From Liolophura sinensis (Eukaryota > Mollusca > Polyplacophora > Chitonida > Chitonidae), in assembly GCF_032854445.1 (NCBI RefSeq), contig NC_088295.1, forward strand, positions 47,541,385-47,605,384: a stretch of 64,000 nucleotides of DNA, read 5' to 3'. The position numbers were made by a program, and so were the translations under genes. The notes beneath the pieces were generated by a model, which saw only the letters and a list, made by a program, of their open reading frames with translations, did no database searches and had not been told where the DNA came from. Below are positions 1 through 64,000 of the stretch, piece after piece. The first letter of the stretch is position 1, and every line of letters begins with the position of its first letter.

Positions 1-276
1 TCTATTCCAGACAATCCTGAATAGTATATTATCCCATATCACCTGCGAAATTTCAACAAAGCCAACTAATTTACTTTTAAAAGGGAAAAGTCTGCAAAAA
101 TGCTTAGTTTTTGGCAACAAGTTTCAAATTGTGAAAGATCTGTCTTCACTTAACACTTTTCAGGTATTCACAGTTTGTCATAGCCAGGATATTAAAGAAA
201 ATGGCATTTAATTTAAATTATTAAATTAATTCAATTTTGAAAACCCGGTTATTATAAACATAACAACAGCACAAAC

Positions 277-3200
277 CTGTCTTAAAGAAGCGATGACCAA
301 AGAAGCAGATGAAGATGCCCACAAACGAAGCAATTGTTGTTAACACTATTCCCGCCACGTCCGCTGAAATGACAAATCAGATCTATGTGAGGGATCATTG
401 TAAACTAAACTTGTAGCCATATAAAATCTGATTTTCAAATCTCTCTTGTCAATGTTCTGAGTCATCTTAGTCAGCACAGCGCTGAAGACTTTCATCAGTA
501 CTGTGCTAAAGATTACCAAATATTCACCCTGTCCTAAAGACCTTCAAATGTTTCTCGCCTTGTGTTAGAGGTTTTTAAATCCTCCATATATTGTGCTGAA
601 GATTTTTAAATCTTGTTCAGATTTCATACCGGTAATCCAGCATTGACCACCTGATTCTTATTCACACCAATATGGATATTCATATTCATACATTCATCAA
701 TAGAATAATAATTCTAGCTTCTCATTAACTACCTCAAAGAATCTCACCTTGTGGTACTATAAAAATGACACTTGATATGATAAAGCATCAATCAAAGACA
801 TGTAATTAATCATCAGTTTTAAATGAATTTTAACCTCAAATATATAAGCTAGAGTAGCTGTCTCACCTTTCAATGCTTGTTCACAGCCTGACGAATTCAA
901 AGAACAACTGTAGGTTGAAACAGGGAAGTAGAGTGAGCTCCCCTTCCCTGTCTGAGTGACCAGCACAGTATAGATCACACCATGGCCAGGGTAGGACACC
1001 ACACTAATGTTCGATTTGTCGTTGTACGTTAAACTGGCAATCTAAGAAACAAAGAATACAGGAGCTACTGCATAAAATGAAACTTAAATTCAATTTGATA
1101 CCACATGATCATTTGTGAAAACTCATTCCCCACTACCAGCTAATTACTCTATTTCACCTAAAGGTTGGCTTGTAAAAAATCCACTTTTCAGAAGCACAAA
1201 AAATGACTTAAGTTTATCTCAGAGAGAAGATATTAATCTAACTTCACAAAAGCACTTGTTACATTTTAAAGCCCTATTGGATGGATGAATAAATCAGAAT
1301 CAAGCAAAACGTCACTTGAAAGTGCTAAACTTCAGGTGAAATATTGTAATTAACAAAATGTTCTTCTAACGATGCTGGAAAGTCTTGTAAGATTAATGTT
1401 AACATGAATCCGTAAGTCCGATATACCACTCTTCCATCCACCATCATTACCAAAAAAAAAAAAAAAGAAAAGAAAACTAAGAAAACCTTAAAAGAAATGA
1501 CAGGATATCATGTTGCTTAGTTTGACTTCCTATAGATTATTTCATCGGCCATTCACTGTGCCCACTCCTTACACTGCTGGGGCATCCAGTTTCAATGGAG
1601 AAATGTACCAGTCAGAAGAAAATACATGAAAACACATTATTGCTCTATGTATCTGAACGGGAGTAATCATTAAATTAATTACCACATTGTAAATAAACTT
1701 GATCAAGCACACGTTTCGATAATAGGAAGGATGTATGCTAAATTTCATTAAAATAAGTCTAGTAATGCAGAAAGAGTTACAAGGAAAAAATCTGAATACA
1801 TGGAAAAGCATTAAATGCCAAAGCAGGTCCTAAATGGGGTAATTATTTTCATTATATTTAAGCATGCACAAGTTCGGATAATAGGCAAGATGCATGGTAA
1901 GATTCATCGGAAATGGCGCAGTAGTTTAAGAGGAGATGCATGCACAAAATCGTGTCTACAAACATGACAGACAGGCAGACAGACATACAGGCAGACAAAC
2001 ATACAGGGTGATTCCAGTATACCCCTCTCCCACCCAGGCATGAAGAGATAGTTTACACTGTGGTCCTTTAGATTCAACCACTAGTGTAAGAAGAATATCA
2101 GACTGGTTACAGTCAGTAAGGTTAAACAGGCTGACAGACAGCAGAAAAAGGGGAAGTACATGTACATGCACAACACTGACACCATATTGTCTTTCCAGAG
2201 TGGGAAGCAAGGGGAGATAATATATGTACATCCCGAACCTTTTGCCCTATCTGCTTCACTGAGTCTACAGTAAGCATTTGCTGAACAGCATGTATGTATG
2301 TGTCTTCCAGAATGTCATTTCCCGGTAAATAGTAGACATAGATGTCATAAGTCAAACTGAATTGGTCACTCCTGCTAACACAGTCCAATGGATGCTCCTG
2401 GTCTCTTCTGAAGCTGAGAGCTGACCACTGGAACGTCAGGACATTCAAGTAGTCTGTGTATCTCAAGTGGATGTTGGCATCATTCTCCAAGTTGAACTCA
2501 ATGTTACATCCACCCGGCAGAGGATCTACAATATAACAATTAGCGTATTAAGTATCCTCAGTAAAAAGTGGTCTCTGCAAATTTCAAATGACATTTATAT
2601 AGACATTAAGTGAATAGGCTTGCCCTGAATTACTTCCCTTGATTCACGACAGCGACTATGACGTAACGTGAATTTTTTTTCAAGGCGTAAAACTACGAGA
2701 AATAGGACAGCACCTATTAAAGCACGGACGCAGTATGTGGGTTATATAATGACGGTGATAAAGATTTTCTAGGCAACAGAATGTGAAAAAACGTGTCATC
2801 AGCCTTCAGGAATTGCACAAATGTTGAGACATTCTGAAGACTTGAAGTCCATGTTTTTCAGTTTTTCATCGGTCTGCCGAACTGGTTTATTGAATTTAAT
2901 TAGAACCACAGTTTTAAAATTACATCCAAATGGATTAAGAACATTACATAATGTTTATCCTGGGCTTTCCAGATAAGTTTACAAAATCTGTCTTAAAGCC
3001 AGATCTTCAACTAGCTTATGCCGCTTTAACTCAGGATTCATAAATTTAGATACATCAATTCAAAACTTTTGCTCAGTACATGAAGTACTTAAAAACATTT
3101 ACTTTAACATTAGATTTTATACACAAGAGACATGAAGATCATAAATTGGGTAATTTACAGTAATTAACATACATGCTAGGTATTAACTACGAAACAGCCC

Positions 3201-4650
3201 CTTGTTGTATTATGCTTTATACTTATTTATTCATTTAATTTATGGCTTTTTTTTTTTTTCACGTATGACATTTTACGCCGTACTCAAGAATATTTCATTT
3301 ATACAACATCAGCAAGCATTATATTGGGAAATCCATGGCCATCCGCTGGTTGCTGACAGGCCTTCCCATGTACCTTCAGAGAGGAGGCCAGCATGAGCCG
3401 GCCTTAAACTCACAGCGAACTCATTGGTGAGAAACTTCTGGGTCATTGCACCACAATGACCCAGAATTATTTTGCTATTACACTATATATATGCAACACC
3501 TGAGCTCAATAATACAAACGTTATTTGTCATATAGCCAACATACGACTGGAGAAGAAGCCAGTATCAGCTGAACTTGAATTCACAGCAACCGCAAACAAA
3601 TAATAAAAACAAGAATAAATTGCATTGAATTGTTCACCTGGTCATACAGTTTCTGACTTTTGCCACCTGAACTTACTTTGATCTGTCAGTTCTGTGACAG
3701 CCACAACAACTGACAGGGAGAAGTTGTGCTGTGACATGAGAAACCACCTGGCCTCAGTCTGTCCAATCCTCAGCACTGTAATAACCCCAACATCATGACC
3801 ATTCACAGATGTGCTGACACCTGGGTGAGCAGACATCGACAGGGTCACATTGTGCACTTGAGCGTGCACTTGACATGTGACAGAACTGGTGAGGTTAGAG
3901 GCACTCAGGCCTCTGGCAGAGAGACTCACATTGCCAAATGGGGGTAGCACCTTCACCACTGGAATTCCAACAGTTATGTTCCAATCTGAAACACAAGGTT
4001 ACTTGCATGTGTTTTTATCGAATTTCACTTTGGAAAATCTATATCTCCTAAATAGTCCATAATTTTAATTTAGAAAAAAAAAGATCCCAATGTGATGACT
4101 ACTGTTTATTCATACCAGACATGTTTTTTGTTGATTTTTTTTTGTTGTTTTTTTTTTTCTTGACAATTAATGCCTGATAAGGAACATGATACCATAACAT
4201 TTGAATGTGCAGGCATGCATGTGGAGGGTAGTCTGATGTATGCATTCAAACATGGCAGCTGGAGTCATCTAATCAGCCTGGAACTGACAGCCGAGAACCC
4301 TATCTATACGGACAGACATTATCAGTGATTATGTGGCGGACAGCATTGCCATTAGTGAGGACAGCACGGGAAGGTAATCTTTATATGAAACAAGACAAGG
4401 CTGTGATAGTGTCCGTAATCATCAGTGCAAACAATGAGAAGTTACAACGTATAATTCAATGCCATTGCAATTTGGCTACAAACTAATGATTGAGGCTGAG
4501 TGTTAGCAATATCAGCATCAACAGGCGCGCAATGACAGTGACATTTGGTCTGAAGCCGACATTACCTTCTTCCCTAGCATGGGAACAGACGAGCAGGGCC
4601 ACACAAGATATATAAACACTTCTCTTAATTAACAAACAAACGGAAGGCAT
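277..4650 (-). CDS. TM7SF3: Transmembrane 7 superfamily member 3, 5' half (gene continues beyond the left edge)
   Basis: Five exons in phase: 4566-4650, 3677-3985, 2230-2525, 867-1041 and 277-363 (952 coding bp, about 317 residues). Exon 1 encodes a signal peptide starting MPSVCLLIKRS with a hydrophobic core VALLVC. Exons 2-4 encode an extracellular region rich in N-glycosylation sequons (WNIT, GNVS, SNLT, HNVT, HNFS, SNIS). Exon 3 has the family-typical stretches PGGCNIEF and YYLPGND; exon 4 has PGHGVIYTV. Exon 5 starts the first transmembrane helix and ends CFFGHRFFKT, close to the human CFFGHRFWKT. All junctions are GT-AG with matching phases; the exon 3 donor (GTACAT) is the weakest call. 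The remaining six helices must lie left of position 1. The human protein is a seven-pass membrane protein linked to cell survival and stress responses; that role is family knowledge, not seen here. Confidence 0.9.
3226..3473 (-). repeat. SINE family I (MetaSINE-like), degenerate copy
   Basis: Minus-strand copy in TM7SF3 intron 2. It has the tail motif TTTTACGCCGTACTCAAGAA, a diverged centre and a remnant of the tRNA-like head. It is older than most family I copies here. Confidence 0.65.
3535..3600 (-). repeat. SINE family I fragment
   Basis: Short central piece matching the family I segment around the B box (ACGACTGGAGAAGAAGCCAG, then a diverged ACTCACAGCAACCGC). It is adjacent to the copy at 3226-3473. 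Confidence 0.45.
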
Positions 4651-6650
4651 TGTTTAACCAACAGACGAATAAGGATGAACCTCTCAAACTTGACAGGTTT
4701 TCAACCGCCTTCCTTTATTAGGAGAGTGGTCACAAGGGAGATAACCGTAATATTATCTCACATTCGCGCGATCTAGGTAACATCAGAAGTCTATTAACGA
4801 GACTTCTGGTAACATCCAATCTGGGATAAAGACACATAAAGAGCCGTCTATCTTCATCCCAGATAAAACTAGCCACCACATCATCGTCCAGATAAATCAT
4901 AAAGTGAATTGTGATATTCTTTGGCTGACACGATGACACCTCTTACCTTTTCTTGGCCATTGGGACATTTCTGGCTTCCACATGGGTACTTTCAGCGACG
5001 AAGCGACAGCAGGCTCATATTTTCCAGCATTTACATCACATATAGACCTATATGCTACGGCTTATACGGCAATATGGATGCACGTGTTCGAATGCCGTTT
5101 AAGTTTTCGGCTTGGGCTATGAACGACAATAATAATAATAATAATAATAATAGCTGTTTCACTCCTCACAGGTACACCGGGTGCCTAGCGGTAACAGTCA
5201 AACGTGTTCAAGTTCAATCCTTGCAAAGTATAACGTTAAAGGATCAAAACACCAAAAAAATTATTTTTGGTGAAAAGAAGTGTACTGCACTATCATCTGT
5301 TGTCGCTACGGTAAAGATACCAAACCTTGAGGAATTTGGCCATCTGATCTCGCGATTTCGCCGAAGCATACGGTATACTTAAGTCGATCTGTTTGAACCT
5401 TCTATAGCTTTTCAAGTTACAGAGCAGAACTCGAGGCTCACGTTATCGTGATACATGTGGAGGAAAAATTGCTGTTTTAAATTTTCGAAATCCCAAAATC
5501 CGAAAAGTTATATGGGAATTGGGTTTTTCTACACGTGTACCAAATATTAGAATGATCGGCTCAGTGGTTATATAGAATTTTTTTAAGGTTTTGGACAAAG
5601 TCCAGTATGGCCGCCAAGTCACGTCACTTACAGCACTCAAAAATGTTCATATTCTTTGTCCATATGCGGATGAAATTTCATTCAAATCACTCAAATGCAA
5701 TACATTTTATGAACGCCATAAAATCATCATAAAAATCCAAGCAATTTCAATACCATTCCCAGCTCAATCCCATGGCCAGTCATTCTAAATGCTGTAAATA
5801 CTAATATCTATTACCACAGCTCAAAACACACAGACACACAGAGAATACAAAATCAAAAATGTCGTTCAAATGACATATTCGGTAAAAAATTTGCGGCTAT
5901 ACATTTTTGGAAATTCAGAAATCCTAAAGATCTAGGGACTAGCTTGTAGCATATGCACATGTAACAAATTCCAGAATAATCGATTCAGTGGTTTTTTAAT
6001 CTCAGCGCTTTGGTCAAAATCAAAAATGCTATTTTTGAACACACGTGTTTTAAGAATCGATCAGCTTTTCCGGAGTACCCGCGGTAGACATGATTAACCA
6101 CCTGGACGACGGGCAGCTACATTGGCACTAATAGCACCTCAGCGTCGACGCTTGAACATCACGTCGAAGACAGCAGACCATATGCCAAGCTTTCCCATTA
6201 TTAAGTATTAGTGGCATGATCCGGGTCAGCATACGAAACGGACGCCTTAACAATCTGGTCAACACAGTGCGATATGGAGAATATGCTTCCTAGTTTAAAT
6301 TTGGATGTCCTATATATTCATCGAAAATTAAATGTTCCAAAATTTACATTAGGTTAAAGAGTCCAAATCACAACTCTTAAATCATTCATTTGTGTCAAAA
6401 TCAGAATGTATTTACGAGAACAATTTGACGGGCAGCCAGACAGACAAAATGACAGACAGGCAGATGGCTTGGCAAATAACCAGTCGGGTATGGGGCAGGT
6501 TTTGGTTGGGTAGTAGCTACACTGCCATGATATTCATTGACAGCATGAATGCATATATTTTGTCTCGTAGAGTAGAAATATCAGCGAAGACTGGATATAT
6601 ATGGCAGCAGTACATGTATTTGAAGGTGTCTTTCATCCTGAACAACTCGT
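4651..6650. other. Intergenic, upstream of TM7SF3
   Basis: No convincing gene. It should contain the TM7SF3 promoter just above 4650. There is an (AAT)n microsatellite at 5128-5152 and a diverged direct repeat, about 5455-5575 against 5875-5995, sharing AATGATCGGCTCAGTGGTTA-like ends. A weak match to SINE family III lies near 6150-6185. Long ORFs here run through the microsatellite or lack splice and codon support. Confidence 0.6.
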
Positions 6651-6652
6651 GA

Positions 6653-6742
6653 CTTACCAGACCTACCCGGAACCATACAGGAGGGTTGTACCTTCATCCC
6701 GGAGTACAAACCCCCTGTATATGACATGGTAGGTCTGGTAAC
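6653..6742. repeat. Imperfect palindrome (hairpin), arms of about 40 bp
   Basis: The left arm starts TTACCAGACCTACC and the right arm ends GGTAGGTCTGGTAA. Beyond a short mismatch the pairing continues through CATACAGGAGGGTTGTAC against its complement. It lies just downstream of the stop of the candidate gene at 6755-10621. It could be a small foldback element or a hairpin in a 3' UTR. Confidence 0.6.
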
Positions 6743-6754
6743 ACACCTCTCCGA

Positions 6755-9700
6755 TCAGGCCTCTGGCTGGCCCCAGACGCTGGACTTGGGGGTTGATGCC
6801 CTCCCCCGGGGCCAGAACGGCCGCAAACCTAAAGGCCTCTGTGGCCACCCCAACAAACTCTGGGTCTGGTCCGGGCCCATCTTCGTTGTCCATTTTTGGT
6901 CTCTCTTTGGAATACGAATCATTTCAAGAAAGGTACTGATCACTTGTCTGATTGCCAGAAATGTGGTCGACACAGGTCCAACCAAAATCTCTCGATATCG
7001 TTCTTCACCTTTCGGTTTTCCCTGCAAAAAAGTGGCATACAGTTGAGTCAGACAAATTTAAAACTTGACACATTTGTTCAGTCAGAGATCCGTATAAACA
7101 AACCTGAGGTAAGCGTTTTAAGTTGGAATTTTGCTTACATGTTATAAATATATACACACGTTGCTGTTGTGCTTTTCGAACTTCGTAGTTTAAGTTTCTT
7201 TCGATAACACTTACATGTTTGACGAAAATTTCTCCATCGATAGTGGGGTAGCTTGTCTCAACTAGAGCCTTGCTTTTACTGTTCTCGGACACAGGGTTAT
7301 CCGGAAGTAACTCTGTTGGATGATAAATATGCGTAATTATAACGTACATATAACATACTACATGGCTCTTATACTGAAATGGAATCAAGATTCCGGCCGT
7401 ACATTGGAACTGGCTTAGCACCATCAGTAAAGTAAGAAAGGTACGGTAAGGCGGAGAATCGGCCCCACAGAGGTACGATAAGAAAGTGCAAATTTCAAAA
7501 TTCCAGCACAGTTCTGTAAATTCCCAAATCAGAAGTATAAAAACTGGTCCAATCGCCCATAACAGTTAAATGGCTATAACGGAGATGGTTGCTTAGTAAT
7601 AACAAACCAAAAATGCCCTCACGATGAAAACAGCCAATTTTGCGTTCAAACGAGGCACTGTGTCTTTCATTTGCAGTACGAAGATCAATGTTAACAAGAA
7701 AAATATCTTTACTGGAACTTTCATGTGTATATTTTTACTTTTACTTGCTGTCACAGTTTGGTCTTGATTAACGTTGGTCTTCATACTTTACAAATAAAAT
7801 TTATAATGATTATAATATGATCAGTTTTTTCATGTTTTGGCAAGTTTAAAATTCATTTTTCGGTCATAGTCTGTCAGGCATCCTTGTACAATGTGCACTG
7901 TGGAGAACAGGTTGCACCTCTTTGTAGTTCTTCATTTTTCTTTGGCAACATGTTTTTTGTGTGAGTAGAGATGTAGGCTACCTTGCATTAAAGAAGTGTT
8001 ATCCTGAATTAGCATGGATAATTGTTCAGTTATGGTATTAAGTAACGTGTGAGAAATAAAGCGAAATCACACGTGAATCCAGGTTGAGAGCACATGTGAT
8101 TCTCTCGCTATCAATAACATTAACATGTTATGTTTGTATTTAATTCATTGGGGCTTTGCTGCGTGCTTTCATTTTCACTTTCTGTATTTTTTCAGAAAGT
8201 AACATGTATGATGCAGTGATTTCCCCCCACTCTACAGTGTCTGATGCAAAAAAGAATATTTCAGTGTGACTGGAGCAGTATACCATTTTTCAATTTGATG
8301 ACCTATGCATTGCTTCAGTGTATGTCTGGAGTTTTATGCTTAAGTATTACGTAACAAGAAAAGAAGAGTAAAACATCACTGAAGAAGAAGTAGCCTTACG
8401 AGTGTGTCAGTACCCGTCACTCCTGGCTATAGTCAGTTTCGCATTTTGAGGTGCACAATTTCTTGCACTGGGTGCTTTCGGTATATCGGGCGGGGCGCAT
8501 TTGACTAAACAAATAAATACCAAATTAAAACATGTTTTGATCTGCACGGTCATTTATTACTTATTTTTACTTGCTTGCACAATTCTAGATTGACACTCAG
8601 TTCATATGGCAGAGTTGGCGATGGCCAGATTGAGGTAACATTTAATTACACTGCTATTATAAATTTTAATACACAACGGCATAAGTGGACCATTCCTTTT
8701 ATCAAAAATTTCTGAAACTCACCTTTATGGCACTTGAGTCTTTTTCTATTACACCTGTTCAGGCCAATGGTTCTTATTGCACTAGGTCTCCCTGATGACA
8801 AGAATGTTAAACGTAGTGTTAGGTTTATACCGTTCTTTGACTTCAAACACATGTAATGAATATTCAGAAAGTAGATTGAGCACGAGGCTTTTATTTAATA
8901 AAGCGTTTTCCCTACAAACATACGGACGACGCTAAAATAACTGTACGGTACTCACTCACGGATTTCCCCCAAATCCACAATAAAAATATGACCATAACCG
9001 TCGACACGTGCTGAAGGTAGGCTGTGAACAACAGAAAATAGAACAATAGAATAGAGTTAAAAATTGCTACATTTGGAGGGTTGTGCATGATTGCTTTATA
9101 AATCGAAGTAGCACCTCCGCCTACAAATGGTAAAGTCATGGCTATACACAGGTATTTATATATGGTAAGGCTGAAGCAATTGTAGCAGGCTGTTTGTTTA
9201 CTCAATACATTAGGGGACTACATCAGTTGGGCAAACACAGGGTATGGAACCAGGAAATCCATCAGGGAGTTAACAAATCTACAAATATACATATGTGTAA
9301 TATCTTTACCCCTAAATGTCTTCGCCAGCCGACCAAGCGGCCGACAAGGTGTAGGTACAGATCATGACCTATAGCCAGTGAGGCCTTATGTCATGACTAT
9401 ACCAGTTAAGGCGGGATTGGGGAGTTAAATTTTGTCAGATACCCGGTGACGTTCGTTGGTTTTGCTTAAATATGCTGTTTTCTCACAGTCTGAAGTAAAT
9501 TAGGCCTACATACAGCAAATACGCAAAATACAACATAATCTAAAAACAAAAATTATTGATCGGCGAATTTTTAGTAAAAAAGCGGTTTATTTATTTATTT
9601 GATTGATTGGTGTTTTACGCCATACTCAAGAATATTTCACTTATACGACAGCGGCCAGCATAATGGTGGGAGAAAACCGGGCAAAGCCCGGGGGAAACCC

Positions 9701-10621
9701 ACGACCATCCGCATCTTGCTGCAAGACCTTCCCACGTACGGCCGGAGAGGAAGTTTAATTATTTAACTGTGTTACTCAGTCAAAATATTCGTGAATTCAA
9801 TAAGCGTAACAACATATCCTTCCCAGATTATAACACAAACAGAATTCAAACGAATTTTATGTTTTATATAAACGAATGTGCCTCATAGGCCTATTAGTTA
9901 TTAGCTGATCGCCTGAGGAGAGAAACGTTGATTTGTAAATGGTTTATCCAGCTGCAAAGAGCAGGCTTCCACCAAGGCGGTTCCGGCTGCCGAAGTCCGA
10001 CCAGTCGCCGGAACTTCCCTATCACACTTTCGAGCGTCGTTTGCTCTCTACATCTGCGGTAAAACACACCGGTTAATATTAAGTATACACGTGTTCATGT
10101 TACCATCTGATATCATACACACGTGTGGAAATCAACGGATATTTGAACTACTCAGGCAGATGAAAGGGATGAGGAAGGGAATAGATTTCCCTCTTATCCA
10201 AATAGTATAATGAGTGTAAGATGCATAAATATATGGTAAGACTGTTCTTTGCATGTTACCAAAAAGGCAACTTTGTGTCTGTAATTTTCGATAGTCATCA
10301 TAGGCCTAGGTGGTATAGTTCACCCCTGGTTTACACCTTAATTTACAGCGGACTTTCAATGGTGGCTGGATATTAAGAGGCTCAAAACGTTTAAACTTAC
10401 TCTACCTTTAGGCTATCTGTCGACACAAGATGCTCTCTATTCAAAAATAATAGAAGAGCGGTGACTACTAGCAGAGGTAACACGTTCATTATCACAAATG
10501 AAAGCACCACACAATGGTTTCTATGTATCAAACCCTTGCCAGAGGCTATGACGTCATCTAGTTTGCGCTTCATACTTTCTGTGACGTCACTCATAGTATT
10601 GTTGTATTCTTCACGTAACAT
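6755..10621 (-). CDS. Candidate seven-exon gene, single-pass membrane protein of unknown family
   Basis: I do not recognise this protein. Seven minus-strand exons keep phase throughout: 10401-10621, 8960-9021, 8723-8791, 8414-8504, 7623-7663, 7215-7312 and 6755-7021 (849 bp, 282 aa). Exon 1 opens MLREEYNNTMSD after an in-frame stop, has a charged segment, then one hydrophobic helix (CVVLSFVIMNVLPLLVVTAL), so a type II membrane topology is possible. Exons 2-6 would be extracellular and modestly Cys-rich (LNRCNRKRLKCHK, VKCAPPDIPKAPSARNC, RKIGCFH). Most donors are GTAAGT or GTGAGT with good polypyrimidine tracts; the exon 4 donor (GTACTG) and exon 5 acceptor are weak. The last exon becomes Pro/Gly/Trp-rich, and another frame there starting MDNEDGPGPDPEF looks at least as protein-like, so the 3' end is doubtful. 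Confidence 0.42.
9585..9752 (-). repeat. SINE family I (MetaSINE-like), head-truncated
   Basis: Minus-strand copy with ATTTA tail, GTGTTTTACGCCATACTCAA, the central GAAACCCACGACCATCCGCA and then CGTACGGCCGGAGAGGAAG. It ends before the tRNA-like head. It sits in intron 1 of the candidate gene at 6755-10621. Confidence 0.8.
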
Positions 10622-12221
10622 TTGCTATGTCAGGTTTTTGTAACGTCATCTATAAGACTTCCTAGACATATACAACCCATAGACAAGTTCATAGGGCAAT
10701 TGGGATATCAGGAATTATCGGCGAAGGTCGAGTTGAAAATCACTAATCGAGAGCTGACAATTCCTGAAATAAAATAAGTCCCAACCCCACAACTTATTTT
10801 ATTTCTCAGCATGTTTTATTATACCGAAAATACAGTACCTTTTGGCCGAATTTGTACGTCGATGACGGAGCTGTAACCAGCGTCTGATTTATTTTTACGA
10901 ACAAGCACACGCCAGAGAACACTCAAACGGAGATAGCTCCTGTGGAAAAAACGCACGTGATCGTTGGATATTAGCACGAGATCGTTGGATATTAGCACGA
11001 GATCGTTGAATAATTGCCTCATGAACGTGGGATAAATATTTTGTGAACGTGACGTTGCATTCCTTAGCGCGCTTGATCGTTGTACATCATTTGTGGGATA
11101 TATTGTGACGGTCTCTCGACCAATGGAAACGGAGATTTAAATAACCCTATTCTGTAAGGCGGATCGGAAGTTAGAGACCACGTGATTTCTTCAGTAACAA
11201 AGGGCGTGGGTGAAGAAAACGGTCCTCCCAACGTTATTGCATAGGAAAATGCCTATTTTTTTTCTATTTGTATAATTTTTCTTATCTATCTTTCCAGATA
11301 GTATAAGTATTTCTGCAGAGCTTTCGTGATGCTATTTTGTATAACTAGGCCTTAATGAGGTATTATAATAGTATTCGTTACATTGTGACTCGTCTGCAGG
11401 ATTTGAGAATATATCTGTACCTCCCACGTGACCGTTGCTGTCCAATGAAAAGCGGAATATTTTGTCTGAAGCAGGATAGTAGTGAGTGTGCTATGATAAT
11501 CAGTACAGCATACATTTTAAATATTGTAACTTATACATGAAAACCTATATAACATTTATATCCTGTTCCTCAGCATGTCAGTCGTCTTAATATAGCCAGT
11601 GTATGGTACCCATTCCAAGAAATCACAGTAAATGATCTTTCCAACGTCTAACCGCTCCACATTCTATAAACCGTCTTGCCCTGTGAAAATCTGTGGAACT
11701 CGTTGATGTAGGCCTAGGTATGCGAACCTGTTCCACGTTAGTTGTATAGAAACACTGATGCCTTAAGATTGGTATGGTTATAACAGTATAAATAGACAAT
11801 GAAATAAATCTGCAGATTCTCAAGGACAAAACTATACATAGAAATGCCAACTACTCCACCTTTTCGACATTTAGGACAATATACCTGAAGGACTGTTGGT
11901 CTATCTATATTTATCTACAAACGTTCGAAAATGCAGTAGGAATATATAAACGTAAATAAACTTTAAAAATCATTCCATTTTTACTCTTATCATAGGCCTT
12001 TCTGCACATTTGATTCAGAATAGTTCCATTCGTTGTAATCGAACCCTAGAAAACAAAGAGACAGGACAAAATTAAAGGTAAACTAATTCTAGGCATCGAA
12101 ACAGACTGCATTCAAGCCGCCAAACAAAATGGACCTTCTGGGTTAATAAATTATAATGGTCAAAAACAAAAGACCAATTTCCAAAACAACGTTTAGTACA
12201 AGCCACCAAATAACTAAGAAA
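10622..12221. other. Intergenic, upstream of the candidate membrane-protein gene
   Basis: No gene seen. A 26-bp unit containing GATCGTTGGATATTAGCAC is repeated about three times at 10957-11013. The remainder is AT-rich unique sequence. Confidence 0.5.
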
Positions 12222-12535
12222 TTATCTAAACCAACTGAAATTACTTAACAATTTTTCATATGACCGCGAAGGAATCCTCAGAGTGCATGTAAAGTACCTC
12301 CTTGTTGCAGGACGAATTTCCACCGCTCTTTTATCCAGTGCTGCTTTTCTGAGACGCCTTATGGCAGACAAGTTAGGCGCCCCGCCCGAGCCATTATACT
12401 GATACGGGTCCACCAGTCGTTGCACTATCCCCTTCATGCTGAACGCCAAGCGAGGAAGTTACAACTTCCTCTTTTAAAGTCTTAGGTGTGACTCCATCCA
12501 GGATCCATCCCGAAGCGGACGCTCTACCAACTGCA
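12222..12535 (-). repeat. SINE family II, nearly full-length
   Basis: The minus strand reads a tRNA-like head (GTAGAGCGTCCGCTTCGGG), then CTTCCTCGCTTGGCGTTCAG, then AAGAGCGGTGGAAATTCGTC and the 3' domain beginning GAGGATTCCTTCGCGGTCAT. The terminal ACTC repeats are lost in this copy. Confidence 0.75.
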
Positions 12536-14189
12536 GTGATGATGAAATAACACGAGAAATGATATAGGCGAGTGAATGAAATCAGTATCAAATCGTGCAC
12601 CATGCATGCTACTTCGTCAGTTGTTGTCAATCGATATATGTATCTCAGCTGCGTTTCGATTCCAACGGTGAATTCATGTATCCCCACCGATCCTGGACAC
12701 TGTCCAGTTTTACTTACAAGAGAGTTATAATCATTGTAAAACTTAGGCTTTTGATGGAACAACAGAACAGTTTTTGCAGTAATAACTTGTAACGTTGTCT
12801 GAAATGGCCAATTACACACGGGATCTAACAAATGCTATAAGAGGCGAGATATATACGCCATGTGCAGGACCCTTCAGTAAAGGGTAATTTACAATGTCAA
12901 ACTGAAATGTACCATGAGGAGTGTCTGTAGTTTCCTTTATATCCTGCAAAGGTAGATATTATTCAATGTCTTTGGTACAGTACAAGTTACCCCGTCCCTG
13001 CGAGTTTTATACTGAATTTTATCGCGTTTCCTGGCGAAAATACAAAAACACTGCCGGGTATCTTAACCCCATGGTCTACTATTCATAAATTGGACTAATA
13101 TAAATATTTATGCTTCTGTAATTCAAAAAGTACATGTATCTATCAATAACATGCTACCGACTCGACTGATTTTCTAAAAGCTCAGATAACAGTTAGATAT
13201 CTCTAAGTGCATGCTATAAAATGAATATCAATGACATCGTAAATCTTAAATTCAAATTTAATGATGCAAACATTTCACTTTTTTGAAATAAATTAAATTT
13301 TGCCCATGCCTTTTTCTCTTTCTGAAAAGTCCTTCTGACGGACACAACCTGGCCCAGCATCCATTGTTTTATACAACCATTGCAGAGTGGAATTTTGTCG
13401 ACTCGTGGCAATGTACGAGCGCCAGCATCAGGTAATAGTTGTTTTACTATTTTGAATAACGTACCATGATTTTAGATGTGACAGCACGTCGATCATACTA
13501 TTGACATTGCATGCGCCGCTCTCTACGCTCGCTTTACACCATTGCCACCAATAGACAAATTTGTCCTTTGGAACCTGCGTAACATAATTCCCCTGCCGTT
13601 GATAAACTTCACAAAGTAGAGAACTGAGACTGTGGCAAAGGGAAACAAATACATACATCCGACAATGATGATTACGATTCAGTATAATCAAACAATTGGT
13701 CTATATACAACAGAAATATTGAATCATGTATCGCCTTTGCTGTGTTCTGATAAGTGAACTAAATTTTGTCACTTCTATGCGGGTAATTAATTAATCAGTC
13801 ACAAATGAGTATATTTATGCATTTCGGTATTCGACTTAGGGGAAGTTAATGTTAAAGGTTGTGCATGATTAGGACCCTTTCCACGGTTACAATGACCATT
13901 ATTTATATATTTCTTTCCAAATGCAAGATGGAACATGGATGGAAATTATTGATAGTAAAAAGCATATGCGTAACAATGGCTTTAAACAAGTCGTGTCTTC
14001 TCCCGACATTAGACAGCAGCCGGAATATTGTCATTGATGTTTCCTGGTACGAATCTTATGAACTGACAGGGCTCTCAATACAAGTTGTTTACCCATACAA
14101 TACACGCACCCATCAAACATTGTGAAAAAATCTGACCAATTAAAACCAGATCATAAAGTGATATCAATTGTACAATATAAATATTTCTT
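12536..14189. other. Intergenic between the candidate gene and IRAK1BP1
   Basis: Unique AT-rich sequence. The only coding-like segment is the ORF at 13465-13629, listed separately. No RNA gene or assignable repeat was seen. Confidence 0.5.
13465..13629 (-). CDS. Isolated exon-like ORF, unknown
   Basis: A minus-strand open frame bounded by an acceptor with a pyrimidine tract (TTTCCCTTTGCCACAG) and a donor ATG|GTACGT. It encodes a soluble-looking peptide containing VYQRQGNYVTQVPKDKFVYW and SHLKSW. I found no partner exon with confidence. It could be an upstream exon of the 6755-10621 candidate or a chance ORF. Confidence 0.22.
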
Positions 14190-14384
14190 TTTTTATTTCT
14201 TTGGATTTTTAGACCCTACTCAAGAGCTTGCGAGAAACCGACAACCATCCGCAGGCTGCTGGAGGACATTTCCATGTATAACTGGAGAAGCAGCCAGAAT
14301 TGAACTCACAGCAACCGTAGTGGTAAGGGACTCCTGAGTCATTCTTTTATGCTAGCACGCTAACCACTCCACCATGGAGACACC
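14190..14384 (-). repeat. SINE family I, internally deleted
   Basis: Minus-strand copy retaining a T-rich tail, ACCATCCGCAGGCTGCTGG, the B-box region and a tRNA-like head ending at TCCACCATGGAGACACC. The core between tail and centre is deleted. It lies about 100 bp downstream of the IRAK1BP1 stop. Its tail supplies an AATAAA on the minus strand near 14192-14197. Confidence 0.7.
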
Positions 14385-14427
14385 ACAAATTATATAGGTA
14401 CATCACCAATATAGGTGATATATACAA

Positions 14428-14451
14428 TATATATATATATATATATATATA
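14428..14451. repeat. (AT)n microsatellite
   Basis: Uninterrupted AT dinucleotide run just downstream of the IRAK1BP1 stop codon. Confidence 0.9.
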
Positions 14452-14481
14452 GGTGAAAATTTCCTTGATTTCCCACCATAT

Positions 14482-16975
14482 CTACTCATTGACATATTTT
14501 GTTTTTACTTTTGGCTTTAGGTCAAAACTAACAAAGACTTTGCAAGACACCGAGACAGTTTTGCTGGAGATGCGCTGTTGTATTGAGGTTGAGTTAAGGT
14601 TATCAATGTCATCAGAGCCTCCTTCCCATTCCTTCACCTCCTCTTCCTGAATCACAGTTGGGCGGCCCACGGCCTGGTGTACAAGACACGCAATTTCCTG
14701 AGCTTTTTGCTTCGCATTGTGGATAGCCAACACACTGGCCTGACGCCTGCAAATAAAGAATAAATCAACACTTTACAGAGTTCTATTCAGAATCTTTTTT
14801 GCTTTCTTTCACACTTCTTTATACTTTCATACTTTATTTTACCTAAAGTTTGGCATGTCAAAACGCACTTTCAGAACCTCATTAAGGCTTCAAAATCATT
14901 TTATGATGCTTCTGATGTGAGGAATTAGGTTTTTCTGAAAAAGAAATTAATCAAGTTTCATGAAGAAACAGCATTGGGGATATACTCCGAGTAGCCATGT
15001 TGTAGAAACCCTTATGAACTTGGCCAATCACTAGCGCTGAAAGCGTCACATGATAATTGGCTGTCACGCCTAATAGCTCCTACGTTTTGTGACATCACTC
15101 TAGTTAGCTATAACATGGCAAAATGGTGTCACCAAATGAGTGGCTAGGTACTGACGATTGTTTGCTACTTATTTTGTTGGTAAGCGCTGTAGAATTTTTA
15201 AAATATTTTTGCAACATTTCTGGAATACTACTTTATCAGTTAATTCAGCTTTATTGGCTGCCTTCTTGTTCACTTAAAATTTTAAGTGAAATACAGTACA
15301 TGCGTACTAATGTTTACATGTATAGATGAGTTGATTTGGTTTTCACAAACTTACAACAATGACTTTAGAAATGTTATTTTTTTTTCATACAGACGCTTCT
15401 AAACAAACTAAAATAGAAAATGTACAATCATTTCTACTCATGTACACATAAATCAATCCTTCAAATATTTCAAAGCTTTTGGGCCTTCATACCTGAGATT
15501 TTCCAGGCTTTGTGCTGTGTGGTAAAATTCTGGCAGCCCTACATGAACTGTTTCGTCTAATTTTTCAACCAGGAGATTAGAGACAGACTGGCATTTCTGA
15601 AAGTCACTGAACTGAACATGTAGCTCCACATTCACTTTGTATGCAGATTCAACTCTTTGTGTCGTCTTGTACTCCTGCAGGTCAGATTCCTGAAAATATC
15701 AAAAATATCTGAATTAATTTCATAATCAAGAAAGGTTTTCTTTAATCATCACATACCCTGAGCTAGATGTTGTTTGGAATGTTATATTAATCTGCCAGTA
15801 CAATGTGCTACCCTGCCAGGGAACCACTCTCATGTGATTAATAAAATAAGTCGTCATAAAAATAAAATGAACATTTTAGCCTTGACTTTAGGCCAACATG
15901 TACACATACTCCAAGTCTATCACACTTCATGCCTTGCTGACATCTGCATGTCAGTTTTTATCATATTATGGCCAGGGGCCTTTTGCACAGGGCAACTGTA
16001 TGGTAAAGTTGACCGTAACTACCATGGCAACATATGTTTTTAACATGTGTCACCATAGTCGTTACAATGAGCTTAGACTACAATTACTTTGTGCAAGAAG
16101 TCCCAGGTCGGTAATTTTCTGGCCTAAATCTCCAGCCAAACCAGTATGAGATTCATTTGAACTGGTAATCTCACTGATGGCAGGGCCCTATATGTGGACA
16201 CATCGTTTGAAGCAGAGACTGACAATTGTCATTAGCATCTGTATTTTGAACTAATGTTCAAAATTAAGGCGTGCATCTTTCTGCAATGTTGCAAAGTATC
16301 ATCAAAGAAAAAAAGATTTGAAATTCGGACCGGCAGGTCGGATGGGCTGTGTTTCAACTAGATACTGTTCATTTAGTTTGCGGGAGCACCCGCTTAATCT
16401 CGCCTGAACCTGGGCAAGACTCCAGACATGATGATTCAGCTTACATATAGCAAGTCGTTCTCGGACCAGTCTTCAACAAACCAAAAGTCTTAACTAAGCC
16501 AAGCACCAGTCCTACTCTAGCCTTGTTAAAATTCATCGTTATATGAGTGTTACGATGAATGTCCGAATTTCAAAAGAGCACACTATAGTCCGGATGGACT
16601 ATTGTCTACTAAACTCTGATAAGAGTCTAACGGTATAGGCTTCCCCTTCGACTTTATATTCAAATACACTTGTACCTTAACACCGTGGTTGTGCAGCGTC
16701 TGAAAGACATAGTCCACCCGCCTAGATACGCTGGTTTTCGCCTCATCAATGCTGTCTTTAGTACTGGTCACCTTGATGCACAATCGACATCGATCGGGTT
16801 TTAGTGACATCTCACCCGTCGCCCAAACCTGAATCTCGCGCTCTTTGGAAATGCCTGAAGCCAAACCGGCTTGGCCGTCTAAATGCGCTCTCTTTGCCTT
16901 TGGTGGAGACGAATTTGATGACTTTATGAGCTCAGCGAACACTTTTGACGGCTGAAACGCAGCCATAATGTCCAC
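14482..16975 (-). CDS. IRAK1BP1: Interleukin-1 receptor-associated kinase 1-binding protein 1 (SIMPL)
   Basis: Three exons: 16676-16975, 15493-15689 and 14482-14746 (762 bp, 253 aa; human about 260 aa). Phases match (0, then 2), all GT-AG. Landmarks are REIQVWATGEMSLKPDR in exon 1, FLVEKLD-like NLLVEKLDETVHVGLPEFYHT in exon 2, and EEEVKEWEGG plus KVFVSFDLKPK in exon 3; these line up with human SIMPL in order. The body is the SIMPL (DUF541) fold. The first ATG (16975) and a second three codons later (MDIMAAF) are both possible starts. In vertebrates the protein binds IRAK1 and supports TNF/IL-1-driven NF-kappaB transcription; innate signalling here is inferred by orthology. It is transcribed divergently from JAGN1, about 1.6 kb away. 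Confidence 0.93.
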
Positions 16976-18562
16976 ACTGAACGTTATACTGTCAAATACC
17001 TGTCAAAATACAACAGCGTGCTTGCCGCCTATGTTTGTTTTCAGCGCGCAAGCCTCAGCTTGTGTTCGGCCCCTTAGCGCATTGAAAACGGCTAGCCCGG
17101 GCTTCAGGCCATTCCTGCCACAGCCAAGCAGGACATATCTTTTAGCCTTTCTGTAAGCATGTCTGCCTGTCCGTTTGTCAGCTACTTTACAGAAACACTT
17201 AAACAGGAACTTATATGGAATTTTGTACATGGTTAAATTTGCGCTTTCAGGTGCAGTCCAAAAATCTGTGGTGGTGATTCAAATTGGAGTCCAGATCGAG
17301 CCCTAGGAGTGAGTGAGTGAGTGAGTGAGTGTGTGCTTGGGGTTTAACGTCATATTTACAATTTTTCAGTCGTATGACGATGAAGAAGTCCTTAGAGTGC
17401 ATATTATGTACCTCCTTGTTGCAGGACGGATCTCCACCTCTCTTTTATGTAGTGCTGCGCTTTACTGAGACGACTTATAGGGTCTATGGAAGGCAAGTAT
17501 AAGCCGCTCCACCCGAGCTATTACACAGATACGGGTCAACTAGTCGTTGCACTATATCCCCTTAATGCTGAACGCCAAGCGAGGAAGCTACACCTTTCTC
17601 TTTTCAAGTCTTAGGTGTGACCCAACCCAGGACTAACCTTTGATCTACCACATCCCCAAGCAGACGATCTAACATCGAGCCCTTGGAAGTTTTAAAACTA
17701 TTCATCACCATTGAAAGATAAGGCCTGTAGGGAAGAAATGCAACAGTGTGGTTTGTGCTGTGGGAATTTGTACATGTAGTTGTGTTGGAAGTTTGCGTTT
17801 TACGGAACAATTAACATTTTTGTCACTTTTCAGCATAGCTAGCCCAAGGTGTATGCTGATCATAGTTTCAAGCACCCGGGTTCCTGGCAAGGATCAAGCA
17901 GGAGGTGAAATGCTGATTTTGGTTGATTCCTAGAGTTCAAAGTACCGGTACCATGTCATATGATGCAGAAGTTATCATATTTGAAGGCTAGACACACTCT
18001 GATTACTTTTCCAGAAAGAATTTCTTAGCTAAAAGCTATATTTTTCCATTTTTTTATGCTAAAATTTTCTTCAATGTCTATCTCACCTGAGTTAAATTCG
18101 TTTTGTTGTCTCCTCCAGTACTTCGGTCACGTGACCAAAGAATGCAACAAGAATGAGTTGATGTTTAACTTGCACGGCTATGACATCAGTGCAAACCTGT
18201 GAATAAGGCAAGCCAAAAGAAGGATTACTTTCCCGTGGAGCTATCAAGTAACTAGGTGTAAACGTTCATACAGTATTGCGTGGGTCAAAATAAGCATGTC
18301 CTACTAAATGTGCACACGTGCAACCTGGTCGAAAGTTAAACGTTTGCAGGACACCAGACCACCTTGCTTTTCACTCGCATCACCTGCTATTTACGCGAGA
18401 CTACACTACTATTTATGATTGGCACAAGCGGCTTGGCGGAAGTACTAATAGTGCCCCAGTAGAGGTCATTTTCTGTGGCTGCCCATCGTCCAGGTGGTTA
18501 ATTGTTTTTTTCGGAAATCGGTTTAGGTGGTTTTTTCAATGCCCCAGGAAGAAGACAACATT
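16976..18562. other. Shared upstream region between divergent IRAK1BP1 and JAGN1
   Basis: Head-to-head spacing of about 1.6 kb. It holds a SINE family II copy at 17311-17677 and otherwise unique sequence. Both promoters must lie here; no TATA box or CpG island is obvious by eye. Confidence 0.6.
17311..17677 (-). repeat. SINE family II, full-length with GAGT tail
   Basis: Tail of six GAGT units followed by GTTTAACGTCATATTTAC, then CTCCTTGTTGCAGGACGGAT, CTGAACGCCAAGCGAGGAAG and a degraded tRNA-like head ending near GACGATCTAAC. It lies between the IRAK1BP1 and JAGN1 promoters. Confidence 0.85.
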
Positions 18563-20124
18563 ATGCGATCACAGAAAGGTGCCAGGCCTACCGGTACAGA
18601 TGGTAGCGATTTCTGGCACAGGGAAAGTATCGCGTGGCAATACAAAATAAGGTACGTTAAGATCGAGAGATGCCGGCCGGCTTAAGTTGAACATGTAGTT
18701 GTCGACGTGACCACCCAGGCTTTGGCTAACTTAGGAACATCTCCACTTTTGGTCATCACATGCTATTCTTTTTTAATCCTCTGAAGTATAATTTCTCTGA
18801 AGAGCCTCCGGGTATCTTTTATGAGCAGGTATGGGAAGGGGAAATGTTAAGATGTGCATTTGACCAGCTAGAATGGTCAGTAAGTATTCTGTTACATGCA
18901 GGTGTAGTTAAAGGCGAAAGAGCAAAGCCCTAATGGCTCTGTAGGCAAAGGACCATTATAAAGTATTCTGTTACAGGCAGTCAAAAGTGAAACAGCAAAA
19001 TCTAAATGGCTCTGCATGCAAAGGGTCCATGATGAAGTATTCTGTCAGGGGTGGTTGAAAGCGAAACAGCAAAATTCTAATGGCTATGTGAAAGGGTCTC
19101 AAAAGTATTTTATTAAGGGTGGTCAAAAGCGAAACAGCAAATCCCTGATGGCCTTGTAGGCAGAAAAGCCATTACAAAGTATTCCTTTATGGACAGTCAA
19201 AAGCGAAACGGCAAATCCCTCATGACCCTGTAGGCAGAAAATCCCTTACAAAGTATTCCTTTATGGACAGTCAAAAGCGAAATGGCAAATCCCTCATGAC
19301 CCTGTAGGCAGAAAATCCCTTACAAAGTATTCCTTTATGGGCAATCAAAAGCGAAACAGCAATCCCTAGTTGCCCTGTAGGCAGAAAATCCCTTACAAAG
19401 TATTCCTTTATGGGCAATCAAAAGCGAAACAGCAATCCCTAGTGGCCCTGTAGGCAAAAAATCTGTTACATAGTACTCCTTTATGGGCAGTCAATAGCAA
19501 AATGTCATAATCCTTTTGGCTCTGTAGGCATTATGAATTATGATGTAATACCTCAAATAAATAAATATATGAATTTCTGCTGAGCTGATTCATGTGATTC
19601 AAGTCTCTTCTTTCTTCCCTCCCCCTTATTTCCACAGTACAATCAACAAGTCTCGTCTAAAGCTGGACATGCTAATCCATGGGATCATGTCATTCTTCAT
19701 GCTGATCCGCCTTTTGCCCGCCATCTTTGCATTTTGGGGAATCCCACAGCCACAGTTCATGAAGAGATGGCGGTTCCCACCACCTAGACCATGGGAATTT
19801 GCATGGTTCGTCAGCACTGTCGCTATTGTATTTGGCTGGAAGGCCATTCCTAGAAACGTGACTGTGTTACTAAAGCAGTACATCATCGGTACTGTGGTGT
19901 TTGGCTTACTGCCTGTCCTATATGGAATAATAGAGCAGTTCGATGACTTACTCGGTTATTTGGATAACAAGAAATTAGCGCTGTATTTTTTCACCTACCC
20001 AGCTGTGCTGGTGTGGTATATGTTTTTGGCTATTGCAGCTCAACTGCATATGTTTGGAATATATTTCTCCATTCGTCTTCTTCGGGCATGGAAGGCGAGT
20101 GAATCAAAACCTAAACTGCGGTAA
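18563..20124 (+). CDS. JAGN1: Protein jagunal homolog 1
   Basis: Two exons: 18563-18651 and 19638-20124 (576 bp, 191 aa; human 183). The donor is AG|GTACGT and the acceptor TTTCCACAG, phase 2. The N-terminus MRSQKGARPTGTDGSDFWHR matches the family signature GTDGSDFxHRE. Exon 2 has four hydrophobic segments typical of this ER tetraspan protein, including the end LAIAAQLHMFGIYF. An in-frame ATG eight codons upstream (18539) is possible, but 18563 gives the family-typical length. Jagunal proteins sit in the ER membrane and organise ER and vesicle traffic; human loss affects neutrophils. The intron carries a 74-bp minisatellite. No canonical poly(A) signal lies close to the stop; a candidate AATAAA is at 21838. 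Confidence 0.93.
18883..19530 (+). repeat. Minisatellite, 74-bp unit, about 9 copies
   Basis: Units contain AAAGTATTCCTTTATGGGCA, then AAAAGCGAAACAGCAA and CCTGTAGGCAGAAAATCCCT. The middle copies are nearly identical and the outer ones diverged, a pattern typical of unequal exchange. It lies within the single JAGN1 intron. Confidence 0.9.
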
Positions 20125-22131
20125 CAGATGAAGATGGCTCTGAACAGGGAAGAGTCTATCCCTTAACAGCATGCGGTTAATTGAAGGAGGGATTCGCCAT
20201 TTTCGAGCTGCCCCATGCTACCAGTTCCCCTGCTTGTGTTGTGTAATTTTTGTGAAGTATTTGAAGAGATGTCCAAGCCCGATGTTGAATGACACAAAAT
20301 TTCCTACGTGTAGGATGCTATAAAAAATCATCCGAGTAAGAACTTTGTTTTATTACTGGTTGTTTGGTGTGTTCTATTCATGAAACACAAATTTTCCCCA
20401 TCACATCACATAAATCTGTTTATATCCTAGGTCATGTTTGTTATATCATTCAATGTATAATTATTATTTTTTTTTTATCTTGCTGCAGAAGAAAATCTAT
20501 ACTGACTGCGAATACATGTGTAAAGCAAATTATGTTGTCCTTCTAAAGACATTTGGTAGCTGGCTACCTGTTGCAAGACATCTTGTAACTTATATGTTTT
20601 TCAACAAATCATTTATGCATTTTTTTGCACATTTTGATGGCGTGATCTTTCTTCAAGATGTAAAATGTAAATACATGTGTTCTCAAAGAAATCAACTGTG
20701 CAAGCTGCTTAGATGTTCTTGAAATTGAATTTGAGGTGGACCGATAAATCAGTTACCAACTGAGCTTCCAGTAACCTCCACATGAACGATCCTTGAAAAT
20801 CTTGCAAACATTTTCTTTCATTGATGGGGTCTCTGTATTAAAAGTTTGCCAATGACCATATGACTGGATACAAGTAAGGAGTCTAGTTGAGTCATGTCGT
20901 GATTTTACATCTATGAATGCTTATGAATTAACACAGCAAATGGGTTGAATTAAATCTGAAACTTGCAAGTATGCTAAGTTATTATAGACTAGAGTAGGGT
21001 GGAAGTTTGAGTTATGAAACCGTGTGCATACTTGCACTTCAGCACATAGGCTACTGTAAGGCTGCATGCAACAAACTTCAGTCATCTCAGTACTTGTTTT
21101 AATTATTTCTTTTTGTCTTGTATGCTGTTTTTTTTTTCATGAAATGATTGTACCATTGTTTCTTTTTACACCATATTATGCTTTGCTGGCATAATGCATC
21201 TCCTCATTTTAAAACAAGTGAGATTTAAGTTTTTTTCTTCATGAATGAAAATTACATGCAGAATGTGTATGGAAAAAGGTGTCCCCACATGTAGTTATAT
21301 GCTTTACCACAACATAATTATACAAAAAAAAACCCCCAGTTTCCCTATTCTCTGTAGTTTGTACATGTATTAGTGGTAACTACAATTAATATGTTGCAAA
21401 TCAAAATTTCCTTCGGATTGGATTGTTTAAACTTTTAACTAGTTAATTTACTATCACATATAATAATGACAATTTTTACAATTAATTGTTTTTTTTTTTT
21501 CAGTTTCTAATGAAATTACTCCAAATATGGTATGCACAAGATTTATTGTAGTGTGGTGGAATTTCATATCAATCTCTGCAACAGTTATCACTTTCATCAA
21601 ATGTTTGTTGAAAGTTAATGTTTCGCAACATCATTTAAGGACCATCTGGTGCAGAAAGAGCTCTTGTTAACATGGCAATGACGTGCAGGGTTTCACAAGT
21701 TCCTGACTTAAAAGTGGCATTATATAACATTTTTTGGAAACTCTTGCCTTCCTATTTCAACAAAATACATTTAGCTTGATTTTTTTTTTGGTCTTGTTTT
21801 TTTCTAAAAGTGCCTGTTTCATAATGTGCAATATGGTAATAAACTCTGGTGGTTGCGCTGTTCATATACAAAACGTGTTTGTTTTCTTTACCTCTAGACC
21901 ATACTCCTTACAGCATGTGCCAGTTTACATCACTGTACCCACTAGACAAGCTTGACATTTGGAACCTGTGCAATGCATGTCTTCTTTAGGCCCACATAGA
22001 GTGGAGCCAATTGTTAAAAAGTGTATTTTAAAGTTATGCCAGGCTTAAAATATCAGTCTTGTTCTAATATAAAACCAACTGGACTTCAATTAATCCTGGC
22101 CATAGCTTGTAATGCATATACCTCATGTATC
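20125..22131. other. JAGN1 3' UTR and downstream sequence
   Basis: AT-rich with several T-runs. No further coding exon was recognised. An AATAAA at 21838-21843 and an ATTAAA near 20836 are possible JAGN1 poly(A) signals. Confidence 0.5.
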
Positions 22132-22133
22132 TT

Positions 22134-22575
22134 TTGTACATTGTGTGTGAAGGAGGTAGAGGAAACTCAGCTCTCTTGTACGTTGTATGTGAAGGAGGTA
22201 GAGGAAACCTCAGCTCTCTTGTACATTGTGTGTGAAGGAGGTAGAGGAAACTCAGCTCTCTTGTATGTTGTATGTGAAGGAGGTAGAGGAAACCTCAGCT
22301 CTCTTGTACATTCTGTGTGAAGGAGGTAGAGGAAACCTCAGCTCTCTTGTACATTGTGTGTGAAGGAGGTAGAGGAAACTCAGCTCTCTTGTATGTTGTA
22401 TGCGAAGGAGGTAGAGGAAACCTCAGCTCTCTTGTACATTGTATGTAAAGGAGGTGGAGGAAACCTCAGCTCTCTTGAAAATTTTATGTGAAAAAGGCAG
22501 AGAAAACCTCAGCTCTCTTGTATGGGTACAATGTATTGTGCAAGAAACCTCAGTCAATTCTCTTGTATGTGAAGG
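22134..22575 (+). repeat. Minisatellite, 44-45-bp unit, about 9-10 copies
   Basis: Unit contains TGTGAAGGAGGTAGAGGAAA followed by CTCAGCTCTCTTGTA. Alternation between one and two C bases before TCAGCTC, and between TGTACATTG and TGTATGTTG, hints at a two-unit higher-order arrangement. It lies downstream of JAGN1. Confidence 0.9.
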
Positions 22576-22675
22576 AAACCTTACAGAGCAAACACTGCAC
22601 AAGAAATTTATACATACAATTTCTACAAAAATGATGCTAGTAATGATTTTTTTTGTGTCGATAAAGATTTATTTA

Positions 22676-22882
22676 GTTTATTTGATTGATGTCCTATGCG
22701 GTGAAGAACATTTCACTTATACAATGGCGGCCAGCATTATGTTCGGAGGAAACCCATAATCATCCGTTGCTGGCAGACCTTCCCATATACGACCGAAGAG
22801 GAAGCCGGCGTGAGCTGGACTTAAACTCACAGCAACCGCACTGGTGAGAGGGCCCTTGGTCTTTGCGCCATGCTGGCGTGCC
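22676..22882 (-). repeat. SINE family I, diverged
   Basis: Minus-strand copy with ATTTCACTTATACAATGGCG, AGGAAGCCGGCGTGAGC and a head remnant near GCGCCATGCTGGCGTGCC. It lies immediately after the 44-bp minisatellite. Confidence 0.75.
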
Positions 22883-23526
22883 ACTATCATTAAAGATTCA
22901 AGTTTCATAAAACGGTGCAAATTATTTCTCTACACCCCATAGTTCTCTCTGAAAATTTCAAAATATTAAAGAGTTTTATGGGTAGAAGAAGCTGGAGTGA
23001 ACTACTGACCCTTGCATGTTACTTGTGCTGATGAGCTTTCCTCAAGCGTGTATAAAGACACAGACAACCACATGTACAACCACTGGTGCAAGAGAAAAGG
23101 TCTTCAAGAAACACAAGGCTGAGCAAACCACCATCCAAGGTCCGTACAAACAGCAAGAGCGGGGGAATCCACAAATTCTCTGCCCAAGATCAGGATTGAA
23201 CATGTACCTGGTCTGCCTCATAGCTGGGAGTTGTGTACAGAGCTGCCGGTACATGTCATTCCCAGTAAAGAAGTATAGACTAGTCCACAAGATAAATGTT
23301 CAACGTAAACAGCTGAAATAACACGGTTAATCATATTAACACCTGACCGAAAACATGTTGCAAACAAAGCCTTTCCGTGAATGAAAAGAACTCGCTGACA
23401 AATCGTAAGAAAATGATGAGTAAATTTATTACCAACAATCATAATGTTATGTTATATGACAACTGATTCCTCGAACAGTAATGTGTATCATCAAAAGGCA
23501 GTATTAATGATAAAAGATTTTGGCAC

Positions 23527-23537
23527 TTTATTTTATT
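23527..23537 (-). terminator. Candidate ORC3 poly(A) signal
   Basis: Two overlapping AATAAA hexamers on the minus strand, about 405 bp downstream of the ORC3 stop codon. Confidence 0.5.
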
Positions 23538-23679
23538 TCCCAACATAGTAATATGCCAATAAACCACCCATTTACTTATCCATTAACTTTTATTTTCTTG
23601 TACTTAGCAGTTACTGACACCTACAAGTAGCAATGTAATACTGCCAGCTACACCATGTTGGCCACGATGAAAAGAGCAG

Positions 23680-23970
23680 GAAGTTCTGAGAGTCTAATAA
23701 TCCTGTGTACAGCCAATCAGCATTCACCCTAGGTTAACATCATCAAGGAGTATGATGTTCTGAGAGACTAGCTCTCCTGTGTACAGCCCATCTGCATTTT
23801 CTCCCAAGGTTAACGTCGTCAAGGAGTATGATCTTCTGAGAGACTAACTCTCCTGTGTACAGCCAATCAGCATCTTGTCCGGACTTACATCACAAAGCAG
23901 TATCATGTTCTGAGAGACTAACTACCCTGTATATGGCCAATCAGCACCCTCCCCAAGTTAACCTTGCCAC
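23680..23970. repeat. Tandem repeat, 75-bp unit, 4 copies, overlapping the ORC3 stop
   Basis: TTCTGAGAG recurs at 23684, 23758, 23834 and 23908. Each unit carries GTACAGCCAATCAGCA and a GTTAAC a few bases later. The last copy includes the final coding bases of ORC3 (minus strand GTTAACTTGGGGAGGGTGC TGA). The other three are non-coding degenerate copies in the 3' UTR. Confidence 0.8.
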
Positions 23971-26900
23971 GTGATCCGTCTTCCGTTTGGTCGGCTTGAT
24001 GAATCCCAGGAACTGTAACTCTGATACAGCTCGGATAAACCGGGCTCTGATGGTTTGTCAAGGTCAACTCTAAGTCCTCATTCAGTCAATATCAGAACAC
24101 AATAACCATTTTCCAACCTTGTATACATCTGCATGTACCTGACTCAAATCTAAGAGTATCACCTGTCTATAATTAAAGCCAATTACTAATAAATGTAGCA
24201 TACAATTTCTGACATTTTCTGGTTTTCTGACTCACTGCTCTGCATGGAGTTATCAAGAAAATTCCTTAAATACTCAAAACTGCTACCTGGCTTATTGAAC
24301 CTGACATACACATACTAGCAACAGGCATCATACTTGTACGTGGACAGGTTCAGACACCTCAACTTAATTACTTTTCACAACTCTGTTACCACCATCGAAC
24401 TTGGTACCTGTACGTGGACTCGTTCAGACACCTCAACTTAATTACTTTTCACAACTCTGTTACCACCATCGAACTTGTGAAAAATCCTTTTCACAACTTT
24501 ATTACCACTATCAAACTTCATACTTGTACATGGACACTTTTGGACATCTCAGCTAAATTCAGACTTCTCAGCACTTTACCGCGCCTACAGTGGAGATGTA
24601 TTAAACTTGAGAGAGTAAATATCTCTCGCCCAGTTGATGAAAGGATACTGCAGGACTGGATCTATCTCCTGTTTTTCACTATCTTCATCGTCTTCCAGTG
24701 GTGTAATCACAGTTACAAAGGCCTGGTAACAACACAAGGGAAAATGATTAATGGCAACAGAAAAACAGAATATTCACTGAGCTCAAGAGTGTTTCCCATT
24801 ATATCAGAATCAAATGGTTGAGGAAACAAGTGTTAGTTACTCTGGAAGAAGAGTAGAAATAGGCATAAACTTCCACACCTATAATTTGTTCTGACATGGT
24901 TTGTAAAAATTGGAATTCTTACGAGGCCAAGTGATATGTCACATAAGATAAACCGGACACAAGACGTCACATCACTTACCCTGCAGGAAACGCATACTCA
25001 TCTGCAGGTTGCTGGATTTGATTGATTTATTTAATCGGTGTTTTTACACCGCACTCAAGAATATTTCACTTATATGACGGCAGTCAGCATTATGGTGGGT
25101 GGAAACCGGGCAGAGCCCGGGGGAAACCCACGACCACCAGCAGGTTCAGGTTGCTGGAAGAGCTTCCCACATACAGCTGGAGTGGAAGCCAGCACGACCT
25201 GACCTCACACTGACCACATTAGTGAGAACGTCCCAAGTCAACGTGCTCTGCTAGCATTGTTATCACTTGGCTGCAAAGCACCCCCAAGCCACCCCTACCC
25301 CCCCAACTCAGATCTAATGATGACACAGATACTGTCTCATTTGTCAAACATTTCAGATCAGTCATTATGAGAATCAGATTCCTGATGACACATCTATATC
25401 ATATTCGTTCTCTTACCTGTAACCAGTCAAACAGGTTGATTAGTTGTCCACATTCAAGGTGTAGTTTGTACACTATACACACATCAGGCATGGAGGAGAG
25501 CACCCCACCTCGCTCACTGCTACAACACTCACACTGAAACATGGATGAATTTGTAAACTGTCATCACAAAGTACATGTAGTTTGTACACTATACACACAT
25601 CAGGCATGGAGGAGAGCACCTCACCTCGCTCACTGCTACAACACTCACACTGAAACATGGACAAATGTTTACACCAACACCATGATTTTACTGCCATTTT
25701 TTTTATCTTTTACAACTGAAGCCATGTATATGAGTGTATAAAAACAGATTGCCTCGAGTCAGTCATCACATCCTTCGCCATGTGCTTGTTGACAAAGAGT
25801 AAGATTCGAGTCTGTGACTTCTGAGGTAACTGATTATCTACTTTGCATTTCGTTCCAAAGCTCCAGGTTAGTAATTTAATCCTTGTCACTTACATTCCAA
25901 CATTTACATGTGGTGGTAATCACAGCACATCTTCACAAGGAATGGTTAGTGACTTGCGAAGAAGACATCTTATCTTTCAGTATGGGTCATTAGCTTCCAC
26001 ACTGGCCTGAGTTTCAGATGACATGACTTTCTGAATGAATCAATCAATGAATGCTTGGGGTTTAAGGTCGCATTTTTAGTCTCATGACGACGAGGAGTCA
26101 TTAGGTGTGTGTACATATACTGTGTCTTCTTTTGGCAGTGCAAGTCCATGCCGTCGAAGTGCTGTCAACGCTGAAGTATCACACAGAAGACACCAGACAT
26201 GACACCCCACCCAGTCACATTACACTGACACTGGGCCAATCAGTCCTGTTTCCTTGCTCAAACCTCTCAAAGTGTTGAGCGTCAAGTGAGGCAGCAACAA
26301 GTACTATTTTTGAAGTCTTTGGTATGACATAATCAGGTTTTATCCCAGGTCTCATGACTTTGAGGCGGATGCACTAGCCATTAGGCCACCAAAGCATTTC
26401 ATCAGAGTTTGCACACCTGACGGCCAAAAAAATTCAAGGACTTTTCAAGTACTTTCAAGTACTTAAAATACAAATTCAAGTACCTCAAACGATGGTCACA
26501 ATCTACGCTTTTGCATGCAAACTACGACAACAGGCGCAGATTGAATACTTTTTTAGGTCCTTTTGTAAGCGTGGAACAGCCATGGCGTGGCTCTCAACAG
26601 GTACACAGCCTTGTGTTGGTGCCATAACCTTCAGGCGGTGCAGACATCACTGATAATCAGGTAACCCGTCACTGATTCTTATAAATTTTCCGCTGTCCGT
26701 CAGAATAAAAAGAGCAGCTTAAAATATTTCCATACAACGCAGGTGTTTGTAAACCGCGCCACTGTCAGTCATGACCGCATACGTACCACTGGCAGACGCT
26801 TTAGGTACATGCCCATTGTCAGTTGATTCACGGATTCTTACCACCGAATAATTTTCTTCACATGACACAAACAAAATCAAGTACTTTCAAGGACCTCCAC

Positions 26901-29900
26901 ATAAAAATGGTCAAATTCAAGCACTTTCCAGTCCTTGACTTACCAAAATAAAATTCAAGCACATGTACTTTCAAGGTTTTCAAGGACCCATGCGAACCCT
27001 GTTCATTAACTTTCTGAAGTATGTTCTAGATATTGCAGAATTTGCCACTTACATTCCAACCTCACATATGGAGACAATCACAGCACATACAATCACGAGT
27101 CAGAGAGTCACAAGGTCCAAGACAAGAGAAACCCTATCAGTTTACCTGTAGGTAATGATGTGGGTTGCTAAGAGCAGTCTGGATGGCCACGCGTGGTGCT
27201 GCAGACAGGTGCTGCTTGACTTCACTGACACGGTTGTAATAAAATATCTCCCACAGTGGAAGAGAGCTTGGACAAACTAAATATTTTCTGCAAAACAAAA
27301 AAAAAGGGGGGGTTTTGAAACAGGTTACAAGTCGTAAATTCATAGAAGTGTATGAAAATATATAAACACTCCACTTATTCATTTAATTCATTCATCACAG
27401 TTCAAATCTACCAACATTATAAAACCGGAACAGCTTTCCAGTGCTAATACTAGCAGTAGCTAGTGGGAATATCTTTTTTAGCTCAGTTAATAAAATGCTC
27501 GATTTGGGACGATGAAATCTCAATCTTGGCCAAATTTAACTTGCAAATGTAAAAACATTTACAAAGGCTTTAAGAAAATAACAAAAGCAAGATCTAGTGG
27601 AATAGATGTATACCTGACAAATTTCAAATCTATATGCATTTTTTGGGAAGCAGTGATGAATTTCTGTGAGAGTATGAAGGGAAAAGATGTTGTCTTACTT
27701 GACGAGGGAATCAATATAATCTATGATCTGGTTCCTGAGTTTCTCATACGGTGAGAGCTTCTTTTTCTTTCCCAAATCCTGCAGAGTCTGAAACCAAATT
27801 ATGACATACCGGTAAGCATATAAATTATTCCAATAAATTTTCTAACAAAACTTATTGGAACAGCAGATCATGCTGGCTTCCTCTCCGGCCGTTAGTGGGA
27901 AGGTCTGCCAGCAACCTGCGGATGGTCATGGGTTTCCCCCCGGGCCCTGCCCGGTTTCCTCCCACCATAATGCTGGCCGCCGTCGTATAAGTGAAATATT
28001 CTTGAGTACAGCGTAAAACACCATTCAAATAAATAAATAAATAAATATTGGAACAGTTATAAAAGGCATAAAGGGCCACTTCAGACAAGATTCTTCTATT
28101 GATGAATAGGAGAAGAAAAGTATCCTGTCCAGCAGAACACCCGTTCATTCATATACCATGCATCAATTTTTCTCAGATCTTCAAATAATCCTACTGATAC
28201 CGCGTGCTTACAGAAAAAACATTTCCGGCCGTTTCTGTGCAAATTCCTCGAGTGACGTCATTTTTCATGGAGTGACATAATCTGCAGCGTCTTCAATCAA
28301 ACTAAAGCTCATTTACGGATGACGGTGTCTTCTGAGCAGGAGATGTCAACTGGAGTTTTGTGACCTCATAATAGCGTCAAATGGGGTAATATGAAGTCAC
28401 ACCAGGGATGAGTACGGAAATGACCTAACATTTTGTTTTTTGCACTGAATTGTACTACATGGCCTTTGAATTGCCCAAGAAGCTTAACATATCTTTATGT
28501 GATAACCGTTTGTACGTAGTATGTACCTGTGTCGCATACTAGCAATTTTAACCTGAAATGTGTGTGCACCACAATGGCTCTTAAACAACAACAACAACAA
28601 CAACAAAATAATGAATCCAATGCTGAATGAATGGTTGAGTTGCCTCAGCAATATGGCAGCCCAGTTTTGACAGTGGTACAGAACGACATGAGCTGAATAA
28701 GATGTAATTACAGACTTTGTCTCGTTAATAGCAAACTGTTCACGTTCTTAACAACAATTACTTGCCTGTCTCAGCTCATACAGTTTTGTCTTTGTTGGAA
28801 GGGATTTAGGCTCCGACTCCTCTGCTTCTATATCCTCAATATCGGGTTGATCTGAGTTACAGATAAAGGGGGAAAACTCTTACCCTATGTCCATATTTCT
28901 TGCTGTGGAAATGATTTTGACATCATCAGAGCATATTATTGCAACAAGTACATTGGAAAGCTGGTAAAAAGCATTTTCATAAGCATCCACATCTCCCGCA
29001 AAAGTGTACATCGAGACCACTGAAAACCAGGCATTTGACATCTTACTTGCTCCAGCGTATGTGACTCGATCCCACACGGCAGTGAAAACCTTGTCTAAAT
29101 AACATGGGTGTTACTAGTAATATAAAACTCTGCTTCACGGCCTCGTAAATCCAAATGTTGATGCACACAATTTATATATGTTGTGCACATTGTTCTGTTG
29201 TCTTACAGACTATAATTTCTGGTTATAATCAGCCGTAGTTTTCAGAATATCGTTCAAACTTGCTCAATTCCCTATACCTTCCCCCGTTATCTTTCACCTC
29301 ATCATCTCCTCGTTATAGCTTCATGCGCGTGAAGTGCCCTGATGCGTGTGGTCTTGAATTCCAGTTCAAATTATTATGGCGCCATCCTCGGTACGACCAC
29401 CTGCATACAATCGCCAGACAGTGAGATCCTCCAGGTAAACTATCACCACTGTTAATACACAACTCGGCAGTATGTGGGTAGGTCAGCCAGCTGTACAAAA
29501 TTTCTGCATTTCAGCGAGTGTTGTTGCAGAGAGCAAGGTGTGGTGCTCTCCTGTATGGTTCTCTCCTGTATGGTTAGCATGCCAGTGCGGCATAATAATC
29601 CAGGAGCCTTTCACCAATGCAGTCACTGTGAAGACCAGCTCATGCTAGCATCCTCTATGGCCATACGTGGGAAGGTCTGCCAGCAACCTGCGCATGGTAG
29701 TGGGTTGCCTCCAGGTTCTGCCCAGTTTCCTCCCACAATAATGCTGCCTGCTGATGTATAAGTGAAATGGCTTAAAACACCTGCTCAACTGCTGTGGTCA
29801 AAGCTATATCCACCGTTATAAAGGATCTGATCCTCTGCTGATCAGTGTAACTTCCTCACTCGGTGTTCAGCATGAAGGCCATAGTGTAACAACTGGTTGA

Positions 29901-32900
29901 CCCGTATCAGTATAATGACTCGGGCAGGGCAGCCTACTTGCCTTCTGTAAGGCGTCTCAGTGAAGCAGCACTATATAAAAGAGTGGTGGAAATCCGTCCT
30001 ACAACAAGGAGGCACACTACAAGCGCTCAACGGATTCCTTCGTCGTCCTATGACTGAAAATTGTTAAGTACGATGTTAAATCCCAAGCACTCACTCACTC
30101 GCTCACTCAGCTGATCAGGTTTTGTTCTGTACTTGTCTCTCGATGAAATACATGCAACAATCCAAGAAAGAAAGCTGTTGAAATCCTGAGTGCCGTGAAA
30201 AAGACTCCCTTAAAATGAAAATCTACAATAAACTTCTTTCATAACCAATTTATAAGCTAAATAGTTACGCCCTCACTAGTTTTCCATTCTGATTGAATTT
30301 CTGATGAGGCCCATGCTCTATTTATCAATATTATATTAATCTCACTACAATTGGCCTTCTTTTCAACGTTCCATGTCTCCAGTCTGCATCTCACACAGGT
30401 GTAGCCAAGAAACCCACTCTGAACTTTGACATTGGGGTATGAAGAAAAGGTGTTAAAAAAAATACAATAATTTTTTTCCTGTTCGGTTCTTACGCACTAC
30501 ACCTGTGCTTTGTTATATATAGAAGCGGGTCATGTTTATTTGACCTTGATAGCCATGTAATTTCTAACACAAATGTCAGGATTCTGCTTTATAGTCACTT
30601 CCCCATCAACCCTGATCTATCCTATGGTCCACATACAGTCATCGAGCTGCAATAATACATGGAGGACGGATCCATCATCCAATCAGGTTTCTGAACAGAA
30701 TGAGCGCACAAGTGTATCATCAAGCCTTTACTGTATGGGACTCGTTTTGATGGTCTACTGCTCGAACTGTAGAAAATCAAAAGTGAACAAACATGTCACT
30801 CTAAGTTAAGCGGTTTTGTCAATGTAGTCGTAATGGCAAACACGTTTACCTACGGACATCATATTCTATTGCGGGAATACAAGAAGTCACATTCAAATAA
30901 AAAGTCACAATCACAGAATTGTAAGCCACAAAATTATACAAGTCCAACCATTTCATCATGTAATATCTCAACTCACTTCCTATGTCTTCCAGTTGGTGTA
31001 TGAAATCCTGGACTCCATCTTTAACAGAAACTAATTCTGCCGTGAGATTGGTACTTTCTGACAGGAAAAGGCAAAAACAACACAGTTTCCCCATCAGTTC
31101 ATCCCTGGACAACATTCTGTAAAAAAAATATATGTGGTTCACATTAACTAACACTCTGCAACGAAATGACAGTTCTTTTGAAAACATTTTCAGTAACAAC
31201 ATATCATTGTCATATGACCCAAAAATTTTTAAGCACGTCATAAAAATCCAAGCATAAAAACAAGCATACAGATAACATAGGGTACATAAATTAACAACTG
31301 CAATGAGTAACATTTGAAGTTACTCCATCCGTCAGTCAGTCGGTCGTTAAAATTTAACAAGAACCATTCTTACAACGAAGACGAAACAGGGAGAGCATAA
31401 ACTTTAAAGGGATGTTGCAGTTAGAGAGAATTTGCGCTTTAGAATGGCAAAACCCAATAAAACATGGTAGGATCTTGTTCCTAAAGTCTGCTGTATTAGG
31501 GGAGGTATATCATCATGTCTGGCTTTAAGGATCTAAGACTCCACGATCTCCACGTTCTTTGTTATCAAGTCTGACCATACACTCCAAACATGACTGTACT
31601 GAACTGAGTAATCGCAAACACGAACATACTTCAAGTCTAAACTTAAGACAGTTTACAAAATGCATAGAAAAGAGACAAATAAACGTCAAAAAAATAAATA
31701 CTTCTACATCTACAGTCTCCCTTACAATCAAACCTGTAAACACATGTGGGCCTCCATGGCGGAGGGATTAGCACGCCAGGGAAGCAATGACCCAGGAGCC
31801 TCTCACCAATGCAGTCCCTGTGAGTTTAAGTCAATCTCATGCTGGCTTACTCTCCAGCCGTACATGGGAAGGTTTGCTAGCAACTTGCAGATGGTCGTGT
31901 TTTGCCCAGTTTCTTCCTACCATAATGCTGGCTGCTGTCGTATAGGTGACATATTCTTGAGTACGGCGTAAAACACTAATGAAATAAATAAATAAATCAG
32001 GACACCTTTCTGACATTAGTCGGAACTCCATGAGTCAGAGAAAACATGTCACGGATTAAACGTTAGGGGAAATACAAGAATATGCTCGGCAGACTGACCT
32101 CATCAATTCTTTTGCTTCATTGTAATTTTCCATATTGCACAAGTCATCATCTAAATTCAACGCATACAGTTCACGGATCTAAAAAAAAAAACAAGGCGAC
32201 ATAAATTTAGTTATTCATTGTTTTTCAAGGTCACATTTAAGAATGTTAGTCAGTATGATGGTTTTAAACAAACATGACAAGATGTGTAATAAAGTATTCT
32301 CAATATTAAGTTCTTAATACACACAAGCAGAATTAAAATCTGATAAATGACCTAGAATTTCGCCTATGAGCAAGTTGCATATTTCACATGATTTCAAAGA
32401 GTTCTACAGATCTTAGAAAGATGTTTTAAGGTGTTTTTGGAAAATAGAATAATATCCAACTGATAAGACCATTTACAGTATTTTAAGGAAACTGGAATAT
32501 GATCTCCCAGGTGCTTCAGCGAGACCCACCTGGACCATTTACAGTATTTTAAAGAAACTGAAATATGATCTCCCAGGTGCTTCAGCAAGACCCACCTGGA
32601 TCATTTACAGTATTTTAAGGAAACTGGAATATGATCTCCCAGGTGCTTCAGCAAGACCCACCTGGACCATTTACAGTATTTTAAAGAAACTGGAATATGA
32701 TCTCCCAGGTGCTTCAGTGAGACCCACCTGGATCATTTACAGCATTTTAAGGAAACTGGAATATCATCTTTCAGGTGTTTCAGCGAGACCCACCTGGATC
32801 ATTTACAGTACTTTAAGTAACCTGTAATTTCATCTGCAGGGTGCTTCAGCGAGACCCACCTGTTTGCCCAGCGGGTGGCGGGGTAGTTCTGACACCATGG

Positions 32901-35900
32901 CATGAATGCATCGTAGCATCGGGTAGTAGTTCTGGTTGTACTTGAAGATTTCCTGTATTAATTCTGTCACCACTTGCTGTCAAATACAACATGCAGTCCT
33001 CAGTAAGAAATGAATGAAAGATTATGGCCTAACACCACATCAGCAGTATTTCAGCCATATTGTGGTGATCATCAATGGGAGACCTGAGGACAAGCTACAC
33101 AAACGGTTCAAATGACAGCAGAACACATCGTTTCATTCTGTGACGTTGCAGTGCATGTGCACTTCATATATGTTTTATGAGCACACATACACCGAAAATT
33201 GTGACATAATAAAGGAAAGAACAAATTAGTTCACAGCTTTGGGCCGTCTTGATACAATCGAGAAGGAGTTTTATGAGTTCCCCATTAGGATGAGTTGGAA
33301 CTTTTATACTGTATATTAAATTTTCAACCACACCTGTTGGTTCTTTTCAACATTTCAGGTACTTTTAAAGAAATGTGATCAAACAATACTTTCAGTGTGA
33401 GAATACTTTTACATTAATAGTACTTTCTCTATTTTTATGCATGTCATCAGTCAAAACTGTGAGCTATGAAGCTGATTTGATATGAGCTTTATGTAAAAAC
33501 AGTGTATCATGCTATTATATTTGTGCATTTAATAAAGCAATGCTGTTAAGGAACATACCTTTGTGTACTTATCATCAGTAAGTAAATCAGCCTGTTTGGA
33601 GGGAGGCTGGCCTTCAACATATCTGGAAAAAAAATATGAAAATCATCAATGAAGGATTTGAGCTTTGAAACACTACAGTCAGCATTTCAACCATGTCGTG
33701 TTTATTGCAAGCAAGAGTTTTGTAACTCACCCCTGATATATGGGGAAGAGTGATTCACAGAAATGGCCTTTACGCTTGGTGGTGTAGTTTGAACAGAATG
33801 GTCCTATGTGAAACGGCATGGCATAACAGGAAGAGTGATTCACAGAAATGGCCTTTATGCTTGGTGGTGTAGTTTGAAACGGAATGGTCCTAAGTGAAAT
33901 GGCATGGCATATGGGGAAGAATGATTCACAGAAATGGCCTTTAGGCTTGGTGGTGTAGTTTGAAACAGAATGGTCCTATGTGAAATGGCATGGCATATGG
34001 GGAAGAATGATTCACAGAAATGGCCTTTAGGCTTGGTGGTGTAGTTTGAAACAGAATGGTCCTATGTGAAATGGCATGGCATAAGGGGAAGAGTGATTCA
34101 CAGAAATGGCCTTTAGGCTCGGTGTAGTAGTTTGAAACAGAGCGGTCCTATGTGAAGTGGCTTGGCATAAGGGGAAGTGATTCAAAGAAATGGCCTTTAG
34201 GCTAGGTGGTGTAGTTTGAAACAGAATGGTCCTAAGTGAAACCCTTAAAAGAGAAGACAATAAATAATTTAACCTTAGTTATTTCAGAAGCGGGGTGGAA
34301 ACACGTCTAAATGTCTTTTTTTTCCTGACATGCTTAGTAACTCAACAGAGACAATCTAGCATTCTTATGTAGCCATTGCAAATGATCGTTGTCTGTGACC
34401 AGCCAATGAAATGGTTGTGGATGGCATGACACCATGAATAAGGACAAAAACTTATAATCAGTCGAGCTGCCTATTTCCAGGATCCCATCCAGTGCACTTT
34501 AAAAGGGATAAAACCACTAGTGGAAATCTTTTCTTCAGCGTTACACTGTGAAAAGATAAATAAAGGCTACGTAGGCTTTGTCAGAGTTGTTGTTAAAATT
34601 TTTATGATGACATTTCAATTTATAAAAAAAATATATATATAAAAAAAAAATAGATAGTCTCATGTCAGATTCTGCAAGTGAAATCAAGATTCAAGGGTTT
34701 GTTTCCAGTGGTCAGCCTTTGTCCCTACTTATTCAATGAAGAAATGCTCCTAATTTTTTTTAACACAAACTTGCAGCCGATGTAACTTGACTTTTTGCAA
34801 CGATTTATCCCCACACAAATCAACAATGGAACTATTATGTCATGTGCAAATTTCAATCCAATCACAATAGAGATTTTCTCTCCTTATTTGTGACCACACT
34901 TTTTAGAGTTAAGCTACAGCTACACGTAGGGTCAGCCAGGTAAACACAAACAAAGATTTTTCAACTTGGGAATAGTCAGAATAATTATCAAACCTCATAA
35001 AGGAATTTGTCTGTCTGATCTCCTCTAACTCCTCGTGGGTCATCTGCTTCATCTGTTTATCTACAGCCTCTAGAGGGCAACAAAGGCAGCTGACAGGGTT
35101 GCTGTAGAAATGGTCCATCATAGCAAACTACAACAACAACAACAATATGCAGAGCAGTTGGGTAAGTCCAGGTGTACGATGGATAGTGAACTTCAAAGCA
35201 TCACACAGCATCTGAACATCACACAATCAGAATTTGCACTCAGAATTCATTTTTCAGAAAAAAAAAATCCTTCAAATTTTGTACTTTCTTCTTTGCAATT
35301 CTTCACGGAACATCACGATATGCTGGTCTGGATTATAATTAACATCAACTGTCACACTACATTCATTTCCACATGTACATCTATCTTATATATGCCAAAG
35401 GCTATCAAGCTTCGCACAATTCGAAGAAGAACACCATTGTAATGAAGCTCAAGAAGAGAAAAGTGTAACTTCATAATTACACATATACATATGTATACAT
35501 ATACGTACATGAAAGCCCCTCGTAAAGTTCAGCACAGAGAAATCATGAAACAAGAAAGCGTCCAGCAGGAACTGGAAGACTTTGGCACCAAGTTTAAACG
35601 GATATCTGTCTGTAAGGAACAACTGTAACCAGAGATAACAATGAATAAAGCATACAAAAGTAGAAACAATCCTGATTTTTATAATTTTTACCCAAAGGTT
35701 AATATTTGTGGAAAAATAACAAAATAATCATAAGCCTCAGTAAATCATTACAGATTTTTCCCCTTCACAGAATTTTCCTAAACAGTCATTCAGGAGTCAA
35801 GAGGAAGCATTTGCAAATGAGTGAAAACATACCGACATATTTCATATGATCCTGCAAATACTAGTACCTCTACCCAATGGCTTGGTGCTCAGTACAGAAG

Positions 35901-38900
35901 TTAGAGCAAGGAAATATAACTGGTTGGCCCACTGTCAGTATAAGGTGACTGGGTGGGGTGTCATGTCTGGTGTCTTCGGCATGATACACAAATGTACTTC
36001 AGTGGTGGCAGCACTTTGGCGGCATGGACTTGCTCTGTCACAAGTACAGGTACATGACGGATGTCGTGTGAGGTACACATACATATGCCTGATGTACATG
36101 AACGAGTTGTGTGAAGTACACATACCTGATGGAAGAGTTGTGTGAAGTACACACACCTGATGGAAGAGTCGTGTGAAGTACACATACCTGATGGAAGAGT
36201 CATATGAGGTACACATACCTCAATGTAGGGGCTGTGTGAGGTACACATACCTGATGTACGGGCTGTGAGAGGTGCATATACCTGATGTATTGGCTGTGTG
36301 AGGTATACATACCTGATGGAAGAGTTGTGTGAAGTACACATACCTGATGGAAGAGTCGTGTGAGGTACACATACCTCAATGTAGGAGCTGTGTGAGGTAC
36401 ACATACCTGATGTACAGGCTGTGAGAGGTGCATATACCTGATGTATTGGCTGTGTGAGGTACACATACCTGATGGAAGAGTTGTGTGAAGTACACATACC
36501 TGATGGAAGAGTCGTGTGAGGTACACATACCTCAATGTAGGGGCTGTGTGAGGTACACATACCTGATGTACGGGCTGTGAGAGGTGCATATACCTGATGT
36601 ATTGGCTGTGTGAGGTAGACATACCTGATGGAGGAGTTGTGAGGTACACACACCTGAGGTATGGGCTGTGTCAGGTTCACATACCTAATGTAGGAGTTGT
36701 GAGGTACACATACCTGATGGAGGAGCTGTGAGGTTCACATACCTGATGTTTGGGCTGTGTGAGGTGCACATACCTAATGTGTGAGTTCTGTTAGGTTTAC
36801 ATACCTGATTGATGATCTGTGTGAGATAGTCTGTGGATGGTGCGGCCTGGAATTTCTCCATACAAAGCAGAGAGGACACAGCATTGGGCAGAAGACGATG
36901 GACAGCAGTTACTGTTGTGGCGATCCCAAACACCATGACGACTGGCAGGTGATGTAGGTGGTTACTGAAGAAATAAATACAATATTAACCTGACATCATG
37001 GGTAGACCTGATCCGATTGTTGTGGAAAAGGGGCATTAATTAAATTCTGAAATCTAATATTCCAGTTCAGTGATTTTTTTGTAACAATTTGTCACTTCAA
37101 CTGACTCCCTCACAACTACTGATCTGGACTGCTAAAGTTATGATTTTTCCTTTGTTTCTGTTCACATTGCTAGTAATATATATACATTTATGTAAATCTC
37201 ACACATGCATGAGACTGGATGAAGCACACACACACACACACAAAACAAAACATATCATAAAAAAGGTCTGAACATGGAAGGCACTTGCGCCTGACCCAAG
37301 AGTGTTACATGCAAGTGGAGGTCTGAGATGGGGACATGGTCAGAAAATCATAGTTGAATTTGGTGCTCAAAGAGGAAAGAGCAATATGATTTAGTGAATC
37401 TTACTTGAATACTCAATACATACATCAAATCAGTTTTTACAACAAATATCAAATGTTCAGTTGTTCTTTCTATCAGTGGGTTTAATAACACTACTATTTC
37501 ATTCCCTACTCAAAAAGTATTTCACATATATGACGACAGGTCAGTATTTCAGTATTAACTGGGAATTGTATCCAGCACCTCTGGGTAAACAGTTTTATGT
37601 GCTGACCACAGATCACTCAAGCCAATTCCAGTACCATTTATTTTTGACACTGCTATCAATAGCCTTTTTTTTTTTTTTTGACACTGCTATCAATAGCCGT
37701 TATTTTTCACACTGCTATCAATAGCCTTTATTTTTGACACTGCTATCAAGTCTTTTTCTTTGACACTGCTATCAATAGCCGTTATTTTTCACACTGCTAT
37801 CAATAGCCTTTATATTTTGACACTGCTATCAATAGCCTTTAAATCCTGCTTTCCCTGTTCAACAATACACCCATCGAAAAACATTACCACAACATCGCCG
37901 CAACTTTTTAACCAATTATCTGAAAAGTAAATAAATGTTGCTTAAATGCCTCACTGAAATTTTTCAGTCTTCAACAGTTTTTACTATAGAATCCCTGAAT
38001 GTGACACAAACTCATTAAGCAAACTGATAGAACACGAAAATAGTTGTTTGTGATCAGCTGACAAAATTTCATACTTGTTTAAAATTAAAACAAAACAATG
38101 TAAAAATCGCGCCCCACTTGATCACTCTCATCATTACATGCACGATGCTGCTGTCCTGTCTTATAAATCGATACAACTCACTAAAGGGGAACAACTTTGC
38201 AAAACTTTTCCAGCAAGGGAACATTGTCTGGCGGTATAACAGTGTAATGGTATAACTTCACACATGCAGCACAGCATGGCTAGAGAAATGATGCTTTACA
38301 TATTATCCGATTTACCTGATTTGACAAAAACAAAATTCAAACACATCAAGCATTGTCCGGCACAGAATTAATTATCACTGTACCTGAAACACAATGCTTC
38401 CCGCCCTCGAATTGTCCAATTTTGGTATTGCTACTACCTAAAACCAAAATGCTCTTGTTCACAGTCTTGTATACACCTGGAAAGGGTACACAGTTGGGCA
38501 TCGCTCAGTCTTGCATCGGTCTTATGTGAACAAAGTGCCTCCAATCTCAACTAAAACATTACTGGTTTACGGTACTGCAGGATTTTCAACATGGCGACCG
38601 GTTAAGTGATGGACACCCAAAGTGAGTAAATACCTATATGAGACATCAATTATTAAATGTCGGCCCATCGCGCCAAACTGAGGCCCCCTACCCAAATTTT
38701 CTTTTCAGATTTGCACGAATCTCAGAAACGATTTTTTCAAACAGAAAAAACAGAATTCCATCTAAAGACGAAAAATTCTCTTCCCTAATAAACACAGTTC
38801 TGCATGTGTGTACTTGCTTAGCTTCTGCTGAGACTGTTCAGTTCTAATTTTGTTCATTCATGTAGTAGTTTCAAGTTTACCTTGTCAAATTATGGGTAGA

Positions 38901-41900
38901 GGGTACTGCAGTAATCACCTAACCTACATCAGATACCAAATAAACTCACTGATTTTAATAAAGCCATAAATGAAAATGCTGTAGCTGGATTCAAACAGGT
39001 AACCTCTTATTGGTCAATGACGCAATAACCGCAGTGAGCCAGCACTTCAATCACCTAAACCAGCAAGGCCACCCCAACAACACGTAAATACATCAAGCAC
39101 CCGTTATAATACAACAAATCTGACTTGATCCTAAAATACAGTTCAGTCCAAGAAGCCCCTGTGTTTCAATGGGCAGACCTGCAGATGATGAGGAAGTCCT
39201 GTAGAACCTGGGGGGTGAAGCTCTCCAGGTCCTCTAGCACAATCACCAGGGGAGGACTGGAGGATGGGGCGGAGTCTGGACTACTCGTCCTTTTCTTCTT
39301 GGACGGGGAATGTTGACACTGCAAACACAATCCACGTATTAAAATAACCATGCTATGGTGCTATAAACAATCCCAAGCACGTTATTGACTGAAATATTCG
39401 TGATGTGGTGTTATTAAGCCTCAATTATTCATTCAGTCCAAATGCTTGATTTATTGATTTCAATTTATTTTAGGCCATACTCAGGAGTATTTTCAGTTAC
39501 AAGTTTACGGGTGAAACTGGAAAGAGAAAACCACAGCATTCTGCCCATAGCTGACAAACCTCCTGAGCCAAAACCAAAGTAGAGCCAAAGATACTGACCG
39601 ACTGATTGACTGAATGATGCTTGTTTCACACCATACTCAATAACAGTAAGATTCACTTCATACAGTGGCAATCTGTTTCATGAGGGAAAAAAACGGAATG
39701 CCCAGAAGGTACTCTAATTGCTTAACCTCTTTGCATATGAAGGAGCATCTTTCAGTGCAATTTATACACACTTTTAGACAAAACCACACTGCTTAGATGG
39801 GCCAATTTCAGGGCTTCACAAAAAACATAACTTCATCAGTCTACATAGAATAATGCCTCCAGAATATGATTGATTAAACACCTTGAAAACATGTGAATAG
39901 ATTGAAAAATTATCGTAACCTGCCATACTTTGGCAAGTTACCGAAGAACATTTCCTCGTGTGACATATAGATAAGCAAATCATATTGGTTGAAGACTTAA
40001 CAAAAACTTTCCAAAGAGTAATCCTTTAAAGTCACATCAAATACTGAACTTACTGTGTCAAGACAACATTTCACTAAACTTTTTAACGAATGAAAACAAT
40101 CATACAAAAATACATTTAATGCCTGAACATGAAACTCTGAACAATGGTCCATTGGATATAAAACATTAACCAGGTGGTCTCTTATCCTTTAACGGGTAAT
40201 GGTGAAACACCCACCTGCTGTTTTTCTGCATACCACTCAGCTAGTACGTCTATGCTGCAGGGTACTTTACCAGGCCCTATGCCGTCTTCGTCATCACTGT
40301 CCTGAAAAACACACCATAATTATCTGTACATAATAATCCATACTAATTCACCTCTCAAGTGGACATTCAGAGAACAATAAAGCAAAAAAAAGTATTACTA
40401 TAGGTGGTGAAACTTACATTTTTACAGTAGGATTACATCTAACCTTTCAAACAAATCACAAAATACATTTTTACGATGCAGAGCTCTCAGAATCAGGCGG
40501 GAAGCTTTACACAAGTGGTTATGGACGAAATTTTATGTCAAATGCATTAACTGTTATATATACATATAGCACAAGAATATGCTTAATTATCGATGCATCT
40601 TCTGAGATGTCTGTCGCCACGATATGGCTGAAATATTGCCGATGTGGCGTTAATTCATAATCATTCATTCTGAGATGTCTGCGATATCAAAGGCAAATTT
40701 TGAACTCAGTGTTATCATCTAATGCAGCACCACTGAACTATCACTGCGGGAATCACTGAGATGTCTGAGATATCAAAGGCAATTTTGAACTCAGTGTTAT
40801 CATCTAATACAGTACCACTGAACTATCACAATGGGAATCATTACATGAACACTTAGACTTCAACCTGATGCTGAATTTTTCTTTTCATTCCTCATAATAA
40901 CAGACATGACAGAGGTGACAATAACAGACATGACAGAGGTGACAATAACAGACATGACAGAGGTGACAATAACAGACATGACAGAGGTTCCCAACCAGCA
41001 TAAGAGACAGCATATTATTTCCACTGAAATATCTGTTAACTATAAGTTAACTATATATCGGCTTGACATATTATAAGTTTCGTCTTACTTCCAAGACATC
41101 ACTTAGTAAACAAGAGCCTACACGGCCTGCTAGTGAGCAACATGTGTTCTGTATTGTTGACGAAACCACCCTCACGCGGAAGTAATGTTGCAACAACAAT
41201 ACATCACACATGCATTTGGAATTAAACCCACTCACAAGGAAATGTAACCAATTACACCTTCTCGCATCATTCCTTTTCTTTTCTCTTATACTGACATAAT
41301 ATTCAAAATCTTAAACCCAAAATATCAAATAACCCATGGGTCACATGCAAGCCCAGGAAATGAAGCAAATGGTGCCGTACTATTTTAAAACCTATATTTC
41401 TTGGTGACAAGCCTTGTGCATCTTAAAGCCAGACTACACTGTATTCATAAACAGCCCTACAGTTTTCTTCACACTTACCAGGCTAGCCATGTTCATAAAC
41501 TGTCCGACGGTTTTGGTCAGCATAGTCTTGATGTTTGAGCAATCCTTGGCTCGGAGTACAGTGACATACGGCGAGACCTTCTCCCTGACCATCTGGGTGA
41601 GGTTAGAGAACATCACGGCATGGTCGGGGGTGTTCACACCTTCAGGGGAAGAAACAAGTGCATCAATTGAGTAATGTAACGAAAATGAATCCAACAATTA
41701 CAATCTCCGAGCTGAGAGCCAGTTATTATTTTTAACCCATGTAAAAATGCATTTAAGTTTAAAAAGGACTACAAGCATCGTACCTCACCTGTTAATGGGT
41801 GACAGCAGAACATTTCCATGGTAGTTATCTTAAACAACCTAACATTTCGCCCACAAAATTGCATTTTCAGATGGAAATAAATGTCACAAAATATAATTTT

Positions 41901-44900
41901 TGGTGATGAAACCATTTTCCAGTAGAATATCATCCCATGTTTCAAGCAAACCTCAAAACACCTATCTAAAATTGATAAAACTCTGAGAATAAGGAAGAAT
42001 GAACGAGTTAGTCATGGACAAAATTTGTGGTCATTTAAGGCATGTGCCTCCACCAGGGTTTTGTACTGAACCCAATAAAACATGGGTTGTACTGTGCATT
42101 GCCTCAGAGCACTATTTCTCAAATGGTACATGTCACAAATCTCCAAATGACCTCAAATAGTGCATGTACCTGTTATGAGTGCAGCTGTGGGGATTTCATT
42201 GAGAGCGGGTCTTTGTTGGCCCCCTGGAGAAGACGCCTGATGCAATCTGCTGCCAGAAGTCTTGATGAACTCCAACAAGTCATCAAAAATCCTGGAATTC
42301 ATTTCTGATTGTAGAATCTGCAGGAGAAATACGTATTGGTTTACACAACTAATTATATTCATCAGAAGTATTATTTATTTATTTAATTATTTATTTAAAT
42401 GATTATGGTTTAAGGTCTTACTCAGAAATTTTTTTACCGGTGGCAGAGTGCCTGAGGTAGGTAACAAAAATATTGCATGATAAATGCTAATTTTTTTACA
42501 TATGCACACTCTTTCTCATCACAGATTTTACTTCAGTTATTTCAGCCTTCACTGTACATGAATATTCAGAGTTTTTATGCATAAGCAGAACATGATGCAT
42601 GAAAATAAAAATCAATTCGAAACAAATAATGGTAGCAGTAAGTTTTACACTAAATCTATTAGCCACAGTAAAAATATTACCTTTACGTCACAAATTTTCC
42701 TACTTTTCTTAACTTTGCGACAGATCTTTGGTAAGGTGAGTAAAAATGTTATACTGTATGTTTGTACCAGTCATACTGAATTCATTAGCAAAAAAGGCAC
42801 CAACCTAAGTGACAGCTTTCACCTGATGCAGAATGTCAATACCCTTTGAAGTAATATTTCAACGCTTGCTGCTATGATGAAAACTTGCCTGCACTTTATT
42901 GTTTATGTCCTCCCAAATCTCCTGAAATAACTTCTTACGTCGGTAACTGGCCGGAGCTTTAATCTCAGGAACAAAATAATCATCTGCAACACAGTTGTGA
43001 CAGAGCAAATCTACCGTTACATTCATGATTTACACTGAATTATGGAACTATACTCTGAAACGACAGTTCATACTTCACAAACAATTTACCTGTTCAAATA
43101 AATCTACACAATATACTCACAAAACATGTCTGTTTCCCACTGAAATTTTTGAAATGACGCTAAACATATACATGTACTGAACAATGTCACAGACACATAA
43201 CCTGTATCGAAGGTAAACTTTCAACAGACTTTCCTCAGTCTCAAATGTTTCGTGTGTGTGTTTAAAAAAACAAAAAACACCATGTGAACAAGAAAACACT
43301 CTTTTTTGCCTCTGATAAAAGTTGTGAAATGGGGGTGAAAACCTAGGAATACAAAGCCTTAAGCCTTAGCCTAAGGTATAACATAGTAGGAGATTAATTT
43401 TGGGCGCGTAAAAACTACAAGTGGGCAAAGTAGACCATACGTTACAGATGAAATCATAGCCTGCAACACATCTGATGTCAAACAATGAAAATCTTAAGAC
43501 ACCTAAGTCCCAAATTACTGCAGTTCCCTCTGTTGTAAGTGGAAAAAATTCTGATACCAAATGGATTTTACACCATAGTCGAGAACAATACACTTCTAAA
43601 CGGGACATGTAAATATGAATATGATCATCGCAATATACCTAATCATTAAAAGGCAAAACATAATTTTCATTTATGAGTACTGCAAAAATATTTTATGTAC
43701 CACGTATTGTTTTGTTTGTTTTTATTTTCTTCACTCTTACAAAAGCATTAAAAATCTTTCAAAATGATCTTATTTGTTGTCTGTAAACTTTCAACATATG
43801 TTCCAATGGAAAGTATGCAACATCCACCAAGGCATTTATAGCTGTGTATTCAAACTCACCTGGTTTGGCTATTTTTCGCTTTGTAGTCTTGAACACAAAA
43901 CATCCCTAAAAGAACAAGTTAATTTCAAGAATATTTCATTTCCACAACTGAATCCCAAGGAATATCTATCTATCTTAATTCCTGGTATTCTCAATTGCAC
44001 CACAACAAAAAAGCATGACAGATGATTTATTTCTTGGGGTTTTTTTTTTTTTTTTTGTACGCAGTTCTCAAGAATTTTTCACATGTACGCCGGCGGTCAG
44101 CATTATGATTGAAGGAAACCGGGCAGAGTCCAGGAAAATGACCCACAACCATTTGCAGGCTGCTGCCGTGCGGCAGCATGAGCTGGATTTGAACTCATTG
44201 CACCGCGCTGGCATGCTGAGCCCCTCGACCATGGAGGCCCCTCCATGTTAGATGCGTGAGTGAGTGAGTACTTGAGGTTTAACGTCGTGCTCAACAATTT
44301 TTCAGTCATAAGACAACGAAGGAATCCTTAGGGTGTATGTAATGTACCTCCTTGTTGCAGGGCGGATTTCCACCGCTCTTTTATCTAAAGCTGCTTCACT
44401 GAGATGACTTACCAAAGGTAAGTAAGCCAACCCGCCCGAGCCATTATACAAGTCAACCAATCGTTGCACTATCCCCTTCATGCTGAACGCCAAGTCTTAG
44501 GTGTGACTCGACCCAGGATTGATCCTGAATCAACCGCTCCTGACATGTTAAATGACATTCTATTATAATTAATATGGAGGATAATTGATGAGGTTATTGA
44601 CTTGAACAATACTTACTTGCTTGATTTACTTGATTGGTGTTTTACACCGTACTCAAGAATATTTCACTTATACGACAGCGGTGGGTGGAAACCGGGCAGA
44701 GCCTGGGGGAAAACCACGACCTTCTGCAGTTTGCTGACAGACCTTCCCATGTACTGCCGAAGAGGAAGCTAGCATGAGCTGGACTTGAACTCACAGCAAC
44801 CGCATTAGTGAGAGACTCCTGGGTCATTACGCTGCGCTAGCGCGCTAACCAACTGAGCCACGGAGGCCCCTAGTTGAACAATATACAATGTGTGTATATA

Positions 44901-46834
44901 TATGTAGTGTAATAAAAATACATGAGTTTTCTGCAAGGATTATTGATGTGAATACCATATGTTTGCAATGGGGATCCTGATACGTAATGATCATCACTAA
45001 AAACATATGTACGAATGCTTATGTTAATGTCGAGGAGTCATTAGGTGTGTGTACATATACTGTCTTCTTGTGGCAGGGCGAGTCCATGCTGCCAAAGTGC
45101 TGCATGCCGCCACTGAAGAATCATGTCAAAGACAGTAGACATGACACCTAGCCGCAACTGCTCTGCCCATTATACTGAACTAACATGTGTACTATCGTCA
45201 TGAATACTACCCTGTTCGAAGTTTACGCCAAACATTGCTACAACTGTGCACCCACATGAAACAGAAACACTGTGGAATTAAGCCTGCATTCTAATAGTGT
45301 TATTCCCACATCGCTACTGTTACTCACTCGAATCTCCCAGTCACTTACCTGAACAAGTCAACGGCCACCATGTTGTCACCTTCACAGTTCATGAATCGCC
45401 AAATACCGTGTGATAGAAGAGACATACAGTACTTTGTCACTTTGAACGGTAGATAGTGACCATCTGTGAAAGTGACAACATGGTAATCTAAATTGAAAGG
45501 TGTGGGAATGAACTTCCATTTTTTAACCAGGTAATATTTGCGACGATAGTAAACATGTTAGTTCAGTCTCACCATCAGACACCCAAAACAGTCACATATT
45601 ATACTGACACCAACTATTCATGTTTCCTTGCTTCTTTGATTTTTTCCAAGCGAGGCAGCAGCAAGTCTTTGGTATGACTCCATCCATGTTTGTTCCCAGG
45701 TTTCCCACTTCGAGGCAGTTGGCTGATGCTTTAAACAATAGGCCACTGTATGGTCCACCATAGTTCAATTAAATTAAACACTGAGGTCTATTTTCAACAA
45801 TTTCTGATATTAACCTGCCTAAACATTTAATCACTGAATTAAAAAATCCAGTTGGTCAATGAGGTACTGAGATACACTGGACACAGAAATGGACAGGGAT
45901 TATGGACAACCACGTCACGCAGCTGACAACAACAGTATGTTGAGAATAGCACAACAAGAACCAAGGAATGCAGGGTAAGTCTACGCTTGCATTTCTACAT
46001 AAACACAGACCCACAGAGCTGCCACAAGCCTTGACTGGAACCTTTAGAATTAATTTTTCTCATTCGACTGACTGGGCAAATTTGTTCTTTCTATTTTAGC
46101 ACACCTAACTCACCATGAAAGCACAAAGTTATGCTAACAAGTGAGAATGAAATATTTCTGTGGATTTCAAAAACATTTCGACTTGATAGTGGACTTACAT
46201 TTGCAGGAGTGGTAATAAAGGTGCTGTTCTCTAATGCACACCAGAAATTGGCGTGTGCAGCCGTTTTAAAGTGGATATAAAGGCCCACTTCATTCCTCAA
46301 AGTGCCTTGCAGAAAGGACCTACTGGATTTTTGAATTCAATGATTAAACGTTGAGGCTGGTAAAAATCTGAGATCGCTGAAAACAGACCTCAACGTTTTA
46401 TTTAACTGAACTATAAAATGTTTTAGAACAGGTTTTCAAGTTGGTGGGCCATTCACTGTATTAAACAAAAGGTCCATCAATTTTACAGATATATGCAGTT
46501 TGTTGGTTCTTTGAAAGGATGATTCAGGCTTAAACTGGATGTTAGACTGAGACAGCATTTTCATGTGGACTGTTTCGTGAAACATGTAACTTGAGCGACT
46601 CGTTGGCTCCTAGTTCAACATGTCAAGCGATCCACTGCGTACTTGGCTCATTGACTGGAGTTTGTTTTTGATCTCCTTTGAGTGCAGCCAGAAGCTGAAT
46701 CGAATAATCAATGTAGAGTTAACGCTACATACATGAAGTACTTCTACTTCCCTTTTTTGCAGTATTTATTTGCTGCCATTAGCAACTTAATCGAAAACAC
46801 CAACCTTCGTAACAGACCCCGTTGTGGCCATCAT
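23941..46834 (-). CDS. ORC3: Origin recognition complex subunit 3
   Basis: Complete, 20 exons, 2130 bp, 709 aa (human 711). Exons 5' to 3': 46805-46834, 43860-43905, 42889-42983, 42170-42317, 41479-41639, 40215-40301, 39179-39318, 36805-36964, 35509-35622, 34994-35127, 33559-33622, 32860-32976, 32099-32178, 30977-31116, 28766-28851, 27699-27787, 27146-27287, 25417-25533, 24649-24722, 23941-24046. Every junction keeps phase. Landmarks include GCFVFK near the N-terminus, [66 protein letters not shown] and the C-terminal [18 protein letters not shown] ending GGC. Most introns are GT-AG; exons 3 and 15 use GC donors (CAG|GCAAGT). ORC3 is part of the six-subunit complex that marks replication origins and loads MCM with CDC6. 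Its first ATG is followed directly by a second. Confidence 0.96.
25014..25268 (-). repeat. SINE family I, full-length
   Basis: In ORC3 intron 18. Tail GATTGATTTATTTAATCGG, core GAATATTTCACTTATATGAC and GGGCAGAGCCCGGGGGAAAC, B-box region, then a diverged tRNA-like head to GTGCTCTGCTAGC. Confidence 0.85.
25578..25661 (-). pseudogene. Partial tandem duplicate of ORC3 exon 18
   Basis: 83 of 84 bases match 25462-25545, shifted by 116 bp. The copy includes the acceptor (TTTCAG) and the first 72 or so bases of exon 18, but not the 3' half or donor. It lies upstream of the real exon in transcript direction. If the acceptor were used the frame would read on for some codons with no proper donor. The one substitution turns GAGGTGGGG into GAGGTGAGG, a donor-like site. 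Confidence 0.9.
26036..26397 (-). repeat. SINE family III, full-length
   Basis: The minus strand runs from a tRNA-like head (GTGGCCTAATGGCTAGTGC) through ACTTGTTGCTGCCTCACTTG and GTGTCATGTCTGGTGTCTTC to the 3' domain GACTCCTCGTCGTCATGAGA and an ATTG/ATTC-type tail. It lies in ORC3 intron 17. Confidence 0.8.
26403..27001. mobile_element. Non-autonomous hAT-like DNA element (MITE)
   Basis: Terminal inverted repeats CAGAGTTTGCAC and, inverted, CAGGGTTCGCATGGG fit the hAT consensus CAGGGTTC. Subterminal regions are filled with AAGTACTTTCAAG-type motifs. The interior has no transposase ORF. No clean 8-bp target duplication remains, so the insertion is probably old. It abuts the family III SINE. 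Confidence 0.6.
27866..28049 (+). repeat. SINE family I, head-truncated
   Basis: Plus-strand copy from GCTGGCTTCCTCTCCGGCCG through CCACCATAATGCTGGCCGCC and GTATAAGTGAAATATTCTTG to an AAATA repeat tail. Well preserved; ORC3 intron 15, antisense to the gene. Confidence 0.9.
28587..28608. repeat. (CAA)n microsatellite
   Basis: Seven CAA units in ORC3 intron 15. Confidence 0.9.
29573..29783 (+). repeat. SINE family I, diverged
   Basis: Plus-strand copy with tRNA-like head remnant (GCATGCCAGTGCGGCATAAT), GGAAGGTCTGCCAGCAACCT and GTATAAGTGAAATGGCTTAA. It is followed in the same orientation by a family II copy. Confidence 0.75.
29815..30112 (+). repeat. SINE family II, head-truncated
   Basis: Plus-strand copy from GTAACTTCCTCACTCGGTGT through AAGAGTGGTGGAAATCCGTC to the 3' domain (GTTAAGTACGATGTTAAATC) and an (ACTC)n tail. 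ORC3 intron 14. Confidence 0.85.
31746..31998 (+). repeat. SINE family I, full-length
   Basis: Head GGCCTCCATGGCGGAGGGAT (A-box region), B-box region TGTGAGTTTAAGTCAATCTC, centre and tail ending AAATAAATAAATAAATC. ORC3 intron 13, antisense to the gene. Confidence 0.85.
32345..32458 (+). repeat. Dispersed repeat family V, partial
   Basis: GACCTAGAATTTCGCCTATG and AGATGTTTTAAGGTGTTTTT match the copy at 52925-53210 by eye. Related copies are at 40395-40560 and 41870-42045 (minus). Class unknown. Confidence 0.45.
32462..32860. repeat. Minisatellite, 67-68-bp unit, 6 copies, abutting the ORC3 exon 12 donor
   Basis: On the minus strand every unit starts CAG|GTGGGTCT or a one-base variant, followed by GCTGAAGCACCTGGGAGATC and ACTGTAAATGATC. 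The first unit is the authentic exon 12 donor. Five further donor-like sites follow at about 32522, 32590, 32657, 32725 and 32792. Confidence 0.88.
33020..33092 (+). repeat. SINE family IV 3' fragment
   Basis: Contains ACACCACATCAGCAGTATTT then CAGCCATATTGTGGTGATCA, the complement of the family IV terminal domain (GGCTGAAATATTGCCGATGT). ORC3 intron 11. Confidence 0.5.
33736..34241. repeat. Minisatellite, about 86-bp unit, 6 copies
   Basis: Units share GTGATTCACAGAAATGGCCT, GGTGGTGTAGTTTGAAACAG and AATGGTCCTATGTGAAATGG. ORC3 intron 10. Confidence 0.9.
35868..36056 (+). repeat. SINE family III fragment
   Basis: Contains GACTGGGTGGGGTGTCATGT, CTGGTGTCTTCGGCATGATA and GGCGGCATGGACTTGCTCTG, matching the centre of the copy at 26036-26397. 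It directly borders the 31-bp minisatellite. Confidence 0.75.
36060..36803. repeat. Minisatellite, 31-bp unit, about 24 copies, abutting the ORC3 exon 8 donor
   Basis: On the minus strand nearly every unit contains CATCAG|GTATGTGTACCTC, the same CAG|GTATGT as the authentic donor at 36804. Five successive variants form a higher-order unit of about 155 bp that repeats from about 36302 and 36457. Long ORFs across the array are by-products of the periodicity. Confidence 0.93.
37637..37843. repeat. Minisatellite, 26-31-bp unit, 7 copies
   Basis: Unit contains ACACTGCTATCAATAGCC with TTATTTTTG spacers. A T-run has expanded in the first interval. ORC3 intron 7. Confidence 0.88.
39378..39438 (-). 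repeat. SINE family IV 3' fragment
   Basis: ACTGAAATATTCGTGATGTG and GTGTTATTAAGCCTC with an ATTCATTC-type tail. ORC3 intron 6. Confidence 0.5.
40395..40560 (-). repeat. Dispersed repeat family V copy
   Basis: The minus strand reads AAATTTCGTCCATAACC and later TTTGAAAGGTTAGATGTAAT, paralleling the copies at 41870-42045 and 52925-53210. ORC3 intron 5. Confidence 0.5.
40607..40670 (-). repeat. SINE family IV 3' end
   Basis: CGCCACGATATGGCTGAAAT, ATTGCCGATGTGGCGTTAAT and an ATTCATTC tail, a terminal domain common in mollusc repeats. ORC3 intron 5. Confidence 0.6.
40671..40841. repeat. Tandem duplication, 86-bp unit, 2 copies
   Basis: TGAGATGTCTG, then ATATCAAAGGCAA and TTTTGAACTCAGTGTTATCA recur after 86 bp with few differences. 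ORC3 intron 5. Confidence 0.9.
40896..40989. repeat. Tandem repeat, 24-bp unit, 4 copies
   Basis: Perfect copies of a unit starting AATAACAGACATGACAGAGG. ORC3 intron 5. Confidence 0.95.
41870..42045 (-). repeat. Dispersed repeat family V copy
   Basis: The minus strand reads AATTTTGTCCATGACTAACT, GGTGTTTTGAGGTTTGCTTG and CACCAAAAATTATATTTTGT. It matches 52925-53210 in order. ORC3 intron 4. Confidence 0.55.
44026..44248 (-). repeat. SINE family I, diverged
   Basis: T-run tail, GTACGCCGGCGGTCAGCATT, GAAACCGGGCAGAGTCC, then head CCATGGAGGCCCCTCC. A family II copy follows directly. ORC3 intron 1. Confidence 0.8.
44252..44540 (-). repeat. SINE family II
   Basis: GTGAGTGAGTGAGTACTTGA tail, TTTAACGTCGTGCTCAAC, CTCCTTGTTGCAGGGCGGAT, AAGCCAACCCGCCCGAGCCA and a partial head. 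Directly abuts the family I head at 44248. Confidence 0.85.
44618..44871 (-). repeat. SINE family I, best-preserved head
   Basis: Tail GATTGGTGTTTTACACCGTA, core, then a head whose minus strand reads GGGGCCTCCGTGGCTCAGTT followed by GGTTAGCGCGCTAGCGCAGC, a clear tRNA-type A box, with the B-box region GTGAGTTCAAGTCCAGC. A 20-bp piece of the core is missing after CGACAGCGG. Confidence 0.9.
45030..45185 (-). repeat. SINE family III fragment
   Basis: GAGGAGTCATTAGGTGTGTG, ACATATACTGTCTTCTTGTG and AAGACAGTAGACATGACACC match the 26036-26397 copy. ORC3 intron 1. Confidence 0.75.
45345..45557 (-). CDS. Orphan exon-like ORF inside ORC3 intron 1
   Basis: 70-codon minus-strand open frame of unknown identity. 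It contains [38 protein letters not shown] and [21 protein letters not shown] likely exon spans 45349-45463: acceptor TTGTCACTTTCACAG and donor TTCAG|GTAAGT, both strong. Its length (115 bp, phase 1 in, 2 out) would shift the ORC3 frame, so it is not an ordinary ORC3 cassette exon. Family III SINE fragments lie on both sides. It may be a captured exon, a nested gene exon or a poison exon. Confidence 0.4.
   Translation of the reverse strand, partial: HVYYRRKYYLVKKWKFIPTPFNLDYHVVTFTDGHYLPFKVTKYCMSLLSHGIWRFMNCEGDNMVAVDLFR
45572..45752 (-). repeat. SINE family III fragment
   Basis: ATTATACTGACACCAACTAT, TTTCCTTGCTTCTTTGATTT, AGCGAGGCAGCAGCAAG and GTCTTTGGTATGACTCCATC match the head half of family III. 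It overlaps the 45030-45185 fragment by about 30 bp of consensus, so the two are not simply one interrupted copy. Confidence 0.7.
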
Positions 46835-46837
46835 GAG

Positions 46838-46845
46838 TTTCCCGC
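46838..46845. promoter_or_regulatory. Possible E2F site at the ORC3 start
   Basis: TTTCCCGC, matching the E2F consensus TTTSSCGC, lies 4 bp upstream of the first ORC3 ATG. Several replication-licensing genes are E2F targets in animals; use here is inference from one 8-bp match. Confidence 0.35.
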
Positions 46846-49800
46846 TGTTTCAGGTTCACGCCTCCACATACAAAAGAGTTCCGACCTTGTTTTTTTTTTT
46901 TTTTTTTTTTTACATCTTAAGTTATCTCCCATGAATCATACATGGCCTTGGTGCATGCAATTCACGTTGTCACAACGTTTCTGTGAGAAGCTCCAATAAG
47001 TACAATACCTCATGTTTAAATCCTCCCACGTCAAAATATTAACGTTTTTCAAACGTACAAAGGACGTTTGAGACATGCCTGAAAATTTCAGTAGGGCCTG
47101 TTGAGAATATGCACGTCCATTTGAACATAATACCGATAAAAAGTTTTACACCGTACTGTATGGCTTAATTAACTGAGATCAATAAGCGTCTTGACATGTA
47201 TATGCCAATTAATATAGCCATAGTCAATAAAAACCACCGTAATTTAAACTAAAACAACATACAGATCTAGCACCATCTGACGGATCAATTATTTATTTCT
47301 TTTTCTTGTAAAATTTTAAAATCAGACACATGCGTGTCTATTATATACATGTGCATGTATACGCCATGTGTTTGTCGGCTTTTCTCAGACCTGAATGTCG
47401 TCATATTTTTAAAGCGAAGAATCATGAAATCTAATTTAAGGAAGAACAATAATAAAAAGGAAGAATAGCTGGAATAGTTGTAGCATATGCGCCAGCGTGA
47501 ATGCAAAATTCGTCATGAAAATGCTCTCATAATTGAAAGAAAATTCAAGATGAGATATCAGTAGATCATCGCGAATACGTGTATCTCCAAAAATTCGTGA
47601 AAGGATTTCAATCAGACATTTAAAAAACATATCTGTCAAGTTTCAGAAGTTCAGAAGTCTCAAATGACAGACCATGGAATACATTAGGCCATATGAGCCA
47701 CATATGTATGTTCATGTATTCCAACAACCACATGTATATAAATGTAGCGGGTAGGCCCCTATATATACATAATCCGACGCTGACGAGACTATATATGGTG
47801 TCAGACTATACACAAGGCGAAGGTCGACAGAACTTTATACTTCAGCCCCTACGATTTCTTGCACCACACAAGCCTGTCCACTTTCATATAGGCTAAATGG
47901 AATATTCTTGAATATGGTCTTAAACATCAGCCATTGCAATTACTCAATCAGCTAATTAGAACATATACATGAAATATATATGCATGTAAGCCGATATTTG
48001 AAAAATAAACAGGAGAGTTCGAGCATGTTTACCGATATTTAAAAGAAGATACGAAAGTTCGAAACTGCAGTTGAAATACAATGTGTACATGTAGCAACAT
48101 TAAATATGTGATGATATGTACGATTAGTATTCAGTATTGATCTACGGTCATGTTGTGGACGTGTGGTGCAATGTATGTACGGACCTATACTTGCTTTACA
48201 TAAAAGAAACTCAGTTTAACATGTAGTTTCATTTCAATCTATAGTTTATGTGTATGTACAGTTATATTTTCGTTTTCCCTTGAAGTCATGTGATTTGAAG
48301 ATATGAAGCCTCGTGAGTCTTTATATCTTATTCAAACGATATATAAAAATATCTTCAGGACAAGACACAGCAGAGGGAATTTTATTACAAGATTCAGCCC
48401 GTAATGGCTTTTTGGAAAAGTCTCCCTGATTTTGTCTACATGTGAATATGTGGTAATCAAATGTGGATTTTCGCGATGCCGTTCATTTTGCGCACATTTT
48501 TCCTCAGAACAGCAGCTAATGTATAGTAATTGCATTTGTTTTTAAAGGACACTTGGTGTAAACAGGATGTGACACATATCCTCATGTAGCCCCATGGGCA
48601 TTTGTGCATAAATTACGCTGATGTAATTGGGCCCTTAAAACCACATCCGTGATCGTACGGTGAACGTTCAAGTTTCAACGGGTTAGAAGAAAAAGATGTT
48701 TCTGGACTAGTCTAGGTCGTGAGCGTTTATACTGCTGAAACCAAACACACCCCAATGACTAAATAAATTGGCTAAATCTACGATCATCCGCAGATTGCTG
48801 GTGGACCTTCCTACGTACGACTGGAGAGGAAGTCACCATGAACTGGACTTGAACTCACAGCTCCCGTATTGTCGAAAATTTAGTGCAACAATACATTATA
48901 TACATTATATACATGCATGTCCCCAGCAATACACCAGTACATGTAGGGCCTGTGCAAGTATCTCACACATACTGGTATATAAACGTATACATATAGTTTG
49001 TGACAATTATAGAATCCATTCTGCAATCACTCAGGAATCATGGTATTCTGTCATTTTAGCAAAGCCTGCATGTATAACTTAATGTAGTAATATTCAACTC
49101 AACTGCTGACCTGCGCAATGGATTTTTGCAATCATTGTTTTACAGCAGCATGTATCACCCATGCAGTTACTGACACACAGACAGACGGACTGGGCCTGCA
49201 GGTAATCAATTGGTCATCCATAAATCAGCTGACTCATGCGGTATACGTCAGTCAATCAGGCAATATGCACAGATTATATACATGCATATACATGTATCAA
49301 TCAATCAATTACACATGTAGTGGATCACAAAATTTCATCTTTGAATCCATCAAAGCAGAGGATCCATTTCTTTTATGTCGTTATAGTTACAGAACCTGCA
49401 ATCAGCTTTGAACAACTCAAATCGATCAGGAATTCATATCGACGCAGTGAATCCATGCAGACACAGGTATTTCTAATAATTACCAACAATCAGTCAGTTG
49501 TAGAGCTACACGTACGTGCCTATATACCAGTCAGTAAGGGATACTCAACTTTCGAAATGTACCCCATGCAGATTCAGGTGTAAAAATCAATCATGAAAAC
49601 CCCTGTTCTGTTTTGACGATTATTATTTTCCTGAATGATTCAGTCACTTTTACACAATCGTATTTTCGAGTTTTTTTTTTCTTCAGCTTATTATACGTGT
49701 ATAATTAATTTGTTATATTAACACAATCAAAAAAATTAATCAACCAAATACACGTAATGTATATACATAAGTATTATTGCCAATATCGAATATATAACGA

Positions 49801-50481
49801 ATGCGAATAAAATGAACTCAAACATATGTATGCAACCAGCAATTCGGCAACTGATGTCTTCATGCATTCGCAATCAACCATCCAATTAATTACTCAATGA
49901 TTCAGCCAAAGTTGATTTTCTATAACCAAAAAGAAAAAAGTTAGGACACATGTTCTTATGACCACATACGCGTATTCTGTACACACATACACGCACAGAA
50001 TCAATACATGTGTACAAGTAAATGTACACGTATACATGTACATCCATAGGTCTCTATTTATTTCATGACTTGCAGTACGTGCTCAGGTGTGGAACAAGAA
50101 ATATACATTTCATCAGAGAATGAGTACATTGCAATACACCGATATATCTGCAGCATCAACTGACCAAAAAACAAAAACGCCGCGTATTTTATTTTGTTCA
50201 CCACCATGCACTTGGCGGTAGAGAGGAAAAGTTTATGAAAATTTTCAACATGCAGAACGTATTTACACCTTGCGGTTTTACAGCTGTTTGATGAGCCTCA
50301 GCTGGGTACTTTTCCGTTAGGACTTCATGATGGTGTACCCGGTTTGCCAAATATCCATCAATGCATGCAACTATAATTAACATATAAGACTAAATATTAA
50401 ACGTCACTTTTTAAAATTTATCCGTTATTTAGGGATATTTATTTCGTATAAGAAACAAGGATTTATCCATGCATTATTTAG
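46846..50481. other. Intergenic, upstream of ORC3
   Basis: No supported gene. It includes a T22 run near 46889-46910, many ACATGTA-type motifs and a family I SINE fragment at 48772-48868. ORFs near 47436-47639 (minus) and 49236-49583 (plus) lack splice or codon support. Confidence 0.5.
48772..48868 (-). repeat. SINE family I fragment
   Basis: ACGATCATCCGCAGATTGCT, CTACGTACGACTGGAGAGGA and TGAACTGGACTTGAACTCAC from the centre and B-box region. Confidence 0.8.
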
Positions 50482-50606
50482 AACGAATATTGCGCATGTA
50501 CATGAAGGAATGTACTGCAATTTCTGGAGGTCTGGAAGCGAAGCGCACCGAGTCCTATGAGGACATTTCTAAGGTGGCGGAAATTGTCAGCGATTTACCA
50601 AAGTAG
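50482..50606 (+). CDS. Possible terminal coding exon of an unrecognised gene
   Basis: After TTATTTAG a phase-1 frame reads RILRMYMKECTAISGG and then EAKRTESYEDISKVAEIVSD before LPK and a TAG stop. The charged, helical end looks coding. An AATAAA lies about 155 bp after the stop. The acceptor has a poor pyrimidine tract and I found no upstream exon. Confidence 0.3.
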
Positions 50607-50758
50607 TTCCTGTATGAGTATACTGCCGCGGTGTGTTTTGGCCCCTCGGCACAAGGTTTTCTTCTATTTGGGTGTGTAAACCCCCCTAGAGCGTCGTTTG
50701 TGAAGTACAATACGAAATTCACAAAAAAAAAAACGGTCATATCAGTTTCTTTCTTACA

Positions 50759-50764
50759 ATAAAA
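50759..50764 (+). terminator. Possible poly(A) signal for the exon at 50482-50606
   Basis: AATAAA in the sequence CAATAAAAATG, about 155 bp after the TAG stop. Confidence 0.3.
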
Positions 50765-52924
50765 ATGTTTGTTACGGGTAACGTGACCGAGTCGCTAAAT
50801 TCGAACTGACTCATTTTCCCCCATGCGGCAAATGTGAAAGTTTTTTCCTTCGGGAGACAAACCTTGCCTTACAGAAACCACTGGTTAGGTTCAGTATGAC
50901 AGGTTTGCTCTCGAAGGAGTCAGAAGAAAATTCATCTCATCCATGTCGTTACAGCATCGTTTAAAAACCAATGTTTTGCAGCGGATAGTCACAGATCCTA
51001 ATACCTTATAATCCTGCGATTGTACCAGACTTTTTAAACCTCACGGGATCTTTTGTGGCTCTGTAATGGGTTTTTGTCAACAACTATGCATCAGTTTGTA
51101 CAAATCTATGTTTCGGAAGGACGTTTCTGTTTATATACACTCAGCATGATATTTATTCATTTCTATATACTTCACATTAAGTTTCAGTTGGAATGTTTCC
51201 GGTATAGAGCTCATTTCGATATCATTTCAAGGTTAATTCTGTTGGTTGCCTTAATTTGTACGTATGAAGAAAAAAATGGCACACCGCAATGACGTATTTT
51301 TGCTAACTATATAGTTTTATTTAAAAATGGCACACCGCAATGACGTATTTTTGCTAACTATATACTTTTATTTATATTTTTATTTAAAACGTATTTACGT
51401 ACATGTACATACTTGTTCTTTAACTTTTCAGGCTTAGCATAAATAAATATTTATTACTCTGAGCAATGGATTAAATTTCAATTCTTTCGCAATGTATTTT
51501 CGTATATATTTTTGACGCCCTATTCTGTTTATAACTCAACCAAATGCTTTGGCAATAGTTCTTCGTATAAATGTGGGTATTTAAACACTGAGAAAATAGT
51601 GTAGCCTACAAGTGTAAGAATGAGGGTGTGTCAAGCTTGGTTATGAGAAAAGTGTATGTATGCATGTATATTAACTGTCACCACGTGCAGTGCGTATAAT
51701 ACTGAATCATCTGTCACGCTGCATGTTTACTGTTCGGTTGCATTACAACCACGCGCAGACGTGTCACCGCTCGTGTCCAAGTGTTTTGTGGGACAATGGT
51801 ATCTGTCTGAACATAGACGTCAGATATGTATATAAGTATATACATACATGTATAGCCTACCATACAAACAGTATTGATCCAGCGTTCTGTCTTGACACAG
51901 TACGCATGCCATCTGTCACATATACATAAAGGTATTTTAAATCCTATATATATATACATATGTCCATTCAGTACAACACAATATAACGGTTCGGATTTCA
52001 GTCCGTCAAAAGTGTCAATGAGTGATGTATGTGAATGTGTATATGCCGATATTTGGCCGGTGTTATGCCCCGTTCAAACATCGGCCGACATATGTGAGTG
52101 TTTTATATTAGAATATTTGACCGGTTAAATCCATGAATGTAGAGAGCACTATGCATGCGTTTGACCTGGGTTATAATACAATCAACGTATATAAAGGTCG
52201 GGGATTAGAATGCTAAACCATCACAAAACATCTTCCATTCTTGTACTATACAATGGCACAAATAGCTTACCTTTTTTTTCAAGCTGTGTTAAATAAAAAT
52301 AATGGCTAACCAAGGAGCGTGTTATCAACCCTGGCACATGCCAGAACTCGCTATAACACGCTGATTGGAAAAATATTTGGCGATATTCATGTGCCTGTAC
52401 TGCTTAGCTGGAAAGCCCAGGATGACGGATTAGGCCTGTATGTATATAAGAGACGAACATGGTGTGCTTCTGCTACTGGACAAAATGGTAAGGTCTATAC
52501 CTACATAACATCGTATCCATACTGTAGCCTTTTTATGCTTGTGACAATTAAGAGAGCCTGTGGGAAGAGATGATACATTTACAAACGTAGCGTATTTACA
52601 CGTAAAGGGATTCTCAGCGTGACATAATTGTGTATCCTTTCTAGAAGACAGGGACGGAGTATCTGCCAAATTTGTCTCAGTGTGACGTTTTGGGCCTGTT
52701 GTGTATACACCCATATTGTCACAGCTCAATGTTGGACACTTTGGGCGGATAGTGTCGATATACTATAACCGTATTCTTGTGGAGCGCTTGGTTCTAGGAG
52801 AGATGTTCACCAAAATCACTGTGCTTAAAACCAGATTGTGTCTGGTTTATATGTTTATAGATCCATGCAGAAATGTTTAATTAATGCATATGTCAGTATG
52901 ATATATGATGAACACTGTAAATTA
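50765..52924. other. Intergenic
   Basis: No supported gene. A near-exact 50-bp direct duplication (AAAATGGCACACCGCAATGA with flanks) occurs at about 51272-51312 and 51325-51365. The ORF at 52319-52573 (plus) has a possible donor, AATG|GTAAGG, but no recognised homology. Confidence 0.45.
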
Positions 52925-53210
52925 ACCTAAATGACCTAAATTTCGTCCATGACAAACTTGATCAATGTACTGTATTTTGAGAATCCTGTATGGTTCTAGA
53001 AAAGTGTTTTAAGGCTGCTTTGGAAGGTATGATATCCTGCTTGAAAAATGTATATTTCAGCACCAAAAATGATGTTTTATGGCATTTATCTGCCTCGAAA
53101 AAAGATCTTTTGTGGGCGAAATTTGGGGTCATTTGGGGTATAGCGAATATACAAACAAACACACCGCGACTTGGCCTCGCGCACAAACGATTCATGTACA
53201 TCACACAAGG
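52925..53210 (+). repeat. Dispersed repeat family V, longest copy
   Basis: ACCTAAATTTCGTCCATGAC, GTGTTTTAAGGCTGCTTTGG, CACCAAAAATGATGTTTTAT and GGTCATTTGGGGTATAGCGA. The 3' half recurs at 54990-55145; the 5' half is seen in ORC3 introns. No ORF of known type; superfamily unknown. Confidence 0.6.
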
Positions 53211-53584
53211 TAATCGGCTTACATTGACAAAATAACAACAGATTTTTAACGTTCAAACGGGTAATAAACCTCTTGAATAAGATAATAAACGTGTTTAATG
53301 TTTAATTGTAATATAGTTAAACATGTTTATCCAGAGAAATATAATACGTTTTAAAATGCTGATCATCTACAGTGAAAACTTTAAATCACTCGGTTTAAGC
53401 AATAAACCAATTCAATTTATTACTTAACTTGACAAAAGTTTATGTAAAATGTTTGGCTGCGGGGCATCTAATCAAAATTGTTACGAAGCTTTATGGAGCA
53501 TATATATACAGGTATGTGTTGCCAAGGGAGTTACAATCAAATCATAGTTCTCGACATCTTTGTGCATGGAACCTGTGTTGCCAC

Positions 53585-53822
53585 ACACAAACAACACTTG
53601 TGTTATATGAACACAAACTTGTGTTCTTTCCAACAAAAGTCTTGCGTCCTACTGTGAACAGCTCTATCTTATGTTGAATCAACATAAGGCCTTGCTTGTG
53701 TGTTATTATTTTGTAACACGAACATGTATTTCACATGTTTGTGTTGGGGTAACGTATTTCTGTGTTGAATGAAACAACACAAGTCGTGTTAGATCTCAAC
53801 ACAAGTGCTTTTTGTGTGCATG
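53585..53822. mobile_element. Palindromic element rich in AACACAAGT (possible MITE)
   Basis: Begins CCACACACAAACAACACTTG and ends with the near inverse AACACAAGTGCTTTTTGTGTG. The interior alternates ACTTGTGTT and AACACAAG in both orientations, so it could fold over most of its length. No ORF. Confidence 0.5.
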
Positions 53823-53865
53823 GTAAAGGATAATCATGCAATTTAGTTTTGCCACAGGTTATATA

Positions 53866-54100
53866 TTTATTCATTTATTTATTTTGATTGGTGTTTTCAA
53901 CGCCCTAATGAAAGATATTTCACTTACATGACGGCGGCCAACATTATGGAGGAAGGAAAGCGGGCAGAGCCCGGGGGAACCCACGACCATCCGCAGTTTG
54001 CTGCAACACTTTCCCACCTACGGCCGGAGAGGAAGCCAGCATGAGCTGCACTTGAACCCCTAGCGACCGCATTGGAGAAAGGCTCCTAGGCTTTTACCTA
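53866..54100 (-). repeat. SINE family I
   Basis: ATTTATTTATTTTGATTGGT tail, ATGACGGCGGCCAACATTAT, GGGCAGAGCCCGGGGGAACC, GTACGGCCGGAGAGG-like centre and the B-box region. The head is lost. Confidence 0.88.
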
Positions 54101-57069
54101 TACAGGCGTTATTGGGAAGCTTCATGTAATCTACCCATGCCCCCTCAAAATGAACGCTAAAGGTACTAAAGGTAAAGGAACGCTAAGTTCTTGACTGAAA
54201 TATTCTGAATTGTTTATTTTGTCACATGGCAGACAAACTGTCAAAATGTTTCATGTAAGGCCGTTTTGGATTAACGGATTTATGTATACAATGTACATGA
54301 AGGCCTCCTTTATAAATACGCTGCATGTAATTATAGTTTAAACAATTAAGGAACCCATTAAATTTCAGCTTTAAAGTCTGGGCTAAAAACCGATTTCTTA
54401 CGAAATTATACGAAATCCTTAAAAGTACGTTTCTGCTAAATAAGTGTTGTACAAACGGGTTCATGTAAAGAGTTATGTACAATACGTCATCACCACCCTT
54501 CTCGCCCCCCCCCCCCCCCACACACACACACCTTTCCCTTCTCGCACCGTCGAGTTCTTTCTCATACACAAACATGAATGTTACCTTCTCCTTGATTGTG
54601 ATTCAACACAATGTATATATACGTATAGCTGATGTAAGACACAGTTGACACACATGTGGAGTTATTCCATAGCAGTAGAGAGGTGATGTCGCGTGACACA
54701 GAATCATACACAGATTCTAATGTACGGCGATTCTAATGTGTCTGCTTTTCGAAACTGAAACCATGCATACACGTGACTGTAAGTAATCTGGGTCAAGCCA
54801 CATCATATGATACATAAAGAATCATCTGTAGTCATACGACTTTTTCAAGAGATGCTGTTTAGTTCATGGGTCAAGGTGACATAACCCACATACTTAAAGT
54901 ACATAAAAAATATTGATAAACGTATACGCTTTCCAAAATTCCGGGGTTTTTATGGGGGCTTTTCTTGATTTTTTTGTTTTGTCCTCCATACTAACAAGCA
55001 CCAAAAATAATGTTTTATGGCATTTATGTCCCTCTAAAAATTACTCTTTCTGGGCGAGATAAGGGGTCATTTGGGGTATATCGAATATACAAGCAAACAC
55101 ACCGTGACTCGGTCTCATGCACAGAAATCTTGTACAGAAATCTTTAACGACGGCACTGAGGATCACGGTACGTGATGAGGGAGGAAGTGATGTCAAAAAA
55201 CACTAATAATCTGTCTAAAGTATTGTTTCTGTTTATACTATATTAATATTTTATAGAACCACGAAGAACCAAGAACCACGAACCATGGCTCTTAGGGCTT
55301 GACACACATGCATTATCTTTATCTAAAGTATGCCTCTAACATGACTCTAAAGTACATGTGAAACAAGTTTATTGATGAATGCTGATTACAAGTCCTCACG
55401 AGGACACCTGTAGTATGGCTAGACATAAACAAACCTGCTGGCGTCGCGCAGGCGCCAAAGGTCAAGCTTGTCTAGTGGTGGCATTGATATTAAGTTAGCG
55501 CATGCGGAGTGGAGTGACACATGCCCTTTAGGGAGTAGGATTTATCCCAATCTGCTGTGAACATCCTATTTTGTTTGGTCAATTTTGATAATCCAACACA
55601 TACGTATCATTTTGTATATCGGTATATTTATAATCAATGTATACTTTCAAGCACTTAAACTTTTATTGTATTAGTTAGACCTATTCCGCCAGGTAAGAGA
55701 CAGGAAATTTAGTGATGTTATAATGGTGCACATTTTAGACTTTCTCGGAAATGTAAAAAAAATATCGAAGGAAATCTCTTATAGGTTTATAGATAAAAGT
55801 AAACAGCACTGGATCGGATATATAAAGAGGGTATATTTGCTCACTGGCTTATCCGGTTCCACTTAATGGATGATAATGTTTGCTTGGTTTGGATATAAGG
55901 TCAAACTGAGATAGTGTCTCCGTGCTATGCGGAAGGCCACATACGACATTTAACTTTGCTTTATGATGTTTTTTTTTAGTTTTATTGTTCCTTCTTTTTT
56001 TTCTGGTTTAATGTTTTGGTCTGGGTGGAAACAGCTCCAAGGTGTAAATTAAGATTTTACTCGGCTAGAAACAATTTTCATCTATATGATTAAAATGTCT
56101 TCACCTGGGTGAAAACGTGAAATCGTGAAAATAGTTTCCACTCAGCTTGACACTTATGTGATACAAAGCAAGACGCCTCGTCTCGTCCCCGAAACCATGA
56201 AATGAAGATGGGAGGCACCTTTTTAACCCCACATATACGAAATTAGCAGCAACGACCGAGAAACATTTATAGCGGGACACCTCTTCAAATCGTTCGGATA
56301 ACTATTTTTATTATAATTCTTGCTCAAGTCATAAAATTGCAAAATCTCCAAAACTGGTAAAGGTAGAAAAAAACAACAACTTTGAAGTCTTAATTGGGAA
56401 CATATAAGCAACTTTTCGTGTTTTCTACTGTTTTACCAGTTACGAGATTTATTGGCCATTTTGAATTTTATTGATCGGCTAAAAAAAAAATTTTCTCCAA
56501 AACGACTAAACCTACCAAGATAAACTTTTCGTTTTCAGTTTTTAGGTGGGTCGCTCTGTCCACATTTGTAAAAAAAAAATTTTAGTTTGGTATGCAGATA
56601 GGTCAGTTCTGAACACATTAACAATCATTAAACAACCACACTATCTGCTGCCCCTTGACGTCACAACTACTAATCTGCAAGAATTATGTTTGTATTTTGT
56701 GCTGTTTTTATGTTTTGACCAAAAACACCACAAAAATGTGACAAAACCATCCTATCTAAATAACATGGGAGCTTCTTGCTAGACTGCATGAAACCATTCA
56801 CTGCAGTGTGGCGTGGGATCCGTGCGTCAGCTTTGCGACATTGTACTATTTCTGTCTTTTATTCTTGGCTACCAACCGCCCTATCTATATGTTGGTCTCC
56901 GGTACTTGGTCAATTGTAAATGATGCCTGGCAGTCTAGGGTTCAAATCCAATACAATCCTTTCCATTTTGTCGCGTTTTTTCCCATTATCATGAACTGTA
57001 TGGACACCAGGCTAGCGGAAGTGGTAAAAGACTAGTCGCGTGAACCCCGGCAACGCTGTTGGATAACAG
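54101..57069. other. Intergenic
   Basis: No supported gene. C15 and (CA)n runs lie at about 54508-54531, and a family V 3' half at 54990-55145. Otherwise AT-rich unique sequence. Confidence 0.5.
54990..55145 (+). repeat. Dispersed repeat family V, 3' half
   Basis: AAGCACCAAAAATAATGTTT, TATGGCATTTATGTCCCTCT and GGGGTCATTTGGGGTATATC match 53056-53190 closely. Confidence 0.65.
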
Positions 57070-57320
57070 CTGCTATTTATTTATCTATTTATTTATTTGA
57101 TTGGAGATTTAAGCAGCACTCAAGAATATCTGACTTATGCGACGGCGACGAAACCGGGACAAACCCACAAAAATCCACCGTTTGCTGGAATACTTTCCCA
57201 TGCACGACCGGAGACGAAACCAGCATGAGCAGGACTTGAATTCACGGCAATCTCATTGGTGAGAGGCTTCTGAATCATTGTGCTGCGCTGCATGGCAGGT
57301 TAACCACTTCACCTCTTTCC
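57070..57320 (-). repeat. SINE family I, diverged
   Basis: ATTTATTTATTTGATTGGAG tail, CACTCAAGAATATCTGACTT, CCATGCACGACCGGAGACGA and a head ending near GGTTAACCACTTCACCTC. Confidence 0.8.
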
Positions 57321-60300
57321 GCCATCTTTGAACTCTTTTGAACCAAGACAATTAGAGTTTTCATCCGGGTGAAAAGAGTTATGACCTGCATGGTCTTAAC
57401 TGTTTTGCCCAGATGAGAACTACATGTATTTCAACAAAGGTGACAACAACTTTTCACTTCGGTGGAAAAAAAAAAACAGAAAAGAAAAAGTTACAAACAT
57501 TTAAAAAGAAAAGCTAAATAGCGTAGGAAGGCCATAGTATATACATGTACCTTGTCGAGATATTTATAGCTTTGCCTCAATGGAGTCAAACAAGATCCAA
57601 ATACAATGTGCAAAATATGCCCCCCACCCCCCAGCCAAGTTTGTTTTTGCCGTGTTAGTGGTGCAATACAGAGGGAGGGGCTATATGGGATATTAGTATT
57701 TTAGGACAGACTTTGCCCAACCCTATGTGGAGATATATATCTGTTTCAGTGAGGCTGAGGTGTATGGAAACCGGTTCGGTATATATAGACTTCGATCTGT
57801 ATGTTCACATCATTTAAACATATTGTACAATGAATGATGTTTTTCGTAACGTGCATGCACAATATTTGTACGGGTATGGGAAAGGGTGGGGTGGGGGGGG
57901 GTCTCATGAATTTCAGAGTGGTTAATCACATCTTTCACACGCATGGACACAGGTATTCGTCAAATTCCAGCCTCGATGGCTGAGTCGTTGGGTTAATACC
58001 CCAACCCTCCCCACCCACCCGACTCCACTCTTCCCCGGTTCTAATTGGTGCCAATAAGCCGTCAACAATACACTGTAGAGTGAAAAACCTTCAGTGACAC
58101 ATTTTGGTGGGTTCTGATTGATTCATCGACCTTACAGGATCTCGTAACCTTTATAAAGTTTGATTAATTTCTTAATAGAAAAACTTTATTTTCAGTATCA
58201 AAAGTACAAAAGTATCATTTTAAGGCCTACATGTGCTTCGAAAAAAGTTTACATGCCAAACGTTAGTTAAAATGTAGTATATTCAAAGTCGTTTTTCTTC
58301 CACCGATAAAAGGAATAAGCATATGTCTCGCTCTACGAGGAATTCATGTGTGTTAAACGTAGATGTACGTCAGTTACTCGTCAGAGGATAATGGTTTATA
58401 CATTGTACTTCTGCATGGCATTTCCTCTGAAAAAGAAACCCAATAGTCTCGTTGTACAAATTTTAATATTTTTGATTATGGCGTTAAACAACTGTTTATT
58501 TATTTATCTCGTTTCTAAATGACACTCCCAAAATTTCGGTTAAACAAAAAATAAAATTAAGTACTCACTGCAAACTTTAGGAATTACGATATTATTCAAT
58601 ATCCTGCCAGCAGGATTCTTATACAAACATTCACTAAGCTGGTGTATACTGTGTAGATAATAACACGCGACCTCATTCGTCAAGAACTACCTTGAAGTCA
58701 CCAGCAAACACGCAGCTTATATCCAGATCGACAAGTGTTTACGAAAACGTTGAACAGCACACTATGTAGGCTATACAGGAAGCAGACATCCGGACATTTA
58801 GATTAGATCGCATACATCATAGCTCAGTATGGGTTCTTTTATCGATATATAGGACATACAAATACATAGGATATGTTTACATTATGAAATCATTCATCTC
58901 AGTGAAGTATTGCCATTCTGATTTTAGAGCGCTTTAAATTTCAAAACAATAGATTTAGATGAATTCCTGTAGTACATCCATTTTTTTATTCCGATTTTGG
59001 CTTGAGTTTTTTCAAAATCATTGTGGGAGACTTAAAGCCTAAAGCGATTAACATCCGCATGGCGTGAATTAATACTTTCCACAACAATCGCTGGGAAAGC
59101 TGTGCCCGAAGGCTTAAATCACAACGGATGAGTTGTTAAAGTTGTTAAAAAAGTTGTTAAAAGAAAAGTATTCAGTAACGACAAAAACGACGACATGAAT
59201 GAGCACATATATCCAGTTATGTTGACTTGATTTCGTTGGAATATGTTAGCAGACTCAAATTAAACATGTTTTTTTCGTGATGTATGGGAAGGTTTGCCAG
59301 TACTAAGTAACAATCAAATAAAATGAGAAACACATCTTTGTGATGAACTACACATATTTATCGATAGCACTCGATAGTTTGTTTTAATTCTTGGTGTTTT
59401 AGCACACTCTCGTGCTATTTATTAGCTACACTTCGAGAAAATATCTCTCTCTCCCCAGATACATTTTGAAAGTGCGTCTAAAGTCTATATATTTTATGGG
59501 CAAATAAGCTACTAATTCATCTAGAGGTAAGCCCACAGGTTTCTCCTTTCAAGTCTTTGCACATAGTTTAATTAATATAACCGTGTTTTAATCGAAAACA
59601 AATGCGATGTGTCTTCGATTTCTGTGTGCTTGATGTTCTGGAGATAAAATGTTTACTGTGTTACATTTGGGGGTGGGGGGATGCCGAGTATACATGGGGA
59701 TTTCCTGGGAAACTGGAATGAACCTCGAGGGTACAAGTAAAAAAAAATTCTCAGTAACCTGGCTTAAAACCTGGAAAAACCCACCAAAAAAACCAGCGAG
59801 ATCGCGAGGGTCAGTCCACATCTGTTTACATGCAGACAATAAAAAATGTTCATCTATTGCTCATTCCAAATGGTTTATTAAATAATATGGTTCTTCTGGT
59901 AATCCCTGGTTTAATTTGTGTTTAAAGGCTTTTCTCAAGATCACCAAATTAAATAGGATCAGATCGTTTAAAGTGATACAAATATACAAATGTTGGCTTA
60001 TGCATGTCCATGTAGTTGCTTCTATATTAGGTATAGCTCAGCACATAAAAGCTACACATGTGCGCTGAACGCCTGAGTAGGCTCGTGTACATGTATATAC
60101 ATGTAGGCCTACATCATTGTATAGGCTGACATGTACAGGTCTGGGTATTTTTTTCACTACGTATTTACTACACAACGACAAAAGAATGTTTGGAAAGATT
60201 CACTGGCGCTGGTTTTACACATACATGTTCAACGCCTTTGAAAGCTTTGTTTTTAAACATTTTTATATGTTTTAAATTGAATAGTTATATAGTTGTTGAG

Positions 60301-61248
60301 ATAATGTTAAACGACAAAGTTCATTCGGTCGAGGGGATTTTGATCGACCCATTTAGGACACAGGATGTTTTGAAGTCAGAAGATTCGTGGCTAGCAACTA
60401 CGTGGAGTCACGTGACCTAACTTTAAAATAGCACAGGGAATCCCCTATCGTATAGTAGCATCTCTCCGTGGACTGCCTCTGTTTTTCTGTGTTGCTCAAT
60501 TTCCTGGACATACCTGCAATCAACGTACTCAGTCCCAGCGACATGAATGGGAACTAGAGAATATTTATAACTTACTGACGTCAACTTGATATCTGGGGGG
60601 AATGTTCCAATCCACAAACTTATAAATTGAATCAGTTGCAAAATACGCTCAAACTGTGACAAATTGTTGGACTGATAACACCGTTAACAAATCTGCTCCG
60701 GACAGTGTTGAGAAAATCTCCCGTGAATCAGAAGGATACTTTTACACAACTTAATCTGGACCGATCTCTGCCATATCTTGAAGTAGGTACCTGTTGAAAA
60801 ACATAATTGATTTAGATCTTGTTTTTGGTATATTCAAATAAGTTTGGTATATCCAAATAAGTTGCAGTTTCATTGCAGGCCTACTATGGGTTCGGATTTA
60901 ATGAAATTCAAGGCCACTTTTTGCTAATTTTTGTGAAATATATAGTCATATTTAACAGGGATTATGGTCTATTTTGTGTTGTCAAGCTGTCTCATTATAT
61001 GGGAGAATACAGCTATGAGTAGGCAGAGTTGTTATAACAGGGTCATTGCTGAAGTCGGGGCTTATAAACTTACAAATATATGGACGTGCTTGGTTTTGTT
61101 GTTGTTGCTTTAATATATTATACTGTGTATTTAATTGTTTCATTGGAGAACGGAATGTGGCAGTTGTTGGAAGCTGCGTTACCTGATATACTCTGTTTTG
61201 TTAATTAAATATCCATGGGAATCTACCACTTGAAAGGGGGACAAAATC
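57321..61248. other. Intergenic, upstream of the kelch gene
   Basis: No supported gene. A short tRNA-like stretch resembling a family II head (GCCTCGATGGCTGAGTCGTT) lies at about 57971. The kelch gene's 5' UTR exon and promoter should lie in this region or just after it, but I could not place them. Confidence 0.45.
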
Positions 61249-61455
61249 TGTTAAGTTGCTGAAAGTCTGTTGTCAGAGTGACGCTAGAATGTATTCTGTT
61301 ATTGCAGCAGACTGTTCTGTTGAATATAACACAGATATTTCATTAATTCAACACAAATATTCTATTAGACTAAGAGGATATTGTCTTGAATATAACAGAA
61401 TATTGTGTTATATTCTAGCATCACTCCGACCACAGGCTTTCTGTTAACATTAACA
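61249..61455. mobile_element. Palindromic foldback element (possible MITE)
   Basis: Arms pair AAAGTCTGTTGTCAGAGTGA plus CGCTAGAAT on the left with the inverse of 61412-61440 on the right, 25 of 29 positions. Flanking CTGTTAA-type sequence extends the pairing. The interior repeats ATAACACA/TGTGTTAT. It lies under 200 bp upstream of the kelch coding exon. Confidence 0.55.
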
Positions 61456-61636
61456 GATTATTGTTTTGAGTGTACATAGTATAACAATACCAACTGAATT
61501 TAGTACTACAACTCGGTGTGCATCTCACATTAATAGTATGCGTTGTAATTTATTCTTTTTTATTTTCTATTTTATTTATTTATTTTTGACGCACATCTGT
61601 ATATGGTCCTCATGTATCATTTTGATATCTTTTCAG

Positions 61637-63319
61637 ATGGCTATAAAACAAAACGAAGTGTTTGCAAAGCCTTCAGCCCCGAGTGAAATTCAACCGAAAA
61701 TGAATCACGTCATCATCAACGTGAACGGTCAACCCGTCCAGTGCCCGACACGGGTTTTGACTACCATTTCTCTTCATCTTGTAGAAGTGGTAAGGGTGGC
61801 TTCAAGTAATGAGACGCAGGTAAACATTGTGACAGAACCCGAAGTAATGGACATCTTTGTCAACTACCTACGGACCGGGCATTGCATCCTTAAGCATGCA
61901 AATTTGAATCTCTTGACATACGCAGCTTACAAATACAAAATGCCGTCTCTACTGGCACGTTGTGAGCGTATGTATCTAAGTCAGTTGATCCCGATGAACT
62001 GCTTAGAGAACTGGCTGTTCGCTGAATCGCACGGATGTGATAATCTTGCCCGGGAAGCCTTTCGCATGGCCTTGGAACATTTCCAAACGATATCCAAGAC
62101 GCAACAATTCTGCCATATTGGTAAATCACAGCTGCTCAGACTTGTGCTGGACCAAGCGTTAGTCGTGGATTCCCCGAACAACGTGTTCCGTGCCATAGAC
62201 CGCTGGAGCAAGTATGAGGAAAATGTGAGAACCACTGACAAAGAAGAGATTTGTCGTCAATACAGTGACTTGTTATATAACAGAGTGCCACAAAATACCC
62301 CAAGAGGTGTTCCTCTCAGAGACAGCAACGTCTGTTTCGACACCCCTGCCCCCAAGCGAAGACGGAGCCTGTCTTACCAGAGTCAGAGGTCTGTGACATC
62401 AGTCGTGTCGAAACAAATCTCCTTGCAGGAGGAAATAACTGCTCCAGACCCAACAGTCGTCTGTTTGGCTGCCGCGCAAGACGGGGTCGAGATGATCCAA
62501 GTGACGCTGTCAGAGAAAAGTCCCAAAATGACCACAACAGCAGTGCCGAGCTCAACTGGTCTAAGCAAAGATTCTGCCTTCTGTCACACATTTGATGGTA
62601 TCTACGGTTCTGGCGGTGACTTGAAACCGAATGGGACAACCTACTATGACCTTGAGGCGAAAGAATGGCAGAAGCAGACGAAAATGTTCTACAACGGTCG
62701 TCGGGACCACATGTTGTGTTATCTTAACGAGCGACTGTACGTAATTGGGGGCATCAACAACAACAGCGACAGGGTCTTTGAATACATCGATAAATTCAAC
62801 GTGAAGACGAAGACGTGGAGCCACGCAGGCAAACTTCAAGAGCAAGTCAAATCGGCTGCCTGTGTGGCTTTTGGTAGAGACATCTATGTTTTCGGAGGCA
62901 TTCGGCCAGATGGATTCGCAAGTAAGACAGTGCAGCGTTACAACCCTGCATCAAAGAAAACAGAAGTCGTGAACCAAATTCCATGCGGTGGGCTAATTTG
63001 TCACGCTCTCACCGACAGAAATTTGATCTACCTGATGTCGTCTACAGGTAAAGTTCTTACCTTCAGTCCACACACCGGAGACATCAGTAATCTCGCGTCG
63101 TTCAGAAAACCGGTCACGCATTTCGGTGCCGCTCATCACAATGGATTTTTGTACATATTTGGCGGAAAACTCACCAAAGCATCGAATGGGACAACACTTT
63201 CTTCAGAAATGTACAGGCTTGACTTGCGGAAGAAGGACTCTCCATGGCAACTTGTATCATCTCTGCCTCACGGATTTTTGGTGCTAAGTTGTAGCGAGGC
63301 CATGATGGGTGTAGGCTGA
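61637..63319 (+). CDS. BTB-BACK-kelch domain protein (KLHL-like)
   Basis: 560 aa from one uninterrupted exon. The frame is open further upstream, but ATG 61637 directly follows a strong acceptor (GATATCTTTTCAG), so the start most likely sits at the beginning of exon 2 after a 5' UTR intron. Residues 24-118 form a divergent BTB (HVIINVNGQPVQCPTRVL; the usual DVTLxVxGxxFxAHR is weak). Residues 119-215 form BACK, with MNCLENWLFAESHGCDNL. A linker (216-315) has a basic patch PKRRRS at 239-244. Kelch blades follow with YVIGG (368), YVFGG (417) and YIFGG (506). Such proteins are usually CUL3 ubiquitin-ligase adaptors or actin-associated; which applies is unknown. I cannot assign a KLHL number. Confidence 0.9.
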   Translation: MAIKQNEVFAKPSAPSEIQPKMNHVIINVNGQPVQCPTRVLTTISLHLVEVVRVASSNETQVNIVTEPEVMDIFVNYLRTGHCILKHANLNLLTYAAYKYKMPSLLARCERMYLSQLIPMNCLENWLFAESHGCDNLAREAFRMALEHFQTISKTQQFCHIGKSQLLRLVLDQALVVDSPNNVFRAIDRWSKYEENVRTTDKEEICRQYSDLLYNRVPQNTPRGVPLRDSNVCFDTPAPKRRRSLSYQSQRSVTSVVSKQISLQEEITAPDPTVVCLAAAQDGVEMIQVTLSEKSPKMTTTAVPSSTGLSKDSAFCHTFDGIYGSGGDLKPNGTTYYDLEAKEWQKQTKMFYNGRRDHMLCYLNERLYVIGGINNNSDRVFEYIDKFNVKTKTWSHAGKLQEQVKSAACVAFGRDIYVFGGIRPDGFASKTVQRYNPASKKTEVVNQIPCGGLICHALTDRNLIYLMSSTGKVLTFSPHTGDISNLASFRKPVTHFGAAHHNGFLYIFGGKLTKASNGTTLSSEMYRLDLRKKDSPWQLVSSLPHGFLVLSCSEAMMGVG

Positions 63320-63344
63320 CAATCTACTCAGAACATAACTCATA

Positions 63345-63350
63345 AATAAA
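63345..63350 (+). terminator. Poly(A) signal of the kelch gene
   Basis: AATAAA 26 bp after the TGA stop, implying a very short 3' UTR. Confidence 0.65.
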
Positions 63351-64000
63351 AACGAAATGACCCGTGTGTTATTTTCACTGTATTCGTCTTACTGACTCCA
63401 GTTGCGTAGGATCCCCACTACATGTACTGTACCCCGGGCTTCACATTCACTGTGACCCAAGTGGTGAGCGCATCGCTGGATATGGGTGCATGATTATCAG
63501 ACAATTTGTAAATGTGCTGTATGTACAAGATCTGGCAGAGTTAACTCTTCTCAGGTTAAAATTTTGTGCAATAGGCCAGAACACATCTTGCGGTATGAAT
63601 TCTTATGCATGATCTCCCTGCACGGGTAATCATCAGATTTGTAAATGTCTCTGATGGAAATGTCCGCCACTTTGCGTAAAGGGACATAATAGTATGTCGA
63701 GCGGTAAAATAGCCAAGCTACATTGGCTTGAATGCCCACAAATATTTGCAATGTGCCTATAGGCTGCAACTGCTTTTTCAGCATATATACTGCATTCATG
63801 TAAGCATAGGAGAGGAGAAGCTTATATATAGGAGATGGGGCTAAATCTAATGCAAAAGTGAAACATTGTATTCACTAAATAAAATGCATTTATTATAATA
63901 ATGTTGCAATTTGTAACCACCTTGTTGCTTTACATTCCTTTTGTGTCATTTGTTGATGAACCTATTTTTTACTGGTGGAAAAAAATAATTTCAAACACTA
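63351..64000. other. Sequence downstream of the kelch gene
   Basis: No gene or assignable repeat seen to the right edge. Confidence 0.5.

Follow-up and report, generated by a model that had tools for sequence, protein, structure and literature searches.

Minisatellites that bear splice sites, and tandem duplications that span exon-intron boundaries, have been described before. In human IFI6 (also 6-16 or G1P3), two downstream minisatellite units reportedly serve as donors, resulting in three mRNAs (PMC4526556, where Turri et al. 1995 is cited for a minisatellite that provides multiple splice donor sites). In human genes located in segmental duplications, internal tandem repeats at exon-intron boundaries alter splicing and can create introns (PMC2812944). 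Intron gain by tandem duplication of segments containing AGGT is the subject of the Rogers model, with ATP2A1, the potato RdRp gene, and a 24-bp segment present in multiple copies in fission yeast as instances (PMC4974935). Intronic minisatellites are further known from a TSSK1-like gene of abalone, where the number of the 27-bp units varies between individuals (PMC6905558), and from Caenorhabditis elegans, where one has been linked to alternative splicing (PMC4039745).

The arrangement typical of IFI6, that is, tandem units each of which carries a donor and which begin at the donor of the exon itself, is also found in the ORC3 gene of the chiton Liolophura sinensis, which lies in the 64,000-nt stretch of contig NC_088295.1 analyzed here (the window). 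No paper on this locus was encountered among the literature matches listed (including the best 20 of 446 and 20 of 28, from a mainly open-access collection), and among the matches listed for decoy or duplicated donors or for AGGT repeats of fission yeast nothing was added; one of the papers listed, PMC2660306, mentions ORC3 without reference to minisatellites. Relatives of ORC3 exons 8-10 were looked for in viral contigs, where none of nine pattern matches was confirmed.

The ORC3 gene and its exons

The gene is encoded on the minus strand, and 18 of its exons could be placed, from position 43905 down to 23941. Its identity as ORC3, proposed in the first-pass annotation, was borne out by the hand-joined exons, which match all three Pfam ORC3 domains (ORC3_N, 3.6e-89; ORC3_ins, 6.6e-50; ORC_WH_C, 3e-36) as well as the human ORC3 chain 5uj8_A (E 1.3e-126). 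The number then given to exon 8 also agrees with our exon table, which takes an exon 1 for granted; neither exon 1 nor exon 15 could be located. Exons 16 and 19 have been given ends that are unreliable as donors, and exon 20 terminates in a stop codon. All three were kept in the tables of decoy consequence and strength and of exon ends against the repeat consensus; they are excluded from the comparison of accessibility, which covers 14 donors. The local alignment test covers 16 donor edges, with exons 16 and 19 excluded, and the end of exon 17 enters only this test and the test of array placement.

The peptide joined from exons 8 and 9 can be aligned without a gap to the human sequence KEHLTTVLDK-LLLTTQFPFK, which, together with the join in phase 0, makes 36804 the expected donor (see Table 1). 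A different start of exon 9, at TTACAG/ACAGAT, was dropped because the phase fails; CAG/TTGTTC fits phase 0 and matches human ORC3. Exon 3 has an apparent GC donor (CAG/GCAAGT, window position 42889, minus strand). Downstream of ORC3, at 14485-17002 of the minus strand, there are ORFs with matches to Pfam SIMPL (9e-08 and 7.4e-06), which we take to represent an IRAK1BP1-like gene. A dispersed element with recurring translations is present near 27850-28050, 29620-29790, 31780-31990, 44030-44300, and 44640-44840; presumably it is a SINE of a type known from molluscs.

Table 1. Features of the ORC3 locus (window coordinates; the slash marks the splice junction)
Feature	Coordinates	Strand	Remarks and basis
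ORC3 exon 8	36805..36964	minus	ends in phase 0; exon table and alignment with ORC3 of human and fly (PDB)
Last 25 nt of exon 8, with homology to the repeat unit; probable founder copy	36805..36829	minus	local alignment, consensus, profile
Original donor CAG/GTATGT	36799..36807	minus	junction 36805/36804; joins exon 9 at 35622, phase 0
ORC3 intron 8, 1182 nt	35623..36804	minus	exon table; acceptor TGGTTACAG/TTGTTC
31-bp minisatellite, 22 decoy donors and one degraded copy	36076..36804	minus	TRF, donor pattern, profile
ORC3 exon 9	35509..35622	minus	begins at 35622 (TTACAG/TTGTTC), phase 0; exon table and PDB alignment
ORC3 exon 12	32860..32976	minus	exon table
66-bp array, 6 units	32467..32862	minus	begins precisely at the donor of exon 12, CAG/GTGGGT; 5 decoys
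116-bp tandem duplication at the exon 18 acceptor edge	25460..25674	minus	repeats acceptor and exon head; local alignment
74-bp array, ~3.5 copies	23684..23962	minus	first copy takes in the last codons of ORC3 and the stop (LTWGGC-stop)
Exon 5 tail, 28 nt of which recur 48 nt farther on, beyond the donor	41444..41519	minus	79% identity; suggestive only

A minisatellite of donors in intron 8

Exon 8 had been described as ending in AATCAG/GTATGT, with this donor copied serially into the intron, and this is indeed what the sequence holds: a search with the pattern GGT[AG]T[AG]T found the real donor at 36804 plus 22 decoys about 31 nt apart (36773 to 36125, spacing 29-32 nt), 23 donors in all, a count that array copies deviating from the pattern would escape. 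The GT of the decoys is preceded by CAG in 17 cases, by GAG in three, and by TAG in two, and the donor itself reads GTATGT (17/22), GTATAT (3/22), or GTGTGT (2/22). The minus strand of the window has 14 occurrences of the sequence CAGGTATGT, of which 13, the real donor included, belong to the array; the plus strand has one. TRF assigns to positions 36104-36825 a period of 31 with 23.4 copies (80% matches); a higher-order period of 156 bp, corresponding to five units (4.4 copies, 89% matches), is located in the distal part of the array. Beyond the array, the copies of which span a donor, intron 8 continues for ~450 nt to an acceptor of its own.

When a profile was built on the decoy units (n = 22), its matches included the tail of exon 8 (36827-36799, E 0.0003) and, at 36118-36082, a single degraded copy (E 0.0009). 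The span of 36060-36805 given in the first-pass annotation is correct as to the array and has to be amended at both ends: the array extends 21-25 nt into exon 8, and 36060-36075 are a remnant at best (profile E 15). The same annotation had considered that the unit might also lie far from ORC3, but a profile scan of the window found nothing convincing outside the array, the best match having an E of 3.9.

Predicted donor choice and predicted fate of decoy-spliced transcripts

When scored with donor position weights, which are approximate, the decoys are in the top 4% of the 4,177 GT sites on the minus strand (a number that includes the array's own donors), and 12 of the 22 are in the top 0.9%. 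Greater sequence strength was rejected as the cause of the real donor winning, as its nonamer is shared by 12 of the 22 decoys; the predicted pairing with U1 is slightly better in 10 of them (-10.2 vs. -9.9 for the real donor).

The donors do differ in predicted accessibility. Among the 23, the real donor of exon 8 has the lowest predicted opening energy in six of seven folding settings: at spans of 60, 100, 160, and 240 nt it requires 3.3, 2.3, 2.8, and 3.1 kcal/mol, respectively, while the medians of the decoys are 6.4-6.7 kcal/mol; the same rank holds for folding at 15 C and for 80 nt upstream plus 40 nt downstream, and at a span of 400 it is second lowest. When flanks were exchanged computationally, exon 8 joined to the sequence following each of seven decoys required 4.8-11.8 to open, and the upstream flanks of these seven decoys joined to the real intron start required 2.8-5.3, which suggests that the accessibility of the real donor comes mostly from the intron side. 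A small hairpin at the donor (AGGUA-UGUG-UACCU in a common decoy form) was rejected as the sole mask, for it is predicted at -3.5 kcal/mol in this form, at -2.6 in another decoy form, and at -3.0 in the 20-mer of the real donor; since these values differ little and one decoy form is the weaker, pairing between neighboring units must contribute. A perfect artificial array of a hand-composed unit required 9.3 kcal/mol to open, a value reached by two of 100 shuffled units. In exons 12, 3, and 6 the donors presumed to be real require 8.4, 7.3, and 7.2 kcal/mol and are closed to the same degree as many of the decoys; closure alone, therefore, does not forbid use, and accessibility as the sole cause of donor choice was rejected as well. 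According to these models, the real donor may be favored by two features, its being the first of the series, on an intact exon, and its being predicted as the most open.

The earlier expectation that extensions by multiples of 31 nt would mostly shift the reading frame applies to 17 of the 22 decoys; the other five keep the frame, yet all 22 meet a stop codon, the first three in exon 9 and the remaining 19 inside the extension itself. Stops would also result from the five decoys of the 66-bp array and from the decoy acceptor of exon 18, which makes 28 out of 28. As every decoy leads to a premature stop, normal ORC3 requires the exon-proximal donor, and the 22 computed stops in intron 8 suggest that use of the decoys is rare or unproductive.

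One could also envision that splicing resorts to the decoys to an appreciable and perhaps regulated extent, and that the array is a valve which lowers ORC3 protein through unproductive splicing, with the copy number setting its strength. The high rank of the decoys by the approximate weights (top 4% of the 4,177 sites) and the identity of 12 nonamers with the real one would fit such a function, as would the stops following from each of the 22 decoys, from all five in the 66-bp array, and from the single decoy acceptor; moreover, two units of the IFI6 minisatellite reportedly do serve as donors (PMC4526556). However, random extension into an intron soon runs into stops as well, and the real donor is both first in the series and predicted most accessible in six of the seven settings. 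The donor motif, further, is not significantly better kept than the rest: the donor columns of the 31-bp array are less variable (mean heterozygosity 0.081 vs. 0.257), and six of 32 circular windows are conserved as well as they are (six of 66 in the 66-bp array). Selection for the donor motif was rejected on these grounds; we see nothing to indicate that the decoys have been selected for, and we regard such a valve as unlikely.

The tail of exon 8 as a copy of the repeat unit

The last 21 nt of exon 8 preceding the CAG match the consensus of the unit at 16 positions (CAG excluded). Elsewhere in the window, on both strands and with the array region excluded, no position out of 126,310 reaches this number (the highest is 15), and 16 other exon ends have at most eight matches, those of exons 16, 19, and 20 not being firm donors. 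Plain local alignment, a cruder test in which two of 240 mismatched exon-intron pairs score at least as high, lengthens the match to 25 nt. Homology so far beyond chance implies that exon 8 is part of the 31-bp array rather than its neighbor.

Two origins had been proposed for this situation, namely that the duplication began at the exon-intron edge or that the array invaded the exon, and the former is now favored by the 16 matches out of 21 and by an alignment to human and fly ORC3 that is free of indels. The tail encodes LTQIINQ, which aligns without a gap to LTTVLDK of human and LNEVLDK of fly ORC3 (two identical and four similar residues of seven with respect to human, without an indel across the junction), and thus it has the appearance of long-standing coding sequence. 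The simplest history is, therefore, that the tail was duplicated into the intron along with the first intron bases. The residue types alone do not settle this direction, as the consensus of the unit, read in the frame of the exon, would give LTQLFHQ and could be aligned without a gap as well. The intron unit adjacent to the exon is the most diverged of the 22 (mean identity 0.70 vs. 0.78-0.83 for the others), and identity between units peaks at a lag of five, with 0.95 in the distal half vs. 0.84 in the proximal one, which suggests that later growth took place away from the exon. Judged from this single genome, the duplication probably proceeded from the exon into the intron.

If the minisatellite had instead arisen in, or been inserted from, some other place and its edge had overwritten the tail of exon 8 by invasion or gene conversion, a likeness between tail and unit would be expected, too, and a unit reading LTQLFHQ would pass as roughly ORC3-like. 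The tail has, however, retained the frame, the length, and similar residues of ORC3 across the junction, the unit is absent elsewhere in the window by profile, and the copy next to the exon is the most diverged rather than the most homogenized; this history is, in our judgment, quite improbable.

Duplications at other exon edges of ORC3

Exon 8 is not the only exon of the gene with a repeat at its edge (Table 1). All six units of the 66-bp array behind exon 12 open with CAGGTGGGTCT; for this array duplication of an exon tail was rejected, as it has only the CAG in common with exon 12. At the end of the gene, agreement with a later copy of the 74-bp array extends to 22 of 27 nt (best elsewhere 18, among 127,148 positions); the 18 coding nt alone have 13 matches, equalled by five of 127,166 other positions, and in local alignment exon 20 is marginal, with 14 of 240 mismatched pairs equal or better. 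At exon 18 it is the acceptor that is repeated: the first exon base would be 25649 after the decoy and is 25533 after the real acceptor, and the local alignment score of 58 is reached by none of 306 mismatched pairs. The repeat of the exon 5 tail, along with which (by eye) no donor was copied, is unequalled among 240 mismatched pairs and is suggestive of a further edge duplication.

TRF arrays of at least 90 bp number eight in ORC3, three of which overlap a coding edge. Random placement of the arrays gave P values of 0.006, 0.017, and 0.074 according to which of three limits was set for the overlap, in a post hoc test that weakens as the allowed overlap becomes larger. The other five are 116-673 nt away from any coding edge.

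In all, seven further minisatellites or tandem duplications, with units of 24-86 bp, are located off the edges or downstream of ORC3. Those within the gene are at 24331-24477, 33738-34241, 37637-37841, 40670-40840, and 40896-40988, and those downstream at 18906-19502 and 22130-22522.

In a gene so rich in minisatellites some arrays must touch exon edges, and the adjacency might be a coincidence. The window is indeed rich in arrays, five of the eight in ORC3 keep away from edges, the overlap of the other three is not significant under the loosest limit (P 0.074), and the match of the last exon is weak on its coding part. Coincidence does not, however, account for the homology between exon 8 tail and unit (0/126,310 positions) or for an exon 18 duplication that beats 306 of 306 mismatched pairs, and we consider it as doubtful as an invasion of the exon. 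Very unlikely, finally, is a combined reading in which the repeated edge duplications (at the donors of exons 8 and 12, the acceptor of exon 18, the stop end, and perhaps exon 5) and their 28 decoys, partly masked by RNA structure arising from the repeat units, form a tunable brake by unproductive splicing, which, if true, would act on a replication-initiation protein.

A proposed history of the locus

The explanation we prefer, with a probability of roughly 0.7, is recurrent, mostly neutral tandem duplication over exon edges of ORC3, which would be tolerated because the original site still serves in splicing. About 31 bp would have been duplicated at the exon-intron edge, to which exon 8 contributed its last ~24 nt and intron 8 its first ~7 nt; slippage or unequal exchange would then have lengthened the array toward the interior of the intron, a later step being one of 156 bp (five units). 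Each copy bears a usable-looking donor. The duplication would be tolerated because the original, exon-proximal donor still yields the normal frame. Since every decoy leads to a premature stop, selection would act against use of the decoys, or nonsense-mediated decay would remove the products. Duplication of this kind may also have reached the other exon edges of the gene. The order of these events, the preference for the first donor, and near-neutrality are what we infer to be the case.

Comparison with known systems

If viewed as a natural experiment, intron 8 of ORC3 presents the spliceosome with a row of 23 nearly identical donors, one of which it has to pick, and the gene as a whole shows duplication of exon edges several times within one conserved gene. 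The case, thus, bears on the lengthening of introns, on the origin of cryptic sites, and on why such sites stay silent.

Among the known systems, the abalone TSSK1-like gene resembles ORC3 in having an intronic minisatellite with a short unit in an invertebrate gene, but no relation of that minisatellite to a splice site is reported in the passages concerned, unlike the situation in ORC3 (PMC6905558). The human genes in segmental duplications have tandem repeats at exon-intron edges, as has ORC3; those cases are copy-number differences between recent paralogs accompanied by transcript evidence, whereas ORC3 is a case from one genome, known by sequence only (PMC2812944). In intron gain by AGGT duplication, a short segment bearing AG/GT is duplicated in tandem, in fission yeast to multiple copies as in ORC3; the difference is that the ORC3 segment probably spanned a donor already, in which case no new intron would be needed and an existing one would have been lengthened (PMC4974935). 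The likeness to IFI6 lies in the units of the minisatellite carrying donors in both genes; the gene is a different one, the extensions in ORC3 all meet stops, and the ORC3 decoys are those read from the DNA alone (PMC4526556). That a minisatellite can supply several donors is already known from human IFI6; what ORC3 adds is the large number of donors, together with edge duplications at several places of a single gene.
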